From Morinoia aosen (taxonomy: Eukaryota; Arthropoda; Malacostraca; Amphipoda; Talitridae): DNA of 64,000 nucleotides. A program made the position numbers and the translations under genes. Positions 1 through 64,000 of the stretch are shown here, piece by piece; the first letter of the stretch is position 1, and the number at the start of each line of letters is the position of its first letter. The stretch spans positions 43,498,068 to 43,562,067 of the forward strand of contig CM059566.1 in NCBI GenBank assembly GCA_030386875.1, given 5' to 3'. The notes under the pieces were generated by a model, which worked only from the letters and a program-made list of their open reading frames with translations, had not been told where the DNA came from and searched no databases.

Positions 1-1055
1 AAATTATCTGTGCGATGGATTTTATTAATTTACATAGATGTTCCCTTTGTGTATTTTAAACTTAAAAACCGTTAATTGCATTTTATCCGCAAACGTGAAC
101 AACGAAAGAAAATCATTCCAAAATACCTGTTCAAGACACCCACTGTCATTTCAAATGTCACGCTTCGCTCACATTACATTTTTTAGCCCTAATGCTTTTT
201 ATTTGATTTCAAGCCATCAAATTGATTGGCAGAAATTGGTTTTCTCTAACTTCATGACGTATTTAATTATAAACGAAATATAAAAAGTATCATACAACTT
301 ACTCTAAGACAAACCAAAATAATGTGTGAATATTTACGCACTCTAAAGGAAAAACGGAATAACCATATAATTTTTCAACAGCAAGTATACTCTACCATGC
401 ATACAACTGCTAGGTAGCTGCGGCGCGGAAGGAACAGCTTTCCGGAGCAAATGGAACTCTCGGAAGTTCATTTCTCGTGAACGAGCTTAATTTGTGTCTC
501 GTACAAGGCCGAATAGCGAATCGTTCTCGTAAGAATAGCATTAAGGGATTCTTCTCCGTCTCGTTCACAGGGAACAATAATGAATAACTATTACTCTGAA
601 GGGGTTTTTGACTAAAAAATTTACCTTTTTCTAAAGCTGAAAGTTTCCTTTTTCCAACGAAATAACTTGAAGGCCATTTAAAGCAAGATATATGGTATGA
701 AATGTCTTTTAATACGATGAATGACGTTTTCTTGGAAAGCATTCGTTCATCTGCGCGGTCTCGCTTATCAGTTCATTACGAAACATGGTCTGAGGAGGTG
801 TGCGACGCTCCTATCACTCGATCCAGTCTACGTTGATTCTTTCACGTATAAAAAGAAAAATGTATATAATAACAATTAGTTTATGATAAAAACCTTTTAA
901 AAACTAATTTTAAGTCGTATTTGTTTCAATTTATTGTGCCAATTTTGATTATAAGGTACTTCAAAATAGTTCACAGAAATTCCCTGGATTGCTACATCAA
1001 GTTCCAATTTGCCATTGTGTCCAGGCATAAAAAAGTTCCCTGAAATTCTTCCCTG
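1..1055 (-). mobile_element. hAT-type element, partial second copy (one end)
   Basis: This stretch is the reverse complement of 10045 to about 11090, the left end of the hAT element described there. The shared end reads CAGGGAAGAATTTCAG on the minus strand, with its terminal CAGGG at 1051-1055. The copy runs off the left edge of the window. Open frames inside it (such as 410-742) resemble no transposase. Seen: long inverted similarity and the matching terminus. Inferred: both are copies of one transposon family. Confidence 0.75.
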
Positions 1056-2760
1056 GGCACTGAGGTTCCAAAGTTTTCTGTCAGGGCTTCGAACAACTTC
1101 TAGAAGTAATTATGAGCCTAAAGCGATTTCAAATACCTTTTAATTATAACATTTTTAATAATGTAAGCACAATAATTCTTGCTAGGCCTGTATTTCAGAA
1201 CGGGCTTTTACGTCGGCCCGAAACAATCGGTATTGAGTTCCTCCGAAAGCGAAGAGAAAGTTTTCATATTCATTCGTGAAGCAGAATGAATGTGTAATGA
1301 ACTTCACCGTTCCTTGTTCTGAGAAATTTAAAAGTCACGTATTCCTTCCTGGTTGAGAGTTGTTGACAGCTAACAGCTGATCGCTTAAAACGGCAACGTA
1401 AGGTCACATGCAGACAAGGTCTAACATTCTAGCGCTGAAAATGCCGCAGCAAAAGCGGCTCACTCAGTGATGGCCGACACAAGAATAGTATTATAAAATA
1501 TATTTTCACGCTGCAATTGCTTTCGGTAGGAAAAACACAGCATAGAGTGCAGTTTACAACACTGGCACGCTAACTTCAGTACGGAGAAACTGAAGCACCG
1601 TAGAACACATGTCGACTGGCACAGCAGCGCGGCCGAAAGCAATCCCACCCAAGCAACTCACGACTTCAATCGTCCACGACAGTTTGGCTTCCTTCTACAG
1701 CCACGTAAACACGCATTTCTCTCAGTAGTAAGGCTTTGTTCGTATACACGCACACTCGGCTTGAGGCTCAAGGGGAAACAGTGCACATGACATCATCCCA
1801 GCCAGCCCAGGTAACGGCGAAAATTGCCTGCAAAGCGGCGCCTGCAGAGCACGACCACAACACTCCTCCTCGCACCACGGTCGAGTGACAACTGATTAAT
1901 TTCTGTATTCTGACTACAAGTACAGTCGCTAGGCTAACGTCAGTTGCCAGTACCACGTCTCAAATTCTGGGTTCTAAATTTTATTTTAACGTAGTTAAAA
2001 ATGTTTCTCCTATTTTCCCACAAACACTACAAATTTGCTAACAAGAGTAATTACCATTTAAACAAGTACGGTTCACCTCTATACCTAAAGACAGCAATTC
2101 GTTCTAATAAAAACGCACACTTGTACTACAAAAAGATGGAAGTATTAATACAGCAGAGCAAAATAATTTCAAGTTCTAAATCTCGTGAAATAACGACAAA
2201 AAATGACACATACTCTCATCAAAGTGAGGGAAGTAACATGAGGGCAAACAAACGCAAAGCAAATATTGGCTAGTCCAAACAGGCAAAAAAAGGACGGTGA
2301 GCTAAGTTTTTATGTGCTATTTCTGATTCCAAAATTTAGCGCGTTATTCTTTAATTCTCATTGCATTTGTTTCACAGATATGACCCCTAAACACTAAAAA
2401 ACGAAATTTATCATGGTAGTGGGTTGGTGTGGATGGTTTTGTAGTCAGCTTTTGTGTACAAGAAAAAAAAATGGTTCCTAATAGTTTGTAAAAATATTTT
2501 CAAGTTATACTGAGCAGTGAAGAGTAACAATTTGAGAAAAAATATAAATATGAACATATAATTTGTTATCAAGTTTAAAAGCATAAAACCTAAAATAGAA
2601 GAAGCCACCTTCTTTCTTGTTTCCTAAACACAAGACAATCTATGAAGCAAAAAAATTTCCAAAAATGTCAGATTAAAATGAGCAACATGATAAATAAAGC
2701 TCAAATACCAAGCATCTGATATGACACAATGGTCAAGTTTTTTTTACCATGCAGTGATTG
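1056..2760. other. No gene recognised
   Basis: AT-rich non-coding sequence. Open frames are all under 95 codons and show no recognisable domain. No tRNA or clear repeat was seen. It may belong to the large first intron of the dynein intermediate-chain gene that starts near 15.1 kb on the minus strand, but no further exon of that gene was found. Confidence 0.5.
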
Positions 2761-2774
2761 GATTAGATAAATTA

Positions 2775-3030
2775 GTTTGATTCCAACAAGAAGAAGGCAC
2801 CATTTAGAATGGAATTATGGGAATTGGTAATCTATCCATGAGGTATATTCTCACACAAGATCTTCTATGCATACAGTAAGTTAGGAAAGAAGTTCATGAA
2901 ATAAAATAAATTTGAAGAAAACAATAGGTACTGAAAAATGTAACAGCAGTGAACTGATGAATGATGGTCCATAAGAAAATGATACAGCCATTCTGTTACA
3001 ACAAAAAAGGCCAGCCTAACTTTCAGCTGG
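2775..3030 (-). repeat. Dispersed repeat R4, copy 1
   Basis: About 250 bp similar to 14465-14745 and 38035-38280. Shared blocks include GGCACCATTTAG, CAGTAAGTTAGGAAAGAAG, a GGTRCTGAAAAA block and a purine-rich block before CAGCCTAAC. The other two copies end in a trinucleotide microsatellite after GCCTCCC, as a SINE or LINE 3' end would on the minus strand. This copy is the most diverged of the three. Confidence 0.55.
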
Positions 3031-6000
3031 CAGTCTCATCTCCCATATTTCTCCTGGAAGCAATTATTCCCATAGATATGAGTAGAACAGCTGTTTCCCC
3101 CTGAGGAGTATGAGACAGTGATCTGAAGTACAAGTGTATAGTACATCATGGAAAATTATTTTTTATTTATAGATGCACTCACACCTATGTCAAAATATGT
3201 TCAAAATTTGAGCACCCTGGTTTCTTACTTATTAATTAAACAATCTTACAGTGAGATAAACCCAAAGAGGTTAAAATAGTTGTATCTATGCAAATGAAAG
3301 CTCTTAAAAGGAAAATCCAAAAACACAATACTTAGCTGAAAATTAAGTAGGCATTTCTTTTGCTGAAATAGTATACATGTTTTCCCCATGTTACAGACCT
3401 TTTTAATTATTGCTGTCCATTCATTTGGACCTAAAACTTTCATCTCAAACTCTTATTGTGTTTAATAAACTTTTCTCAATTCCCATTTCTACATGCAGAG
3501 ATTGGGGATACATCTTCAACATGGATTCTATCCATATTACTTGAAATTTATACAAATGATTTCTTCCTTTTTAGGGAATGCCTCTGTAATGGTAAGAGAG
3601 CCTCAAAATTTACAGCTCTAACTTGAGAATGAATAACACTGCCATAATTCACAGATAGTCAAGCAATAATGAAGCAGCAACCCTATTCACAAAGCATCCA
3701 GTCACAAAAAATATAAAAAGCAAAGAGTGGGATCTGCAGTACACAGAGGCTGGCAGGCAACAATGAGTAGATAAGCTTCAGAGATAAGCACCTCGCAACA
3801 ATATCGACCAGCAGTGAGGGGTGCATGTATGTATGGTTTTGAAAAGAAAAGTTGTGCGTATGTTTCCGTATAGTGATGTTTGCCTGCCCGAAGAAGTTCA
3901 CTTGTTTTCATCAATCAGGCTTTTTATTTAGATTAGTTAAAATTTCCTTGACCTAATAAGGTTCAATTAACAATATGATAAAAAATTGTTTTAAAATGTA
4001 TTACATTTCATTGTTATTTAGCCAAATAAAAGAGAAACCATGCATTAAAACTCTTGAAAGAAACAAAATAATAACAACATTAGCAAAATTTAAATTTGCA
4101 TGCAAATTTAAAGCTCAACAGAGCCTGCAAGCACATCAATGCAAAAAAACATAAATTATTCAGAATTTCATTACCAAATATGAAGACTCAACATAGCAAT
4201 CACAATTATAAGATGTTAAACATTTATCAAAGAAATACAACATATATATATATATCCAACCCCATACTAATAAATCAGCACACACCATCATAAAATGATA
4301 TAAACCATTTGGGATACAGAGATAATAAATTCATAATACATATAAAAAAATTTAATGCTGAAGAAAATTGATGAAATTGAGGAACAATCAAACATTGAAG
4401 TGATATAAATACATCAATACAGTGCTGAAAATAAAAATTTACATACCCGTCCATGGAGTTTCTACAGAAGAGTTAGGACAATGAGAATACAAGATACAAT
4501 ACTTCAACAAGTTTAGAAAATACAATCAATTGTACCCTTAAGCTTAATATACTCAACAGTTCAGTTGCAGTAAATGAAAGCATAAAATATACATACAACA
4601 AGTAGAGTTAAATGATGCAATAATTTACCACTAATTTCCTCTAAATGTGATGGCATAGAATAAAGCAGGTTGATATGATCAATGTTAAACTGTCAAATTT
4701 GAACATTTATGCATGAACTTACTATTTGTTTTAAGCAATGATTACATTACCATGAACAGGTACTGACGAGCCAATACTGCAGCAAAGATAATAAAAAAAT
4801 TTGTGCATGAGAAAAAAATTGTTTAACAACTCTAATTTACAAATTTTTCACTTAACCATGCCTTGAAAAACTAAATTTTGCAGGGGTTTCCCACTCAGAC
4901 CGAATGGTTTACTTAACACCACTGCATAGAAAATTAATTCTGGAGGGGCCGCAGGCTTAAAGCTATCACAGAGTGCTAATGATGGCAAAATTTTTTAATT
5001 TTAGTACTACCTAGGCTCCTCAATCTTACAAGTTGGGATAATGACCTCAAGAATGAATTTCAATCAATGCACAATAAGAAGCCACCAGCATTGAGAAAAA
5101 TATTAATGCTCCAAATTGCAAATTCACAACATTATGGTAGATATGCAGTACAGTAAACACAAACTACATAATAACAAATGAATCGGTACTAAATTAGGCA
5201 CACAACACTACTATGTTATACAAGCAATTGAAGCTACTATGTTACTATATAATTAGAAGCTAAAGTACATTGACACTAAACATGATGCAAACCAGCATCA
5301 GCTAATTACATTTTTAAAGTATGATTCAATTTGTAATATTTTGCAGCAAAAGCAAAACTTTTTCGTAGATCATTAGAAATAAATAAACAAATAAAATCAA
5401 TGCAATACTCTCAATATACTATGGACCAGCAATGCTTTACGTCAGACATCTATAACTGAGATGAGTGCCACAATAGATCATAAGAGCAAAATTATTCTCT
5501 AGAGCATAAACCCTTGAGAACAACTAAAAAAATTTACTAGACAATGGAGCTTTTACAGCATTCTTTGTAAAATTTGCTAAAAAGTTTTCCTACATACAAT
5601 GTTGTCAAAAAAAGGTTTTTTACATATTATTGACCACAATTTATTGTATAAAAATGATCCTTGAAAACTGCCCCATAATAGGTACCTGAATAATCCACAT
5701 TTTTAATATTATAAAATTTTTTCATTAACAATAGTGGAAATCTTTTTTCATGCTCTATTGAGAACAAGAAATGAAAGCATAATATTATTCTGCATAAGAT
5801 TTGCTGGCCACAAGAAAGGTGATCTCAAGACAGTACAGCAAAGGGGCCATTTAGTATGGACTGTTGAAAAAAATAACATATATAACATGTTTCACACACA
5901 AGATACCCAGCACATAGAAACAGCAAGTTAGGAAGGAAGAAAAGAGCAAGAAGAGCTAGCAAAAAAAAACTAAAAATGGAAAAAAGCAAAGTGGGCACAA

Positions 6001-6390
6001 AGAATTGAATTCCAAACAGCCTATCTATAGTTGAGGTAACCTAACAGTAAAAGGAGGTACTATTAGGTTACCTTTGGGTGTCAGTCCCCACTGCTTAAAA
6101 TACACTAACCTGACCAACCCAAACCTACTGTCTATCCTATGCCTCTGATGGAGAAATAAAGCGATATGAGGTTTTCAGCACATTTTGCTACCTAAATGAA
6201 ACATTTGAAAATAACTTCATGGCAAAGAATAGCTATGTTCTATAGAATCCCTTGAAATGAAAATTGCAAATCATCAAGGTTATGTTGACAGATGACAGAA
6301 AAAAGATTCAAATTGAGCTTTCTATGAAAAAATAGCTGTCAAAATTGGTAAAATAATTACAGCTACAAACAGGGGGGCTAGCATAAATTG
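3031..6390. other. AT-rich, no gene recognised; weak R4 relic
   Basis: Very AT-rich sequence with only short spurious frames. About 5815-5990 shares short blocks with repeat R4 (a CATTTAGTATGGA block and AGAAACAGCAAGTTAGGAAG), so it may be a decayed fourth copy. No splice-flanked conserved coding exon was seen on either strand. Confidence 0.5.
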
Positions 6391-6406
6391 GAGTTGCATC
6401 CAAACT

Positions 6407-7722
6407 GAGGGCAAGGGCAAGCCCAAGCTGAGGGCAAGCCCAAGCTGAGGGCAAGCCCAAGCTGAGGGCAAGCCCAAGCTGAGGGCAAGCCCAAGCTGAG
6501 GGCAAGCCCAAGCTGAGGGCAAGCCCAAGCTGAGGGCAAGCCCAAGCTGAGGGCAAGCCCAAGCTGAGGGCAAGCCCAAGCTGAGGGCAAGCCCAAGCTG
6601 AGGGCAAGCCCAAGCTGAGGGCAAGCCCAAGCTGAGGGCAAGCCCAAGCTGAGGGCAAGCCCAAGCTGAGGGCAAGCCCAAGCTGAGGGCAAGCCCAAGC
6701 TGAGGGCAAGCCCAAGCTGAGGGCAAGCCCAAGCTGAGGGCAAGCCCAAGCTGAGGGCAAGCCCAAGCTGAGGGCAAGCCCAAGCTGAGGGCAAGCCCAA
6801 GCTGAGGGCAAGCCCAAGCTGAGGGCAAGCCCAAGCTGAGGGCAAGCCCAAGCTGAGGGCAAGCCCAAGCTGAGGGCAAGCCCAAGCTGAGGGCAAGCCC
6901 AAGCTGAGGGCAAGCCCAAACCGAGGGCAAGCCCAAACCGAGGGCAAGCCGAAACCGAGGGCAAGCCGAAACCGAGGGCAAGCCGAAACCGAGGGCAAGC
7001 CGAAACTGAGGGCAAGCCGAAACTGAGGGCAAGCCGAAACTGAGGGCAAGCCGAAACTGAGGGCAAGCCGAAACTGAGGGCAAGCCGAAACTGAGGGCAA
7101 GCCGAAACTGAGGGCAAGCCGAAACTGAGGGCAAGCCGAAACTGAGGGCAAGCCGAAACTGAGGGCAAGCCGAAACTGAGGGCAAGCCGAAACTGAGGGC
7201 AAGCCGAAACTGAGGGCAAGCCGAAACTGAGGGCAAGCCGAAACTGAGGGCAAGCCGAAACTGAGGGCAAGCCGAAACTGAGGGCAAGCCGAAACTGAGG
7301 GCAAGCCGAAACTGAGGGCAAGCCGAAACTGAGGGCAAGCCGAAACTGAGGGCAAGCCGAAACTGAGGGCAAGCCGAAACTGAGGGCAAGCCGAAACTGA
7401 GGGCAAGCCGAAACTGAGGGCAAGCCGAAACTGAGGGCAAGCCGAAACTGAGGGCAAGCCGAAACTGAGGGCAAGCCGAAACTGAGGGCAAGCCGAAACT
7501 GAGAGCAAGCCGAAACTGAGGGCAAGCCGAAACTGAGGGCAAGCCGAAACTGAGGGCAAGCCGAAACTGAGGGCAAGCCGAAACTGAGGGCAAGCCGAAA
7601 CTGAGGGCAAGCCGAAACTGAGGGCAAGCCGAAACTGAGGGCAAGCCGAAACTGAGGGCAAGCCAAAACTGAGGGCAAGCCAAAACTGAGGGCAAGCCAA
7701 AACTGAGGGCAAGCCAAAACTG
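6407..7722. repeat. 17-bp minisatellite array, about 77 copies
   Basis: A head-to-tail array of a 17-bp unit. Variants are arranged in blocks: GGGCAAGCCCAAGCTGA from about 6420 to 6910, then a few units with AAACCGA, then GGGCAAGCCGAAACTGA to about 7655, and finally four units with CCAAAACTGA. The unit has no stop codon when read on the minus strand and its length is not a multiple of three. All three minus frames therefore stay open for about 450 codons with a 17-residue period. These frames are artefacts, not genes. Confidence 0.97.
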
Positions 7723-7739
7723 TTGGAATACACTAAGAA

Positions 7740-8556
7740 ACTATTTAATTAATAAATTTAGATTAGTAATCCTTTCATTGAGGCAAGCAACTTACTGAAT
7801 TACATATGTGGAATACTTTGTTCCACTGTTAAATCATTTGGCAGTGCTAGCAATAACATCAATTGCATTACTGGACTATTTTGGTAAGCTACTTACTATT
7901 GATGCCATATGAACAAGGATTACTAAATTAAACAATGTATATTATATTCTAAAACTTTGTGCATCTGCATGACTAGGAAATGTTTAGACATGTTGTAACA
8001 GAATAGACTATGTTAATGAAGTTGAAATATTAGCTCCTTCAGGAGTCTAAAATGTTATTATTGATGGTATTAATGCACTGCTTTCAATGCAAATATTCAA
8101 ATATTTAATTGATAATTAAATCTACTATAAGCTATCAATTAAACTTTTGACAGGTTATCGTGAATTGCTGCTACACAAAACAATCAACTAGATGAAGCAA
8201 ATCTGCAGAGCACATTGGTACCATATGAAGGAGGTCTAATTTTTGTCTTTGTGCTGCTATAAGAGGACAAACTAAAACAAAGGCAATTCTAAAACTAACA
8301 GAGAAGAAAATTAGAAACTAAACAGAAAGGAAAATTAGAAAATGAACACAAAGGAAAATTAGAAAATTAACACAAAGGAATGACAAAAACTATAGATTTT
8401 CCCTTATGTGCAAGTTGATTTTAGTAGTAATAAATATCTACCACCTCCTGCAGTTTGATTATTACTTTCTAGCCAAACAGTATAAATCCTATTTTCATTA
8501 AAAAAAATTTATTGCCATTAATAAATTCAAAAACTTCCAGTAAAATTCCAATGAAT
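7740..8556. other. No gene recognised
   Basis: AT-rich spacer between the minisatellite and the first MITE of family I. A short imperfect tandem of an ACAAAGGAAAATTAGAAA-like unit lies at about 8310-8375. Nothing else was recognised. Confidence 0.5.
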
Positions 8557-8564
8557 GTTTCTTC

Positions 8565-8953
8565 GGTAAATCTGAAGGAAAGAACAGTAATCGATTTTGT
8601 AAATTGCAATGCCTAAACATAGTTAATTAGATAGAAATAAACAAGTTTTCTTCTATGCACTTCCCGTCTGAAATGAGTATTTCATTAGTTGAAGCGGTAA
8701 ATGACTTACCGCAACTCCAGTGTTTGAAGCAGAAAGAAATTCATCAATTGCATGGTATGGCAACACTGCAATGGAATCTCTCTTCCAGCGCCCTCGTCAT
8801 CAAAGACGAAACCAAACCTAACGCTATACCTTGTAATGTAATCATTTCAGACAAAAAGTGCATAGATGAAAACTTGTTTATTTTGATTAAATCAATTATG
8901 TTTAGGCACCAAAAAGTGGGAAATCGATTACTATTCTTTCCTTCAGATTTACC
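8565..8953. mobile_element. MITE family I, copy a (389 bp)
   Basis: A palindromic, non-coding element bounded by inverted GGTAAATCTGAAGGA termini. It is flanked by an 8-bp target duplication with one mismatch (GTTTCTTC at 8557-8564, GTTTGTTC at 8954-8961). The arms contain the family blocks AAACAAGTTTTCTTCTATGC and ACCGCAACTCCAGTGTTTGA. The 134-codon open frame through it (8655-9059) crosses the inverted repeats and is not a gene. Confidence 0.9.
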
Positions 8954-9247
8954 GTTTGTTCAAAAATATGCTCATAATCTTAACAATACTTTGATGATTA
9001 ATATCTGCATCAATAGGTTCAGTCTTGCCAAATTTAAATTTTTGTTACTAGCAACTTGATCATTTGAAAAGTTCAATTTTGACCATTTTAAACATAAATT
9101 CAAGATTCATTTGACTAAATTTTTAAATTAGTTGTACTAATTCGGCAATAATTCAATAGAAGAGCTTGTATTCAACACAAAAAATTAAAATACAGCTCAG
9201 GAAGAAAAAGTGGTCAATATGTCTTTTAGTTGCCACACGGAAATTGA

Positions 9248-9772
9248 GGTAAATCTGAAGGATATGTCAGTTATTGATTTTTGACTTTTTTGCGCCTGAA
9301 CCTGATTAATTGAATCAAAATAAACAAGTTTTCTTCTAAGCACTTTTCGTCTCAAATGAATATTTTACGATTTATAGCGGTAAATTTAGTTTTGTCTTTT
9401 ATGACGAATGCGCTTGAATAAACAGCTACTCATCGATTTTCAAATTCTTGTTGTTTGAATCACGGTAATAACATCGAAATAAACAACTTTTCTTCTATAC
9501 ACTTTTTTCGTTAAATGAGTATTTAACGAGGCATAGCGGTAGGTTTGGTTTCGTCTTTGATGACGATCGCGCTGGAAGCGAGTGCGCATTGCAGCGTTGC
9601 TGTCCGACGTGCTCCTTGAATTACTTGCCGCTTCAAACACTGGAGTTGCGGTAAGTCATGTACCGCTATAACTAATAAAATACTCATTTGTGATGGAAAG
9701 TGCATAAAAGAAAACTTGTTTATTTTGATCTAATTAACTATGCTTAGGCATCAAAATTCCTTCAGATTTACC
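9248..9772. mobile_element. MITE family I, copy b (525 bp), nested
   Basis: Inverted GGTAAATCTGAAGGA termini. The element sits in the left arm of family II copy b: the host sequence resumes at 9773, and the uninterrupted version can be read in the right arm near 14405-14430. The flanks GAAATTGA and AAAATTAG are a degenerate 8-bp duplication. It has the longer internal layout with two tandem copies of the ACTTTTCTTCTATACACTT block, as in copies c and d. Confidence 0.88.
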
Positions 9773-12387
9773 AAAATTAGGAATTCCGTTCCATACAACC
9801 ACTACAGGAACACATTCAAATACGTTTTACACAAATAACATTCTGCTCATTGATGCGTCATTATCGAATTATTCAACTTTGAAGTTGGCTTTTGCAGCGA
9901 GCGTGCGAAGTGGAATTTAATTAATAACGGAAGCTAACCCCTTATTACAAATGTGAAGAGGTTGGGTTGTGAGGGGTAGCCACAGTTCTTCTAGTGAAAA
10001 TTATTAATAAAGGTTCTAACTCACCTATTAGGGTGACATCCGCACAGGGAAGAATTTCAGGGAACTTTTTTATGCCTGGACACAATGGCAAATTGGAACT
10101 TGATGTAGCAATCCAAAGAATTTTTGTGAACTATTTTGAAGTACCTTATAATCAAAATCGGCACCATAAACTGGAACAAATATAACTTAAAATTAATTTA
10201 TAAAAGGTTTCATCATAAAAATAACCGTTATTATATGCATTTTTCCTTTTATACATAAAAGAATAAACGTAGACTGGATCGAGTGATAGGAGCATCGCAC
10301 ACCTCCTTAGACCATGTTTTGAAATGAACTGCGTCTGCGAGACCGCGCTGGTGAACGAATGCGTTGCAAGGAATCGTCATTCATCGTATTAAAAGACATT
10401 TTTATACCATATATCTTGCTTTAAATGGCCTTCAAGATATTTCATTGTAAAAAGAAAACTTTCAGCTTTAGGATAAGGTAAATTTTTTAGTCAAAAACTC
10501 CTTCAGAGTAATAGTTATTCATTATTGTTCCCTGTGAACGAGACGGGGAAAAATACCTTAATGCTATTCTTACGAGAATGATTCGCTATTCGGCCTTGTA
10601 CGAGACACAAATTGAGCTCGTTCATGATAAATGAACTTCCGAGAGTTCCATTTGCTCCGGAGCGCTGTTCCTTCCGCGCCGCAGCTACCCTATAGCAGCT
10701 TTATGCATGGTAGAGTATATTTGCTGTTGAATAATTATATGGTTATTCCGTTTTTCCTTTAGAGTTCGTAAATATTCACATATTATTTCGGTTTGTCTTA
10801 GAGTAAGTTGTATGATACTCTTTATAAATTTCGTTTTAATTAATCACGTCATGGAGTTAAAGAAAACCAATTTCTGCCAACCAATTTGGTGGCTTAAAAT
10901 CAAATATTAAGCATTAGGGCTAAAAAATGTAATGTGAGCAAAGCTTGACATTTGAAATGACAGTGGGTGTCATGAACAGGTATTTGGGAATGATTTTCTT
11001 TTGTTGTTCGTTAATGCAATTAACGGTTTTTAAGTATAAAATACACAAAGATAATTTTGTAAATTAATAAAATCCACCTCACAGATAATTTCAACATTGA
11101 TATATGTGATTCATTGCAAATTTATTAGTTTTTTGATATCCAATGAAATTACTCTACCGAAGTTTTTACTGGATACTTCTCGATGAAGTTAGATGACATA
11201 AGAAAAGAAGAAAACCCGTTCATTTCCAAAAATTGTGATATATGAGATGCTTTATTACAAACATATTGGGGTTTAAAGATTTCCTAATATAAAACGTCCT
11301 CAATTGAACTCATAACAATTTCATATATAATAAAATTATGAATCACAATCATCGTTAAACAAAATATTTAACATGACACTAGTGTTCAGTAATGCCAGTT
11401 GATACATGTAAGATACGATAACATATTTCAAAATTCAATTTTGAATGTTCTACAAAAATTTCCTAAATTACAGTTTTTTGTTCTTGTTCAATGCCAGAGG
11501 AGAAAAATTGTTTGAAAAAATACAATTAATGACTCTAAACATGTTTCGCAATTTGTGGAGACATTGAGTGTTCCATTTACAATAGCAACCAGGGCTTTGA
11601 TATTTAAGTGACCACTGACCAACCCATCCACAGTCATTGCTCTGACGCTAATTACTTCTAAATCATGTCATTAAAATTTTGAAGGTTGAAAAGTGTGGGT
11701 GCGCTGAAGCGTTTCTACTCACCTTTATTCTGATTCGGTGAGTTTGCCAATTGTAGTTTTTTTACCTCTTTTATTCGTAAGTAACCAATGTTTTAAGAAG
11801 GTATTCGGCAGAATGTGCAGCAGTTGTGTAACTAGTTTGAAGATTTGTAGTCTTTATATAAGTAAATACACATGCCGGTGTATTGCCTAACGTTCTGAGG
11901 ACCACAAAATTATTATTCATTATTATTATTTTACCGGTTACTTACGCAATACAGATGAGGTTTTGCTTGCTAGTTATTTCTATTCCTGTGAAATATTTTA
12001 ACAAGATTTGAATGAAATATCACGTAAAGGGCCTGTTAGAAAAACACGCAACTACTCATTATTGTCAGTCGTAGTAGTTTGAGTTACATCAAAACAGCGC
12101 TTCATCGTAAGAAAATTAATTTTAGAGATATATTTTCCATGCTTTCTCTATAGTTTTTCTTTGCTATGAGAAGATTAACTGTGCATATGAATTTGGTTGT
12201 AAAAAAGGTAATTTTTGGCGTTTGGTCCTCAAGAAGCTCTTGTAAGTAACAGCTTAAATGTCAATAACACAGTATCAATTTTTTTAAATAAATGCATATA
12301 TTTTCAAATTTTGTTGTGTTTCACACAACGACGAGAGAAAGCTCAGAACTTTTGAAGGATTCGTCCGGATTTGCGAGAAAAAAATAA

Positions 12388-12662
12388 ATAATGAAGGCAT
12401 CTACGGATGCTTTATTTCCAATTTCAAGCCTGACACATATCACATTGTACATTGGATTTTCAAATGCCTTATAACTAACGCCAGGACGCCATGACGCTTT
12501 CCCCCGGTCAAGGCCGGTACCCATTTCAGACACCTGGGTAGAGTGGGGTATTGTGCTTGGAATTTTTCTCCTATACCCAACAGAGAAAATCGCCACCAGC
12601 GCAGGAACTTCAAACCCGCGTTTCCCGCACGGCGGGCAGGGCCTATTGACACACGGCTAGGA
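12388..12662 (-). mobile_element. tRNA-derived SINE, copy 1
   Basis: Read on the minus strand, it has a degenerate tRNA-like head, a body with TACCCAGGTGTCTGAAATGG and TATAAGGCATTTGAAAATCC, and the 3' tail AAAGCATCCGTAGATGCC followed by an AT-rich end. It closely matches the copies at 20172-20454 and 49795-50075. The head is more diverged than in the other copies. It is nested in the hAT element. Confidence 0.85.
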
Positions 12663-13055
12663 CAAGCAAACACAAAGTTGTACAGTGCACGAAAAGCACG
12701 AGTAATCGAAGAGTTGAGATTCTATCATTATCAGTGCTTTGCTGGTCTCTCTTCGTTGTAAGATGTTTATATTTTCCAGAACATTGTGTTGAAGCTCATA
12801 GAACTCAAATGATTGATATTGCTGAAGAAAGATTCAAAATTTTGAGTATTACGTAAATTAATTTTGAGACTAATTTAGACAAGCACAATAATTTAACCAA
12901 GTGCACTGAGGTTAAAAACATTATTTAAAAAAAATTTGGTTTCTACGGAGGTTTACAATATGGTATTACCAAACATCGTAATAATGAGAAAGAATATCAA
13001 CAAAATGGATGCAAAATAGCTATTTATTGCTTCAGCAGCTAGCTTATGCTAGCAA

Positions 13056-13135
13056 CATTTTAAAAACCAATGATGGTACTTTTCTACCATCGCTATTGGA
13101 AATAAAATGTTTTTCTTTTCTTGTTTTCTGTTTTG
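13056..13135 (+). repeat. Dispersed repeat end, copy 1 (hairpin plus AATAAA)
   Basis: About 70 bp almost identical to 27859-27940: TTTTAAAAACCAATGATGG, a hairpin GATGGTA-CTTTTC-TACCATC, then CTATTGGAAATAAA and a T-rich run. The match ends abruptly on both sides. It could be the 3' end of a retroelement or a short structured repeat. Confidence 0.6.
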
Positions 13136-14464
13136 AGTAGTGAAATTATTTCACTACGTGTTTTGTATCTTGCGGGTAGTGCTGTACGGTACGTAGCGGT
13201 CCATACTGCAACCGCAGGTTAAGCCATTCGGATTTTGGAAGCCAAAGTTAACGTTTGCACGACTGTTGCGTTAAGACCATCATGCAGTGCACTTGACTAC
13301 GAGCAGGCTAAATTAGGCTTCTTGCCTGACGCTTGTGTGAGTCTCTATCATGGTACCATGGTCTCTATACCGTGCTTGGGTAATCCTGCGCCCTTTTTTC
13401 CCATTGTAATTTAGGTGTTTTTGCGGAGTGTTTAGTTGGCAGAAGAACTACGATCTCGTGTAGAGAGACGGCTCTCGCAAGACACGTCCTGAGATTATGT
13501 GTTATGCTATTATACTTGCCATGTTTTAAATACATTGTTACTTGTCCATCCCGCACCTTACCCTAGTGTCTGGGCCTAGCTATTTAGCCTGAATAGCTAA
13601 CCCTTGCCTGGTCGGCATCCTGACAGATCGGCGTCCTAGTGGTGAGACAATTAGCAGGCTAGTTTCACTCCAGTGACTCCACTTATATTACTTCAAAACT
13701 TAACTGAATTCAATACTTGAAAACTTTCAGGAATATCCAAACATTCACTTCTATGTACCTGGTAGCCTTATAAATTATCCAATGATATTAAAATAACAAC
13801 TATTGATATTTGAATAACTTCTAAGGTTTTTAATGAAATGAACTATTCTTCATGAACAAATTTTGAAATTTTTCAAAACCAAATAGATATGTGAGAAAGT
13901 GAACTATTTTAACGTTTGATCAAAAAATTTTTGAACTTTTTTCTAATTTATGTCCTGCAATTCTGAAATTACACCCTGCATCCGCAACATCAGCTCCAAG
14001 ATGGCGGCGGCCACCCGGTACGGCCGCCGCCATCTTGGAGCTGATGTAAACACAACTGCGGACGGCCACACGGTACGGCCGACAAAATCTTAAAGCCGAT
14101 GTAAACACAACTGCGGACGTCATACTAATGGGTGGGTTAAAACCTTTATTAATAATTCTCACTAGTTAGAAGAACTGTGGCTACCCCTCACGACCCAACC
14201 CTTTTTACTTTTGTGATAGGGGGTTAGCTTCCGTTATTAATAAAATTCCGCTTGGCGCGCTCGCAGCGTTGTTGGAACATCCTGTCCTCTGGCGTGCAAA
14301 AACAAACCTCATGGTCAAATAATTCAAAATAACGCATCAGCGAGCAGAATGACGTTCTTGTAAACCACTTTTAAATGTGTTCCTTTAGTGATTGTATGGA
14401 ACGAAATTCTTAATTTCTGTGAGGCACCTAAAATACATATTGACCAAAAAATTATTATTATTAT

Positions 14465-14745
14465 TATATAAGAAAGTTTTAGCCTCCCTTAACCATGACA
14501 AAGATGTTCCAAGAGAGGAAAGAAGAAAGCACCAATTAGTATGGAGTTGAGGGAACGCGGAATCTATGCACGAGGTGCACAGAAACAGTAAGCTAGGAAA
14601 GAAGTTCATGAAACAAGAAAAAAGTTGAAGAAGAAAGTAGTAGGTGCTGAAAAACAGGACAGCATAGAACCAAAAAAAGATGGTCCATAACAAAACAAAA
14701 ACCTATTTTATTACGACAAAAAGGAAGCCTACCTAACCTTTAGCT
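14465..14745 (-). repeat. Dispersed repeat R4, copy 2
   Basis: A (TTA)n microsatellite at about 14451-14468 is followed by AGTTTTAGCCTCCC and a body shared with the copy at 38035-38280: GGAACGCGGAATCTA, GTAGGTGCTGAAAAACAGGA and AAAAAGGAAGCC. Read on the minus strand, it ends in GGGAGGCTAAAACT plus a simple-sequence tail, like a SINE or LINE 3' end. Confidence 0.7.
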
Positions 14746-15009
14746 CAGGCCCTCACATAGATTGACCGAAAAAGTAAACTATTACATCTACCCCAGTTCA
14801 AAGCTGGAACAAAATGGAGCCAACTCATATTTTATCTGGCTTAATGTATTTTAATTACAGAAACAACTTGCACTGCAACTTTGTTTAGGCATAAATAAAA
14901 TGGAAAAATGTACACAAATCAATGTCTAATTCCACTACACAAAGCTTAGTACCTTTTGAATAATACTTAAGACCAGGAAATCCAATCTTTTTCAAATCAC
15001 TGAACTCAC

Positions 15010-15108
15010 CTCTTTTTGTTCTTTTTCTCTTTTTCTTCTATCCTTTTCTTCTCTTAGTGCCAACAGCTTAGCCTTCTTCCTTTCCAACTCGGCTTTCCGA
15101 TCTGACAT
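15010..15108 (-). CDS. sw: Cytoplasmic dynein 1 intermediate chain, first coding exon
   Basis: This exon encodes the first 33 residues of the intermediate chain of cytoplasmic dynein 1, the cargo-binding WD-repeat subunit of the microtubule motor. The peptide begins MSDRKAELERKKAKL and continues with a charged EEKDRRKREKE stretch, the conserved N-terminal helix that binds dynactin p150 (Glued). The ATG is at 15108-15106. A GAG|GTGAGT donor ends the exon at 15010, exactly after codon 33 (phase 0). An acceptor-like CTCAG at 15186-15182 suggests that the same exon carries 5' UTR from about 15181. An in-frame ATG upstream (about 15180) is less likely, because family members start at the KAELERKK helix. 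No later exon, including the WD repeats, was found to the left, so the first intron is probably longer than 15 kb. Confidence 0.88.
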
Positions 15109-15189
15109 CTTGCCCGAGTACTGTTGCGAATGCTTGATGTTCTTCAAGTCCACAGAATGAGACGCCTGGTCACTCATCAACCTGAGATT

Positions 15190-15890
15190 ATTTACAGTCC
15201 GTTAGAAAGAATATAATAGCTTGAACAAACAAGCTCTTACGTTGATTATTTCCTGACACTGAATTGGAGCTATTACGAATCCCTAGCTGAAGCGGCGGTC
15301 TGAACCAAACCCTATGATTCACAGCACAAACGCTAAAATATCGATGAGATCCTGTTCCAACAATGCGTACATATTTTTAGGCTAGTATTATACAAAAACT
15401 ATCTCCGATACAATATTTTGCACAAAATCATAGGTAAATCTATCAAAAATAATCATTGGCGTAAAAGCTAAATTTCACACCCACCACTTTCGACTGTGGG
15501 TTGGTCACTTCTGAGTCCTCAGACTCGCATAGCTACGAAGTGTCAAAATACTCACTTGTCATATTAAGATGATATTTACTGACACTTTCAGCATGAAGAG
15601 CAGAGTTACTTCAATTTTGTGTTTGATTGAAAAAGAATAACGTGAAATAGTCTTGAGAACGGTAATAATTCATAGCAATTAGCAATATATCGCAGTTTAT
15701 GTAAGGAATTAGAAGACGAACGGTCTACTTTCAACGGATAGGCACAGCAGTGGCACGACCAATGCAACAATAATTTCACGTTTGATGGTCGGGGTAGACT
15801 TTACGATAATACCCAACCACCAAAACGTAAATAATCTCGAGAAGTAAGTTTAAGAGCACGATAACGAGAAGGGAATGACGACAATTTTGG
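15190..15890. other. Upstream of dynein exon, nothing recognised
   Basis: Non-coding stretch upstream of the dynein intermediate-chain exon on the minus strand. It may hold 5' UTR, promoter or intron sequence, but I see no diagnostic TATA, TCT or initiator arrangement that I would defend. Confidence 0.4.
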
Positions 15891-15894
15891 GACT

Positions 15895-16890
15895 CAGCTT
15901 ATAGATCTTTATTGGAAGAAGCCGGGAGGACCGATGCGTTCTTGATTCTGAAGAGCTTGACTGAGATGGTGCAGTCCGTGCAGGCGAAGGCTCCGGCGAG
16001 TGACCGTGGAGTCTTGAACTTCCATGCGAGTGACGAAGTTGACAGGGTGTGCGTGTGTGTGTTTTTGTGGAAGCCACTTTCAGAGTGCGTTCAAATTAAC
16101 AACCCAGAGAAATCAGTGGGATTTCGGAAGAAGTTCAAAATCTGCTTAATTTGAGCAGGTGAATAAAAATCAATTTGAACCGTGACTGATGTTGGTAAAT
16201 CGATCTTAATTGGTTTCGAAATTTAAGATCATTACACGCTGAAGACAAGTGCCCATGGTTGGAAGCCGTTTAATATTTAGCCAGTAATTTGATAATATAC
16301 CAGGCTGAAACAGCTCGAAACCGAGGTAAGTACAAGGTAAATAAAGCCCAGGTGAAAGTTCGGCTCACGTCAGAACTAGGGCAAAGTAAATGATGAAAAC
16401 TCAAGACGGAGTTAAAAGTAAAGCTCAAGGCCCAGGGATAATGTGTTGTGGCGTTTGTTGACGTCGAAGAATCTGGAATATTCGAAGACGCTGAATGATA
16501 CATTCCCGGAGAGGCACCAAGATAACCCACAACAACTGTTCTCCCTAGCATTGCAACGGTAAATTTCCATCACGGAGAAACCCTGAGTTTTCCTACAGAT
16601 TTAAACTCGAGCTATTTATTGCTCTTTTTGTTCAGCTCATGAAGAATAAGGATAGATTTAACCAGCTGGCAATAGCTGTTTCTCTATGCTCTTGATTTAA
16701 AAATATAAGCATGACATTTACAAGAATTTTGATTTTGATGAGGTCATAATTGTTATTCATGTTATGAAAACTACATGTGATTTAAGCGCACGATCGGCGA
16801 TCCAATTTAAGCACACGATCCATAATAAAATGAATGAATATCCATAATAAAATGAATGAATATCCATAATAAAATGAATGAATATTAATA
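15895..16890 (-). mobile_element. Gypsy LTR fragment C (diverged 3' part)
   Basis: In minus orientation this matches the 3' part of the LTRs at 17047-18925 and 51235-53080. Shared blocks are a TTTATTG polyadenylation region, CCGTGCAGGC, CTCCGGCGAG, an AATGTGTTGTGG-type block and GAGAGGCACCAAG. It is more diverged than LTR A. A 22-bp unit TCCATAATAAAATGAATGAA(TA) is repeated three times at 16819-16885 at its edge. Confidence 0.65.
16819..16885. repeat. 22-bp tandem repeat, three copies
   Basis: The unit begins TCCATAATAAAATGAATGAA and is repeated exactly three times, at 16819, 16841 and 16863. It is a local tandem duplication beside LTR fragment C. Confidence 0.9.
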
Positions 16891-17046
16891 AATCCCGTAA
16901 TTCATAATATGCCCGTACGAATACCAACAGGCAGTCCTACACTGTCCACATGCCAATTATACAGAAACACTGTAAGTATACTTGCAGTGGGAAAGGAAAT
17001 ATTTGAATATATATATATATAGTGTAATCTTGAACATAACAATGAA

Positions 17047-18925
17047 CATGTTAAGGTTGGTGGTGATGAGTTAAATTTAAGATAGGTATTCACATCCAAC
17101 CCTAAACGTTTTGCTCAATAGTGTTTTTCGAAATTGCAAGAGAGGGATAATAAAGACACTTCATGGGACTACTCATCTTGTATCTTTTATTGAGGGAAGC
17201 CGTGATGCACGATGGCGTGCTTGACTTCGGAAGATCTTCTCTTAGATGGGAAACTCCGTGCAGGCAAGGTCCGGCGAGCGATGACGTAGGCCAGGTGTAA
17301 GTGAGTGTGTTTGTGGAGGTTCACAGGCTTGGTAATTTAGGCGACTGACAGATTATCAATTTCCACCCGTGACGTGGGGGCTGAGTCACTATTTTTGGGT
17401 TCAGACTTTAGAATAATTCCACGATGTGAAAAGCAAGTTGTCGTGGTTGAGCGGGTAGATTTGTAGCCATTTGTAGTAATATACTAGGCTCTACTAGCTC
17501 CGAACCAAGTGATTGCAAAGTGATATGTGACCAAAAATCAGAACGTCTCACGTCACAAATAACCAATTTACGTGGTGTATCTCGATGGCTTAGTGAGAGA
17601 TAATATGCCACATGAATTCAACTTGTAAGGCTCAAGCCCAAGGAATGTGTGTTGTGGTGTTTGGTGCCGTCGAGGGTCTGCAATAATCAAAACGCTGAAT
17701 GAGAAGGTTCTCAAAGAGGCACCAAGGAAAGATTCCACAACTGACAATCCCTACACTGCAATGGATAATTTTCCCATCACGGAGAAAAACCCTGAACTTC
17801 TTCCACAGATTAAACTCAAAGCTATTAATTTCTTTAAGGCTCAGCAAGGAAATAGGAAGGTTAGAAACTGGCAATGACTGTTCTCCTTTTGTCGAGCTCA
17901 TGAAGTAGGATAGACTTTTAGCAGCTGGCAAACTCTTTCACTACTGCCCTTGCTTTAAAATAAGAGCATGAAATTTACAAGAATTTTTGGTAATGACATA
18001 ATTGTTATTCATATTGAAAACTACATGCGATTTAGCACACAATTTATGGAATATAATGAAATATCACACAGCTAAAACTTTTGCAAGAATATGCATGCCT
18101 GAATTTCGTACTCTATAATATCTCTATATCTGTACGAGAAATAAAAAGAAAGTCCTAAATTCATCCATGTCAATCATACTGAAAAAGAAACACTAAACGT
18201 ATCTCTTGCAGCAAAAGAGAAATATATTCAAAAACATAATACAGTGAACATAAAAATGAAATGACACAGCAGTTTTATGCTCCGCCATTTTTCACAAGAA
18301 CGCCGGCAATCCACCGTACGCTCTCACAAAGTAATTTGATGAGCGAATTTCAATATCATAATGACAGCTGCAAGTAAATAATTATTGTAGTAAGGAAATA
18401 ACATAGTTGAGCATCTTACTATAATCTTGACACAAGAAATGCACATGACACGCAAAATTTACGCTACGTCATGTTGAGATAGCACTTGGAATGAGTCATG
18501 CTATTTTACGAACTCTACGACTATTTTCATGTTTATCAATGTATCACGACCTGACCAGATCCTTATACTTAAAACACAATGCACACTAAGAAATGACAAT
18601 ATACTTTACCAGCTTTTGCTCTATTTGAACACTTAATTTCTTTCACTTACAAGAACGGTGTACGCACTGGCCAAAGAGGCACGAGAGAGTGACGCGGAAA
18701 ACCTAGCGTCCCGCGCAGTGTTGCCCTTTTCAGATGCTTTAAACTCGAACATGTCGATCGTTATTTTTATGTGTTATGCATTTACACAGAAACTTCAAGG
18801 ATTACTAATTATAAGTAGAAAATTATTAATAATAATTTAGAGTAAGATTTTTAATGTCAATAATTATGCTATTTAAGTGCGAATGAGGAATTTTATAATT
18901 TTACACTTTTGTAGCTAATGCTACA
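17047..18925 (-). mobile_element. Gypsy LTR A, near full length (about 1.9 kb)
   Basis: Reverse complement of the LTR at 51235-53080 along most of its length. The U3 start TGTAGCATTAGCTACA lies at 18925-18910, and the far end at an AACATGTT block near 17047. Shared internal landmarks include the GTGAGAGCG block, GCTGCAAGAGATACG and the gag-like TTGATGCC block. No internal gypsy coding region adjoins it, so it is a solo LTR or part of a broken tandem. Open frames inside (such as 17632-17931) are not genes. Confidence 0.8.
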
Positions 18926-19992
18926 AACATGACACACACCATTCACGCTACGCCATCTTTGAGAACACTTCAGAATATGCCATGCAATTCGCACGAAATA
19001 TCTACGAACTATTTTTACATCTTTAAATAACACAGCACTGATAAAAATCACTTATAACTTAAACACGATGAAAGAAGAAAAAACACATAATCTTCTAAGC
19101 AAGATTTGCTCTAAATTAAACACTTATTTTCACTTACGAGACGCTGACCCACACGAGACACACACAAGTAAGAAGTGATCCGTGGAGGGAGTATATATGG
19201 AGGGAGCATAGCCGTCTGTGAAGAGAACCAGTTTTTGAGATTTCTCCTATGTTTGTGGTAACCAATAGCCGTCTCGCAAGTGTGACGTCAGCACGGACGT
19301 CAGTTACCTACTGGCTACGCCAGAGTGTACACACGCTCGCTGAATGCTCTTCCAGCTGTTGAGTTAATCGTCAATCATTAATTCGGGATTCTAAGACTCC
19401 GAAAGATAATAAATTGTGTTTCCTCAATTGAGGACACTTAATAATATTAAAATTACTAGCAAAGATACATTAGGAGTTGAAAACTATAAAGATTACAGGC
19501 CCTTGATTATAACAAAGCAGAGCGACTTGCACGCACACCTTACCCTCTGACATTTGGTGAGGTACTAATCTTGCTTTGGAAAATGAGGTGGGGTTGTAGG
19601 GAAGGTGGGTGGAGCCAACTTCAGCCAAGCGTCTGTGGTTGGCCCAGAATTGTGACGTGTCGGGCATTGAGAGTGCCCGAGTCTTCAAACTTTTGCAGCC
19701 AAATTGAGCCCGATCAGAGTGCGCTAGGCTCCCTCCATATATCCTAGCTCCATGAAGTGATCCTCCGACAATGGCGTCGGCTGTGGTGTTGCCATCACAA
19801 CGACTTAAAACTCGAAACTGTCGATAATTATATTCATTTTTGTGCTCTTACACAAGAACTTCTAAGATTACTAATTATAAGTAGAAAATTATTAATAATA
19901 ATGTGAAGCAAGATTTTTCATGCCAATAATTATGCTATTTAAATGTTAGTGAGAAATTCACTGAATTTATACATTTTGTAGCTAATGCTACA
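18926..19992 (-). mobile_element. Gypsy LTR B, 5' part, interrupted by a TIR element
   Basis: Read on the minus strand, it starts TGTAGCATTAGCTACA at 19992 and follows the LTR consensus (TAAATAGCATAATTATTG, TTTTCTACTTATAATTAG) until about 18926, where LTR A begins directly. It thus lacks the 3' part of the LTR. A 572-bp element at 19182-19753 splits it. The direct abutment of B and A suggests recombination or insertion of one LTR into another. Confidence 0.75.
19182..19753. mobile_element. TIR element, 572 bp, 10-bp target duplication (MULE-like)
   Basis: The ends are imperfect inverted repeats of about 33 bp. The left begins GTGGAGGGAGTATATATGGA; the right, read inward, begins ATGGAGCTAGGATATATGGA; both then have GGGAGC. 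Direct repeats GAAGTGATCC flank it at 19172-19181 and 19754-19763. A 9-11 bp duplication is typical of Mutator-like elements (established), so a non-autonomous MULE is the best guess. It has no coding capacity. Confidence 0.8.
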
Positions 19993-20171
19993 ATAATGAA
20001 GACTGTATGATTTATCCATACCAGGAATAAGATCAAACTAATACAACAATAAGCAACAACCTAATACAGTGGTTGACCGCTGTCAGGTGCCTCAGTGTGG
20101 AACTAACATCCACAGAGTATAATAATTTTTCAAACATAAAAAGAGTTCAAGGCTATATAAACAAACAAAAC

Positions 20172-20454
20172 AAACATCGGCATCTTTGGGATGCTTTATT
20201 TCCAATCAAGCCTGATACAAATGATCTTAAGCATTGGTTTTTCAAATGTCTTATAACTTACCCTATATATAGGACACCATGACGGTTCCCCCATAAAGCC
20301 GGTACCCATTTCCGACACCTGGGTTGAGTGGGGTATTGTGCTTGAGCTTTCCCTTATACCCAACGGGGAAAATCTCCGCACCAGCGCCGGGATACGAACC
20401 CTCGTCTCCAACATAGAAGGCTGATCCCTTAACCACTGTGCCACGGAGAGCACG
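20172..20454 (-). mobile_element. tRNA-derived SINE, copy 2 (best head)
   Basis: Read on the minus strand, it begins with a tRNA-like head: an A-box-like TGGCACAGTGGTTAAG near 20440 and a B-box-like GGTTCGTATCCC near 20400-20390. The shared body follows (GGGTATAAGGG, CCAGGTGTCGGAAATGGG, CCGGTACC region) and ends in the GCATCC..GATGCC tail. A-box and B-box spacing fits an internal Pol III promoter. This copy defines the head most clearly. Confidence 0.88.
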
Positions 20455-20839
20455 CATAAGAACATCATTTTACGGCTCAGCAATTAGTCTATTACAAACT
20501 GAAAAAACAGTAATTTCTTATTCATGTCCTTTTGTTGGAAAGCGTATCCGATGTAATCTCATATATGATAGGACGTTTTATATATCAACTCACATCACAT
20601 GACGAAAAATTGTTAAGTCGAAGAGTTAAATTTTAATCTAATGTCGCATTTTCTTCAACAGCTACCATCTGCTTATGTTCCTTGAACTTCCTTCAAAACA
20701 TAATTTCCTCGTCAAGTTCATGCATGAGCGTCTTTAAATCGTTCGTAAATGAAAACTAAATTAACGACTATACACTGTATTGCAAAAAAAGGGAGACTGA
20801 ACTTCGAATTGATGGAGCTCTGCAGTTATTAATAGTTTA

Positions 20840-22999
20840 GTTACATTACATATCGCATGAAAAACCACTACTCCCTTGAAATATTTCAAGAAAAGCTATT
20901 AGACAGATGGAGTGAATTTCAAGGCATGGAAAACACCGATGATGTCAATGTACAAGTTTCGCTTTTCACCGAAAATTTCGTATCAGCTCTTAACGAATGC
21001 GCACCTTTCATTACGAAGAAAGTTAAGCCAAGAATTTCTAAATGGATAACAGATGAGATAAAACGGTTGAGCAGAGCCAAAAGAAATTTGCAGCGTGAGT
21101 ACAAACTGAATAAATCAGACAGTACGCGTCGAAAATTATATACAGATCATGAGAAGATCCTGCGAAGAAAAGTTAAGGAAGCAAAACGAGACTACTTCCA
21201 CAAAGAACTCTTGGCGGCAAAACAAAACCCTAAAAGAACTTGGGAAATCAGTAGAGAAGTTGCTCGGTATAAAAATTCAGACTGCAAAAGCACAAGTGAC
21301 AACCCCTCAAAAATGGCGAATGACTTTAACACTTTCTTCTAAAAAGTTGGCGAAGATGTTTTCAATGAAGTATCCAGGACAGTTTCAGACGCATCTACAG
21401 AGGCAAATCCGAGCGATGTTTCATCCCCAAATAGTAGCAACAATTAAGTGGAGACAACAGCCAGTTGGCGTCATAGAGATACGAAAAATCTTATACTCAC
21501 TAAAGAATACTAAAGCGACTGGACGTGATGGCATAAGCCTCCAACATATAAAAGACAGCTTCCCTGTCACAGCACCCCTTATTCGCTTGATAATAAATAC
21601 ATCTATAGTCACAAACAAGTTTCCCGATCAATGGAAACTATCCATTATTAAGCCATTAAATAAATCTGGTGGTATCGACATAGCGTCAAACTACAGACCA
21701 ATCAGTCTCCTGCCTGTTATGTCCAAAATATTAGAAAAAGTAATAACAAACCAGCTCTCGTCTTACATAGACGAGTCACATCTACTGCATCGCAATCAAT
21801 ATGCTTACAGAAGGAATACCAGTACTCAGGACTCCCTGTTAAACATAACAGAAAAAATTTACAATGATATTGACCAAAAAAAATTAACTCTCTTACTATT
21901 GCTTGATCTCTCCAAAGCTTTCGACAGTGTTGAGCATAAGAAACTTCTACAAAAAATTTCAAACCTCAGAATAGACACTCAGTGGTTTGAAAGCTACCTA
22001 CTAAACCGCTCTCATGCAGTGTGCTTGAATAACAAAATGTCATCATTCACACCAAATAATTTTGGCGTTCCTCAAGCTTCAAACATCGGCCCACTCCTAT
22101 TTTCAATTTTCCTCAATGATTTCCCCACCATGCCGGCAAACACAAAAATCTCAATGTATGCTGATGACGTGCAAATTGCTATGACAAGCTCAACAGCGGA
22201 TTTAAAAGAAACACAAGCCAACGCTGAAAACCTTCTGAGAAATCTGAAATTGTGGTATGACCATAATTTGGCCTCAAACTTAACGCAAGTAAAACGCAAT
22301 GCATTATTTTTGGATCACGGAATGCGACTAAAAATTTACCACCATTCAAGCTAACATTTGGAGACGATACAATTAAAACAGTAGATAAGGGTAAAAATCT
22401 GGGTGTTTGTTTGACAAAAAGTTGACTTTCAATTCACACGTCGAAACAATGTGCATCAAAATTTACGGAACCTTAATGTTCTTTCATCGTTTAAAGAACA
22501 CACTTGACGAAAAATCTAGATGATTAGTGATTCAGTCTTTAGTTTTATCGCGTCTGGACTACTGCAGTCTTGTGTGGGGAGATTTACCTCAATGTCGTCA
22601 GGAAGAGTTGCAAAAATGTGTAAACTTCGCCGCCAAAGTGGTATGCAAAGGAAATTTCAATAAATACGATCATGTCACCCCTCTTTTAAAAAAACTCGAC
22701 TGGATCCCAATACCGAACAGATTTATGATCCAGAAAGCTCGACGAGTATTCTCCTCTTTGTACCTCCCCCAAAGTAATGCAGAGGTGGTAAAATTTTTTC
22801 CATCTAATATCCCAAACGAAAGACCAAACCGGAGGAACGATGTTTTAGTCAGTTACCGTTCATCTAACGTGGGACAAAAAGCTCTCTCAGTTTCTGGAGC
22901 TTTTTTGTGGAACAAGCTTCCCCAGCTTATCAAAAACTCTAAAACTGGAAACGAATTTAGAGCAAATGTGTCACGTCATTTTGCATCTCTGTCATAGGG
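20840..22999 (+). pseudogene. CR1/L2-like non-LTR retrotransposon, 5' truncated, frameshifted
   Basis: This is the remains of a LINE ORF2. The first part (20857-21340) encodes the linker between endonuclease and reverse transcriptase (a KWITDEIKRL motif). The second (about 21450-22300, another frame) is the reverse transcriptase: ATGRDGI, NYRPISLLPVMSKILE, DLSKAFDSVEH, PQASNIGPLLF in place of the usual PQGSVLGPLLF, and the catalytic YADD. The third (22527-22997, third frame) is the C-terminal region with SRLDYCSLVWG. Frame changes near 21450, 22300 and 22430, plus a stop at 21340, show it is dead. The endonuclease is missing, as in usual 5' truncation. Motif order and the C-terminal tail fit the CR1/L2 group better than RTE or jockey, but the clade is inferred. 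Confidence 0.9.
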
Positions 23000-24435
23000 C
23001 CTGCAGCATTTCGGTATGAACTTCCCATCTATCAGAAATTTTGATTTTCCTGAAATTTCTGTTAGAAATTTAGAAACTTTTTCATTTTACGTTTGCTAAG
23101 CGATTCGTATATTCATCTTACTTATTTCTGTCGACAACAATGAGCACCACAGCCGTCAGTTCAATGCAGCAGAACGAACGTTCTTTCCATAATTAGGAGT
23201 ATTTCCTCATCTTTATTTCGTTATTTCTTTCTCTTTTCTGTATTAATATTTAACGTCCGTATGACAAATATACCATGAAATACATTTTGTGTGTACACCA
23301 ATAAACAGGTTTATAGATGTGAGGGTTGTGCAAAGTTTGTAATGAATTAAATTTTGGCTAACGTTGTCTCGCTATTTCAAAATCATTCTCGAAGATGTTT
23401 TCAATCGATTTTCGGCTGAGCTGGGAGGAAGGGGGTAATTTAAGCATTGCATTTAATCTTTTTATTTTTTTTATTTTTTTTCGTGCGTTCAGCGCACACG
23501 AGCACTGAACTTTCAAATCGGAAAAAAACTCTAAATTTCTGTAATTAAAATTATCACTTTGGATCAAAGCCTAATCTATCTATATGAGCCAAATTTTGTG
23601 AATATTCTCCACTCAGATGTGATATTCGGCCTCAATGTTACTCCATTTTATCCCACGTACACATGTCCGTATAATGCTGATGAGTTGTGTTGCTTCTTGA
23701 CTATAACCTGATTTTTCTTAAAAAAATTCTGTGAAGAAATTAAAAACCAGTTCATTTTTATGTTTTTCGAAGTCTTCTCTTCCTTTAAGTTATTTTTTTT
23801 GCGAAAAATTTCTTAGGATTACAGTGAGCTCAACTGTCATTTTCTGTGTAGTAGATGGTAGGTTGCTTTTATCTTTTACTTTATATATGTATTTTTTCTA
23901 ATATTTCCTTTTCAATAAGTATATATATTAATATGTGTGTGTACGTGTATAGGTATATATATGTATCTACATATATAGATATACATGTTTCTATTTCATT
24001 TCTTTACGCAAATACCATCCGGTTAATAAATTTTATTGTACTAGCGAAATGATTCAAAAATAGATCTATCACTTCCCCAGAGGGCGTTTCTGTGAATCGG
24101 ATTAATGTCAAATATAATTAATGAAATAAAGTGCAATTTGAGCATATGAAACGTAGTAAAATTATCTTTCTGTCCGTATGTTGTACAAGCTATGAATTTT
24201 TATATTGAGTATATATTTGTTTACCCATTTCTAGCAATATTTTGTAGATATTTGTCAATCATGAGTGGTAACCGGTTTACACTGTATCTCTATTTTATCT
24301 CATGTACCCATGTCCGCATGATGTGGTGAATATCGAGAAGATATGAAATATGTTTTTGGTGGTGATAGGGCTTTGCATATTTTTAGGGCATATTTTTCAT
24401 TTCTCATTCAACTACCCTTGACAGAGATAGACTAT
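23000..24435. other. No gene recognised; microsatellites
   Basis: LINE 3' UTR of unknown length, then AT-rich spacer. A TA/TG-rich microsatellite with ATATAT and GTGTGTAC blocks lies at about 23920-23990, and its open frame (23855-24052) is an artefact. A T-rich run lies near 23460-23480. Confidence 0.5.
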
Positions 24436-24439
24436 TGGC

Positions 24440-24852
24440 ACGCCACGTATGGTTTGTCTATTAATACGCCTCGTATATTTTGTCTATTAATGTGCCTCGT
24501 ATGGTCTATCTATTTGTACACCTCTGATAGCTTGTCTATTAGTACACCTCGTATAGTTTGCCTATTTTTATGCCTCGTATGGCTTATCTATTTGTACACC
24601 TCGGATGGTTTGTCAATTAGTACTCCTAGTATAGAACTTATGTTAGACTACTAGCACACCACGAATGGTTTGTCTATTAGTACGCCTCGTATATTTTGTC
24701 AATTAATATGCCTCGTATGGTCTATCTACTTGTACACCTCTGATAGTTTGTCTATTAGTACACCTCGTATAGTTTGTCTGTTATTATGCCTCGTATGGCT
24801 TATCTACTTGTACACCTCGGATGGTTTGTCAATTAGTACTCCTCGTATGGAA
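24440..24852. repeat. 26-bp satellite in two higher-order blocks
   Basis: Degenerate repeats of a 26-bp unit of the form TTTGTCTATTAGTACACCTC(GTATAG). The variants occur in the same order in two blocks, about 24452-24640 and 24669-24850, about 217 bp apart, so the array grew by duplication of a multi-unit block. Open frames through it (24343-24654, 24670-24864) reflect the repeat and are not supported as genes. Confidence 0.85.
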
Positions 24853-24869
24853 CATTTGTTTTAGGATGT

Positions 24870-27800
24870 CCTATATTAAGAAACTTTTAAAAGCCAATAT
24901 GTTGGCATGTATCTCATGTGACAACTTGGAAATACACATTTTTTCTTTCTTTAGTTCTGTAAAGGGTTATTATTTTATGCAAATCAGTATCTACAATGCC
25001 ACTTGTCTGAATAAAACATGTTTGCATGATCAAGTTTTTTTCGCAAATACCCTCCATTGAGCAGTTAACAAAAGAACAAGGTGTGTTTTTAGTCACAACC
25101 TGGACTTTGACCATAAGCATTAAACGTGTACAGGCCCTATTTGCTCATTATTTCCCCGGTGAAAGATCGCTATGCAAAGATAACATTTGAAAAATGCTAA
25201 TATACACAATGTTAATAACATTGCCAATTTAATGCAACGAGATTATGAGCGCAATTATGATTAGAAAGGAATGGAGGCCATCTTGAAGATAAAGGAGCTT
25301 AAATTGAAGTGGAAAATTTTCAACACTTTATTAGGAAAAAATATTCATTAGTAATGAGACATTGATTATTAAAGTATTATAATTTTGTATTCTTAGACTT
25401 TTGAGTTTCATTCAGACCCCTTAGCGAACGGGGAGCTTTATCAATTCAAAGTTCGGTCGGCTTTTTTTTGACATTCTGTGAATGAAGGCTGCACTGAGAC
25501 TTTGACTGAACGACAAATTTTCGACTTTTGACGTTTTCGACACTCATTCTAATTTACGCTTCTTTAGCCACAAACTCTTTCTCTCGACATGCAGCTAACA
25601 CTGATTTAAAAAGTCAGTTGAAAACAGCATATAAACTTACCTTATAATACTCTTGGTGTGTTTAATTATTTATATGTTTATATATTTGTTTGGTATCCGC
25701 TTTCTCCGTCTTTCTGTGACGCTCATGGGGATGCTTTATTGTCGTATCTACGATCCGAGTTTCAACAGTGCACTACCACAAGAATATTTTTATTGCACAG
25801 ACTATTGGGAAGGATATATTTGTTTGTTATCTACACCTGGAAAATTTATTCCAGGAATTTTTGCTGGGCCGTGCACATTAGTGACCAAATATTTTCCCAT
25901 GTTTTTGAACATACAATCAATAATTGTGTGATTAATTTCAGAGCGCATGTCGCCTCCTCAGTGTACATTGAGGTACGGGCTCAACAATGCAAATGTTTGT
26001 TTCGTTGTTTTGTTAGTGTCGTACAATGTCTTTATTAACCTCGTGTGACAATTTCTCATTTCTTGAGCTCGGGAGTGTATAATAACATTTTATTTTAGGC
26101 AGTCAATATCTCTTAAATTGCTTCATTTGTATTGTAAAATGTATCTGTTAGCATTGCTCAACAATCATTGTCACGTTTCTGACTCAGATCAATTCTATCG
26201 AACCAGCATTATTTACATAGGAAATATCATAAATGTGTGGTGAGGCGTAACATTTTCTCTGAGTTACACATATCACACTAGTTGATGCGTAAGCACGAAA
26301 AGATGGTTCCAAATTTTTAACGTGTTGAACATTTACGCTTGATGCAGAAATATTTATACCCACCCATTTTACTTTCAGCATTATTCTCTGAAATCGCAAA
26401 ACCATACTTCAATTAAAGTGGGGTCTAACATGAGCACTTTTCATCAGCGCGTCAGTGGTGGGTTATTTTTTTTCGTTGTATCATTTGAATTACTGTCGAC
26501 GGTCGGTATTCATATGGATTTGGCAAATTACGGTAATACCTGAATCAAGTTTGGTCTTGTTATGCTAGTGTAGTGCAAATTATCATATCCTCTTTTACGC
26601 TCTAGAGTATATTATAACAACCGCACCTAAGCCTCATGTATTACTGGAAATATTCTGTACTTGGGGACCGTTGTAGAACAATCGCTTTCATGTTTCTGAC
26701 TCGGGTAGACAGTTTTGTGCCACTATTTTTAGTACGGAAGTTTCATAAAATTCATGTCGTAATAAAAGATATTTTCTCCTGGTCTCTTGATTGGAATGCT
26801 AGTTTATACTGACTAGTTTACGGTGACGTTTGCGCACATGCTTACCTGTATATATGTGCGTGTGCACGCTATGCGTGCGTAGATGGGTGAATGTATCACT
26901 ACGTAATACTTCATTTCGCGTCATTATTGTAAAGCATTAATAAAAAAATATATGTACATATTTGTTGCGCGATCACCCACGTATGATAAATAAGACGCTT
27001 ATCAACCAATGATCTTTTCAGAACAATATTTAATTAACCATTGGCACGATATTTCATTAGAAATTGTAAGCAGCAACACATACTGAAAAGTTGTCACGAA
27101 CTTCCTTTGTTCATTATCCTATGTTTCATTGTCCTATATTTCAGAACATCGCACAGCATTTTTATAAAATGCGTATGTATTGTAATTGCCTCACTGCATA
27201 GAAATGTATTTGTGTAGGTTAACGAGTTAGGTGTAAGTATATGCGTAGGTATGTATGTGCATGTGTATGTGTGTATATTTGCATGTATATGTGCACGTAT
27301 GTGTGTACTAGACTGACAACTAGCATTTTAACTTGAGATAATGGTCTTTTTTCTGCTCCCTCTCAACTTGTAACATTACCTAACTCGTCATCTCTTTATT
27401 ATTGTAAAGCATTTATGTAGAAATCATACAATCGTTGTGCGATCATCCATTTATATATATATAAAATGCTTATCAACTAATGACCGTTATGGTAAAATTG
27501 TTTAATTAGAAATACAAAACTTAAAATTTTCATAGTCCTCATGCTTACATATATATCTTTTTTTCTCATGCTCCCTTAAAATGACATTTTTGGACATCGG
27601 TCAAAGCAAGCGATTTATATATTATTTCCTGGCGTCAAGAACTGCGAAGTTTTATGTCATGTATATGTCAACTGTCAAAAGTGTTTTCACCTCACAATGA
27701 AAATGCATCGCCCATGAAATTGTGTTATATCTTATAATTTTAAATGCAGATTAAGCAAGATTAGGAGTCCATTGCCCTCAATCATTTCTTTTCGACTAGT

Positions 27801-29335
27801 GACATGAGTATAACAATACTCATGTGTGTGTATCATCTAAGTGTATTAACTTTAAGATGTTTTAAAAACCAATGATGGTACTTTTGTACCATCTCTATTG
27901 GAAATAAAGTGTTTTTTCTTTTTTTTCTTTTCTTATTGCCAGAGCTTGTTGTGTGCTCAGACCTGTAGCTGAGTGTGCTTTATCTTTCATTCTTTACTCT
28001 CATTCAGAAAACTACTTTTCTGAGCAACAGAAGTCGTGCCGAAGTTTTTGTCTTCTATTTGTTATGCTCTTTTCACTGTTTCCTTTTATCAAGACATTGA
28101 CGCTTTCTTTTACCATTTGGAAAAGTTCTAATACTCTACAATAACCAAATTAGACCATCATTTCTACAATATGTGATGAAAGTATATCATTTATGTGACT
28201 AACAAAAATGAAGCGAGGGCTTCTTTTATACCCCTAAAGAGAGCCATCAGCGTAATGAAAAACTTTTAATGCGATACTACAATACTTCTACAAAAGATTT
28301 CTTTAAATTCCCACGAAAGATATAAGCTCTCAATTCTCTATCAACTGCCCGTGAGTACTTATCCTCGTACGTATAAAACTTTTAGCGATGGGCACAAAAG
28401 AGATCTAAAACAGCATCTCCTTAAGCGGCCCAGCATAAGCATTTAATTGGAAACGAAGCAAATTTATAGTCCTTAATTCTAACAAAACATGATCTCAATG
28501 CAGTTTCCACGTTACAGCAATCCTGGCTTGGAAATCAATACTCTCGAACATCCACCGGGAAAAAACAGAGTAATTGAACATAGTTTTAGATATTACTTCT
28601 TTTTCAAGTTTGGAAGAAAGTGCCTGTTAATATATTTTCTTTTACACTTTATTTAATAATTCGAAATGCTATGTTTATCGTCTGAAACAAAGTAATCTTG
28701 AATTTACTTTTTGGGGAAGCATTTCTCGTTTCATTTTAGCTATTTATTATACACTGTGCCACTTTTATTCGTTCACACTTACCAATTATTCCATCGGTCT
28801 GGTATACGTTTGAAGTAATTTCCAATTAAATTGACTTGTAAACATTGATTTTTTCCACATGAGACTCAAGGAATCACTAATTTTGGTCAGGCTTATAATA
28901 AGTAAAACCTAAATTTCCCCATTGAGGTAGTTTGAAGTCATTATTCCCCTGATGTGTTACTAAGGGAAATGAATTTTCTAATTTTTCACCTGTTCAACGC
29001 TTGCTTTGCTTATTTGCATAATTTTTAATTTTCTAAGATTACTGGGTTTATACATCGGAATATAAAGATTTTAAATGTTTGCATACTTTTGTACGCACGC
29101 ATGAAATTATTTGTGAGCATGTGAGCGAAACATTAGAATGTGAACGAAATATTCCCTCTGAATATATTTCAAACTCCCTCATTTATGAAATAATTTTTCT
29201 ACATAATAAAGCATAAGAAAGATAATTCTATCGGAATTATTATTGTTTTTGATTCATTTTTCAAAGAGGCATAGCATAAAATGAACATGAGATATTCAGT
29301 TAAGTTTACAGTGGATTAGAAGTTTTGAATTTTTA
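24870..29335. other. Long stretch without a recognised gene
   Basis: AT-rich sequence with short spurious frames. There is a TG/TA microsatellite at about 27230-27310 (TATGTGCATGTGTATG type) and one dispersed repeat end at 27859-27940. I see no conserved protein, tRNA or convincing splice-bounded exon. Regulatory sequence for the downstream snoRNA host gene could lie at its right end. Confidence 0.5.
27859..27940 (+). repeat. Dispersed repeat end, copy 2
   Basis: Near-identical to 13056-13135 over about 70 bp, including the hairpin GATGGTA-CTTTTG-TACCATC (loop base changed), CTATTGGAAATAAA and the following T-rich run. Confidence 0.6.
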
Positions 29336-30901
29336 TTTGGCAACATTGTTGGGTAAGAACACAGGGTGTGTTTACATTCTGTCGTCCACAGATTCCACTC
29401 GCGAACCAGATGGCAGAAAAGCTTAGCAGCAGGAGTGGAGAGTCGGTAAGATATTCAATGTAGGCCTAGTATTAGTTTTTTATAATTTAGTGGACAGTGA
29501 ATTGTAACCCATAATTTGGGTTACCAGCGGTGTTGCTCTAAAGGCTAATCAGAGAAGGTTGTGGTTATACTGATGCGTTCTGGAAAAAATGCCATGGCTT
29601 ACCTCCTGGTAAGCAAATAGATGCACTGTGCCTTCCATCTATGTAATATTATGTTTCAACTTGGTTCAGCATCGTAGTGGTCATTGAGAAATTATATTCT
29701 GTTGTAAAATTATATTTAAGATTCTGTGTTTCATGATTTCAACATGTTTGCGTTATTCACTGCCGCATTGCAGGTCAGTGAATGGATAGTTTGTTGATAG
29801 TAATACCTCTATTTTTGGAATATTAGTAGGCCCTATTTATAATATGCTAAATTCAGATGAATTAGAAATTATTAATCTGGATCAATTTATAGTGTATATT
29901 AGGATGCTAGAAAATAGCCTAGTTCTTATCGGTTTTACAGCAGGAAGTACATTGGTTAATGTTCATTCTACATTTGAAGATGGAGTATTGTTAGGGGTTT
30001 GTGTGTATTAAATTAATTGCTGTCCATAGTCAATCAAGTGCATAACTTTTTGAAACATTTAGAGTATTGCTAGCCTAATTTAAAATCAGTGGAATGTTGA
30101 TTTACCAAGTATGATAACACTTAATCAGAAATGTATCTCAAGTACCTAAGTAACAAGGCTGCATGAAGGTTATGCAAGAATGTACCTAGTGTTATTTATG
30201 CTATTTCAGTTAGGCGAGGGGATTCATTGACTTAAGCACCTGTTTGCATGGGCTGAGATTTTACCATTGTGGTGTAGAAATGGTGTAGCAAACTAATCCA
30301 GACTGTATGTTCTGCTCCAGTCAATTTCTTATTCTATCCTGTTCTAAGCATCCAGGCAAGTTTTTTTCATAATTTTTCTTATTTCATGAACTTGTACCTT
30401 GTATTTATCAAGGAGCTTAAATGTATGGAGACACCTGACTATTTCACTTCTCTTTCCCTTGACATGAATAGTTTCTTATTTTTATAGAACACCAGTCCAC
30501 ATCTCTTTATTTGAATTAAGAAAGGTGAAATGAAGTGAAGGGCATAAGGAATAAAAAAATCAATCTTTTGAGTTGATTTGGCCAAGCTTGTACCGCAGAT
30601 ATGCTAACGACACACTTTTTGCTGGTTTCGGACAGACGGACGCAGCTCTTATTATAGTATAGATTAAAATTACATATCATGTAGTTGAAAGCTCAAATTT
30701 ATTCCTCATTCTATTTGTAATCAAAATGTAACTGCTTAACTTAACCTTATATGCTGGAAATAAGTTCAAAGAAATACAGTGTAGTTCTATAAATTATTCA
30801 AGTTACAGGAACTGTTAATATTTGTTGGCTAGTGTTATTTAAAGAGTTCATTGTGAAAGCTGCTTGTATATGTATTGATGCTTTTATGGCACTTTCAGTT
30901 T

Positions 30902-30972
30902 CTGTGATGACTAATATTTCGCCCCTATCTGAACACTCCTGTAGATACGGTGCTCGATTGGTCTTTCTGATG
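30902..30972 (+). ncRNA. C/D box snoRNA type A, copy 1
   Basis: Box C GTGATGA at 30904-30910, D' CTGA at 30929-30932, D CTGA at 30967-30970. The D' guide TTTCGCCCCTAT is complementary to 28S AUAGGGGCGAAA. The D guide GATTGGTCTTT pairs, with one G-U, with AAAGACUAAUC just downstream in the same 28S segment. By the D+5 rule the methylated bases would be the second G of AUAGGGGC and an A in AAAGAC. The target resembles that of yeast snR60 and human U80 (from memory). It lies in host intron 1, about 72 nt before the acceptor. Confidence 0.92.
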
Positions 30973-31927
30973 ACAGACTTTGTGCAGGAAACATTATATC
31001 ATACTTTGCCATACTCATTGGTTCTTCTTTTTCCTTCTTTGCAGGATGAAGTGATGCCGTTTTCTACTAAAAATGATCTCCCGGGAAAGGTGAGAATAGT
31101 AAAAGGATGCCTTGAATGATAGGATGGAATATAGTGAAATATAAACATCAATCTGTTTAGTGAATTGTTCATTTTAATTGGTGAAATTTTGCTCGGATAT
31201 ATGATAAAATTAAACAGAGAAAGGTGTTCATAAGAACTTGAAATCAGAACTTAACTACCAGGGTAGTTTATGAAGCTGTTGTTGAACCTATATCCATTTG
31301 TTGTATTGCATTCACTCACTGGAAGGTTAGAATTACCTCTGAATGTTTACCTACATCTTGCCTATAAAATTTTTTCTTATTATTTTTGTTGTTTGAAGGT
31401 TATATTTTACTTTCCTACTCTCAATGGAGAGTAGTATGTAGCCTCTTCATCAAAATATGCATCCTCTATTTTGATTGAAAATAAAATAAATTGTAACTTG
31501 AATTGTCTGGAGGAGTTTTTTAGGGAAATCTATGGGCAAGTTGATGTTTGAAATACTAAATGCACCTAAAGCTGAATTGTCGAAAAAAAAATCCTTCAAG
31601 ACTTAGTCATACATGCAGAATAAAGGTCATGGGATTGAGATTATTTTTGTGTTTTCTTGTTATACAGTTGAATATTGAGGATACAAAGTCAAATCCTGTT
31701 GATGTGATTGTCTCTACTACCTGCTGTGTGTATAATAAATGGAATAGATGACCTCTATGGTCCTAGATACCTAATTTTGATTATATTATATTTGTATATT
31801 AACTGTGTGCTGACACTAGAAGCAATAAAAAGCTTTCAAAATACATTTCATTCACAGTATTTTTCAAGTTTCTTGATATTTTTATAAAAATAGTGGCATT
31901 CTTGAAGGATTGAATTCCCAATTTACA

Positions 31928-31998
31928 ATGTGATGACTAATATTTCGCCCCTATCTGAATATCTGTGTAGATACGGTGCTCGATTGGTCTTTCTGATA
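31928..31998 (+). ncRNA. C/D box snoRNA type A, copy 2
   Basis: Box C at 31930-31936, D box CTGA at 31993-31996. Both guide blocks are identical to copy 1. The variable linker between D' and the second guide reads ATATCTGTGTAGATACG. It lies in host intron 2, about 63 nt before the acceptor at 32061. Confidence 0.92.
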
Positions 31999-32972
31999 CT
32001 GTTATAGGCTATAAACTTGACTTAGTTTTTTTTTTTTTACTAACCTCATCCATACTTGCAGAATGAAATGGCATGAGGTGGTTCTCATCTGAACAACTTC
32101 CAGAGAAGAGGTGAGGCTACCTAATTCTTTGTGTAGTGTGATTGATTTCATTAGGTTAAAATATATCAGTAACCCTTGTTGCATTTCTAACATCTATGTT
32201 GTTAAAGGTGTTTATGAAACATGTGCTTAGAAATTGACGAAACGAGTGTCGAAAAATGTTAATTACTCAGTTGGAAAGGATTGCTTTCGAAAATTGATTA
32301 GCAATGCACAGGTGTCAAATTATACTAACCATACCTAAGAACTTGCTGCTGTTGCATTTGGGTCCTTTTTTTTTTGTATTTTATCCTTCTTTATAATGGT
32401 GTAAATTGCTGTGAGAGTAATATTTAAATTTAAAAAAATACTAGTTTGCTTCTCATGATTCGATGAATGAATTTTATGACTTTTGTAATACTTGCAGTCA
32501 CTTGAGAATAATAATTTTATTTTCAGCAATGTAATTTATAGTGTTTGATAATTTCTTCCCAAAGGTGTGAAAAGTTGAGGCCGATTTCTGTTGATACCCC
32601 AGCAACAAAGCATCTGTAGACAAATAATCCTAATAATTTACCAAGTCCTTCTAGTAGGATAATGCACTTGGACAAAAAAATACATGCTGAAGATAAGTGC
32701 CCATTTAGCAAAATTTTTTCGATTCTTTTGGTATTGAATTAGTATATTTTTTCTTCAACTCAAATGCTTTGTCAATACAGATAACTGATCATCATAGGTT
32801 TCAGGATATCAATTCTGACTCATTTATGCTTGATTTGTCTGCACCTACACTTTTTGCTTCAATAGTGTTCTAGTGCCCACCAAAGCAATGCGGGGGTTTC
32901 CTGACTGTCAGATGTACAACTGTACGTAATTGCGGTAGTGGAACTGATATGATTTTCATTTAATCAGTTTTT

Positions 32973-33043
32973 TCGTGATGACTAATATTTCGCCCCTAGC
33001 TGAACAATCTTGTTGAAACGGTGCTCGATTGGTCTTTCTGACA
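32973..33043 (+). ncRNA. C/D box snoRNA type A, copy 3 (altered D' guide)
   Basis: Box C at 32975-32981, D box CTGA at 33038-33041. The D' guide ends CCCCTAG instead of CCCCTAT, so the guide base next to the D' box no longer matches 28S, while the D guide is intact. It lies in host intron 3, about 65 nt before the acceptor. Confidence 0.9.
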
Positions 33044-33563
33044 AGGTATACAACTACGTGCTCAACATAGCTGTCTTCAACTTTCTAATAGATTTTCCTT
33101 TTTTATAGGTTGCGTACTTCGAAGCTCGTTTGATTCAAATGAAGATGGCTCATACGGTAAGGGATCATCGTGGTAAAATGCCAAAGAGAAAGTTTGTTCT
33201 GTTCCAAGTTTACTGTCTTTTTTTTATTTTTTTTTTATTCTTGACTTAAAATTTAAGTCTGTTAAATGAATTCCATCATTGTTGTTTTGCTGTGACAGTT
33301 TAGCAGTTTAAGTTGACTAGCTGTGCGGTTATAATTATAATTTCTGTGCTTTCATTATAGAAGCATCATGACAATTTTGTGGCTTTCCACTAGTTACCGA
33401 GTATCGTAACAGCTAGGTTCCATTTGCTTTGAAAATTAATCTTTTTGCACCTAGCAATGGATTATGTGTAGCAGTCTTATGTATGAGCAGCTTTTGCTAA
33501 CCGTTAGGTAAATTGAATTCGGATTTTAGGAGTTCATATTTTAGTGGAATAAAGGTAAATTTT

Positions 33564-33627
33564 TCGTGATGATATTTGAAATGCTGATATCAATGTTGAC
33601 CATTCATTTCAGTGGGTTCTGCTGATT
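33564..33627 (+). ncRNA. C/D box snoRNA type B, copy 1
   Basis: Box C GTGATGA at 33566-33572, D' CTGA at 33584-33587, D CTGA at 33622-33625. The regions before D' (TTGAAATG) and D (ATTTCAGTGGGTTCTG) are identical in copy 2, so both look constrained. I could not place either on 18S or 28S rRNA from memory. It lies in host intron 4, about 63 nt before the acceptor. Confidence 0.85.
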
Positions 33628-34071
33628 TTGAAATAGGTGATCGAGTATACCTCACCGTGGCTCTCATGTAAAGCCAGTTCTCTTTTGCAGGTGTGTGACG
33701 TCAGAATTGAAAATTTGAGGCACTCCTTGATCTCAAAGAGCAGCTACTACCTTCGTTGTGGCCACATGTGAATCCTTGATTAACCATGGAAGTCTTTGTC
33801 AGGTATGGTAAAAGTCTTGTATAACGAATTTGCTAGTGTTTACGAGTTATTTTTTTATTTTGATCGTACACGTCCTGGAAAATTTTTTTAAATGATTTAA
33901 CGATAAAAAATCTCCTAGTATGTAGGTAGAGCAACCTTGTTCAATCCCAATTAGTCGTCAATTATTGACCAAGAAGGAAAAAACTAATGAATTTTTTTAG
34001 TTAAATATTTAAGGGTTCCCGTTTAAACTTTAAAACATGCGTTAATAATAATAGCCCGTTCTTATGATGAA

Positions 34072-34125
34072 TTAATTTATCACTATCTTTCGTCTGAGCT
34101 TTTTGATGCAAATCTTGTGCTGACT
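34072..34125 (+). ncRNA. C/D box snoRNA type C, copy 1
   Basis: Box C ATGATGA at 34074-34080, D' CTGA at 34094-34097, C' TGATGCA, D CTGA at 34120-34123. The D' guide TCACTATCTTTCG can pair with 28S CGAAAGAUGGUGA (one G-U), the conserved segment near that guided by yeast snR39 and human U32/U51 (from memory). The D side is not conserved between the two C copies. It lies in host intron 5, about 70 nt before the acceptor. Confidence 0.85.
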
Positions 34126-34396
34126 GGTTATGATTTCATTTTAATTATCGTGATATTTAGACATTTGCCTAATTCCACTTTTTCTGGTTTTCAAGGAAGT
34201 GTCAACCCCAACTCGTTGCATCGTGGGAAAAATTAAGTTTCAATATGGAGACCTGGCTGAACAAGTAAAAGGTAAGCATTAGTATGAATTCAGCTGGTTC
34301 AATTCTGTATGGTTCGTAGTCTCGAATTCTTGATTTTTGCAGAGAAAACTAGAGCTTTTTGTATTTGAGACCTACATAATGAGTTAGCGAAGTTTT

Positions 34397-34467
34397 TCAT
34401 GATGACTAATATTTCGCCCCTATCTGAACATTCTTGTTGAAACGGTGCTCGATTGGTCTTTCTGACG
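34397..34467 (+). ncRNA. C/D box snoRNA type A, copy 4
   Basis: Box C ATGATGA at 34399-34405, D CTGA at 34462-34465. Both guides match copies 1 and 2. The linker TTCTTGTTGAAACGG is like copy 3, so copies 3, 4 and 5 form a subgroup apart from 1 and 2. Host intron 6. Confidence 0.92.
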
Positions 34468-35335
34468 TAAAAGTATAACATTTTAAAATTCGTGGAGTGA
34501 ACTTGGTAATAAATCTATTTATTTCTTCCACAGGTAAAGTACGACACGCAAGCTGGTTCCAGGATTCAAGTGGAGTCGGTATACTTAGTGAGAAATGAAT
34601 AGAATTAAGCGTGGCTTCCTTACTGATTTCACGTTAGGTGGTTCTTCAAAGTTTCATTGTGTCGAGTCTCGCTTTAACTTGTTTTCATGTTTCTAATTCA
34701 TTCATAAGCATGAACATTCATTTCAATTCACTGTTATTTTATTTGTTAATGCTGAGTTTTTACTGAGTACTTGTCATTGTCCTATGCCTAGAGTCGTGTT
34801 GTGCCCTGTGGCTCATCATGCTAAAGTGCATCGGAGAAAAAGTGCCATCGTTGTCCTTATTGTTTCGGTAGTAATGCTGTTAATTGACAGTGAATGGCGA
34901 CAAATTTTACGTACTGCATAATTTACCACAGTTTTAATTCTATGGCATGCAGAGCAAGTATCACTTGACTAAATCTAAATTACTGCGGTCTTGTCTAAAG
35001 TAGTGTTGAAAATGCACCGGGGTTGTTCTCGGAAAAATAGGGTTCTATTGACTGTGAATCAGTATTGTACCATGAGATTGATATTTGTTTGAAAATATCC
35101 TTACGCAGTTCTATGTACGTCAATTTAGACGTTATTGTTTTCAATAGCATTTATATGGTGTTTAAATCTAATAAATTCTTATTCTTGACAGGGTTTTCTT
35201 GCAAATGCTGGACTTGGCATAAGATGTATCGGCATAAGTCATGGTAAGTAGGATGAATACGTCAAAAACATCACTACTTGAGCTAAATATCCGATAGTGT
35301 ATTTTCATTATCTTAAAAATTAAAAAACTTTCAAT

Positions 35336-35399
35336 CCATGATGAGACTTGAAATGCTGATAACAATGTTGACTACTCATTTCAGTGGGTTCTGCTGACT
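35336..35399 (+). ncRNA. C/D box snoRNA type B, copy 2
   Basis: Box C ATGATGA at 35338-35344 and D CTGA at 35394-35397. The TTGAAATG and ATTTCAGTGGGTTCTG pre-box blocks are identical to copy 1. Differences are confined to the C-D' spacer and the linker. Host intron 8, about 68 nt before the acceptor. Confidence 0.85.
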
Positions 35400-35739
35400 C
35401 TTGACGTGTTATGTAAATTTGAGTCTTCGTGGTGCTGGTTTTGCAACTCAAGCTTTTTTTTGTCCAGGTGTGACATGGAACTTCACAAATTTTCGGGCTC
35501 TCGTTTTTGTCTCACGGATGGAAGTGGAGGGTGGTTGTCCCCTTGACTTCTTGAAACCGGATGAGCTATGAAGTCAATAATGATTACAGGTATGATTTTG
35601 AATCACACATCTTACGGACTTAGCCTCCAAAGGTTTTTTATTTTACCCAATGCATTAGAATTGTCTTCTCCGCTCAATTTTACGGGATCTGTTAGAGATT
35701 TTAAAGAAAAGATATTTATCCTCGTTAATATTTATCGAT

Positions 35740-35855
35740 ATTTATCCAACCATTCCCAATTTTATTCGCAACATTTTGATGCAGATTATTTACTGATCGA
35801 TCAAATTTCATGGAAATTACAAGTGATGCTTGATAGGTATAGGTTAGGTTAGCAG
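35740..35855 (+). ncRNA. Possible decayed type C snoRNA relic
   Basis: The block ATTTTGATGCAGATTATTTACTGATC and the following GATAGGTATAGGTTAGGTTA resemble the 3' half and downstream flank of type C copy 2 (36688-36775). No box C or D' is preserved, and no functional acceptor pairs with it. It may be a dead snoRNA-exon module in host intron 9. Confidence 0.35.
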
Positions 35856-36687
35856 AAGTTTGGTAATGTCGACGGAATGTTTTCATGGACTCAGGTTATT
35901 CTGTTTGACATATTATCAGGATAGGGTGGATTAGGTTAAGTTTTGTTGTGGAATTTGTAAGGTAGTGTTGACCAGGTCCACCTAGCATGACAATGGCATT
36001 GTTCGTGGAATTTCCACAGGTCTTGCTATTGTATTATTAATCTTGGAAATTATCATTAAGGCGGACAACCCAATCAATTTAATTTGTTGACCCGAGTGTT
36101 CTGAAATTTGAATTGCAGTACATTTAATATTGCAAAAAGAAACATTTGCTCCTGAACCTTTTCGATTTTGGCTATAGTTTTTGAGAGAATGGGAAATGCG
36201 ATTTCTGACCTTGTTTTCTTGAACATTTCCTGCTAGAAAAAAAAGCTAATTTAGAATCCTTGTAACATTTCTGAAACTTGAGTTTCGATTTTTTTTCCAC
36301 AGCTAAAGTGATAAGTGATTTATTAACTTTGTTTTCATACAAACATAAATTAAAAAAGGCAAATTTAGTTTAAGAAATGTTACAAGGTTTCCAAAACGTT
36401 TTTTAGCATGAAAACTCGTTGACTTTTATTCCTGAAAAAAATATCAAATTTTTTAATTTCTCGAAAACCAAGGCCTAAGTCAAAAAATTTCAGTAGCCAT
36501 TGTGTTTCTTTTTAAACATAACTTTACGATAGACCGCTATTAGTACTAAACATTAAACAATTTAGTTGGAATTTAGAGTTTTAATGAAGGGTATCTGATT
36601 TGATAAGACAATTTCTGTATCCATTTCTTTAACGTTCTAATGACTTGATAGATCTGTATTGCCTAAGCTATAGATTAAAATTCACTC

Positions 36688-36750
36688 ACGTGATGATTTT
36701 ATTTTCACTATCTTTCGTCTGAATATTTTGATGCAGACCTATAACTGATC
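36688..36750 (+). ncRNA. C/D box snoRNA type C, copy 2
   Basis: Box C GTGATGA at 36690-36696, D' CTGA at 36719-36722, C' TGATGCA, D CTGA at 36745-36748. The D' guide TCACTATCTTTCGT is identical to copy 1 and can pair with 28S CGAAAGAUGGUGA. Host intron 9, about 67 nt before the acceptor at 36815. Confidence 0.87.
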
Positions 36751-36940
36751 TGTTGATAGATGTAGGTTAACTACTGTTATTGCGACTCTTTCCTAATTAG
36801 TTGGGATGTTTTCAGGCAAGTGTCCGCCCAACTCATCGCGGCTGAGAGCTGTGTTGTTGCGATCCTCTTCAAGTTGAGGGCCGACAGCGTCAGAGCCTTT
36901 GTGTAACGTCCTACAATTCCCTCAATACTTGCGCACACAA

Positions 36941-36990
36941 AATCCAGCGCACACAAAATCCAGCGCACACAAAATCCAACGCCTGTATAC
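36941..36990. repeat. 16-bp tandem repeat, three copies
   Basis: The unit CGCACACAAAATCCAG is repeated about three times, the last diverging. It lies within the inferred long exon 10 of the snoRNA host gene. Confidence 0.85.
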
Positions 36991-37276
36991 CAGACTTGTC
37001 CAATAAACTACTACAATGGATCCACCATTTCTTGTCTCGCAAGCTGCTATTGGGGTGGATCACTGTGATAACCAGCAAGTCTGAACAGGTACTTGCCTGT
37101 TCGGTGGTATACTATGCTATCCACGTTTGCTTGATTGAATCCATCCACTCGTCAACTCAATGTTCGGCGCGTATTCCATGAAATACAGATTTTATGTGAG
37201 CACGGCTCAAGTGGGGGATTCAGTTAGAAGCATCTTGACACTTCGAAAATAGCTATAGTCGGTGTTTGGAATGAAT

Positions 37277-37347
37277 TCGTGATGACAATTATTTCGCCCC
37301 TATCTGAACAGTCATGTTGAAACTGTGCTCGATTGGTCTTTCTGATG
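37277..37347 (+). ncRNA. C/D box snoRNA type A, copy 5
   Basis: Box C GTGATGA at 37279-37285, followed by CAATTATTTCGCCCC (CTAATA in the other copies). D CTGA at 37342-37345. Both guide cores are intact. Host intron 10, about 68 nt before the acceptor at 37415. Confidence 0.92.
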
Positions 37348-37805
37348 AAATATAATGTGAATATGTTTATCAGATTCCCAGGCTTCAGAATTTACTTGCC
37401 TCTTTTTGTTCGTAGGGTTTACACGTCATGGAAGTCTGCATTCGAGGTACACAGGATTGCTCCGTGTGTGGTGAGTAGTGCAGTATTACTTTTCATGTGA
37501 AAAGTACATGTTTGTTAGTACAAAAGGTGAATGTAATGGAGAAAGCGCTTTTGTCATTTTTTCTGCGAATGTCGTGCCTTCGACCGTTATTTCCGAACGT
37601 TTCCTATTGTATGCTATAAGCCATGAATATTTCTCTGGTGACTTTTGGTAAATTGCGGTTGTAACATTCACTATTGTTTCTCCTGTTACAGATCATGCCC
37701 CCCGCCTCTGGACCTGCGACGCGCGTCAAGTGTATCGTCGATTGAAGTATTTCTAAATTATGAGCTGATTACATGTACTTACAACTATCACAACTCATCG
37801 TGAAA

Positions 37806-37811
37806 AATAAA
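37806..37811 (+). terminator. Polyadenylation signal of the snoRNA host gene
   Basis: AATAAA lies in the last inferred exon, about 115 nt after its acceptor at 37691. It fits the end of the snoRNA host transcript near 37830. Confidence 0.6.
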
Positions 37812-38016
37812 TATAATTTACGAAAATTGCTTTTAACGTCCCTTCATGAAAACTATAAATCCAACGTAATTAATCCTACCCAATGTATTAGCGTCGATTT
37901 AGACTACATAACCTATGCTGTGCAATTGATTAGGCTATTCCATTAAAAAAGATTTGCTTCTAGGTCGATAACAAATTAGGTAAATGAATCTCCGAATAAT
38001 TATGCCCAGTCTCCAC

Positions 38017-38280
38017 ATTATAGTAGTAGTAGTAGTAGTTAGTTTTAGCCTCCCCACCCGCAGTAACAAATGCGATCGAAAGAGGAAGGAAGAATGCACC
38101 GTTTAGTATGAAGTAAATGGAACGCGGAATCTAAGTAGAAAGGGCATAGAAACCGTAAGAAAGTCCTAAGCCGAAAAAGTAGGTGCTGAAAAACAGGACA
38201 GCAGTGATCCGATAAGATCACTACTGTCTGCAAAACAAGCCTATTTTATTCTAAAAAGGAAGCCTTCCTAACCGTAACTA
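38017..38280 (-). repeat. Dispersed repeat R4, copy 3, with (TAG)n
   Basis: A (TAG)n microsatellite (about 38020-38040), then GTTTTAGCCTCCCC and the body shared with 14465-14745: GGAACGCGGAATCTA, GTAGGTGCTGAAAAACAGGA and AAAAAGGAAGCC. A second, longer hairpin-like block (GTGATC..GATCACTAC) occurs near 38205-38225. Confidence 0.75.
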
Positions 38281-39330
38281 GGGGAACTTTCACTTTTAAC
38301 CTGGAAGCGCTAATTATCTTCAGATGATAGGATTCTACGAAAAACAGTTCAAGCTATTTTGACCCTTTCGAGTCTGCACCAATACAGTATTGGTACAGCT
38401 GACAAGTTATGTTATAAGCGCGGAAGGAACTATAAGAATACAGCTCGAATATTTTCCAATGAAGATTTCCTTTATACAATTATAGCAAATATTTCTTGAA
38501 ATAAAAAAAAATAGCGGAGCATTTTAACGCTATTGCTGACACTGCAATGATAACCAAGAGAGTGGCTCAAATTGCTTCCAAGAACCTAAATTTTCAGGAT
38601 AGAGAAGTTTCTGGAGCTTATAACCCTCTTCTCATGTCCTAGCAACCTCGAATCGAAAGGGTCAGGTGTAAACTAAAGAGAATTCATACACGTAGGAACC
38701 GATAACCAGAGAAATTACCAATAAAAATGTTCTGGCTCTCAAAAGGGTCAAGTTTTGGAGATCCGAACTTGAAATGAACCACCCATTGCACCAACTCAAC
38801 GTTAACGGCTCAGAATTTGCAAAAAAAATGCACGTTCGCTAACGAAGGAACATTCGAAAAGTTTCTGAACTACATAATAGAAGACTAAAAATACATTTTC
38901 AGTGTTTAAGGTAACTTTTCGGAATCTTTTGATTGTGCCAATCTCATTACCATTACCATAAGTCTACCCCATTTGCATGGCATAAGTCATTCGCATATAT
39001 TTGCGTCAAGTAAATATATGCGAATGATTCTCTGACGTCTCCTAAAAACCTAGAATTGACATTCCAAGAAAAAAGCTCTTGCTCTGTCCATTTGAAAACT
39101 ATAATCCAATATCCATAGATTTAATAAACTTCTCTTAAGTTGGAGTTTTTACAACCTACAGATAACGCTGAAAGATTTCAAACCCAACAAATCAACGTCA
39201 CTCACTGCTCTTCGGTTATTATAATTCTGTGCTTACCACACCACGAAACACTGAATTCTTTCGTCCTAGGAAGCTTGATAGTCAATGGGTACATCGAAAA
39301 AAAAAACGAAAATCCTCTCAACAGAAATTT
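38281..39330. other. Spacer between snoRNA host gene and RpL6; one hairpin
   Basis: No gene was recognised. A 16-bp perfect inverted repeat (arms 38987-39002 and 39012-39027, TCATTCGCATATATTT) encloses a 9-nt loop. The right end should contain the 3' UTR of RpL6 on the minus strand; an ATTAAA-type signal occurs near 39120-39125. Confidence 0.5.
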
Positions 39331-39332
39331 AC

Positions 39333-42300
39333 TTAAAATTTCATGTTGTGGATGAAGCGCTTTCCTCTGAGCCCGAACTCCGATCGGAGATATTTGACGA
39401 GAATCTTCTTGTCCTTGCGGGTCTTGATGGCAGCGATGAGCTGGCGGTCGATGGATTTCTGGTCCGCCACGCGCTGCGGTGTGGGGCCCTTCTTCGACTG
39501 CAACAATAAAAAAGTGAATGTAAAAAACAAATAAGAAGGCTTTAAGGCTTTTTCTACCAACCAAATGTTCAGAACAAAAAAATGGAACCACATTTTGAAT
39601 GAAAAGCACACACCTAACGAACTAACGGATGGATTTTTTGGGCTTCACAATTTTTCGAAAACTACGATTTGAAATCATAACTAGAGCACAATTTATATAG
39701 TCCATCATGCGATTCTCATCAGTTAACTTCATTCTACACGAAAAGCTCCCGCAGCGTAAAAATTTCTCACCTTATCCTTGGTAGTGAAAATTTCTACTTC
39801 AGCTGACTTCTTGCCCTTCTTTGGCTCCTTGGCTGCCTTGAAATAGGCATCATTGATGTTTTTGGGGATCTTAACTTTGTCCATGTCGAGGCGGACACTG
39901 GTGGCGATTAAATTTTTTTGGCCCATGCGGCGCATGGGTACGCCATTTACAGCATATGGGCCAGTAACGAGGCACAGACCAGTTTTCTTCAGCTGCTTCA
40001 GGAACACAACTCGCTTGCACTTGTAGCGACCAGCCAGCATGATGCAAACAGTGCCGGGCTTGAGGCTGCTGCGCAGCTTCAGATTACCGCGGGTGCGGTT
40101 CACCTTGGGCCTGCAACAACACATTTTCATTTTAAACAAACCGAAGATAATTCAGTGTTGCCTTCAACTTCAGCACCGAGACTGGCTCTATCATTTGAGA
40201 AAAGAAAAGACCCCACGGAAAAGACACGTACCTGTTACATCAAAGAGTAAATTAAAAAAATTAAAATAGACTAGTTACCGATCAATTTACAAATTATTTC
40301 AACACCTCAACACGATATATAGTCTACAAGAACAATGGGTCACTGAAGATGAATAAAAGAATTGTATAACAAACTTGTCATCTACACATGATACTTTAAC
40401 ATTTACCACAGCTCGCCATGTAATACCTCAGGGCAAGAGCACGCAAAATTGATGCTGCCATTTATCAAGCACAGATAACTCATTTTGAACTAGTAATTTT
40501 TTTTAGGTTGTGCTGTTAATTCCTTCTACTATCTCGAAATAATTTACGTTTAATGCCTTCTAAAATTGAGCAGAATCACCTGGATCCCTGAGCTTCATGT
40601 TAGTACAATTTGGTAATGTTTTAAAAAAATATCAGGCACAATTCTCAAAGTTCTACACAGAAATTTATTATCCCTACGAAATTAATGGTGGATATGAGGA
40701 AAAAATGTATAACCCATATTATTGCTTTTTGTATTGACTTATGCATGAGCGATTATTTTATAATATATATATTTAATACAAGAAATACGTAATGCGATGT
40801 GCCATTTCTACGCTTGCAATTTGCCATAGGTGGAGCTCTACTTACTAGGCCAAGAAAATGAACGATGCACTCACTTGAAGTAGTTTTTGCTCGCCATTTT
40901 CCTCATGTTGAGCTGAGTTTCATACACGTGACGCATCTTTACGACGCTGTACCGGTGGGGGCGCTTAGCCTGCATGGCCTCCTTCATGGTCACTTGCTTG
41001 CCATCCTTTGCCTTCTTCTGGGCCAGAGCCAAAACCTTGGCACGCACCACCTGGGAAAAATACACAAATAAATATACATAAAAAACAACTTGCCAGAATC
41101 GCTCACTTCTACTATTATACCAAGAAAAAATTGATAAAGGTACAACGTAAATCTAGAAATTCGAACATCTAGCCCACTCCCTTCCCGAGAATTAAAGCAA
41201 GCTGTAAAAAAAGTTTTGTTGACAGACTTTTCTATGACCAAAACCTCTGAAAAATATCCGATTTGACAATATAGATATTATCACCACAGATTCAAATCTA
41301 AAACAATTTCCAAATGTATAAGATACTAATAAAAGAGAATTTAAAACGAGAACACGAAGCAAGAACACCTAGGACGGCAAAGACGTAAATCAATGAAAAC
41401 TGTCATATGAATGATACCACAATGAAGCATTAAGAATAAGGAAAATTAAAAATACCCTAAAACAGTTGAAACAAGCAATAATTAATCCATTGACTAATAA
41501 ACTATAATGGAACTTTAAAATTTGAACCCATCTACAGTTCAGAAAACATAAGCTACATAAGGATATTTCTAAAGGCTTTCCTTCTCAAGATAATTGAAAA
41601 TTTAGTAACACCAACAATAAAAAGCACAAGTTTCTGAGAGTATTTTGATCCATATAAAATGAATATTTATAAACCAACCTATGATGAACACACTCGTGTC
41701 TCCCAAAAAAAAAAAAACAGCCATCACTAGTTTCAAGCATGCTACCCGCCCTCACTTAACAGGTTTGAAAGTTCACCAACTAATTGGCAGCAACAAATAA
41801 CATGATAGTTTTCACAAAAGATATGCAAATAAGTGACTCAAAACAACTTATGTTTAGTACTTGTGTTACAGAAAAAATATTTGCAGATTTTCACCATGGA
41901 AACCCACTCATTTACGAGCTGATTTTTTTCTGCACCCAATAATCACAAACCGCACTTTCACCACTTTGTCCGCAAATGGTTAAACCAAACTTCAATATTC
42001 AACTTGAATTTCAAATCAATTGTTAAGTTATTTTGAAAATAACGAACATTAACTGGGTCATGTCTTCACTTAACTTATAGTTTTTAATGAAAATTGAGTT
42101 TATAACTACTGGTCGGTCAGCATAATTTTAGAAAATCCCCTCCGTGGCCACCGATGGCGCACGTTGCAGTTCAAGTGTTAAGCAACAGGCAAGTTTTAGC
42201 TACAATATCTGCACTAACATACCTTGCCTCGCTGGGTCTTAGCAGACATCCTGATCTTGCGGGACCTCTTGTTCAGGCGATGCCTGATGGCCCGAATTTC

Positions 42301-44339
42301 TTTGACGAACTGGACAGTGCCGCCCTTCCTCTTGAAGACCTGGATCTTCCTCTTGGCACGGGTCAGGTCGCGCTTCATTGCTGGAGGAGCTCCGTTCAGC
42401 GCGGCAACAACAGCGGCAGCACCCTTCTTCTGCACCTCATCCTTGGGCAAACCTTTCACCTGTTGAATGAACGCAGGAGGTTACGTCATGAAAATCAGTC
42501 AATACACTACAATAACCATCAACAACCAATAACCACAGTTGCCCCTGTTTTAATAACGGCTCTAGTGAATTTCATTAGTGTGAACACATGTTAAAAAAAA
42601 ATTACTGGTGAGTGGTAGTTTTTCCTAAGTTTTGTTACTCTTGCTAATGCCACCACCAGCCTAATTATCACAGTTGTAACAGCAGGACAAATTGATGAAA
42701 AATATTTAGAGGGTATAAGATTAACAAGAAGTTTTAAATGATAAGCGTAAAAGAAATGATAACCCAAGATAATTTGCATTCAAATGTACCAATTATTTAA
42801 TAAACCAAACAGTAACGCACTAAAATGAGATGCGTTGGAGCCCAAGCATCGCTAAAATAACTTCCTTCAATTTTCCAATTTCAGCTAAATCAAACAAAAC
42901 CAACTGAGCCTAAAAAAGTGACTGGGTAAACTTAACATGCTCGATATACTTGACATATCCGGTTACTTAACATGAGATTGCTGGACGAACATGTTTGTCC
43001 AGCAGTCTCATGTTAATCAAGGTTGTAAGTAATGAAGTTTAAAAAACAAACTTACTACTAACCAATAACAATTTTTCTTAAGAATTGCAAAATTTTACCT
43101 TGTATAACGTTGAAATATTTGAAATGCTGCTCAATCACACCTATGCATAAATGAACAATTTACCCAGCAAGACTCATACTCCAATAGGCAGTCAATATGT
43201 TCAAAAAATATATTTTTAAATATTTCCACCACTGAATTCTAAAAAAGCTTCAATAAAGTAGAGCATGACATGTAGCACTGCATGGTACAGAAATCATAGA
43301 CGAAATAGGAAAGAATTTGCATGACCAATGATTGGAAATGTGATCAGAATCACCCTTTAGCATCACAAAACTTCAACACTCTGCCTTCAGAAACCAGTCA
43401 AATAATTCAACCATTTACAGAAAATTTGCCCTCATGTTCAACATGCAGTATTGTGCACAGTCTGCAACAAATTTACATTTTTAAAATTATATTTTATTTT
43501 TTGCTCAAAATAAATAGGCCCATATCATAAAAATAATCTAACCACATAGGGCACAGATGGGCTAGCGTAGGGGTCGGCTATGTGGTCGATATTTGGTGGT
43601 GAAAGTTAAATAATTTTTTCCATTTTTGGTCATCAAAAATGTCAATAATGGTTAATATTTTTTCACCTATTTATAGGTGTATGCACATGGAGGGGGTCAA
43701 TGTAAATACAAACATCCCATGAAGGGATCGACGGGCAAAAATTTTTGCCACCCCTGGTCTAGCGTAACTATACAACTATCCGCCAAAAAGTATTGCCGCA
43801 GCTACTCAAGGTACGCCAAGTCGCAGGTATGATTTACAATGTACACCAGTGAGAATTAGTATATTAACACTGTTCCTACCTTTAATTACCCAGAAATAAC
43901 TTTTTCTTGTTCTTGAGCAAAATATTATGGTAATTTCCAATATAATACATGAAAGAGTAAATGTGAACTTCAGATCAAAACAGTAAAATAAAACAATGAA
44001 AGCAATTTCTAAATATCCTTCAGAAAGGATGTTGATTGATACAGAGTTACGTATAGCTGAAAGATCACAAATTATTTCTACATGAAAACTAAAAGGAAAT
44101 TGCACCTCTATGCAACCCTGATAATATTAATATCAGGCATAGTCAAGTCTTTAGTTTAATGAATATAATAATTTCAAACTATTTTACCATTGGTACTTGA
44201 CCAACCCCACCTCCTGAAAGTTCAGTCAATTTTAGATGAAAAAATTTTCACTTACAAATTTCTTGGGTAGCTCCTTTTCAGAAAGGTGGAGTCCCTTTCT
44301 CATTTTCTTGATAGCCTCACGTCTCACTTTGGTCACCAT
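39333..44339 (-). CDS. RpL6: 60S ribosomal protein L6 (eL6), five coding exons
   Basis: Structural protein of the large cytosolic ribosomal subunit. Coding exons on the minus strand: 44339-44256, 42459-42223, 41050-40875, 40110-39771 and 39497-39333 (stop TAA at 39335-39333). All junctions are AG/GT and the frame is kept throughout, giving about 333 residues. The eL6 core is clear from about residue 165 on: a KOW-like segment with [34 protein letters not shown] and [13 protein letters not shown], then the C-terminal [23 protein letters not shown] and a terminal HNMKF. The first 165 residues (exons 1-3) are very basic but do not resemble the usual eL6 N-terminus; I miss its GG.KNGG.R motif. 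Human eL6 is about 288 residues, so this form is longer. The snoRNA host gene lies downstream. Identity is certain for the C-terminal half; the N-terminal model rests on splice signals and frame. Confidence 0.9.
40280..40860. other. RpL6 intron 4, nothing recognised
   Basis: The intron between 40875 and 40110. I looked for minus-strand C/D snoRNA boxes near the acceptor and found none. AT-rich. Confidence 0.5.
41055..42220. other. RpL6 intron 3, nothing recognised
   Basis: AT-rich intron with no recognisable repeat, gene or C/D box snoRNA. An A-run lies near 41708-41720. Confidence 0.5.
42967..43016. repeat. Near-perfect 50-bp palindrome
   Basis: Two 25-nt arms with no spacer, starting TTAACATGAGATTGCTGGAC, with two mismatches between the arms. 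It lies in RpL6 intron 2. It could form a cruciform or an RNA hairpin when transcribed. Confidence 0.9.
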
Positions 44340-44382
44340 CTTGCCTGTAATGGAAAAATAATACATTCAAAATTTTATGAAC

Positions 44383-44496
44383 CATTCTAAATGCTTCAGT
44401 ATTATTAATTTGCATAAACATCAACTATCCAATCAGGTTCATTCTAAATGCTTCAGTATTATTAATTTGCATAAACATCAACTATCCAATCAGGTT
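44383..44496. repeat. 57-bp exact tandem duplication
   Basis: Two identical 57-bp units (44383-44439 and 44440-44496), beginning CATTCTAAATGCTTCAGT, just upstream of the RpL6 start-codon exon, in intron 1. The identity implies a recent event or an assembly artefact. Confidence 0.95.
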
Positions 44497-44634
44497 AAAA
44501 ATATATAATTTCATGTAATCTGATATTGCAAATCAAGTTTATTCAGGAAGTCTTACACCAGAAGAGGATAACTTTTTACTAGAAATAGAGAACATCATTT
44601 AAATGGTTACCACTTTATGGTGTAGGGTAATGTT

Positions 44635-44848
44635 CGAATGGCCGGTCGGTTCGAATCGTCGATCATTCTTAGTTAATTTTCAATTCTGACGATTGGTAGC
44701 AATCCAAAAGCAACCCGTTAGATGCATAGCAGATCACACCACTACAGGCATTGCGGGTTGAGTTTTTAGGTAGCTACCGAGCGCGAAAATTTAAAATCAA
44801 CTAAGAATGACCAACGATTCGAACCGACCGACCATTCGAACATTACCC
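44635..44848. mobile_element. MITE family III, copy a (214 bp, TA target)
   Basis: Inverted ends GGGTAATGTTCGAATGG with long matching arms (CGGTCGGTTCGAATCG, CATTCTTAGTT), flanked by TA on each side (44633-44634 and 44849-44850). A TA duplication with TIRs fits a Tc1/mariner-type non-autonomous element. Intron 1 of RpL6. Confidence 0.85.
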
Positions 44849-44917
44849 TAACTATGAAACTTCAGTTGCACAACTGGCAACTTCTAGAGAACATGGAGAA
44901 GAGACATCAGAAAAGAG

Positions 44918-45399
44918 GGTAAATGTGTAGCGATGGTCAGTAATCGATTTTTCACATTTCGGTTCCTAAATAAAAGGAATTAGATCTAAAACAATTTCTC
45001 TTCTACGCACTTTCCGTCAGAAATGAGTATTTAACGAGTTAAGGCGGTAGGTTTAGTTTTGTCTTTGATGAAAAATGCACTGGAATAAACAGTTACTCTT
45101 TGATTTTTTAATTTTTGTTGCTTGCAACATGGTAATAACATCAAAATAAGCAACTTTTCTTCTATACACTTTTATCGTCAAACGAGTATCTAACGAGGTA
45201 TAGCGGTAGGTTTGGTTTCGTCTTTGATGACGATCGGGCTGGAAGCGAAACTTCATTGCAGCGTTGCCATACCACGGGATTGAGTAATTTCTTTTCGCTT
45301 CAAACACTGGAGTTGCGGTAACTAATTTACCGCTATATTAACTACGATTATACACCGAAAAGTGGAAAATCGATTACTGACCAACGCTACACATTTACC
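44918..45399. mobile_element. MITE family I, copy c (482 bp)
   Basis: Terminal inverted repeat GGTAAATGTGTAGCGATGGT, matching over about 40 bp at the right end. Flanks GAAAAGAG and AAACAGAG form an imperfect 8-bp duplication. The internal blocks GCGGTAGGTTTGGTTTCGTC and CACTGGAGTTGCGGTAA are shared with the other family I copies. The terminal sequence differs from copies a, b and d beyond GGTAAAT. Confidence 0.87.
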
Positions 45400-46179
45400 A
45401 AACAGAGAAAAGGCAAAGATAAAAAAAACTACAAGCAAAGTAGCTGCAGAATATTGGAGCCCTATGAAGTTGAACAGCATTGCTTCTTGGCACTAACTAG
45501 TCCCTAAAACACAGGACAGACCTACTTCATTAATTGAAAAATATTGCCCATTCTGAGTTAATGTAGTGTTCAAATCAAAACCCATCTTATATATCCTCAT
45601 TAAATTTCCCAATGTACATTCCAATACTATTCTGAGGCTTATTGGATAACTATCACTTAATTTCATCAACACAATGTAGCTAGTGCATAAATACCAACAC
45701 TTCAATAAAATACTTGTATCCTTCACTCGTAATGAATAGACAATCTGAAGAATTTTGTTTTTTAAACTAAAGTTAAAATCTGTACATTCAACATGTGATA
45801 GACTCCAGATGTCTAACACTTGTGCATAAATGAGAAATAAAGGAACATACACAACCCATTTCATGTAGGAAAAATATCTCTACATTTGCCTAATTTTTCA
45901 GAAGAAATGAACAACTTATTTGCCAGAAAGAAAATATGGCAAATTATGCATATATATTCAATCATTCAGACTATCAAACACTTGAGTTGTGGTAACCAAT
46001 TCACCTCTGTAACTGATAAAATACTAATTTGCGACAGAAATTGCAGAGAAGAAAACTTGTTTACTACAATCTAACTAGGCCTAACTAGTTTAGGCACCAA
46101 AAATCAAATATTGATTCCCAGTTAATTCTCAACATTTACCAAAAATCTAGTGATGCTGATATAGCAGGTTCAAAAAGTT

Positions 46180-46861
46180 GGTCAATATTGAATTTAATGT
46201 TGTCAACAAATTTCATAATTTCGTAGGTGTAGATGGGTAATATAGTTGATTTTAAGACGTTTTACACAAATGACAATATGCCCGGAAATGCTTAGTTTTT
46301 GAGTAATTTCAGTTTGAAGTTATACAAACGGCGCTCCTGAATGCCCTTTTAACGCAAAAACAGTCATTGTTTTAGCAATGAAAATGGAAGCTAACCCCTA
46401 TTACAAACGTAAATAGGTTGGGTTGTGAGGAGTAGCAACAGTTCTATTAGTGAAAATTATAAATAAAGCTTTCTAGTGACGTTTGTTTACATCGACTCGA
46501 AGATGGCTGCCGCCATCTTCAGCCGGTTGGCACCATGGCGGCAGCCACCTTGGCGTCGATGTAAACAAACGTAACTCGAAACCTTTATTTATGATTTACA
46601 CTAAAAGAACTGTGGCTACCCCTCACGACCCAACCTCTTTACGTTTGTAATAGGGGGGTTAGCTTCCGTTATTAATTAAATTACGCTAGCCCTGCGTGCT
46701 TCCATGGCGCGCACAAGCCAGCTTCAAAATTGAATAATTCAAAAATAACGCATCGCCGGGCAGAATGTCATTCTTGTAAAACGTCTTATAATCGACTATA
46801 TTACCCATCTATACCTACAAAATAATGAAATTCGTTGACAACATTAAATTCAATATTGACC
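46180..46861. mobile_element. MITE family II, copy a (682 bp, intact palindrome)
   Basis: Inverted ends GGTCAATATTGAATTTAATG with a perfect 8-bp target duplication AAAAAGTT (46172-46179 and 46862-46869). The element is palindromic to its centre: AGCTAACCCC, GAGG(A/G)GTAGC(A/C)ACAGTTCT and ATCGA..AAGATGGCTGCCGCC facing its complement. The centre carries AAGATGGC/GCCATCTT motifs resembling YY1/Pho sites. No coding capacity. Confidence 0.9.
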
Positions 46862-47075
46862 AAAAAGTTTAATAGAACAGTCCAACAACTAGATAGGCAA
46901 CAGAAATAAAATTGCACTATTTTGAATAAACATTTTCAACTAAATGCCTTGGCTCTTATTGCAGTTTAAGATGAAAACTGCCTTTAGATTGAATTTTCAA
47001 TTGAGCTCATTAGCTCTTAGCATATGCACATTTACAGCAAAAAACATTTTTGCCAGATGTGGCTAATTTCCACTA

Positions 47076-47292
47076 GGGTAATGTTTGAATGACCGGACGG
47101 TTCAAATCGTCGGTTATTCTTAGTTAATTTTAAATTTTTGCGCTTGGTAGCTATCTAAAAACTCAACCCGCAAGGCCTGTAGTGGTGTAATCTGCTACGG
47201 GTGTTACGGGGGCGCTTTTAGATTGCTACCAATCGTCAAAATTGAAAATTAACTAAGAATGGCCGACGATTTGAACAGACGAATGAATGAAC
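47076..47292. mobile_element. MITE family III, copy b, 3' end lost
   Basis: Preceded by TA at 47074-47075. It starts GGGTAATGTTTGAATGACCG and follows copy a through the second arm (ACTAAGAATGGCCGACGATT), but stops before the terminal CATTACCC, where family I copy d begins. The end was probably removed when copy d inserted. Confidence 0.82.
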
Positions 47293-47839
47293 GGTAAATC
47301 TGAAGGAGATGACAGTTGTCGATTTTCCACTTTTTGGTGCCTGAACCTAATTAATTGAATCGAAATAAACAAGTTTTCTTCTATGCACTTTTCGTCTCAA
47401 ATGAGTACTTTACGATTTATAGCGGTAAGTTTAGTTTTGTCATTGATGATGAATGCGCTTGAATAAACAGCTACTCATCGATTTTGGAATTTTTGTGGCT
47501 TGAAACATGGTAATAACATCGAAATAAACAACTTTTCTTCTATACACTTTTTTCGTCAAATGAGTATTTAACGAGGTATAGCGGTAGGTTTGGTTTCGTC
47601 TTTCAAGACAGAGCGCTGGAAGCGAGACGCCATTGCAGTATTGCCATACAACTCGATCAAGGAATTTCTTTCCGCTTCAAAGACTGGAGTTGCGGTAAGT
47701 CATTTACCGCTATAACTAATAAAATACTCACTTGAGACAAAAAGTGCATAGAAGAAAACTTGTTTATTTTGGTGTTATTAACCATGTTTAGCCATTAAAA
47801 TTTGCAAAATCGACAACTGTCATGTCTTTCAGATTTACC
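47293..47839. mobile_element. MITE family I, copy d (547 bp)
   Basis: Inverted ends GGTAAATCTGAAGGAGATGA and GGTAAATCTGAAAGACATGA (right end read inward). The layout equals copy b: two tandem blocks of the TTTTCTTCTATRCACTTTT type on the left and one inverted block on the right. No clean target duplication is seen; its left flank is the truncated family III copy b. Confidence 0.88.
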
Positions 47840-48216
47840 ATACAAGTTCACATCTGCACACATGCAGATGTGTGCAAGTTGAATTGGGATTATGAAATGC
47901 TTCATCAGTCACTCAAAAAAATTGTTAATAATTTATTTACAATAAAAATATAATGGGCTACTTGTGGAGAATTTTTTGGAAACATTATGCTGACATCATT
48001 TGGCAACTCAGCTTCATGCATAACTGATGGATCGAGCTTTCTTACACACACTTAAAATATTTTCATACGTATATTCAACCGTTCAGCTGATCAACAAAAT
48101 GTGCATTGGACTGCTTTGAATTCACAAATTCATATTACAAGTGGAAGAACTCATATCAGTCTAACAGACATACAAAACGCGGCGACTCCTTGCAGCTAAC
48201 TAAATAATAAATTTTC

Positions 48217-48751
48217 GGTAAATGTAAAGGACTTGACCATAATTGATATTCGAATTTTTGATGCCTTAATAATGTTAATCACATGAAAATAAACAAGTTT
48301 TCTTCGGTGGACTTTCCGGTGGAAACGAGTATTTTAAAAGTTATGGCATTAAATGAGTTACCGTAACTCCAGTGTTTGAGGCGGGGAAAAATATACCGCG
48401 CGGTCCGACGTGCAAGTTAACAGGCGTTCCCGCGCGCCAACTAAGCCGACGAAGAGCAAACCCCCTATTACAAACGTAAAGAGGTTGGGTCGTGAGGGGT
48501 AGCAACAGTTCTTTTAGTGAAAATTATAAAACTAAAAGAACTGTGGCTACCCCTCACGACCCAACCTCTTTACGTTTGTAATAGGGTGATGCACAATGGA
48601 GTTCCGGTAACTCATTGAACGCCATAACTTTTAAAATACTCATTTCCGCCGGAAAGTGCATTGAAGAAAACTTGTTTATTTTCATGTGATTAACATTATT
48701 AAGGCATCGAAAATTCGAATATCAATTATGGTCAAGTCCTTTACATTTACC
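48217..48751. mobile_element. MITE family I, copy e (535 bp), with family II core inside
   Basis: Inverted ends GGTAAATGTAAAGGACTTGA with a perfect 8-bp duplication AAATTTTC (48209-48216 and 48752-48759). At 48465-48594 its centre holds a 130-bp near-perfect palindrome matching the arm core of family II (CCCCCTATTACAAACGTAAA, GAGGGGTAGC, ACAGTTCTTTTAGTG). Confidence 0.9.
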
Positions 48752-49064
48752 AAATTTTCAACCTAAGGTAGGAATAGCATGGCAAATTAATCCATAACTA
48801 GCTACACAACCACAATTCAAACAAATTCTTTTCCATTTTTTCTACTGAAAAATTCACAGTGAGAAATAATTCCTGGGTACTATTACTCCCGGTTCTTGGT
48901 CCAATCACGAAGTTACATAGGAAATATTATGAAGAGCAGTATATACATATGAACATTACACTGAAATTTAATTTGAACTTAACCTAGAGATCAACTTATT
49001 TTGACAATTGAAAAAACAGCCACAAGTAACACGAATTTATAACATCACAGTTCCATCGTCATAC

Positions 49065-49095
49065 CTTCGGACACAACGATAAAGAAAAACAATGT
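49065..49095 (-). promoter_or_regulatory. Probable RpL6 start site (TCT motif) and 5' UTR exon
   Basis: On the minus strand TTTTTCTTTATCG has the C+1-TTT pattern of the TCT initiator that drives ribosomal-protein genes in arthropods (established in Drosophila). Starting at C 49084, a 20-nt exon ends CCGAAG|GTATGA at 49065. It would join the acceptor before 44344 (GCAAG-ATG), giving a 26-nt 5' UTR beginning with a pyrimidine tract. Position, short UTR and splice sites fit, but the link over a 4.7 kb intron is inferred. Confidence 0.5.
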
Positions 49096-49651
49096 TGGCC
49101 GAACTGAGCCAATGGTTCTTGAACAATAACACCGCGGAGAGTAGCGTCTAACATAAAATGCAAACTGTTAAACGAAAGGTAACTGTGTAAGCGAGCGGAT
49201 AAATATTGATCAAAATCACGATTGTTCATGTGTGACAATTTTATAGAAAAAATTCATGCTTTATTGTTTCAGTACGAACTTTTTTGAATCAAAAGAGTTT
49301 TTTCGTCAGAAATAAAACATTAATTCAAGCATTTATATGCTAAGTTATTATTGATTACGCAAAATAGACTCAATTCATTATCGAATATTCTACATTCTAA
49401 AACTATGCCACAATTTTCATGATATGAGCACAAAGAAGTTTTTACAAATCTATTTATATACTCGATCGTTGTAGATGATAGGATGATGAGCGAATTTGCG
49501 ATTTCGTGTGATAATTTTCTAAATGAAATAACTTTGATGTTTCTATGATAAATAAATTTTTTGATTTAATTCTTTATAAGGATAACATGAAATACCTTAT
49601 TATGCGTAAGGAGGTCAAGCAAATTGTGCAAAACTGCCATGCTTGTCAGAG

Positions 49652-49693
49652 TAATAATGAATAATAATGAAGGCATCTACGGATGCTTTATAG
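49652..49693 (-). mobile_element. Inverted SINE tail fragment
   Basis: AATGAAGGCATCTACGGATG is the reverse complement of the SINE 3' tail found at 50045-50075. With SINE copy 3, it puts inverted tails on both sides of a 350-bp stretch of gypsy integrase. It may be a 5'-truncated insertion in the opposite direction. Confidence 0.75.
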
Positions 49694-49794
49694 CAAAGTA
49701 GCAAAGTTGTGAAACATAATCGTGCAGCACTACAGAGTTGTGCATTTGCAGGACACAAATTCGACTCCGTACACCTAGATTTGGTGGGTCCGTG

Positions 49795-50075
49795 CTCGTC
49801 GTGTCGTGAGACTAGCGAACTTGCCTCCGTCCAGGCAGACCCTGGTTCGAGTCCCGGCGCTGGTGGCGATTTTCTCTGTTGGGTATAGGGGAAAAATTCC
49901 AAGCACAATACCCCACTCTACCCAGGTGTCTGAAATGGGTACCGGTCTTGACCGGGGGAAAGCGTAATGGCGTCCTGGCGTTAGTTATAAGGCATTTGAA
50001 AATCCAATGTATAAGGTGATATGTATCAGGCTTGAAATTGAAAATAAAGCATCCGTAGATGCCTTCATTATTTAT
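49795..50075 (+). mobile_element. tRNA-derived SINE, copy 3
   Basis: Head with a B-box-like GGTTCGAGTCCC at about 49853, body GGGTATAGG..CCAGGTGTCTGAAATGG, and the tail AAAGCATCCGTAGATGCC plus an AT end. It is inserted in the gypsy integrase between the first and second catalytic Asp codons. Confidence 0.9.
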
Positions 50076-51234
50076 CGCGTGGTCATTCTTATTTGTTAAC
50101 CATAATTAATAGGTTCTCTAGATGGGTTGAGGCCGTGCCTCTTCCTGATACCCAAACTGAGACTGTAGCTCCCGCTTTCATGAGTAATTGAATTTCCAGA
50201 TTTGGGGTTCCCTTAAGTGTCACGCAAGACCGGGGATCACAATTTACCTCCAAATTCTGGAGTGAGCTTAGCGCCGCTTTAGGTTGTGCAAACACCAGTA
50301 CTACCGCTTATCATCCGCAGTCAAATGGACTTATCGAGAGAGTCCACAGAGATTTAAAGAGTGCATTGCGTTGCCTGAATTGCAGTCACGACTGGACCGA
50401 CAGACTTCCAGTAGTATTGCTGAGCATTCGGAATTTGCATCGGCAGGATCAGCAGTGCACAGCAGCAGAAATGTTGTATGGGAAGACGCTTCGCCTCCCG
50501 GGCGACATTGTTGACCCAAAACCGTTGCCTGAATTTTCATCTGCTGACCGTTCCGCATATGTAACCTGTCTCAAGGATTGCATGCGTCAGATCAAGTATG
50601 TTGCTCCACGAATACCTCAGACAAAAGACAAACTTGATCCTGCTTTGCAGCAGTGCACACATGTGTACGTCCGTAATGATAGCATCAAACCAACTCTCAC
50701 ACGCCCGTATGATGGCCCATTCAAAGTATTAAAACGGACGCCAAAGTATTTCGTCCTTGAAAGATCTGGTTCACCCGACCCTGTGAGCATAGATCGATTA
50801 AAGGTCGCGTATACCTCCGATAATAGTGTGATTTCTAACTCTTCATTCTCTCCACAGAACTTCCTTTCCACTGAGACTCGATCATATCGTCCACCTCAGT
50901 TTCCTCAGTTGGCTGCATTGTTGCCTAGTCAACTTGAGTGTAATCCTTTCTTTGTGCCTGTATCTTCAAACCCTACCCCAAATCCTATCGCAGACTCTAA
51001 TTCTAGCTCTCTTAGTAAAACAGCGACAAGTGTGGAGAGATCAGACGAGACCGCTGCAGTAACTCCTGTACCAAGAACTCTTGCTGATCTAAATTTGCAG
51101 ACCCGTTTGGTGAAGCTTCCCCGCTCAGTAACATTTTCCGACCGCCAAACCCGGCATGGTCGCGTAGTTCGAACTCCTTCCCGCTACAAATGGTTGCAGC
51201 GGGTGGACCTTTCGGTCTGCGCATTGGGGGGTAA

Positions 51235-53080
51235 TGTAGCATTAGCTACAAAGTGTAAAATTCTAAAATTTCTCATTAGCACTTAAATAGCATAATTATT
51301 GACATTAAAAATCTTACTCTAAATTATTATTAATAATTTTCTACTTATAATTAGTAATCCTTGAAGTTTTTGTGTAAATGCATAACATATAAAATAACGG
51401 TCGACATTTTCGAGGTGAAGCCTCTGAAGTTGGCAACACCGCGCGGGGACGCTTTGTTTTTGAGCGTCACTCTCTCGTTCGTCTTTAGCTTTTGCATTAC
51501 AGCGTTCTTGTAAGTGAAAGAAATTAAGTGTTCAAATAGAGCAAACCTGGTAAAGTATATCGTGTCATTTCTTAGAGTGCATTGTGTTTAAGTATAAGGA
51601 TCTGGTCAGTGTCGTGCTATATATATATATATATATAAACATGTAAATAGTCGTAGGAGTCGTAGAATAGCATGGCTCATTCCAAGTGCTATCTCAACAT
51701 GACGTAGCGTAAATTTTGCGTGTCATGTTCATTCTAGTGTCAAGAGTATAGTATAGATGTTTAACCACGTCTTTCTCCTTGCTGAAAAAAAGCATATACC
51801 TGCAGTTGTCATTATGATATTGAAACTCGCTCATCAAATTACTTCGTGAGAGCGCACGGTGGATTTGCCGGCGTTCTTGCGGAAGATGGCGGAGCGTAAA
51901 CTGTTGTGTCATTTCATTTTTATGTTCACTGTATTATGTTTTGAATATTTTTCTTTTGCTGCAAGAGATACGTTTAGTGTTTCTTTTCTCAGTGTAATTG
52001 ACAGATTAATGAATTAGGACTGCTTTCTTTTTTATTTCTCGTACGGATATAGATATATTATAGAGTACGAAAATTATGCATTCATATTCTTGCATTTTTT
52101 AGCTGTTTCGTATTTCAGTTAAATTCCACGAATCATGGTGCTTAAATCACAGGTATTTTCCATAATTCCACAAAAATAAAATAACAGATTTTTACTGCTC
52201 TAAAAATCACAAGTCTTGTACTGTCATGCTTATAGTTAATTCAAGCATAAAGGAACAGCCATTGCCAGCTGGTAACCTTTCTATTTTCTTCCTGAGCCTG
52301 TAAAGAAATTAATAGCTTTGAGTTAAATCTATGGAAGAAGTTCAGGGTTTTCTCCGTGATGGGAAATTTATCATTGCAGTGTAGGGATTGTCAGTTGTGG
52401 AATTTTTCCTTGATGCCTCTTCGAGAACCTTCTCATCCAGCGTCTTCGACTATTGCAGATCCTCGACGGCACCAAACGCCACAACACACATTCCCTGGGC
52501 CTGAGCTTTACCAGTTGTAAATTCACGGGCATATTATCGCTCACTAAACCATCGAGTTACACCACGTAAATTGCCTATCAGTGACGTGAGACGGTCTGAC
52601 CTTTGGTCATATATCACTTTGCAATCACTTGGTTCGGAGCTAGTAGAGCCTAGTATATTACGACAAATGGCTAACTAATCTACCGCTCAACCAACGACAA
52701 CTTGCTTTTTACATCGCGGAATTATTCTAAAGTCTGAACCCATAAATAGTGACTCATCCACACGTCACGGTTGGAATTGATATTCTGTCAGTCGCTAAGA
52801 TTTAACAGACTGTGAACCTCCACAAACACACTCACTTACACCTGGCCAACATCATCGCTCACCGGACCTCGCCTGCAAGGATTTCCCCATCTAAGAGAAG
52901 ATCGTCAGAAGTCAAGCACGCCCTCGGTCATCACGGCTTCCTCCAATAAAAAATTCGAGCTGAGTTATCCCATGAAGTGTCTTTATTATCTCTCTCTTGC
53001 AATTTCGAAAAACACTATTGAGAAAACGTTTAAGGTTGGATGTTAATAACTAACCATACCCACCAATCTTAACATGTACA
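51235..53080 (+). mobile_element. Gypsy 3' LTR (about 1.85 kb)
   Basis: Starts TGTAGCATTAGCTACA immediately after a polypurine tract. It matches LTR A at 17047-18925 along its length, and ends near AACATGTACA, where similarity to LTR A stops. Landmarks: a TA microsatellite at 51620-51640, GATGGCGGAGCG at about 51886 and AATAAA near 52947. Long for a gypsy LTR. No 5' LTR was found nearby. Confidence 0.85.
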
Positions 53081-53783
53081 TCTTCAGTTGCTGTACATCT
53101 TCAGTTGCTGTAGAGAATATTCATGACAATTGTGAGCATACCTTTTTCACTCGTATTCGAAAGCCTACACGACACGCTGGAGCTCATGATTTTAGCGCTC
53201 AACTTTGTCTCTTCACCACCAACTTAATTTTGAATAAATATTTAGCAAAGAGAACCTCATCAATTTAATACAAAAGGTTGAAAATTCAATTTATCATGTA
53301 ATCCATAGCTCTTTTATTTTCTCTTGATATTATTTCTTTTTAAATTTTACTATTTTTTCAACCGTTTTCGCTTGAGGCCCAATGGGCGTTGCACGTATGA
53401 GCTTTTCAAAATGCTAATATGTAAATGAAAGTACGAGTGATCTGAGCTTAGAATTCATATACTTGTAATCCCACTCATTTCTCATGCATCGTATGATGAA
53501 CACGCATTAAAGTTCATTTCTCCGCGTATGTTTGTTTATTTGCTTTAGACGTGTTTATTGTGATATACTTGCTATAAATTAGTTTTGATCAACTTTTTCA
53601 CATTACACTTGAAAATCAATAAACCCTCACAGACCTTTTTCTTAATTATTGAACATAGAGCAATGAAATTTGGTATACTGATAGGAAATGCAATTGAGAA
53701 TCGATTATCTTCTGTGAAAAAGTGCGATTTTCCTGAAAAGAAAATGGTAAATCAAAGAAAGCGCTATTTTAGGCGGAGAGGGG

Positions 53784-54083
53784 TTCAAAATACTTCTTGT
53801 CCGACAGTTTTTGAGCTATAGTGATGATTTTGGTATCATTGGATGCGGAAAGACGTGGACATTCCAAATCGTCCAAATGGTTTTCCCCAATATTTCAGTT
53901 AAAAAAATTCGAAAACAAACTCGGTCATCAAAAAAAGACGGATTCATGACGTCATAACTTTTGAACGTAAATTTATTGTGAAAAACCATTTAAGGATTTG
54001 GAATGCTCACGTCTTTCCGCATTTAATGATACTAAAATCATTAATGTAGCTCAAAAACTGTAAGAGAAGAAGCATTTTGAAAC
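53784..54083. repeat. Inverted-repeat (foldback) element, about 300 bp
   Basis: The left arm (TTCAAAATACTTCTTGTCCG, CAGTTTTTGAGCTA, GCGGAAAGACGTG..CATTCCAAATC) recurs inverted at the right (about 53960-54083) with moderate divergence. The spacer is about 60-100 bp. No target duplication is evident, so the element type is unknown. Confidence 0.75.
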
Positions 54084-54789
54084 AACAAAGTCCGAAGTGT
54101 TTATTATAGACAAAACAAAGATATGTACATAATTGTAATTAAAATTTTGGTAAAATTTTGGTTCAGGTTAGACTCCTGAAATTATTATAGAGTAATACAG
54201 AGACATAGGAGATGTTAAGCAACGTCGTGCCGTGAGGAAAGATCCAAGGGGGAGGTGTAACACGATAAAATACCAGTGCCTCCTCCCCCCCCCCATTTTT
54301 CAAACCCCCGAATCGGGCAAACGAGTCAACAAACGAGTCTTAATTTTTCACAGGACGTACCTGACCTCCTACACTTCCTATAGCAACAAAAATCCTTATT
54401 TATCAAACGGTCTCAAAATCATGGATTCCTATGGGGGACGCTGTCCTTAAGACTGTATTTTAGTTTATTCAGTTGGTCATTTCGTTTTCATTTTTTCTAA
54501 CTGTTAGCGATAATCCTTCGAGGCATTCATCGTTAGTATTTACAGTACCTATAAGCTTTCAGTCCTCCTGCCTCGTGGAAAATATTCAAGAGGATGCATT
54601 TTCTTTGTCTCTCTTAATTATATAACTAACCCCTAACACGGCTATATCGTCTAACTCATATAGTTTGTCTATCAATTTAAGACCTTTATATTATGAAATA
54701 TTCAAAGTCTAATGTGTGGTAACGTATTCGATGTCTACTTTTTTGGAAATGAACGTGTTTCCATTCTTTTCTTTCCTTTTTCGTTCAAT

Positions 54790-54878
54790 GCTTAACAAAT
54801 ATGCAATTACAGTCACTTTGGTAATCGCGTTCAAAGCTTAGCAAATATGTAATTCCAGTCACTTTGGTAATCGCGTGA
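54790..54878. repeat. 46-bp tandem duplication
   Basis: Two units beginning GCTTARCAAATATG and ending CACTTTGGTAATCGCGT, differing at a few bases. Confidence 0.9.
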
Positions 54879-57800
54879 GCTAATGAAGAGTGAGCCAGCC
54901 AAAGCCTGTAGAGGTCTTTTCTACCTTTGTTTCGATCCTACTTCGCTAGATCCCTCCATGCACCTGCCTGATGGTGAAAATGAGTGGTGCAATTTGTCTT
55001 ACTGACAAATACTTGCTGACAAGTAAATTTTGGCTTAGTCACTTGTTTGATTGCGCCCTTGCATAGCGGGCTACGGATAAAAGAAAACTTAGGTAATTTT
55101 TTTGACCTTCAAATCATAGAACTTATAAAGTGTGGTCGATGGTTACGCAAATCGTACCTCATAAACCTAAAACTTGTCTTATTTTCTTGGCCTTTCAAGC
55201 TATTTGTTCTTTGATGTTAAATTTCCTTACCAGCATCTTTGGATCGTCATATTATTTCAATCCGTTATGCATTTTTTGTGCTGCTCTCACAACACGTTTG
55301 TTCAGGCGTATAGTCCCTAAAGATCAGTTTAAGATCCAGTATTGCATAAATATAATACATTAGGATAGTGTAAATACTTTATTTTTTCTTTCTTAGTTTG
55401 CTGTCGAAAGAGACAGTAGCTTGTGTTGTGATATAAATTTTAAGAAGCCAATTAAAGTTTTGAAAAGTTGATAACACGTACGCGGCCAGAACAAAGTAAG
55501 TATCATATTGAGGTTACTCAACGTACACCTAGTCTCATTGCTAATTGCATGACGTTCTGTTTTTCTTGATAGAAAACTATACGGTAAGAATTCTCATCTC
55601 CTATCGTGGTATATTATCTTCGAAGCGATAAAAATAAGTCCAATATACTACATATGGTCAGTTGAATGGTCAGCACGAAGCCTCACAACAAAACCCAATG
55701 ACAATAATTTAATTTACGTGTATAACTGAGTCGCTAGGTGCGTTTTTGCAAATGCCACCACCCTTCTGAGAACTGAATGGTGGTCCTGGAGTCATATTAC
55801 TCCGATAACCTGTCTTTCACAGCAAATAAAGCAGAATTTATTCCGGATTCACCATAGGTGATCTCATAGAAACGACAGTAGCCTTTTGTCTGTATAGTAA
55901 GCCCTCTGAGGCCAAACCCTTCTCATCATTATTGTGTTGTTTGCGATTGATCATGTAATGCGAATGTTCACTTTAATCAGCGCATCTTGTAATCGCTCTA
56001 GCGCTTGTTTTAAAAGTCTGTTCCAAATTTCTTACAAATTGGCTTTTGTCATACCATGAGGTATTTTCCTTCGCACACTTTTTTCATGTTTATCAATGTT
56101 ACACAACTTCTTTTTCAATAAATTAAGAAAACGAACAATGAAACGATATACTCGAAGATTAAATCTTATACCACGTTCATATCAGAATACTAAGGGTGCC
56201 ACCGTCATCTTTTTGGAGAAGTCATCCAATTTATTCGAAGTTTATAACCCTTAACGTAGAAATCGTCACGTAGAAAAAGTTCACTAACCTTTACTTTGTG
56301 TAGAGGGACATGAAATTTTAAATTAGTTAATATGTTCCCCATATTTTTTATCTCATGAAGTAGGGATATTTTTATTTAATTATCTAATTTTATTTTGCAT
56401 AGATAGCAAGCTCTGAAACTCGAGTTCAAAACAAAGGGATAGAAAAAAATCAATAACGCTCTATAAAAGGAGAGCATGTTTTGCAGAATCCAAGCTATTA
56501 GATCCAAGTTTATTTAACTGTAAAAGCTCACAAATTTCAACGATCATTTTCCGTATTATAAATTTCGCTTCAAGAATCGACGTATACAAGGAATTAATGG
56601 GACCATATCGGAAAATATTTCGCACTATGTCCGTGATAAACTCACGAAACGACTTGCGCGGAGTCTTCAAAGGAAAAATACAAAAGTTTGAATTTCTTTC
56701 ACTATGAACTAATCACTGTGGAATTTTTAAACATATTTCAAGAATATTCGGAAATTTCCAATTAATGTCAATATCGTGCAAGAAAAAATAAAAACTACCG
56801 AGCGTTGTCGAAGTGAGGAGTTGCATATGAAACATATAGCACTCCTTATTTGGTGCAAGCATTGGCTCGCACCGAAAGCTGGAGATGCAGAGACAAGAGA
56901 CAAATCGTGGAGAAGAAATACTCAATTTATCTAAAGAAAATTATTTCATTATTTATGGGCGTAATATTTTCAGTTTGTATAAGAGGCATGACAGTTGCAA
57001 CGAAGGTTTCAAACGCACTCGGAGTTTTTTCAGTATGCAAAATATTCAGGCATAAGCTAGAGTGAAAAAGAGTGGTAGTTGAGGCTTTGAGCATACTCTA
57101 TTATTTCAAGCATGTTCACATGAAATAGCGAAGGTTGATAAAAATTTTAAAGATACATTAAATAGCGACTAAGACCATTTCAGGGATACAGTTATAACAT
57201 CTCGGGCCTAATGGTGCTTGCCTCAATTAAAATGCCTCTACATTACACGTCAGTGCTTGTTGAGCTATTCAGCTTCAGGACAGGCCTGGCGGTGTATGTA
57301 CATGTACTGCAGTTCTAATTACGAGAAAGACTCCGAAATATCAGTATATTGAAATATTACCTACACCATTCACACGATTATTGACATCCCTTTGTTGTTT
57401 TTAAACTTTGGTTATTTAGAGTAATCGTGAAGCTCATGCATCAATGTTGAAAGGGTAATATTTTTCAAGCAGTTTTTTTATACTAACTTTTTATGCTTGT
57501 CACTATTATCATCACGTTGTTTCATAGCTAAATACAAAACAAGTAAGTTTCTCGATCTTCCTTCCGTTTTCATTGGTATAGCCATTGTTTCATGAAGCAC
57601 GACACATATCTACACAATAAAAATTTTGAAGCATAAATGATTGTGAAAAGAGCAGACCTTAAAAAAATATTGTTCAATGAATTTGAATGCTTTGGCTTAA
57701 AGCTAAAGCTGTTATCAACATCCGTAGAAAAATGAAATACGATATGAAATGAGCATTTTAAAACAGAGCAAAAACATATTCAGTTCAACCATTAAAATGT

Positions 57801-59310
57801 TACACTATTCCTGTCTGGAATATACAGACCATTTTAGCTGGAATATACACTATTGTTGAATATACAAAGACCCTAGGATATGCGAGCGTTTTTATTTGAA
57901 CAAAAACTGAAACCAGAAAGCTTAGATTCGCTTACTATTACATTGCATAGCTGTGCGTGATTCCTAACTGCCGAGAATGACGGTCAAATTCAAACTGTTA
58001 CAGTTCTACAACGCTAACCAACATACTCAAAAAATCTCACTCTCAAGCAACGTTTAGTACAATCAGCATGTGTAGTTAGGCCCGCAGTGCTGGTAACATT
58101 AGTTAAGAGCACAGATCAGGCGGAAGATGGTCTTTGTATCTGAACAGAGATCCTATTGTACCCTTTTTGTCAATGTTGGAGTCAAATCTAATCAAATCAA
58201 TCATTGTAAAGTGGTTATTCAACTGGTTTTCAAAAACTTAAACTATTCGAAAAGGAAACAAAATTTATAACATTTTAAATAAGGATAATTCAAATATGTC
58301 AATTTAAAGCGGAAGTATAATCACTTAAAAAGTCGGGGACATTTTGTGAGACACCCGGTAGAACATGTAACCCAATAAAAACACATCAAGGTATCTCGAA
58401 AACTGTTGCGCTAAATTTTTAGCATCATAAGTATCGGGAACATGCTATTTATTTTCTTTTCAATGATTCTTGAGAATACTGAGTTATAGACTCACAATGC
58501 GAAACTTTAAGAACATCCCAGATTGACTTTGATGCGCAGTTTCATTTTTAGCGTAAAATTCAATTTATCTCTACAGGAGACAAACAAATGAGTTCAGTTT
58601 TTCAGGAATAATTTTTGTTCATCGACTCCGCTTACGAATTTAAATAAACAAACTTGAATACCTTCTGAAGTTCAAGACGTTTCAAAACTGAAAGAATGAT
58701 TTCCGCCGTCATAATTGATATAAAAGGAATACCGATAAAAGGATAATGGCAAAACACACTTTGATTAAATAGTTTATTGGAAAACGTACATAAACATAAC
58801 AAAATAAAAAAATAAATTACTGCCGACCAAATCTTCTATTTGCTCATCAGCACAGTGGGCGACAAAAAGTGACAGAAGAAACGATATTTGTTCGATTTAA
58901 GAATATGAAATGAAATTTAACTCATGTAAGTGTAATGGTACCAACGATGAACAAATAAAGACTCTTCAAAATATCTTCGCTGAATTATGTCCCAGAGAAA
59001 CTTGAACTTTATATCAATTACGAGAAAAGAGCGAGATTTTAATTTTATTATTAATTAACGTCAATTGTTTTTCTCATCCTATTCTTACTGTGTAACAATA
59101 AATAACACAAATACCTACGCAGTTTTCATGAAGAAAAGAGAAAAACCAAGAGAAATTAAAAAAGGTAACATCAACAATCAGTATTTTTCAACAAAAAACA
59201 AAGAAATACCAAGAAACTTCTATCCAGACTTAGAAATACCTTCGAGTTTCAAGTCAAACAAAGAGACCTGCCAGTAGTGTGCTAATGCGAATTCAGACCG
59301 CTTCATGGAG

Positions 59311-62126
59311 CTATCTATAAAAGCTATTAGGAAGCGTTCTGTAAGTTGGCCTGCCACTCCAATTAACGGCAGGCAAGTTATTCAAGAACTGCATTAACGA
59401 GGAACCGACTGCGGGACCTGACACCTGTCGAGACGATGCGTAAGGAGGCCTGGTACGAGGACGAATAGGAAGATTCAACGGCAATGGATTCGACCGAAAT
59501 GCGGCACCATTACTATAACCGAGCGCATGTTGTGGTTGTATGCCAGGAAATTTGGCTTTTGCATTTTTATTTGAGTTCTGAAATCGGAAGTGTTCGAATG
59601 TAGACGGGTTTGGAGTGTATAACGAGTTTTCATACTGCTTAAATGGTTTTTCTTGTCTATAACTTGCTGTGTGACGTTTTCCATGAGTGTAAGGAGATCT
59701 TGAATACGGCTCTGCTAGCTGCAGGGATGAGAAAGATTCTATATCATTCGGTGCAAAATTGTCGTTATTTCGGAACTTATGAGAATCAGTTTCATGTGAC
59801 CCAGTGCCAAAGAACTCGGGAAGATCGGCGATATTTTCCTCCACATGAAAGGTGTCTCCACCTTCATTCAGTGGTCCATGCGGACTGTGACTGCCTTCTT
59901 TGATTCTGCTGTGCTGATTTTTAGCTCTTCCTCCTGCGTTACTCTCATAGAAAGAGTATACCCCACCGTGACCATGTTCAGCAGAGAACTCATGAGATGG
60001 TTTGAATGGAGATCGATCATAGTTACTGGGATGGATATTTTGGCCATGGTGATGAGAACCAGAATTACCAACAGATGTTTCGAGAGAATGATCAGAATGG
60101 GAGGAGGTTTGTGACGCTCGTTTGGAATAAGGGAGAGCATGGTCAGCTGGCCGGGAACTATGGGGACCATGAGGACCATGATGCCCGTCTTCATAACCAA
60201 CACTCTTATGATCACCATGATTGTAACGTTGGTCCCTTATTGCGTTGTGGTGTCCATGCTGGTCATTACCTGAGTAACTGACGTGGCTGTTATCCCCACG
60301 GAAGTTGCGTCCGTCATCGTAGTCGTCTCGGTGATGATATTCGTGGCTGCTACCACCGTGGTGGTCATCTCGAGTGTCACTACCGCGATAGTTGTGGTGA
60401 TCTTCGTTTTGATCATTGCCTCCGTGATACTGATGATGAGGTGAGTGAGAAGCATGGTCATCGTAGTTTGATTTTTTAGGAGAATAGATCGTTTGCCTAT
60501 CTGAGTGGTAATAATTATCTTTTTCACCACCTGGGTTGTGGATTTTGCCTTTTCCGGTAGAGTGCTGATCATTACCGTAAGGCGAGCTTCCTGAATATGA
60601 GACATGAGGGTCCTTAGTTCTCTCTTTGTCGTCATAATAGTGCGTTTTCTCTGTGTTGCTCGTACCACTGCTGGTATACGGCGAGTATGGTGATTCAGAA
60701 ACGATGTCCGTTGGATGAGGGTCCGAAAAAGAGTAAGATTCGTGGTTGATGTTGATGCCAGGGTCTTCATACTCAGAATACTGTTGTGTTTTCACGGGAG
60801 GTTTGTGTTCAACGGCGTTTTTGAATTTAGAAGGGGTATAAGGGGAGCGAAGATGATCGGGAGACCCCTGGGACTTTTGAGGATGCGTTGAAATGAAATC
60901 TTTATTAAAATCATCAACAGACTCGTAGAAGCTAAATTTATGGAAGCCAGTTTCTTCAGGATGAATGTTATAAAGTTGATCTGTTGGCTTTCTTACCTGG
61001 TGTTCGTTAGTTTCATCATACACGCGTGTGCTATCTTGGAAGTAATAGTCAGGTCTATCGTCCTCGTCGCGTCGTAGCCCAATGGGACTATATCGATAGC
61101 TGCTAGATTGCTGAACGGAATCTTCTGCACTGTCGTATTCGTTTTGAGATTTTTCTTGGAAACTCCTTTCCTTGACGACAGGTTTATTGGTTTCGATGGA
61201 CGAAGCATCATCACGTCTAGGAGAAAAAGACCTGGCGGAATTCTTTTTGCTATCCATTCCAGGATTATGGTCACTGACATTGGATTGTACACGGAAATGC
61301 GATCGTATTTTTTTCTTCAAAGGTTTACTTTCATCGGGAGATCGACGGAATCTTCCTCGCCTGAAGTCCCCTTGTGTGTATTGGATTTGGTCTTTGGATG
61401 ATGAGCCATGAAATGAGTCGTCGAAGAATCTTTCGTAGATGGAAGATGCTTCGCGTGCTACTTCCTTAGCTGGGCGAGTACGAGCGAATTCTACTAGATC
61501 ATCCTTTAGATTTCCGTAGAGCCTCTCGTCGAACTGAAAATGGAAAAAAGTCTTCAATATTGAGGAAGTGAAAAATTAATTCAGAGGAAATTATAGTTCT
61601 ACTACTTTCAGTTAGATTTGAAACACAAAATTTGTAATACTAAAAAATGAAAGGAATCACAATGCGAAGGAAAAACTCTCCCTAAGTTTTGCATCAAACC
61701 GAAAATATCGAATACACGGACAACCAGTTCACAACGGACAACCAGTTCACAAGGACTGAATAATGTGCAGCGTAAATGCGTACTCACCTGCAACACTTGA
61801 CCGTAGGAGGGACTAGAAGTACCATCTGCTCCAGGTAGCGGAGCGGCAGTTCTCAGCACGCTGGCTGCCGGCAAGTCACGATGCCCCAGAAAGGAATTTT
61901 GAGAAAGCTTCAGCGGCCGCCTGCCTCCTGCATCAACATCCAGCGCTTCATCCTTCGCGCCTCGCGCTGTTTCTTGAAGGGGAGAGAACACGTCCGCCGC
62001 GGTGGGAAACTCTTTGAAATTGTCGTCCCCAGGAGTGGCAAGAACGATGGCGTAGGTGGGTGGTCCCGCAGCCACGACTGAGTGAGCAGCAAATGCTGCT
62101 AGCAGTAAAGGAACAACGCCCCTCAT
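59311..62126 (-). CDS. Secreted histidine-rich protein, two exons (about 853 residues)
   Basis: Exon 1 is 62126-61788 (113 codons, donor CAG|GTGAGT). Exon 2 is 61533-59311 (acceptor TTTTCAG), in phase 0, stop TAG at 59313-59311. The N-terminus has a signal peptide: MRG, a hydrophobic run of about 15 residues, and cleavage probably after VVAA near residue 20. Exon 2 begins FDERLYGNLKDDLVEFART, a possible short conserved segment. Residues of about 415-640 are very rich in His, Asp, Gly, Ser and Tyr (HHHGQ, DDHHGG, NDQHGHH). The C-terminus is Pro/Arg-rich and basic. No enzyme or structural domain is recognised. Low complexity and secretion suggest an extracellular, cuticular or metal-binding matrix role, but this is inference. 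Codons in the His region are regular and the 740-codon exon is open, so I regard the gene as real. Confidence 0.88.
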
Positions 62127-62154
62127 GTCGCTGGATCGCTCTCAGCTGGTCGGC

Positions 62155-62337
62155 CAACTCACAGTAACTCGGAGTTAATAACAGAAAATTATACTACTTC
62201 TACACCTCATTAGGTTGTTGATTCGTGAACGCAGACTTTTCCTTAGGCAACTCACAGCAACTTGAGTTAATGACAGAAAATATACTACTTCTGTACCTCA
62301 TTAGGCTGTTGGTTCGTGAGTGCAGACTTTTCCTTGG
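62155..62337 (-). promoter_or_regulatory. Tandemly duplicated upstream segment with TATA-like boxes
   Basis: Two units of about 93 and 90 bp (62155-62247, 62248-62337) directly upstream of the histidine-rich protein gene. Each carries, on the minus strand, GTAGTATAATTTTCTG or GTAGTATATTTTCTG, a TATA-like box, followed by TTAACTC..GTGAGTTG. The proximal TATA-like box is about 60 nt from the ATG, so the core promoter itself may be duplicated. Promoter function is inferred. Confidence 0.55.
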
Positions 62338-63320
62338 TAAAAATAATGGATAATAAACTAGAAAGGAGAACGACTACAGCGATAAAGCTCGGTAAAAAAG
62401 TTCGCATAAAAAATACCTGAAAAGAACGTAATTATTAGTTTAACAATTCATTTGTAAATTTCATCTCGCCAAACAGGAACAATGAAGACATTTGTATTTA
62501 AGATAATGTAGGATGATATAAACGTGCAGTCATATCCTAAAAGTCGAGTCAATTTATTTATTTCGAAGCTTAACATCAAAATAGTTATTTATTTGTTAAG
62601 CGTTAACGATCATAAATAGAGGTGCGGTAAAAACTCGTCAAATTATAACTTATATGAATTACGATCGCTTATTTTCCTTACAAATAGTTTAGCCGACGAG
62701 CATTTTTAAGTATCGTATTGGCACTACAGTGATAACTTAACTATCCCATCAAAAGAATTTATAATAGTTATGCAGTCGCGTCCTATAGTCAAGAAAGAGC
62801 TCTTCACTTAGTCACGATATTATAGATTGATAAGTAATGCAGTTATTATGGTCATTGTCATGATAATATGGATGGTTGCTTCGTTGCCTTCCATATGAAT
62901 TCTCTAATCTTCATTTCTCATAATCTTTTCGCATCTCACAACCACTAAAAAAAATTCTCTTTGGTTAATTATTTTTCGTGGGTGAAATGAAGATCTTTGG
63001 ACAGATGGCTCGGTAAATCTCGATTTTTTTTCGCGCACCTCACATTTCCTGGTTTCCCAAGAATAGACGGCATTTGCAATTCCAAGATTTGATTTGCTGG
63101 GAAGCTGCGACTCGGGATTACAGAGCAGCAGAAGCGAACTTTCGTTTCTGTTCCGCAATGTTAGCGTTGGCGTCACCAGGCGGACATTTCATTCAGCAAT
63201 ACGCCCCCGTTACGCTCTTATTACGCCGGTCGACACCCTCTAGCTCTATTCGTGACGAAAAACGTCCAAGTACCGTAGTCAGCGGCCATAGCTTCACTGC
63301 AGTATAAGGTGCCGCATGAA
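62338..63320. other. No gene recognised
   Basis: Upstream region of the histidine-rich protein gene. AT-rich, with only short unsupported frames (62904-63176, 63074-63307). Confidence 0.45.
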
Positions 63321-63323
63321 TAG

Positions 63324-63545
63324 TAAGGATACATCAATTCACACGCTATAGGCAGGACCCATATAATTTTAGACAAAATTATTGCAAGTTCAACGCATGC
63401 TGAGACGAGATAGAGCTGTTATATGACAAGACATCGATTCAATTCACACTCTATAGGCAAGAGCCATATAGTTTTGTGTATCAGCGAACAAAATAATGCA
63501 AGTTCAACGCAAGCAGAGCTTTGTATAGAGCTCTTATATGGTAAG
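63324..63545. repeat. Imperfect tandem duplication of about 105-118 bp
   Basis: Two units share CAATTCACAC(G/T)CTATAGGCA, CCATATA(A/G)TTTT, GCAAGTTCAACGCA and a TAGAGCT(G/C)TTATATG block. The second is about 15 bp longer. The rest of the window to 64000 shows nothing recognisable. Confidence 0.8.
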
Positions 63546-64000
63546 AGGTGTCGATTCGAATTGAGGTATCGATGGGTAAATAAAATTTACGTTATTAAGC
63601 TCTAAACGACAGCGCGTTATGAAGGAAAATGGCACACGATTTCTCTCCAATTATTTATTCAAATTTATGCTACATCAAACGAATGTTTGTTTTGAGGTGA
63701 ATCCTATATTTTTAAAAGATGAAAAAATGTGGTGTAATCCTACTGTAGATTTGTGTTTAACTCTGTAAAATTCTTAGGACGAGGTTGTCTTTATTTTTCG
63801 CTTTTTAGTTTTGCAGAATTTCCGGAACGAATGTAGTTCAGTGTTGCAACCTGAAGGATTTCAAGAATGCCGAAAGTTGCATTAGAAATATCGACGACGG
63901 CTGGAAAATGATATTACAAAAAACTGTCAAGAAATTCATTATTTTTTCAGAGACAACCGAAATTATAAATTACGCTGTTCATGCCTTCTAAAGGCATGTA

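What the first reader, a model, noticed from the sequence alone, without database searches (positions are those of the whole stretch)
29345..37830. snoRNA host gene built by module duplication: A-A-A-[B-C-A]-x-[B-C-A]-x
Nine C/D snoRNAs of three types sit one per intron, about 62-72 nt before each acceptor. The B-C-A block occurs twice, each time followed by an intron with no recognisable C/D snoRNA. The exons next to matching snoRNAs also resemble each other at their 5' ends, so whole snoRNA-plus-exon modules were copied. The layout is directly readable; the duplication history is inferred.
Basis: partly seen in the sequence, partly recalled or inferred. Interest (0 to 1): 0.75.

Follow-up and report, generated by a model that had tools for sequence, protein, structure and literature searches.

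The report
Duplicated snoRNA host gene, rRNA-methylation guides
This looks like a non-coding gene whose introns carry nine small guide RNAs of three kinds, which by their sequence should direct methyl marks onto ribosomal RNA at four long-known sites; it seems to have grown by copying intron-plus-exon blocks, an ordinary way for such genes to grow.

Summary
A strict C/D-box scan finds nine candidates on the + strand of 29,345-37,830, all with an inner D' box, none on the other strand. Each lies alone in a predicted GT-AG intron, 65-74 nt before the acceptor. The spliced RNA has no ORF beyond chance.
Pairing with this genome's own rRNA assigns targets. A is the fly Me28S-G1083/snR60 guide (28S G1083 and A1092 equivalents), C the Me28S-A982 guide. 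B, without an Rfam family, pairs over 13 Watson-Crick pairs with the 18S site of snR41/U62. B and C guides fit rRNA letters that depart from the consensus.
The duplication reading needs a change. Downstream similarity links A3-A4, B1-B2 and C1-C2, not A4-A5, so the better unit is A-B-C, not B-C-A-x.
It is a new member of a known kind (Uhg/gas5-type host genes). Expression was not testable; genome-wide copy counts for A and B did not complete.

The parts
29345..37830 (+). non-coding snoRNA host gene, 12 predicted exons and 11 introns, spliced length 1117 nt
Evidence: GT-AG at all 11 introns; longest ATG ORF 39 aa (405 of 500 mononucleotide shuffles reach it); exon GC 0.457, intron GC 0.334; AATAAA at 37806, one of 11 AATAAA between 28.8 and 38.3 kb.
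30904..30970 (+). A1: C/D snoRNA, snR60 / Me28S-G1083 type
   Evidence: (RF00528, 33.3 bits, below the 48-bit cut-off)
31930..31996 (+). A2: C/D snoRNA, snR60 type
   Evidence: (29.0 bits)
32975..33041 (+). A3: C/D snoRNA, snR60 type; closest to A4 (3 differences in 68)
   Evidence: (37.5 bits)
33109..33156 (+). exon after A3, similar to the exon after A4
   Evidence: score 24, z 4.1, 2 of 600 shuffles
33566..33625 (+). B1: C/D snoRNA; D guide pairs with 18S at the snR41/U62 site
   Evidence: no Rfam family
33691..33802 (+). exon after B1, similar to the exon after B2
   Evidence: score 38, z 4.4, 1 of 600 shuffles
34064..34123 (+). C1: C/D snoRNA, Me28S-A982 type
   Evidence: (RF00535, 45.0 bits, cut-off 49)
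34196..34271 (+). exon after C1; its start and the intron tail align with the C2 module (34065-34214 with 36691-36834, 72%)
   Evidence: E 6e-9; z 8.3
34399..34465 (+). A4: C/D snoRNA, snR60 type
   Evidence: (39.8 bits)
34534..34578 (+). exon after A4
   Evidence: similar to the exon after A3
34579..35191 (+). intron x1, no recognisable snoRNA
   Evidence: one weak SNORA3 match at 34780-34905 (19.7 bits, cut-off 51, E 2.8) judged chance
35338..35397 (+). B2: C/D snoRNA, 92% like B1; D guide identical to that of B1
   Evidence: no Rfam family
35468..35589 (+). exon after B2
   Evidence: similar to the exon after B1
35757..35885 (+). relic of a further C module in intron 9 (part of the snoRNA and its intron tail; no exon predicted after it)
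   Evidence: third-best hit in 64 kb, E 9e-4; tail against C2 tail: 0 of 2000 shuffles, 0 of 461 sliding controls. The register of the snoRNA part differs.
36690..36748 (+). C2: C/D snoRNA, Me28S-A982 type
   Evidence: (34.1 bits)
37279..37345 (+). A5: C/D snoRNA, snR60 type
   Evidence: (41.0 bits)
37471..37691 (+). intron x2, no recognisable snoRNA, no CTGA at all

Best explanation
A dedicated, non-coding RNA polymerase II gene of the Uhg/gas5 kind. Splicing frees introns, and exonucleases trim each to one C/D guide RNA (inferred from known biogenesis). The guides then direct 2'-O-methylation: A with its D' box to the 28S G1083 equivalent and with its D box to the A1092 equivalent; C with its D' box to the 28S A982 equivalent; B with its D box to the 18S snR41/U62 adenosine. 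The gene grew by tandem copying of intron-plus-exon modules. Most likely (about 0.6 on its own) a block A-B-C was copied (A3-B1-C1 and A4-x1-B2-C2), A1, A2 and A5 are further single copies, and one more C module has decayed inside intron 9. Shown: boxes, splice signals, lack of coding, pairing with the genome's own rRNA, downstream similarity of three module pairs. Inferred: transcription, processing, methylation, order of events.
For: Scan and controls. Best Rfam match at each A is RF00528 and at each C RF00535. Perfect duplexes with own rRNA: A D' 12, A D 13, C D' 13 and 14, B D 13 pairs; 0 of 480 control guides before CTGA elsewhere in the window reach 12 (maximum 10). Target spacing of 101 and 9 nt (positions 7211, 7312, 7321 of L007) equals fly 982/1083/1092 (family names) and, for the 101, chicken A1459/G1560. 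The B target, with G at +11, T at +37 and G at +54, equals chicken 18S A551 (snR41/U62), G562, U588, G605. Both C guides differ from the RF00535 consensus where this 28S differs from its own consensus, keeping the pair. In A, 1 of 38 box-and-guide columns varies against 12 of 30 others (p 1e-4). Downstream similarity. C relic.
Against: No expression data. All seven Rfam matches lie below the gathering cut-off, and the default Rfam scan of the window gave none. With a looser pairing score that counts G-U, 1 of 100 shuffled guides equalled or beat A D', A D, B D and C1 D'. Terminal stems are weak and no fold stands out. In B (p 0.10) and C (p 0.12) boxes and guides do not vary significantly less than the rest. 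For intron tails alone the best pair is an unlike one, A4-B2 (z 4.4), then C1-C2 (3.9); B1-B2 has -0.3 and A3-A4 0.3. For the 80 nt upstream of the snoRNAs the best pair is A2-A5 (3.5), and the three linked pairs have -0.2 to -0.6. Similarity of A3-A4 exons rests on about 26 aligned columns.
Confidence: 0.85

Rival explanations
1. One reading: one tandem duplication of a block B-C-A-x.
For: The order B-C-A-x does occur twice. With A at both ends the phase of a tandem copy is hard to fix from order alone. x1 and x2 exons have z 2.0-2.5.
Against: A4 and A5 share nothing downstream (z -0.3) and x1 and x2 do not with their intron tails (z 0.0), while A3 and A4 do (z 4.4). A3 and A4 snoRNAs differ at 3 of 68 places, A4 and A5 at 7.
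Confidence: 0.2
2. Only the snoRNAs moved: single guide copies entered introns of a host gene already there (retroposition or conversion), and the exon likeness is chance.
For: For most A pairs, and for B1-B2 in the intron, the similarity stops near the snoRNA ends.
Against: C1 and C2 align over 152 columns through intron tail, acceptor and exon start (E 6e-9); B1-B2 exons align over most of their length; the C relic keeps its intron tail.
Confidence: 0.1
3. Gene conversion among copies has mixed the array, so that closeness of A3 and A4 tells about conversion and not about which block was copied.
For: A3 and A4 are 96% alike over 74 nt, then similarity falls sharply. B1 and B2 share an unchanged 22-nt guide-plus-D-box stretch.
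Against: Selection on guides explains the same pattern in A, where 12 of 13 variable columns lie outside boxes and guides.
Confidence: 0.2
4. A dead or unexpressed array.
For: No expression evidence; one C module is decayed.
Against: Splice signals present at all 11 predicted introns; perfect guide pairing with present-day rRNA including changed letters. The boxes are intact in 9 of 9, but they were the means of finding them.
Confidence: 0.04

Closest known systems
Drosophila DmSnR60 a-d (Me28S-G1083) cluster in the mfl/Nop60B 3' region, once called dUhg6 (PMC1821038, passages seen)
   Same: Tandem isoforms of the same guide, one per intron, about 70 nt before the acceptor; D' and D guides to G1083 and A1092, both methylations seen there by reverse transcription; joined by a second duplicated small RNA
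   Different: Here five A copies, alternating with guides for A982 and the 18S snR41 site. No dyskerin motif was found in this window (search for eight recalled strings), so the host looks stand-alone
Drosophila Uhg genes (PMC4430873, passages seen)
   Same: No recognisable ORF, up to 16 introns, one snoRNA per intron; only two introns of the described Uhg genes code for none
   Different: Here two of eleven introns of one gene lack a recognisable snoRNA, and three module pairs are alike beyond the snoRNA
gas5-like host gene of chicken and human (PMC2653536, passages seen)
   Same: Short exons, tandem snoRNAs, two U80 (snR60 kind) copies in neighbouring introns of the chicken gene; [quoted passage not shown]
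   Different: Other guides beside U80; exons not compared here
snR41 / SNORD62 18S guide (site spacing in PMC2653536; Neurospora 18S-Am538 row in PMC2780460, passages seen)
   Same: B points to the same 18S adenosine
   Different: B has no Rfam match; common descent not shown

Membership tests
Box C/D snoRNA | C box RTGATGA and D box CTGA, with inner D' | tested here: met
   9 of 9
Box C/D snoRNA | Guide next to D or D' pairs over a long stretch with a target | tested here: met
   A both guides, B D guide, C D' guide, 12-14 pairs; B D' and C D guides have no target above shuffles
Box C/D snoRNA | Terminal stem | tested here: inconclusive
   3-4 of 5 pairs at the best of nine registers; folds of six of the nine unremarkable
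snR60 / Me28S-G1083 (RF00528) | Match to the family model | tested here: inconclusive
   Five copies at 29.0-41.0 bits, E 4e-5 to 0.04, below the 48-bit cut-off
snR60 / Me28S-G1083 (RF00528) | Double guide to G1083 and A1092 | tested here: met
   12 and 13 Watson-Crick pairs, sites 9 nt apart
Me28S-A982 (RF00535) | Match to the family model | tested here: inconclusive
   45.0 and 34.1 bits, E 2.5e-5 and 0.008, cut-off 49
Me28S-A982 (RF00535) | D' guide to A982 | tested here: met
   13-14 pairs, 101 nt before the G1083 site
snR41 / SNORD62 | Guide to the 18S adenosine of snR41/U62 | tested here: met
   13 pairs plus one G-U; residue spacing agrees with chicken A551, G562, U588, G605
snR41 / SNORD62 | Common descent in sequence | tested here: not met
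   No match to a family of that name at B1 or B2 up to E 10; that these families are in Rfam is recalled. B is not filed as a member
Uhg / gas5-type non-coding host gene | Several introns with one snoRNA each | tested here: met
   9 of 11 predicted introns
Uhg / gas5-type non-coding host gene | No long ORF in exons | tested here: met
   Longest 39 aa, 405 of 500 shuffles reach it
Uhg / gas5-type non-coding host gene | 5' TOP start and spliced transcript | not testable with these tools
   No transcript data

The most novel reading that the evidence does not exclude
The snR60/U80 guide has been amplified again and again inside host genes (four copies in fly, two in chicken, five here), and here its neighbours B and C have kept pace with an unusually changed ribosomal RNA, guide letter for target letter. 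The array would then be a dosage device that evolves with a fast-changing ribosome, and this genome a place to watch guide and target change together.
Probability: 0.3. Interest if true: 0.5.

Novelty: new member of a known kind. Interest (0 to 1): 0.33.

Why it matters
It gives an annotated host gene in a lineage with much-changed rRNA, with a readable record of how such genes grow (alike module pairs, single extra copies, a dying copy). The matching letters in guide and rRNA give testable cases of guide-target co-evolution, and B adds a guide that the public RNA library does not recognise.

Tried and rejected
H/ACA snoRNAs in the x introns: a weak SNORA3 match and a fold with z -1.95 were followed by a crude hairpin-hinge-hairpin-ACA scan that found 0 on the + strand and 3 on the - strand of the host; rejected. 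Decayed A, B or C copies in the x introns: no signal (of its 70 comparisons the strongest was C2 against intron 9, z 3.2, 2 of 300 shuffles, while C1 against intron 9 had 1.4). Host as part of a dyskerin gene, as in fly: none of eight recalled motif strings occurs in six frames, a test that split exons could escape; a search of the genome for the dyskerin domain did not complete. Searching the genome with RF00528 gave no match although the window holds five copies, so that search is blind here. A DNA search with the C1 module found only itself and not even C2, so it sees near-identical copies only. A target for the D' guide of B and the D guide of C: none above shuffles. Dating of the copies: not attempted. 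In one search the C-exon starts and the A4-exon end were off by 1-2 nt; one search repeats the exon test with corrected ends, and B1-B2 and A3-A4 stay on top. Literature on host-gene duplication in insects: in the listings no title or abstract start describes this locus; some searches looked for guides, sites and copy evolution.
Full report
What is there. A scan for RTGATGA followed by CTGA gives nine places on the + strand of 29,345-37,830, each with an inner CTGA, none on the - strand, and three on both strands of the rest of the window; shuffled host sequence gives 0.24 on average and 3 at most in 1000 (list). The order is A A A B C A B C A. The spans are A 30904-30970, 31930-31996, 32975-33041, 34399-34465, 37279-37345; B 33566-33625, 35338-35397; C 34064-34123, 36690-36748.

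The host. Twelve predicted exons joined by eleven GT-AG introns give an RNA of 1117 nt without an ORF beyond chance (longest 39 aa; 405 of 500 shuffles reach that), with exon GC 0.457 against intron GC 0.334. Each guide lies 65-74 nt before its acceptor. The fly paper PMC1821038 (passages seen) reports about 70 nt for the DmSnR60 copies and cites the same rule in vertebrates. PMC4430873 (passages seen) says of fly Uhg genes that each of up to 16 introns codes for one snoRNA and that only two introns code for none. The present gene has a guide in nine of eleven introns.

What the guides are. With relaxed thresholds the best Rfam match is RF00528 (Me28S-Gm1083; 29.0-41.0 bits, cut-off 48) at all five A copies and RF00535 (Me28S-Am982; 45.0 and 34.1 bits, cut-off 49) at both C copies. 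B1 and B2 match no family with a score near its cut-off. At the default cut-offs nothing in the window matches.

What they target. A 28S string with two mismatches allowed is found at 25 places of this genome, all 25 with the same letters; without mismatches a longer string found none. One rDNA unit was fetched (L007); Rfam places 18S at 424-2752, 5.8S at 4734-4883 and 28S at 5920-8933. The 18S is 2329 nt long. A blind search of each guide against this unit gives: A D' to G 7312 (12 Watson-Crick pairs), A D to A 7321 (13), C D' to A 7211 (13 in C1, 14 in C2), B D to 18S A 1020 (13, plus a G-U). Of 480 control guides (20-mers before CTGA elsewhere in the window) none reaches 12 pairs; the best has 10. 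Of 2000 shuffles of each guide none reaches the A and C values and one reaches that of B. With a looser score that pays for G-U, 1 of 100 shuffles equals or beats A D', A D, B D and C1 D', and none C2 D'. The D' guide of B and the D guide of C find nothing above shuffles. The A and C target strings are present in all six fetched 28S-bearing loci (one of them, L005, lies inside L007) and the B target string in both 18S-bearing ones.

Check of the sites. The distances 7211-7312 (101) and 7312-7321 (9) equal fly 982-1083-1092, and chicken 28S A1459-G1560 is also 101 (PMC2653536, passages seen). The B site has G at +11, T at +37 and G at +54, as chicken 18S A551 (snR41/U62) has G562, U588 and G605. 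PMC2780460 (passages seen) also lists snR41 with U62A/B for Neurospora 18S Am538. So the three guide types point to four known methylation sites. For fly, both A sites were seen methylated by reverse transcription.

Guide and rRNA letters. This rRNA departs from the Rfam consensus inside two targets: 18S AGAACCCACUGAAG where the consensus reads AGuAuCaAuuGGAG (five letters, four of them at places in lower case, which vary in the family), and 28S GAUAGUG where it reads GAuGGUG. Both C guides read CACTATC where the RF00535 consensus reads CACCAUC, so the pair is kept. The B guide fits the changed 18S letters, but its own former state is unknown since it has no family. A third departure, 28S GACC for GACu in the A D target, needs no change of guide, because a G pairs with either. 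This compares one genome with family consensuses and is no tree-based test. In A, one of 38 box-and-guide columns varies among the five copies against 12 of 30 others (p 1e-4); in B (2 of 37 against 5 of 24) and C (6 of 38 against 8 of 23) the difference is not significant.

How it grew. I compared the stretch from each D box to the exon end for all 55 module pairs. The top three are C1-C2 (z 8.3), B1-B2 (z 4.4) and A3-A4 (z 4.4); A4-A5 has -0.3 and x1-x2 0.0. For exons alone, 66 pairs: B1-B2 4.4, A3-A4 4.1, C1-x2 2.7 (an unlike pair), C1-C2 2.6, x1-x2 2.0, A1-A2 1.3, A4-A5 0.9, so values near 2.5 mean little. Against my reading: for intron tails alone the best pair is A4-B2 (4.4), an unlike one, with C1-C2 second (3.9) and B1-B2 (-0.3) and A3-A4 (0.3) at nothing; for the 80 nt before the snoRNAs the best is A2-A5 (3.5) and the three linked pairs show nothing. 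C1 and C2 align through intron tail, acceptor and exon start (152 columns, 72%, E 6e-9). A3 and A4 differ at 3 of 68 positions, A4 and A5 at 7. The simplest history is a copied block A-B-C with x1 gained in the second copy or lost from the first; I give that part about 0.6. Gene conversion between A3 and A4 cannot be excluded.

A profile of C1 and C2 has its third-best hit in the whole window at 35757-35799 (E 9e-4, next 0.025), upstream of C2 in the same intron. The stretch behind it aligns with the intron tail of C2 up to the place of the acceptor: score 39 against 19.4 for mononucleotide shuffles, 0 of 2000; 0 of 461 sliding controls. The AG is gone at that place; another AG follows about ten bases on, and I predict no exon there. 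The tail is the firm part: for the snoRNA part two alignments give different registers. I read it as a dying further C module.

Whole genome. The C1 module as DNA finds only itself, not even C2, so it sees near-identical copies only. The C guide with its box, one mismatch allowed, has two exact matches, both here, plus one 1-mismatch place without a C box (the backwards control also has one). The same counts for A and B did not complete.

Verdict. A good, ordinary example of a known kind, with a revised duplication unit, four assigned target sites, one guide without an Rfam family, and guide-rRNA letter matches worth a comparative test.

Noticed in passing
window 39336-40151, - strand: Two exon ORFs of ribosomal protein L6 (PF01159, E 6e-14 and 7e-11), a ribosomal protein gene lying tail to tail with the host gene.
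   Followed up: partly
window 37002: An AATAAA lies inside the long exon after C2 (36816-37088); an early end there would drop A5 and x2, as alternative ends do in the fly mfl gene.
   Followed up: no
L007:424-2752, 4734-4883 and 5920-8933: 18S of 2329 nt, a 28S of 929 bits on a 3401-position model, and a 5.8S of only 51.4 bits (cut-off 42): much-changed rRNA.
   Followed up: partly
window 20836-22997, + strand: Reverse-transcriptase ORFs in broken frames; one of 52 scanned ORFs matches RVT_1 (E 1e-31), by its text most likely 21110-22351.
   Followed up: no
window 50192-51286, + strand: Retroelement integrase remnant (rve, E 0.004, below cut-off).
   Followed up: no
window 6308-7748, - strand: A tandem repeat leaves three overlapping long open frames of repeated LPSVSACPQFRLALSFG units.
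   Followed up: no
window 59311-62141, - strand: Long ORFs without a Pfam match up to E 0.01 (both); the longer one, rich in H, S, D and Y, also has no solved-structure match.
   Followed up: partly
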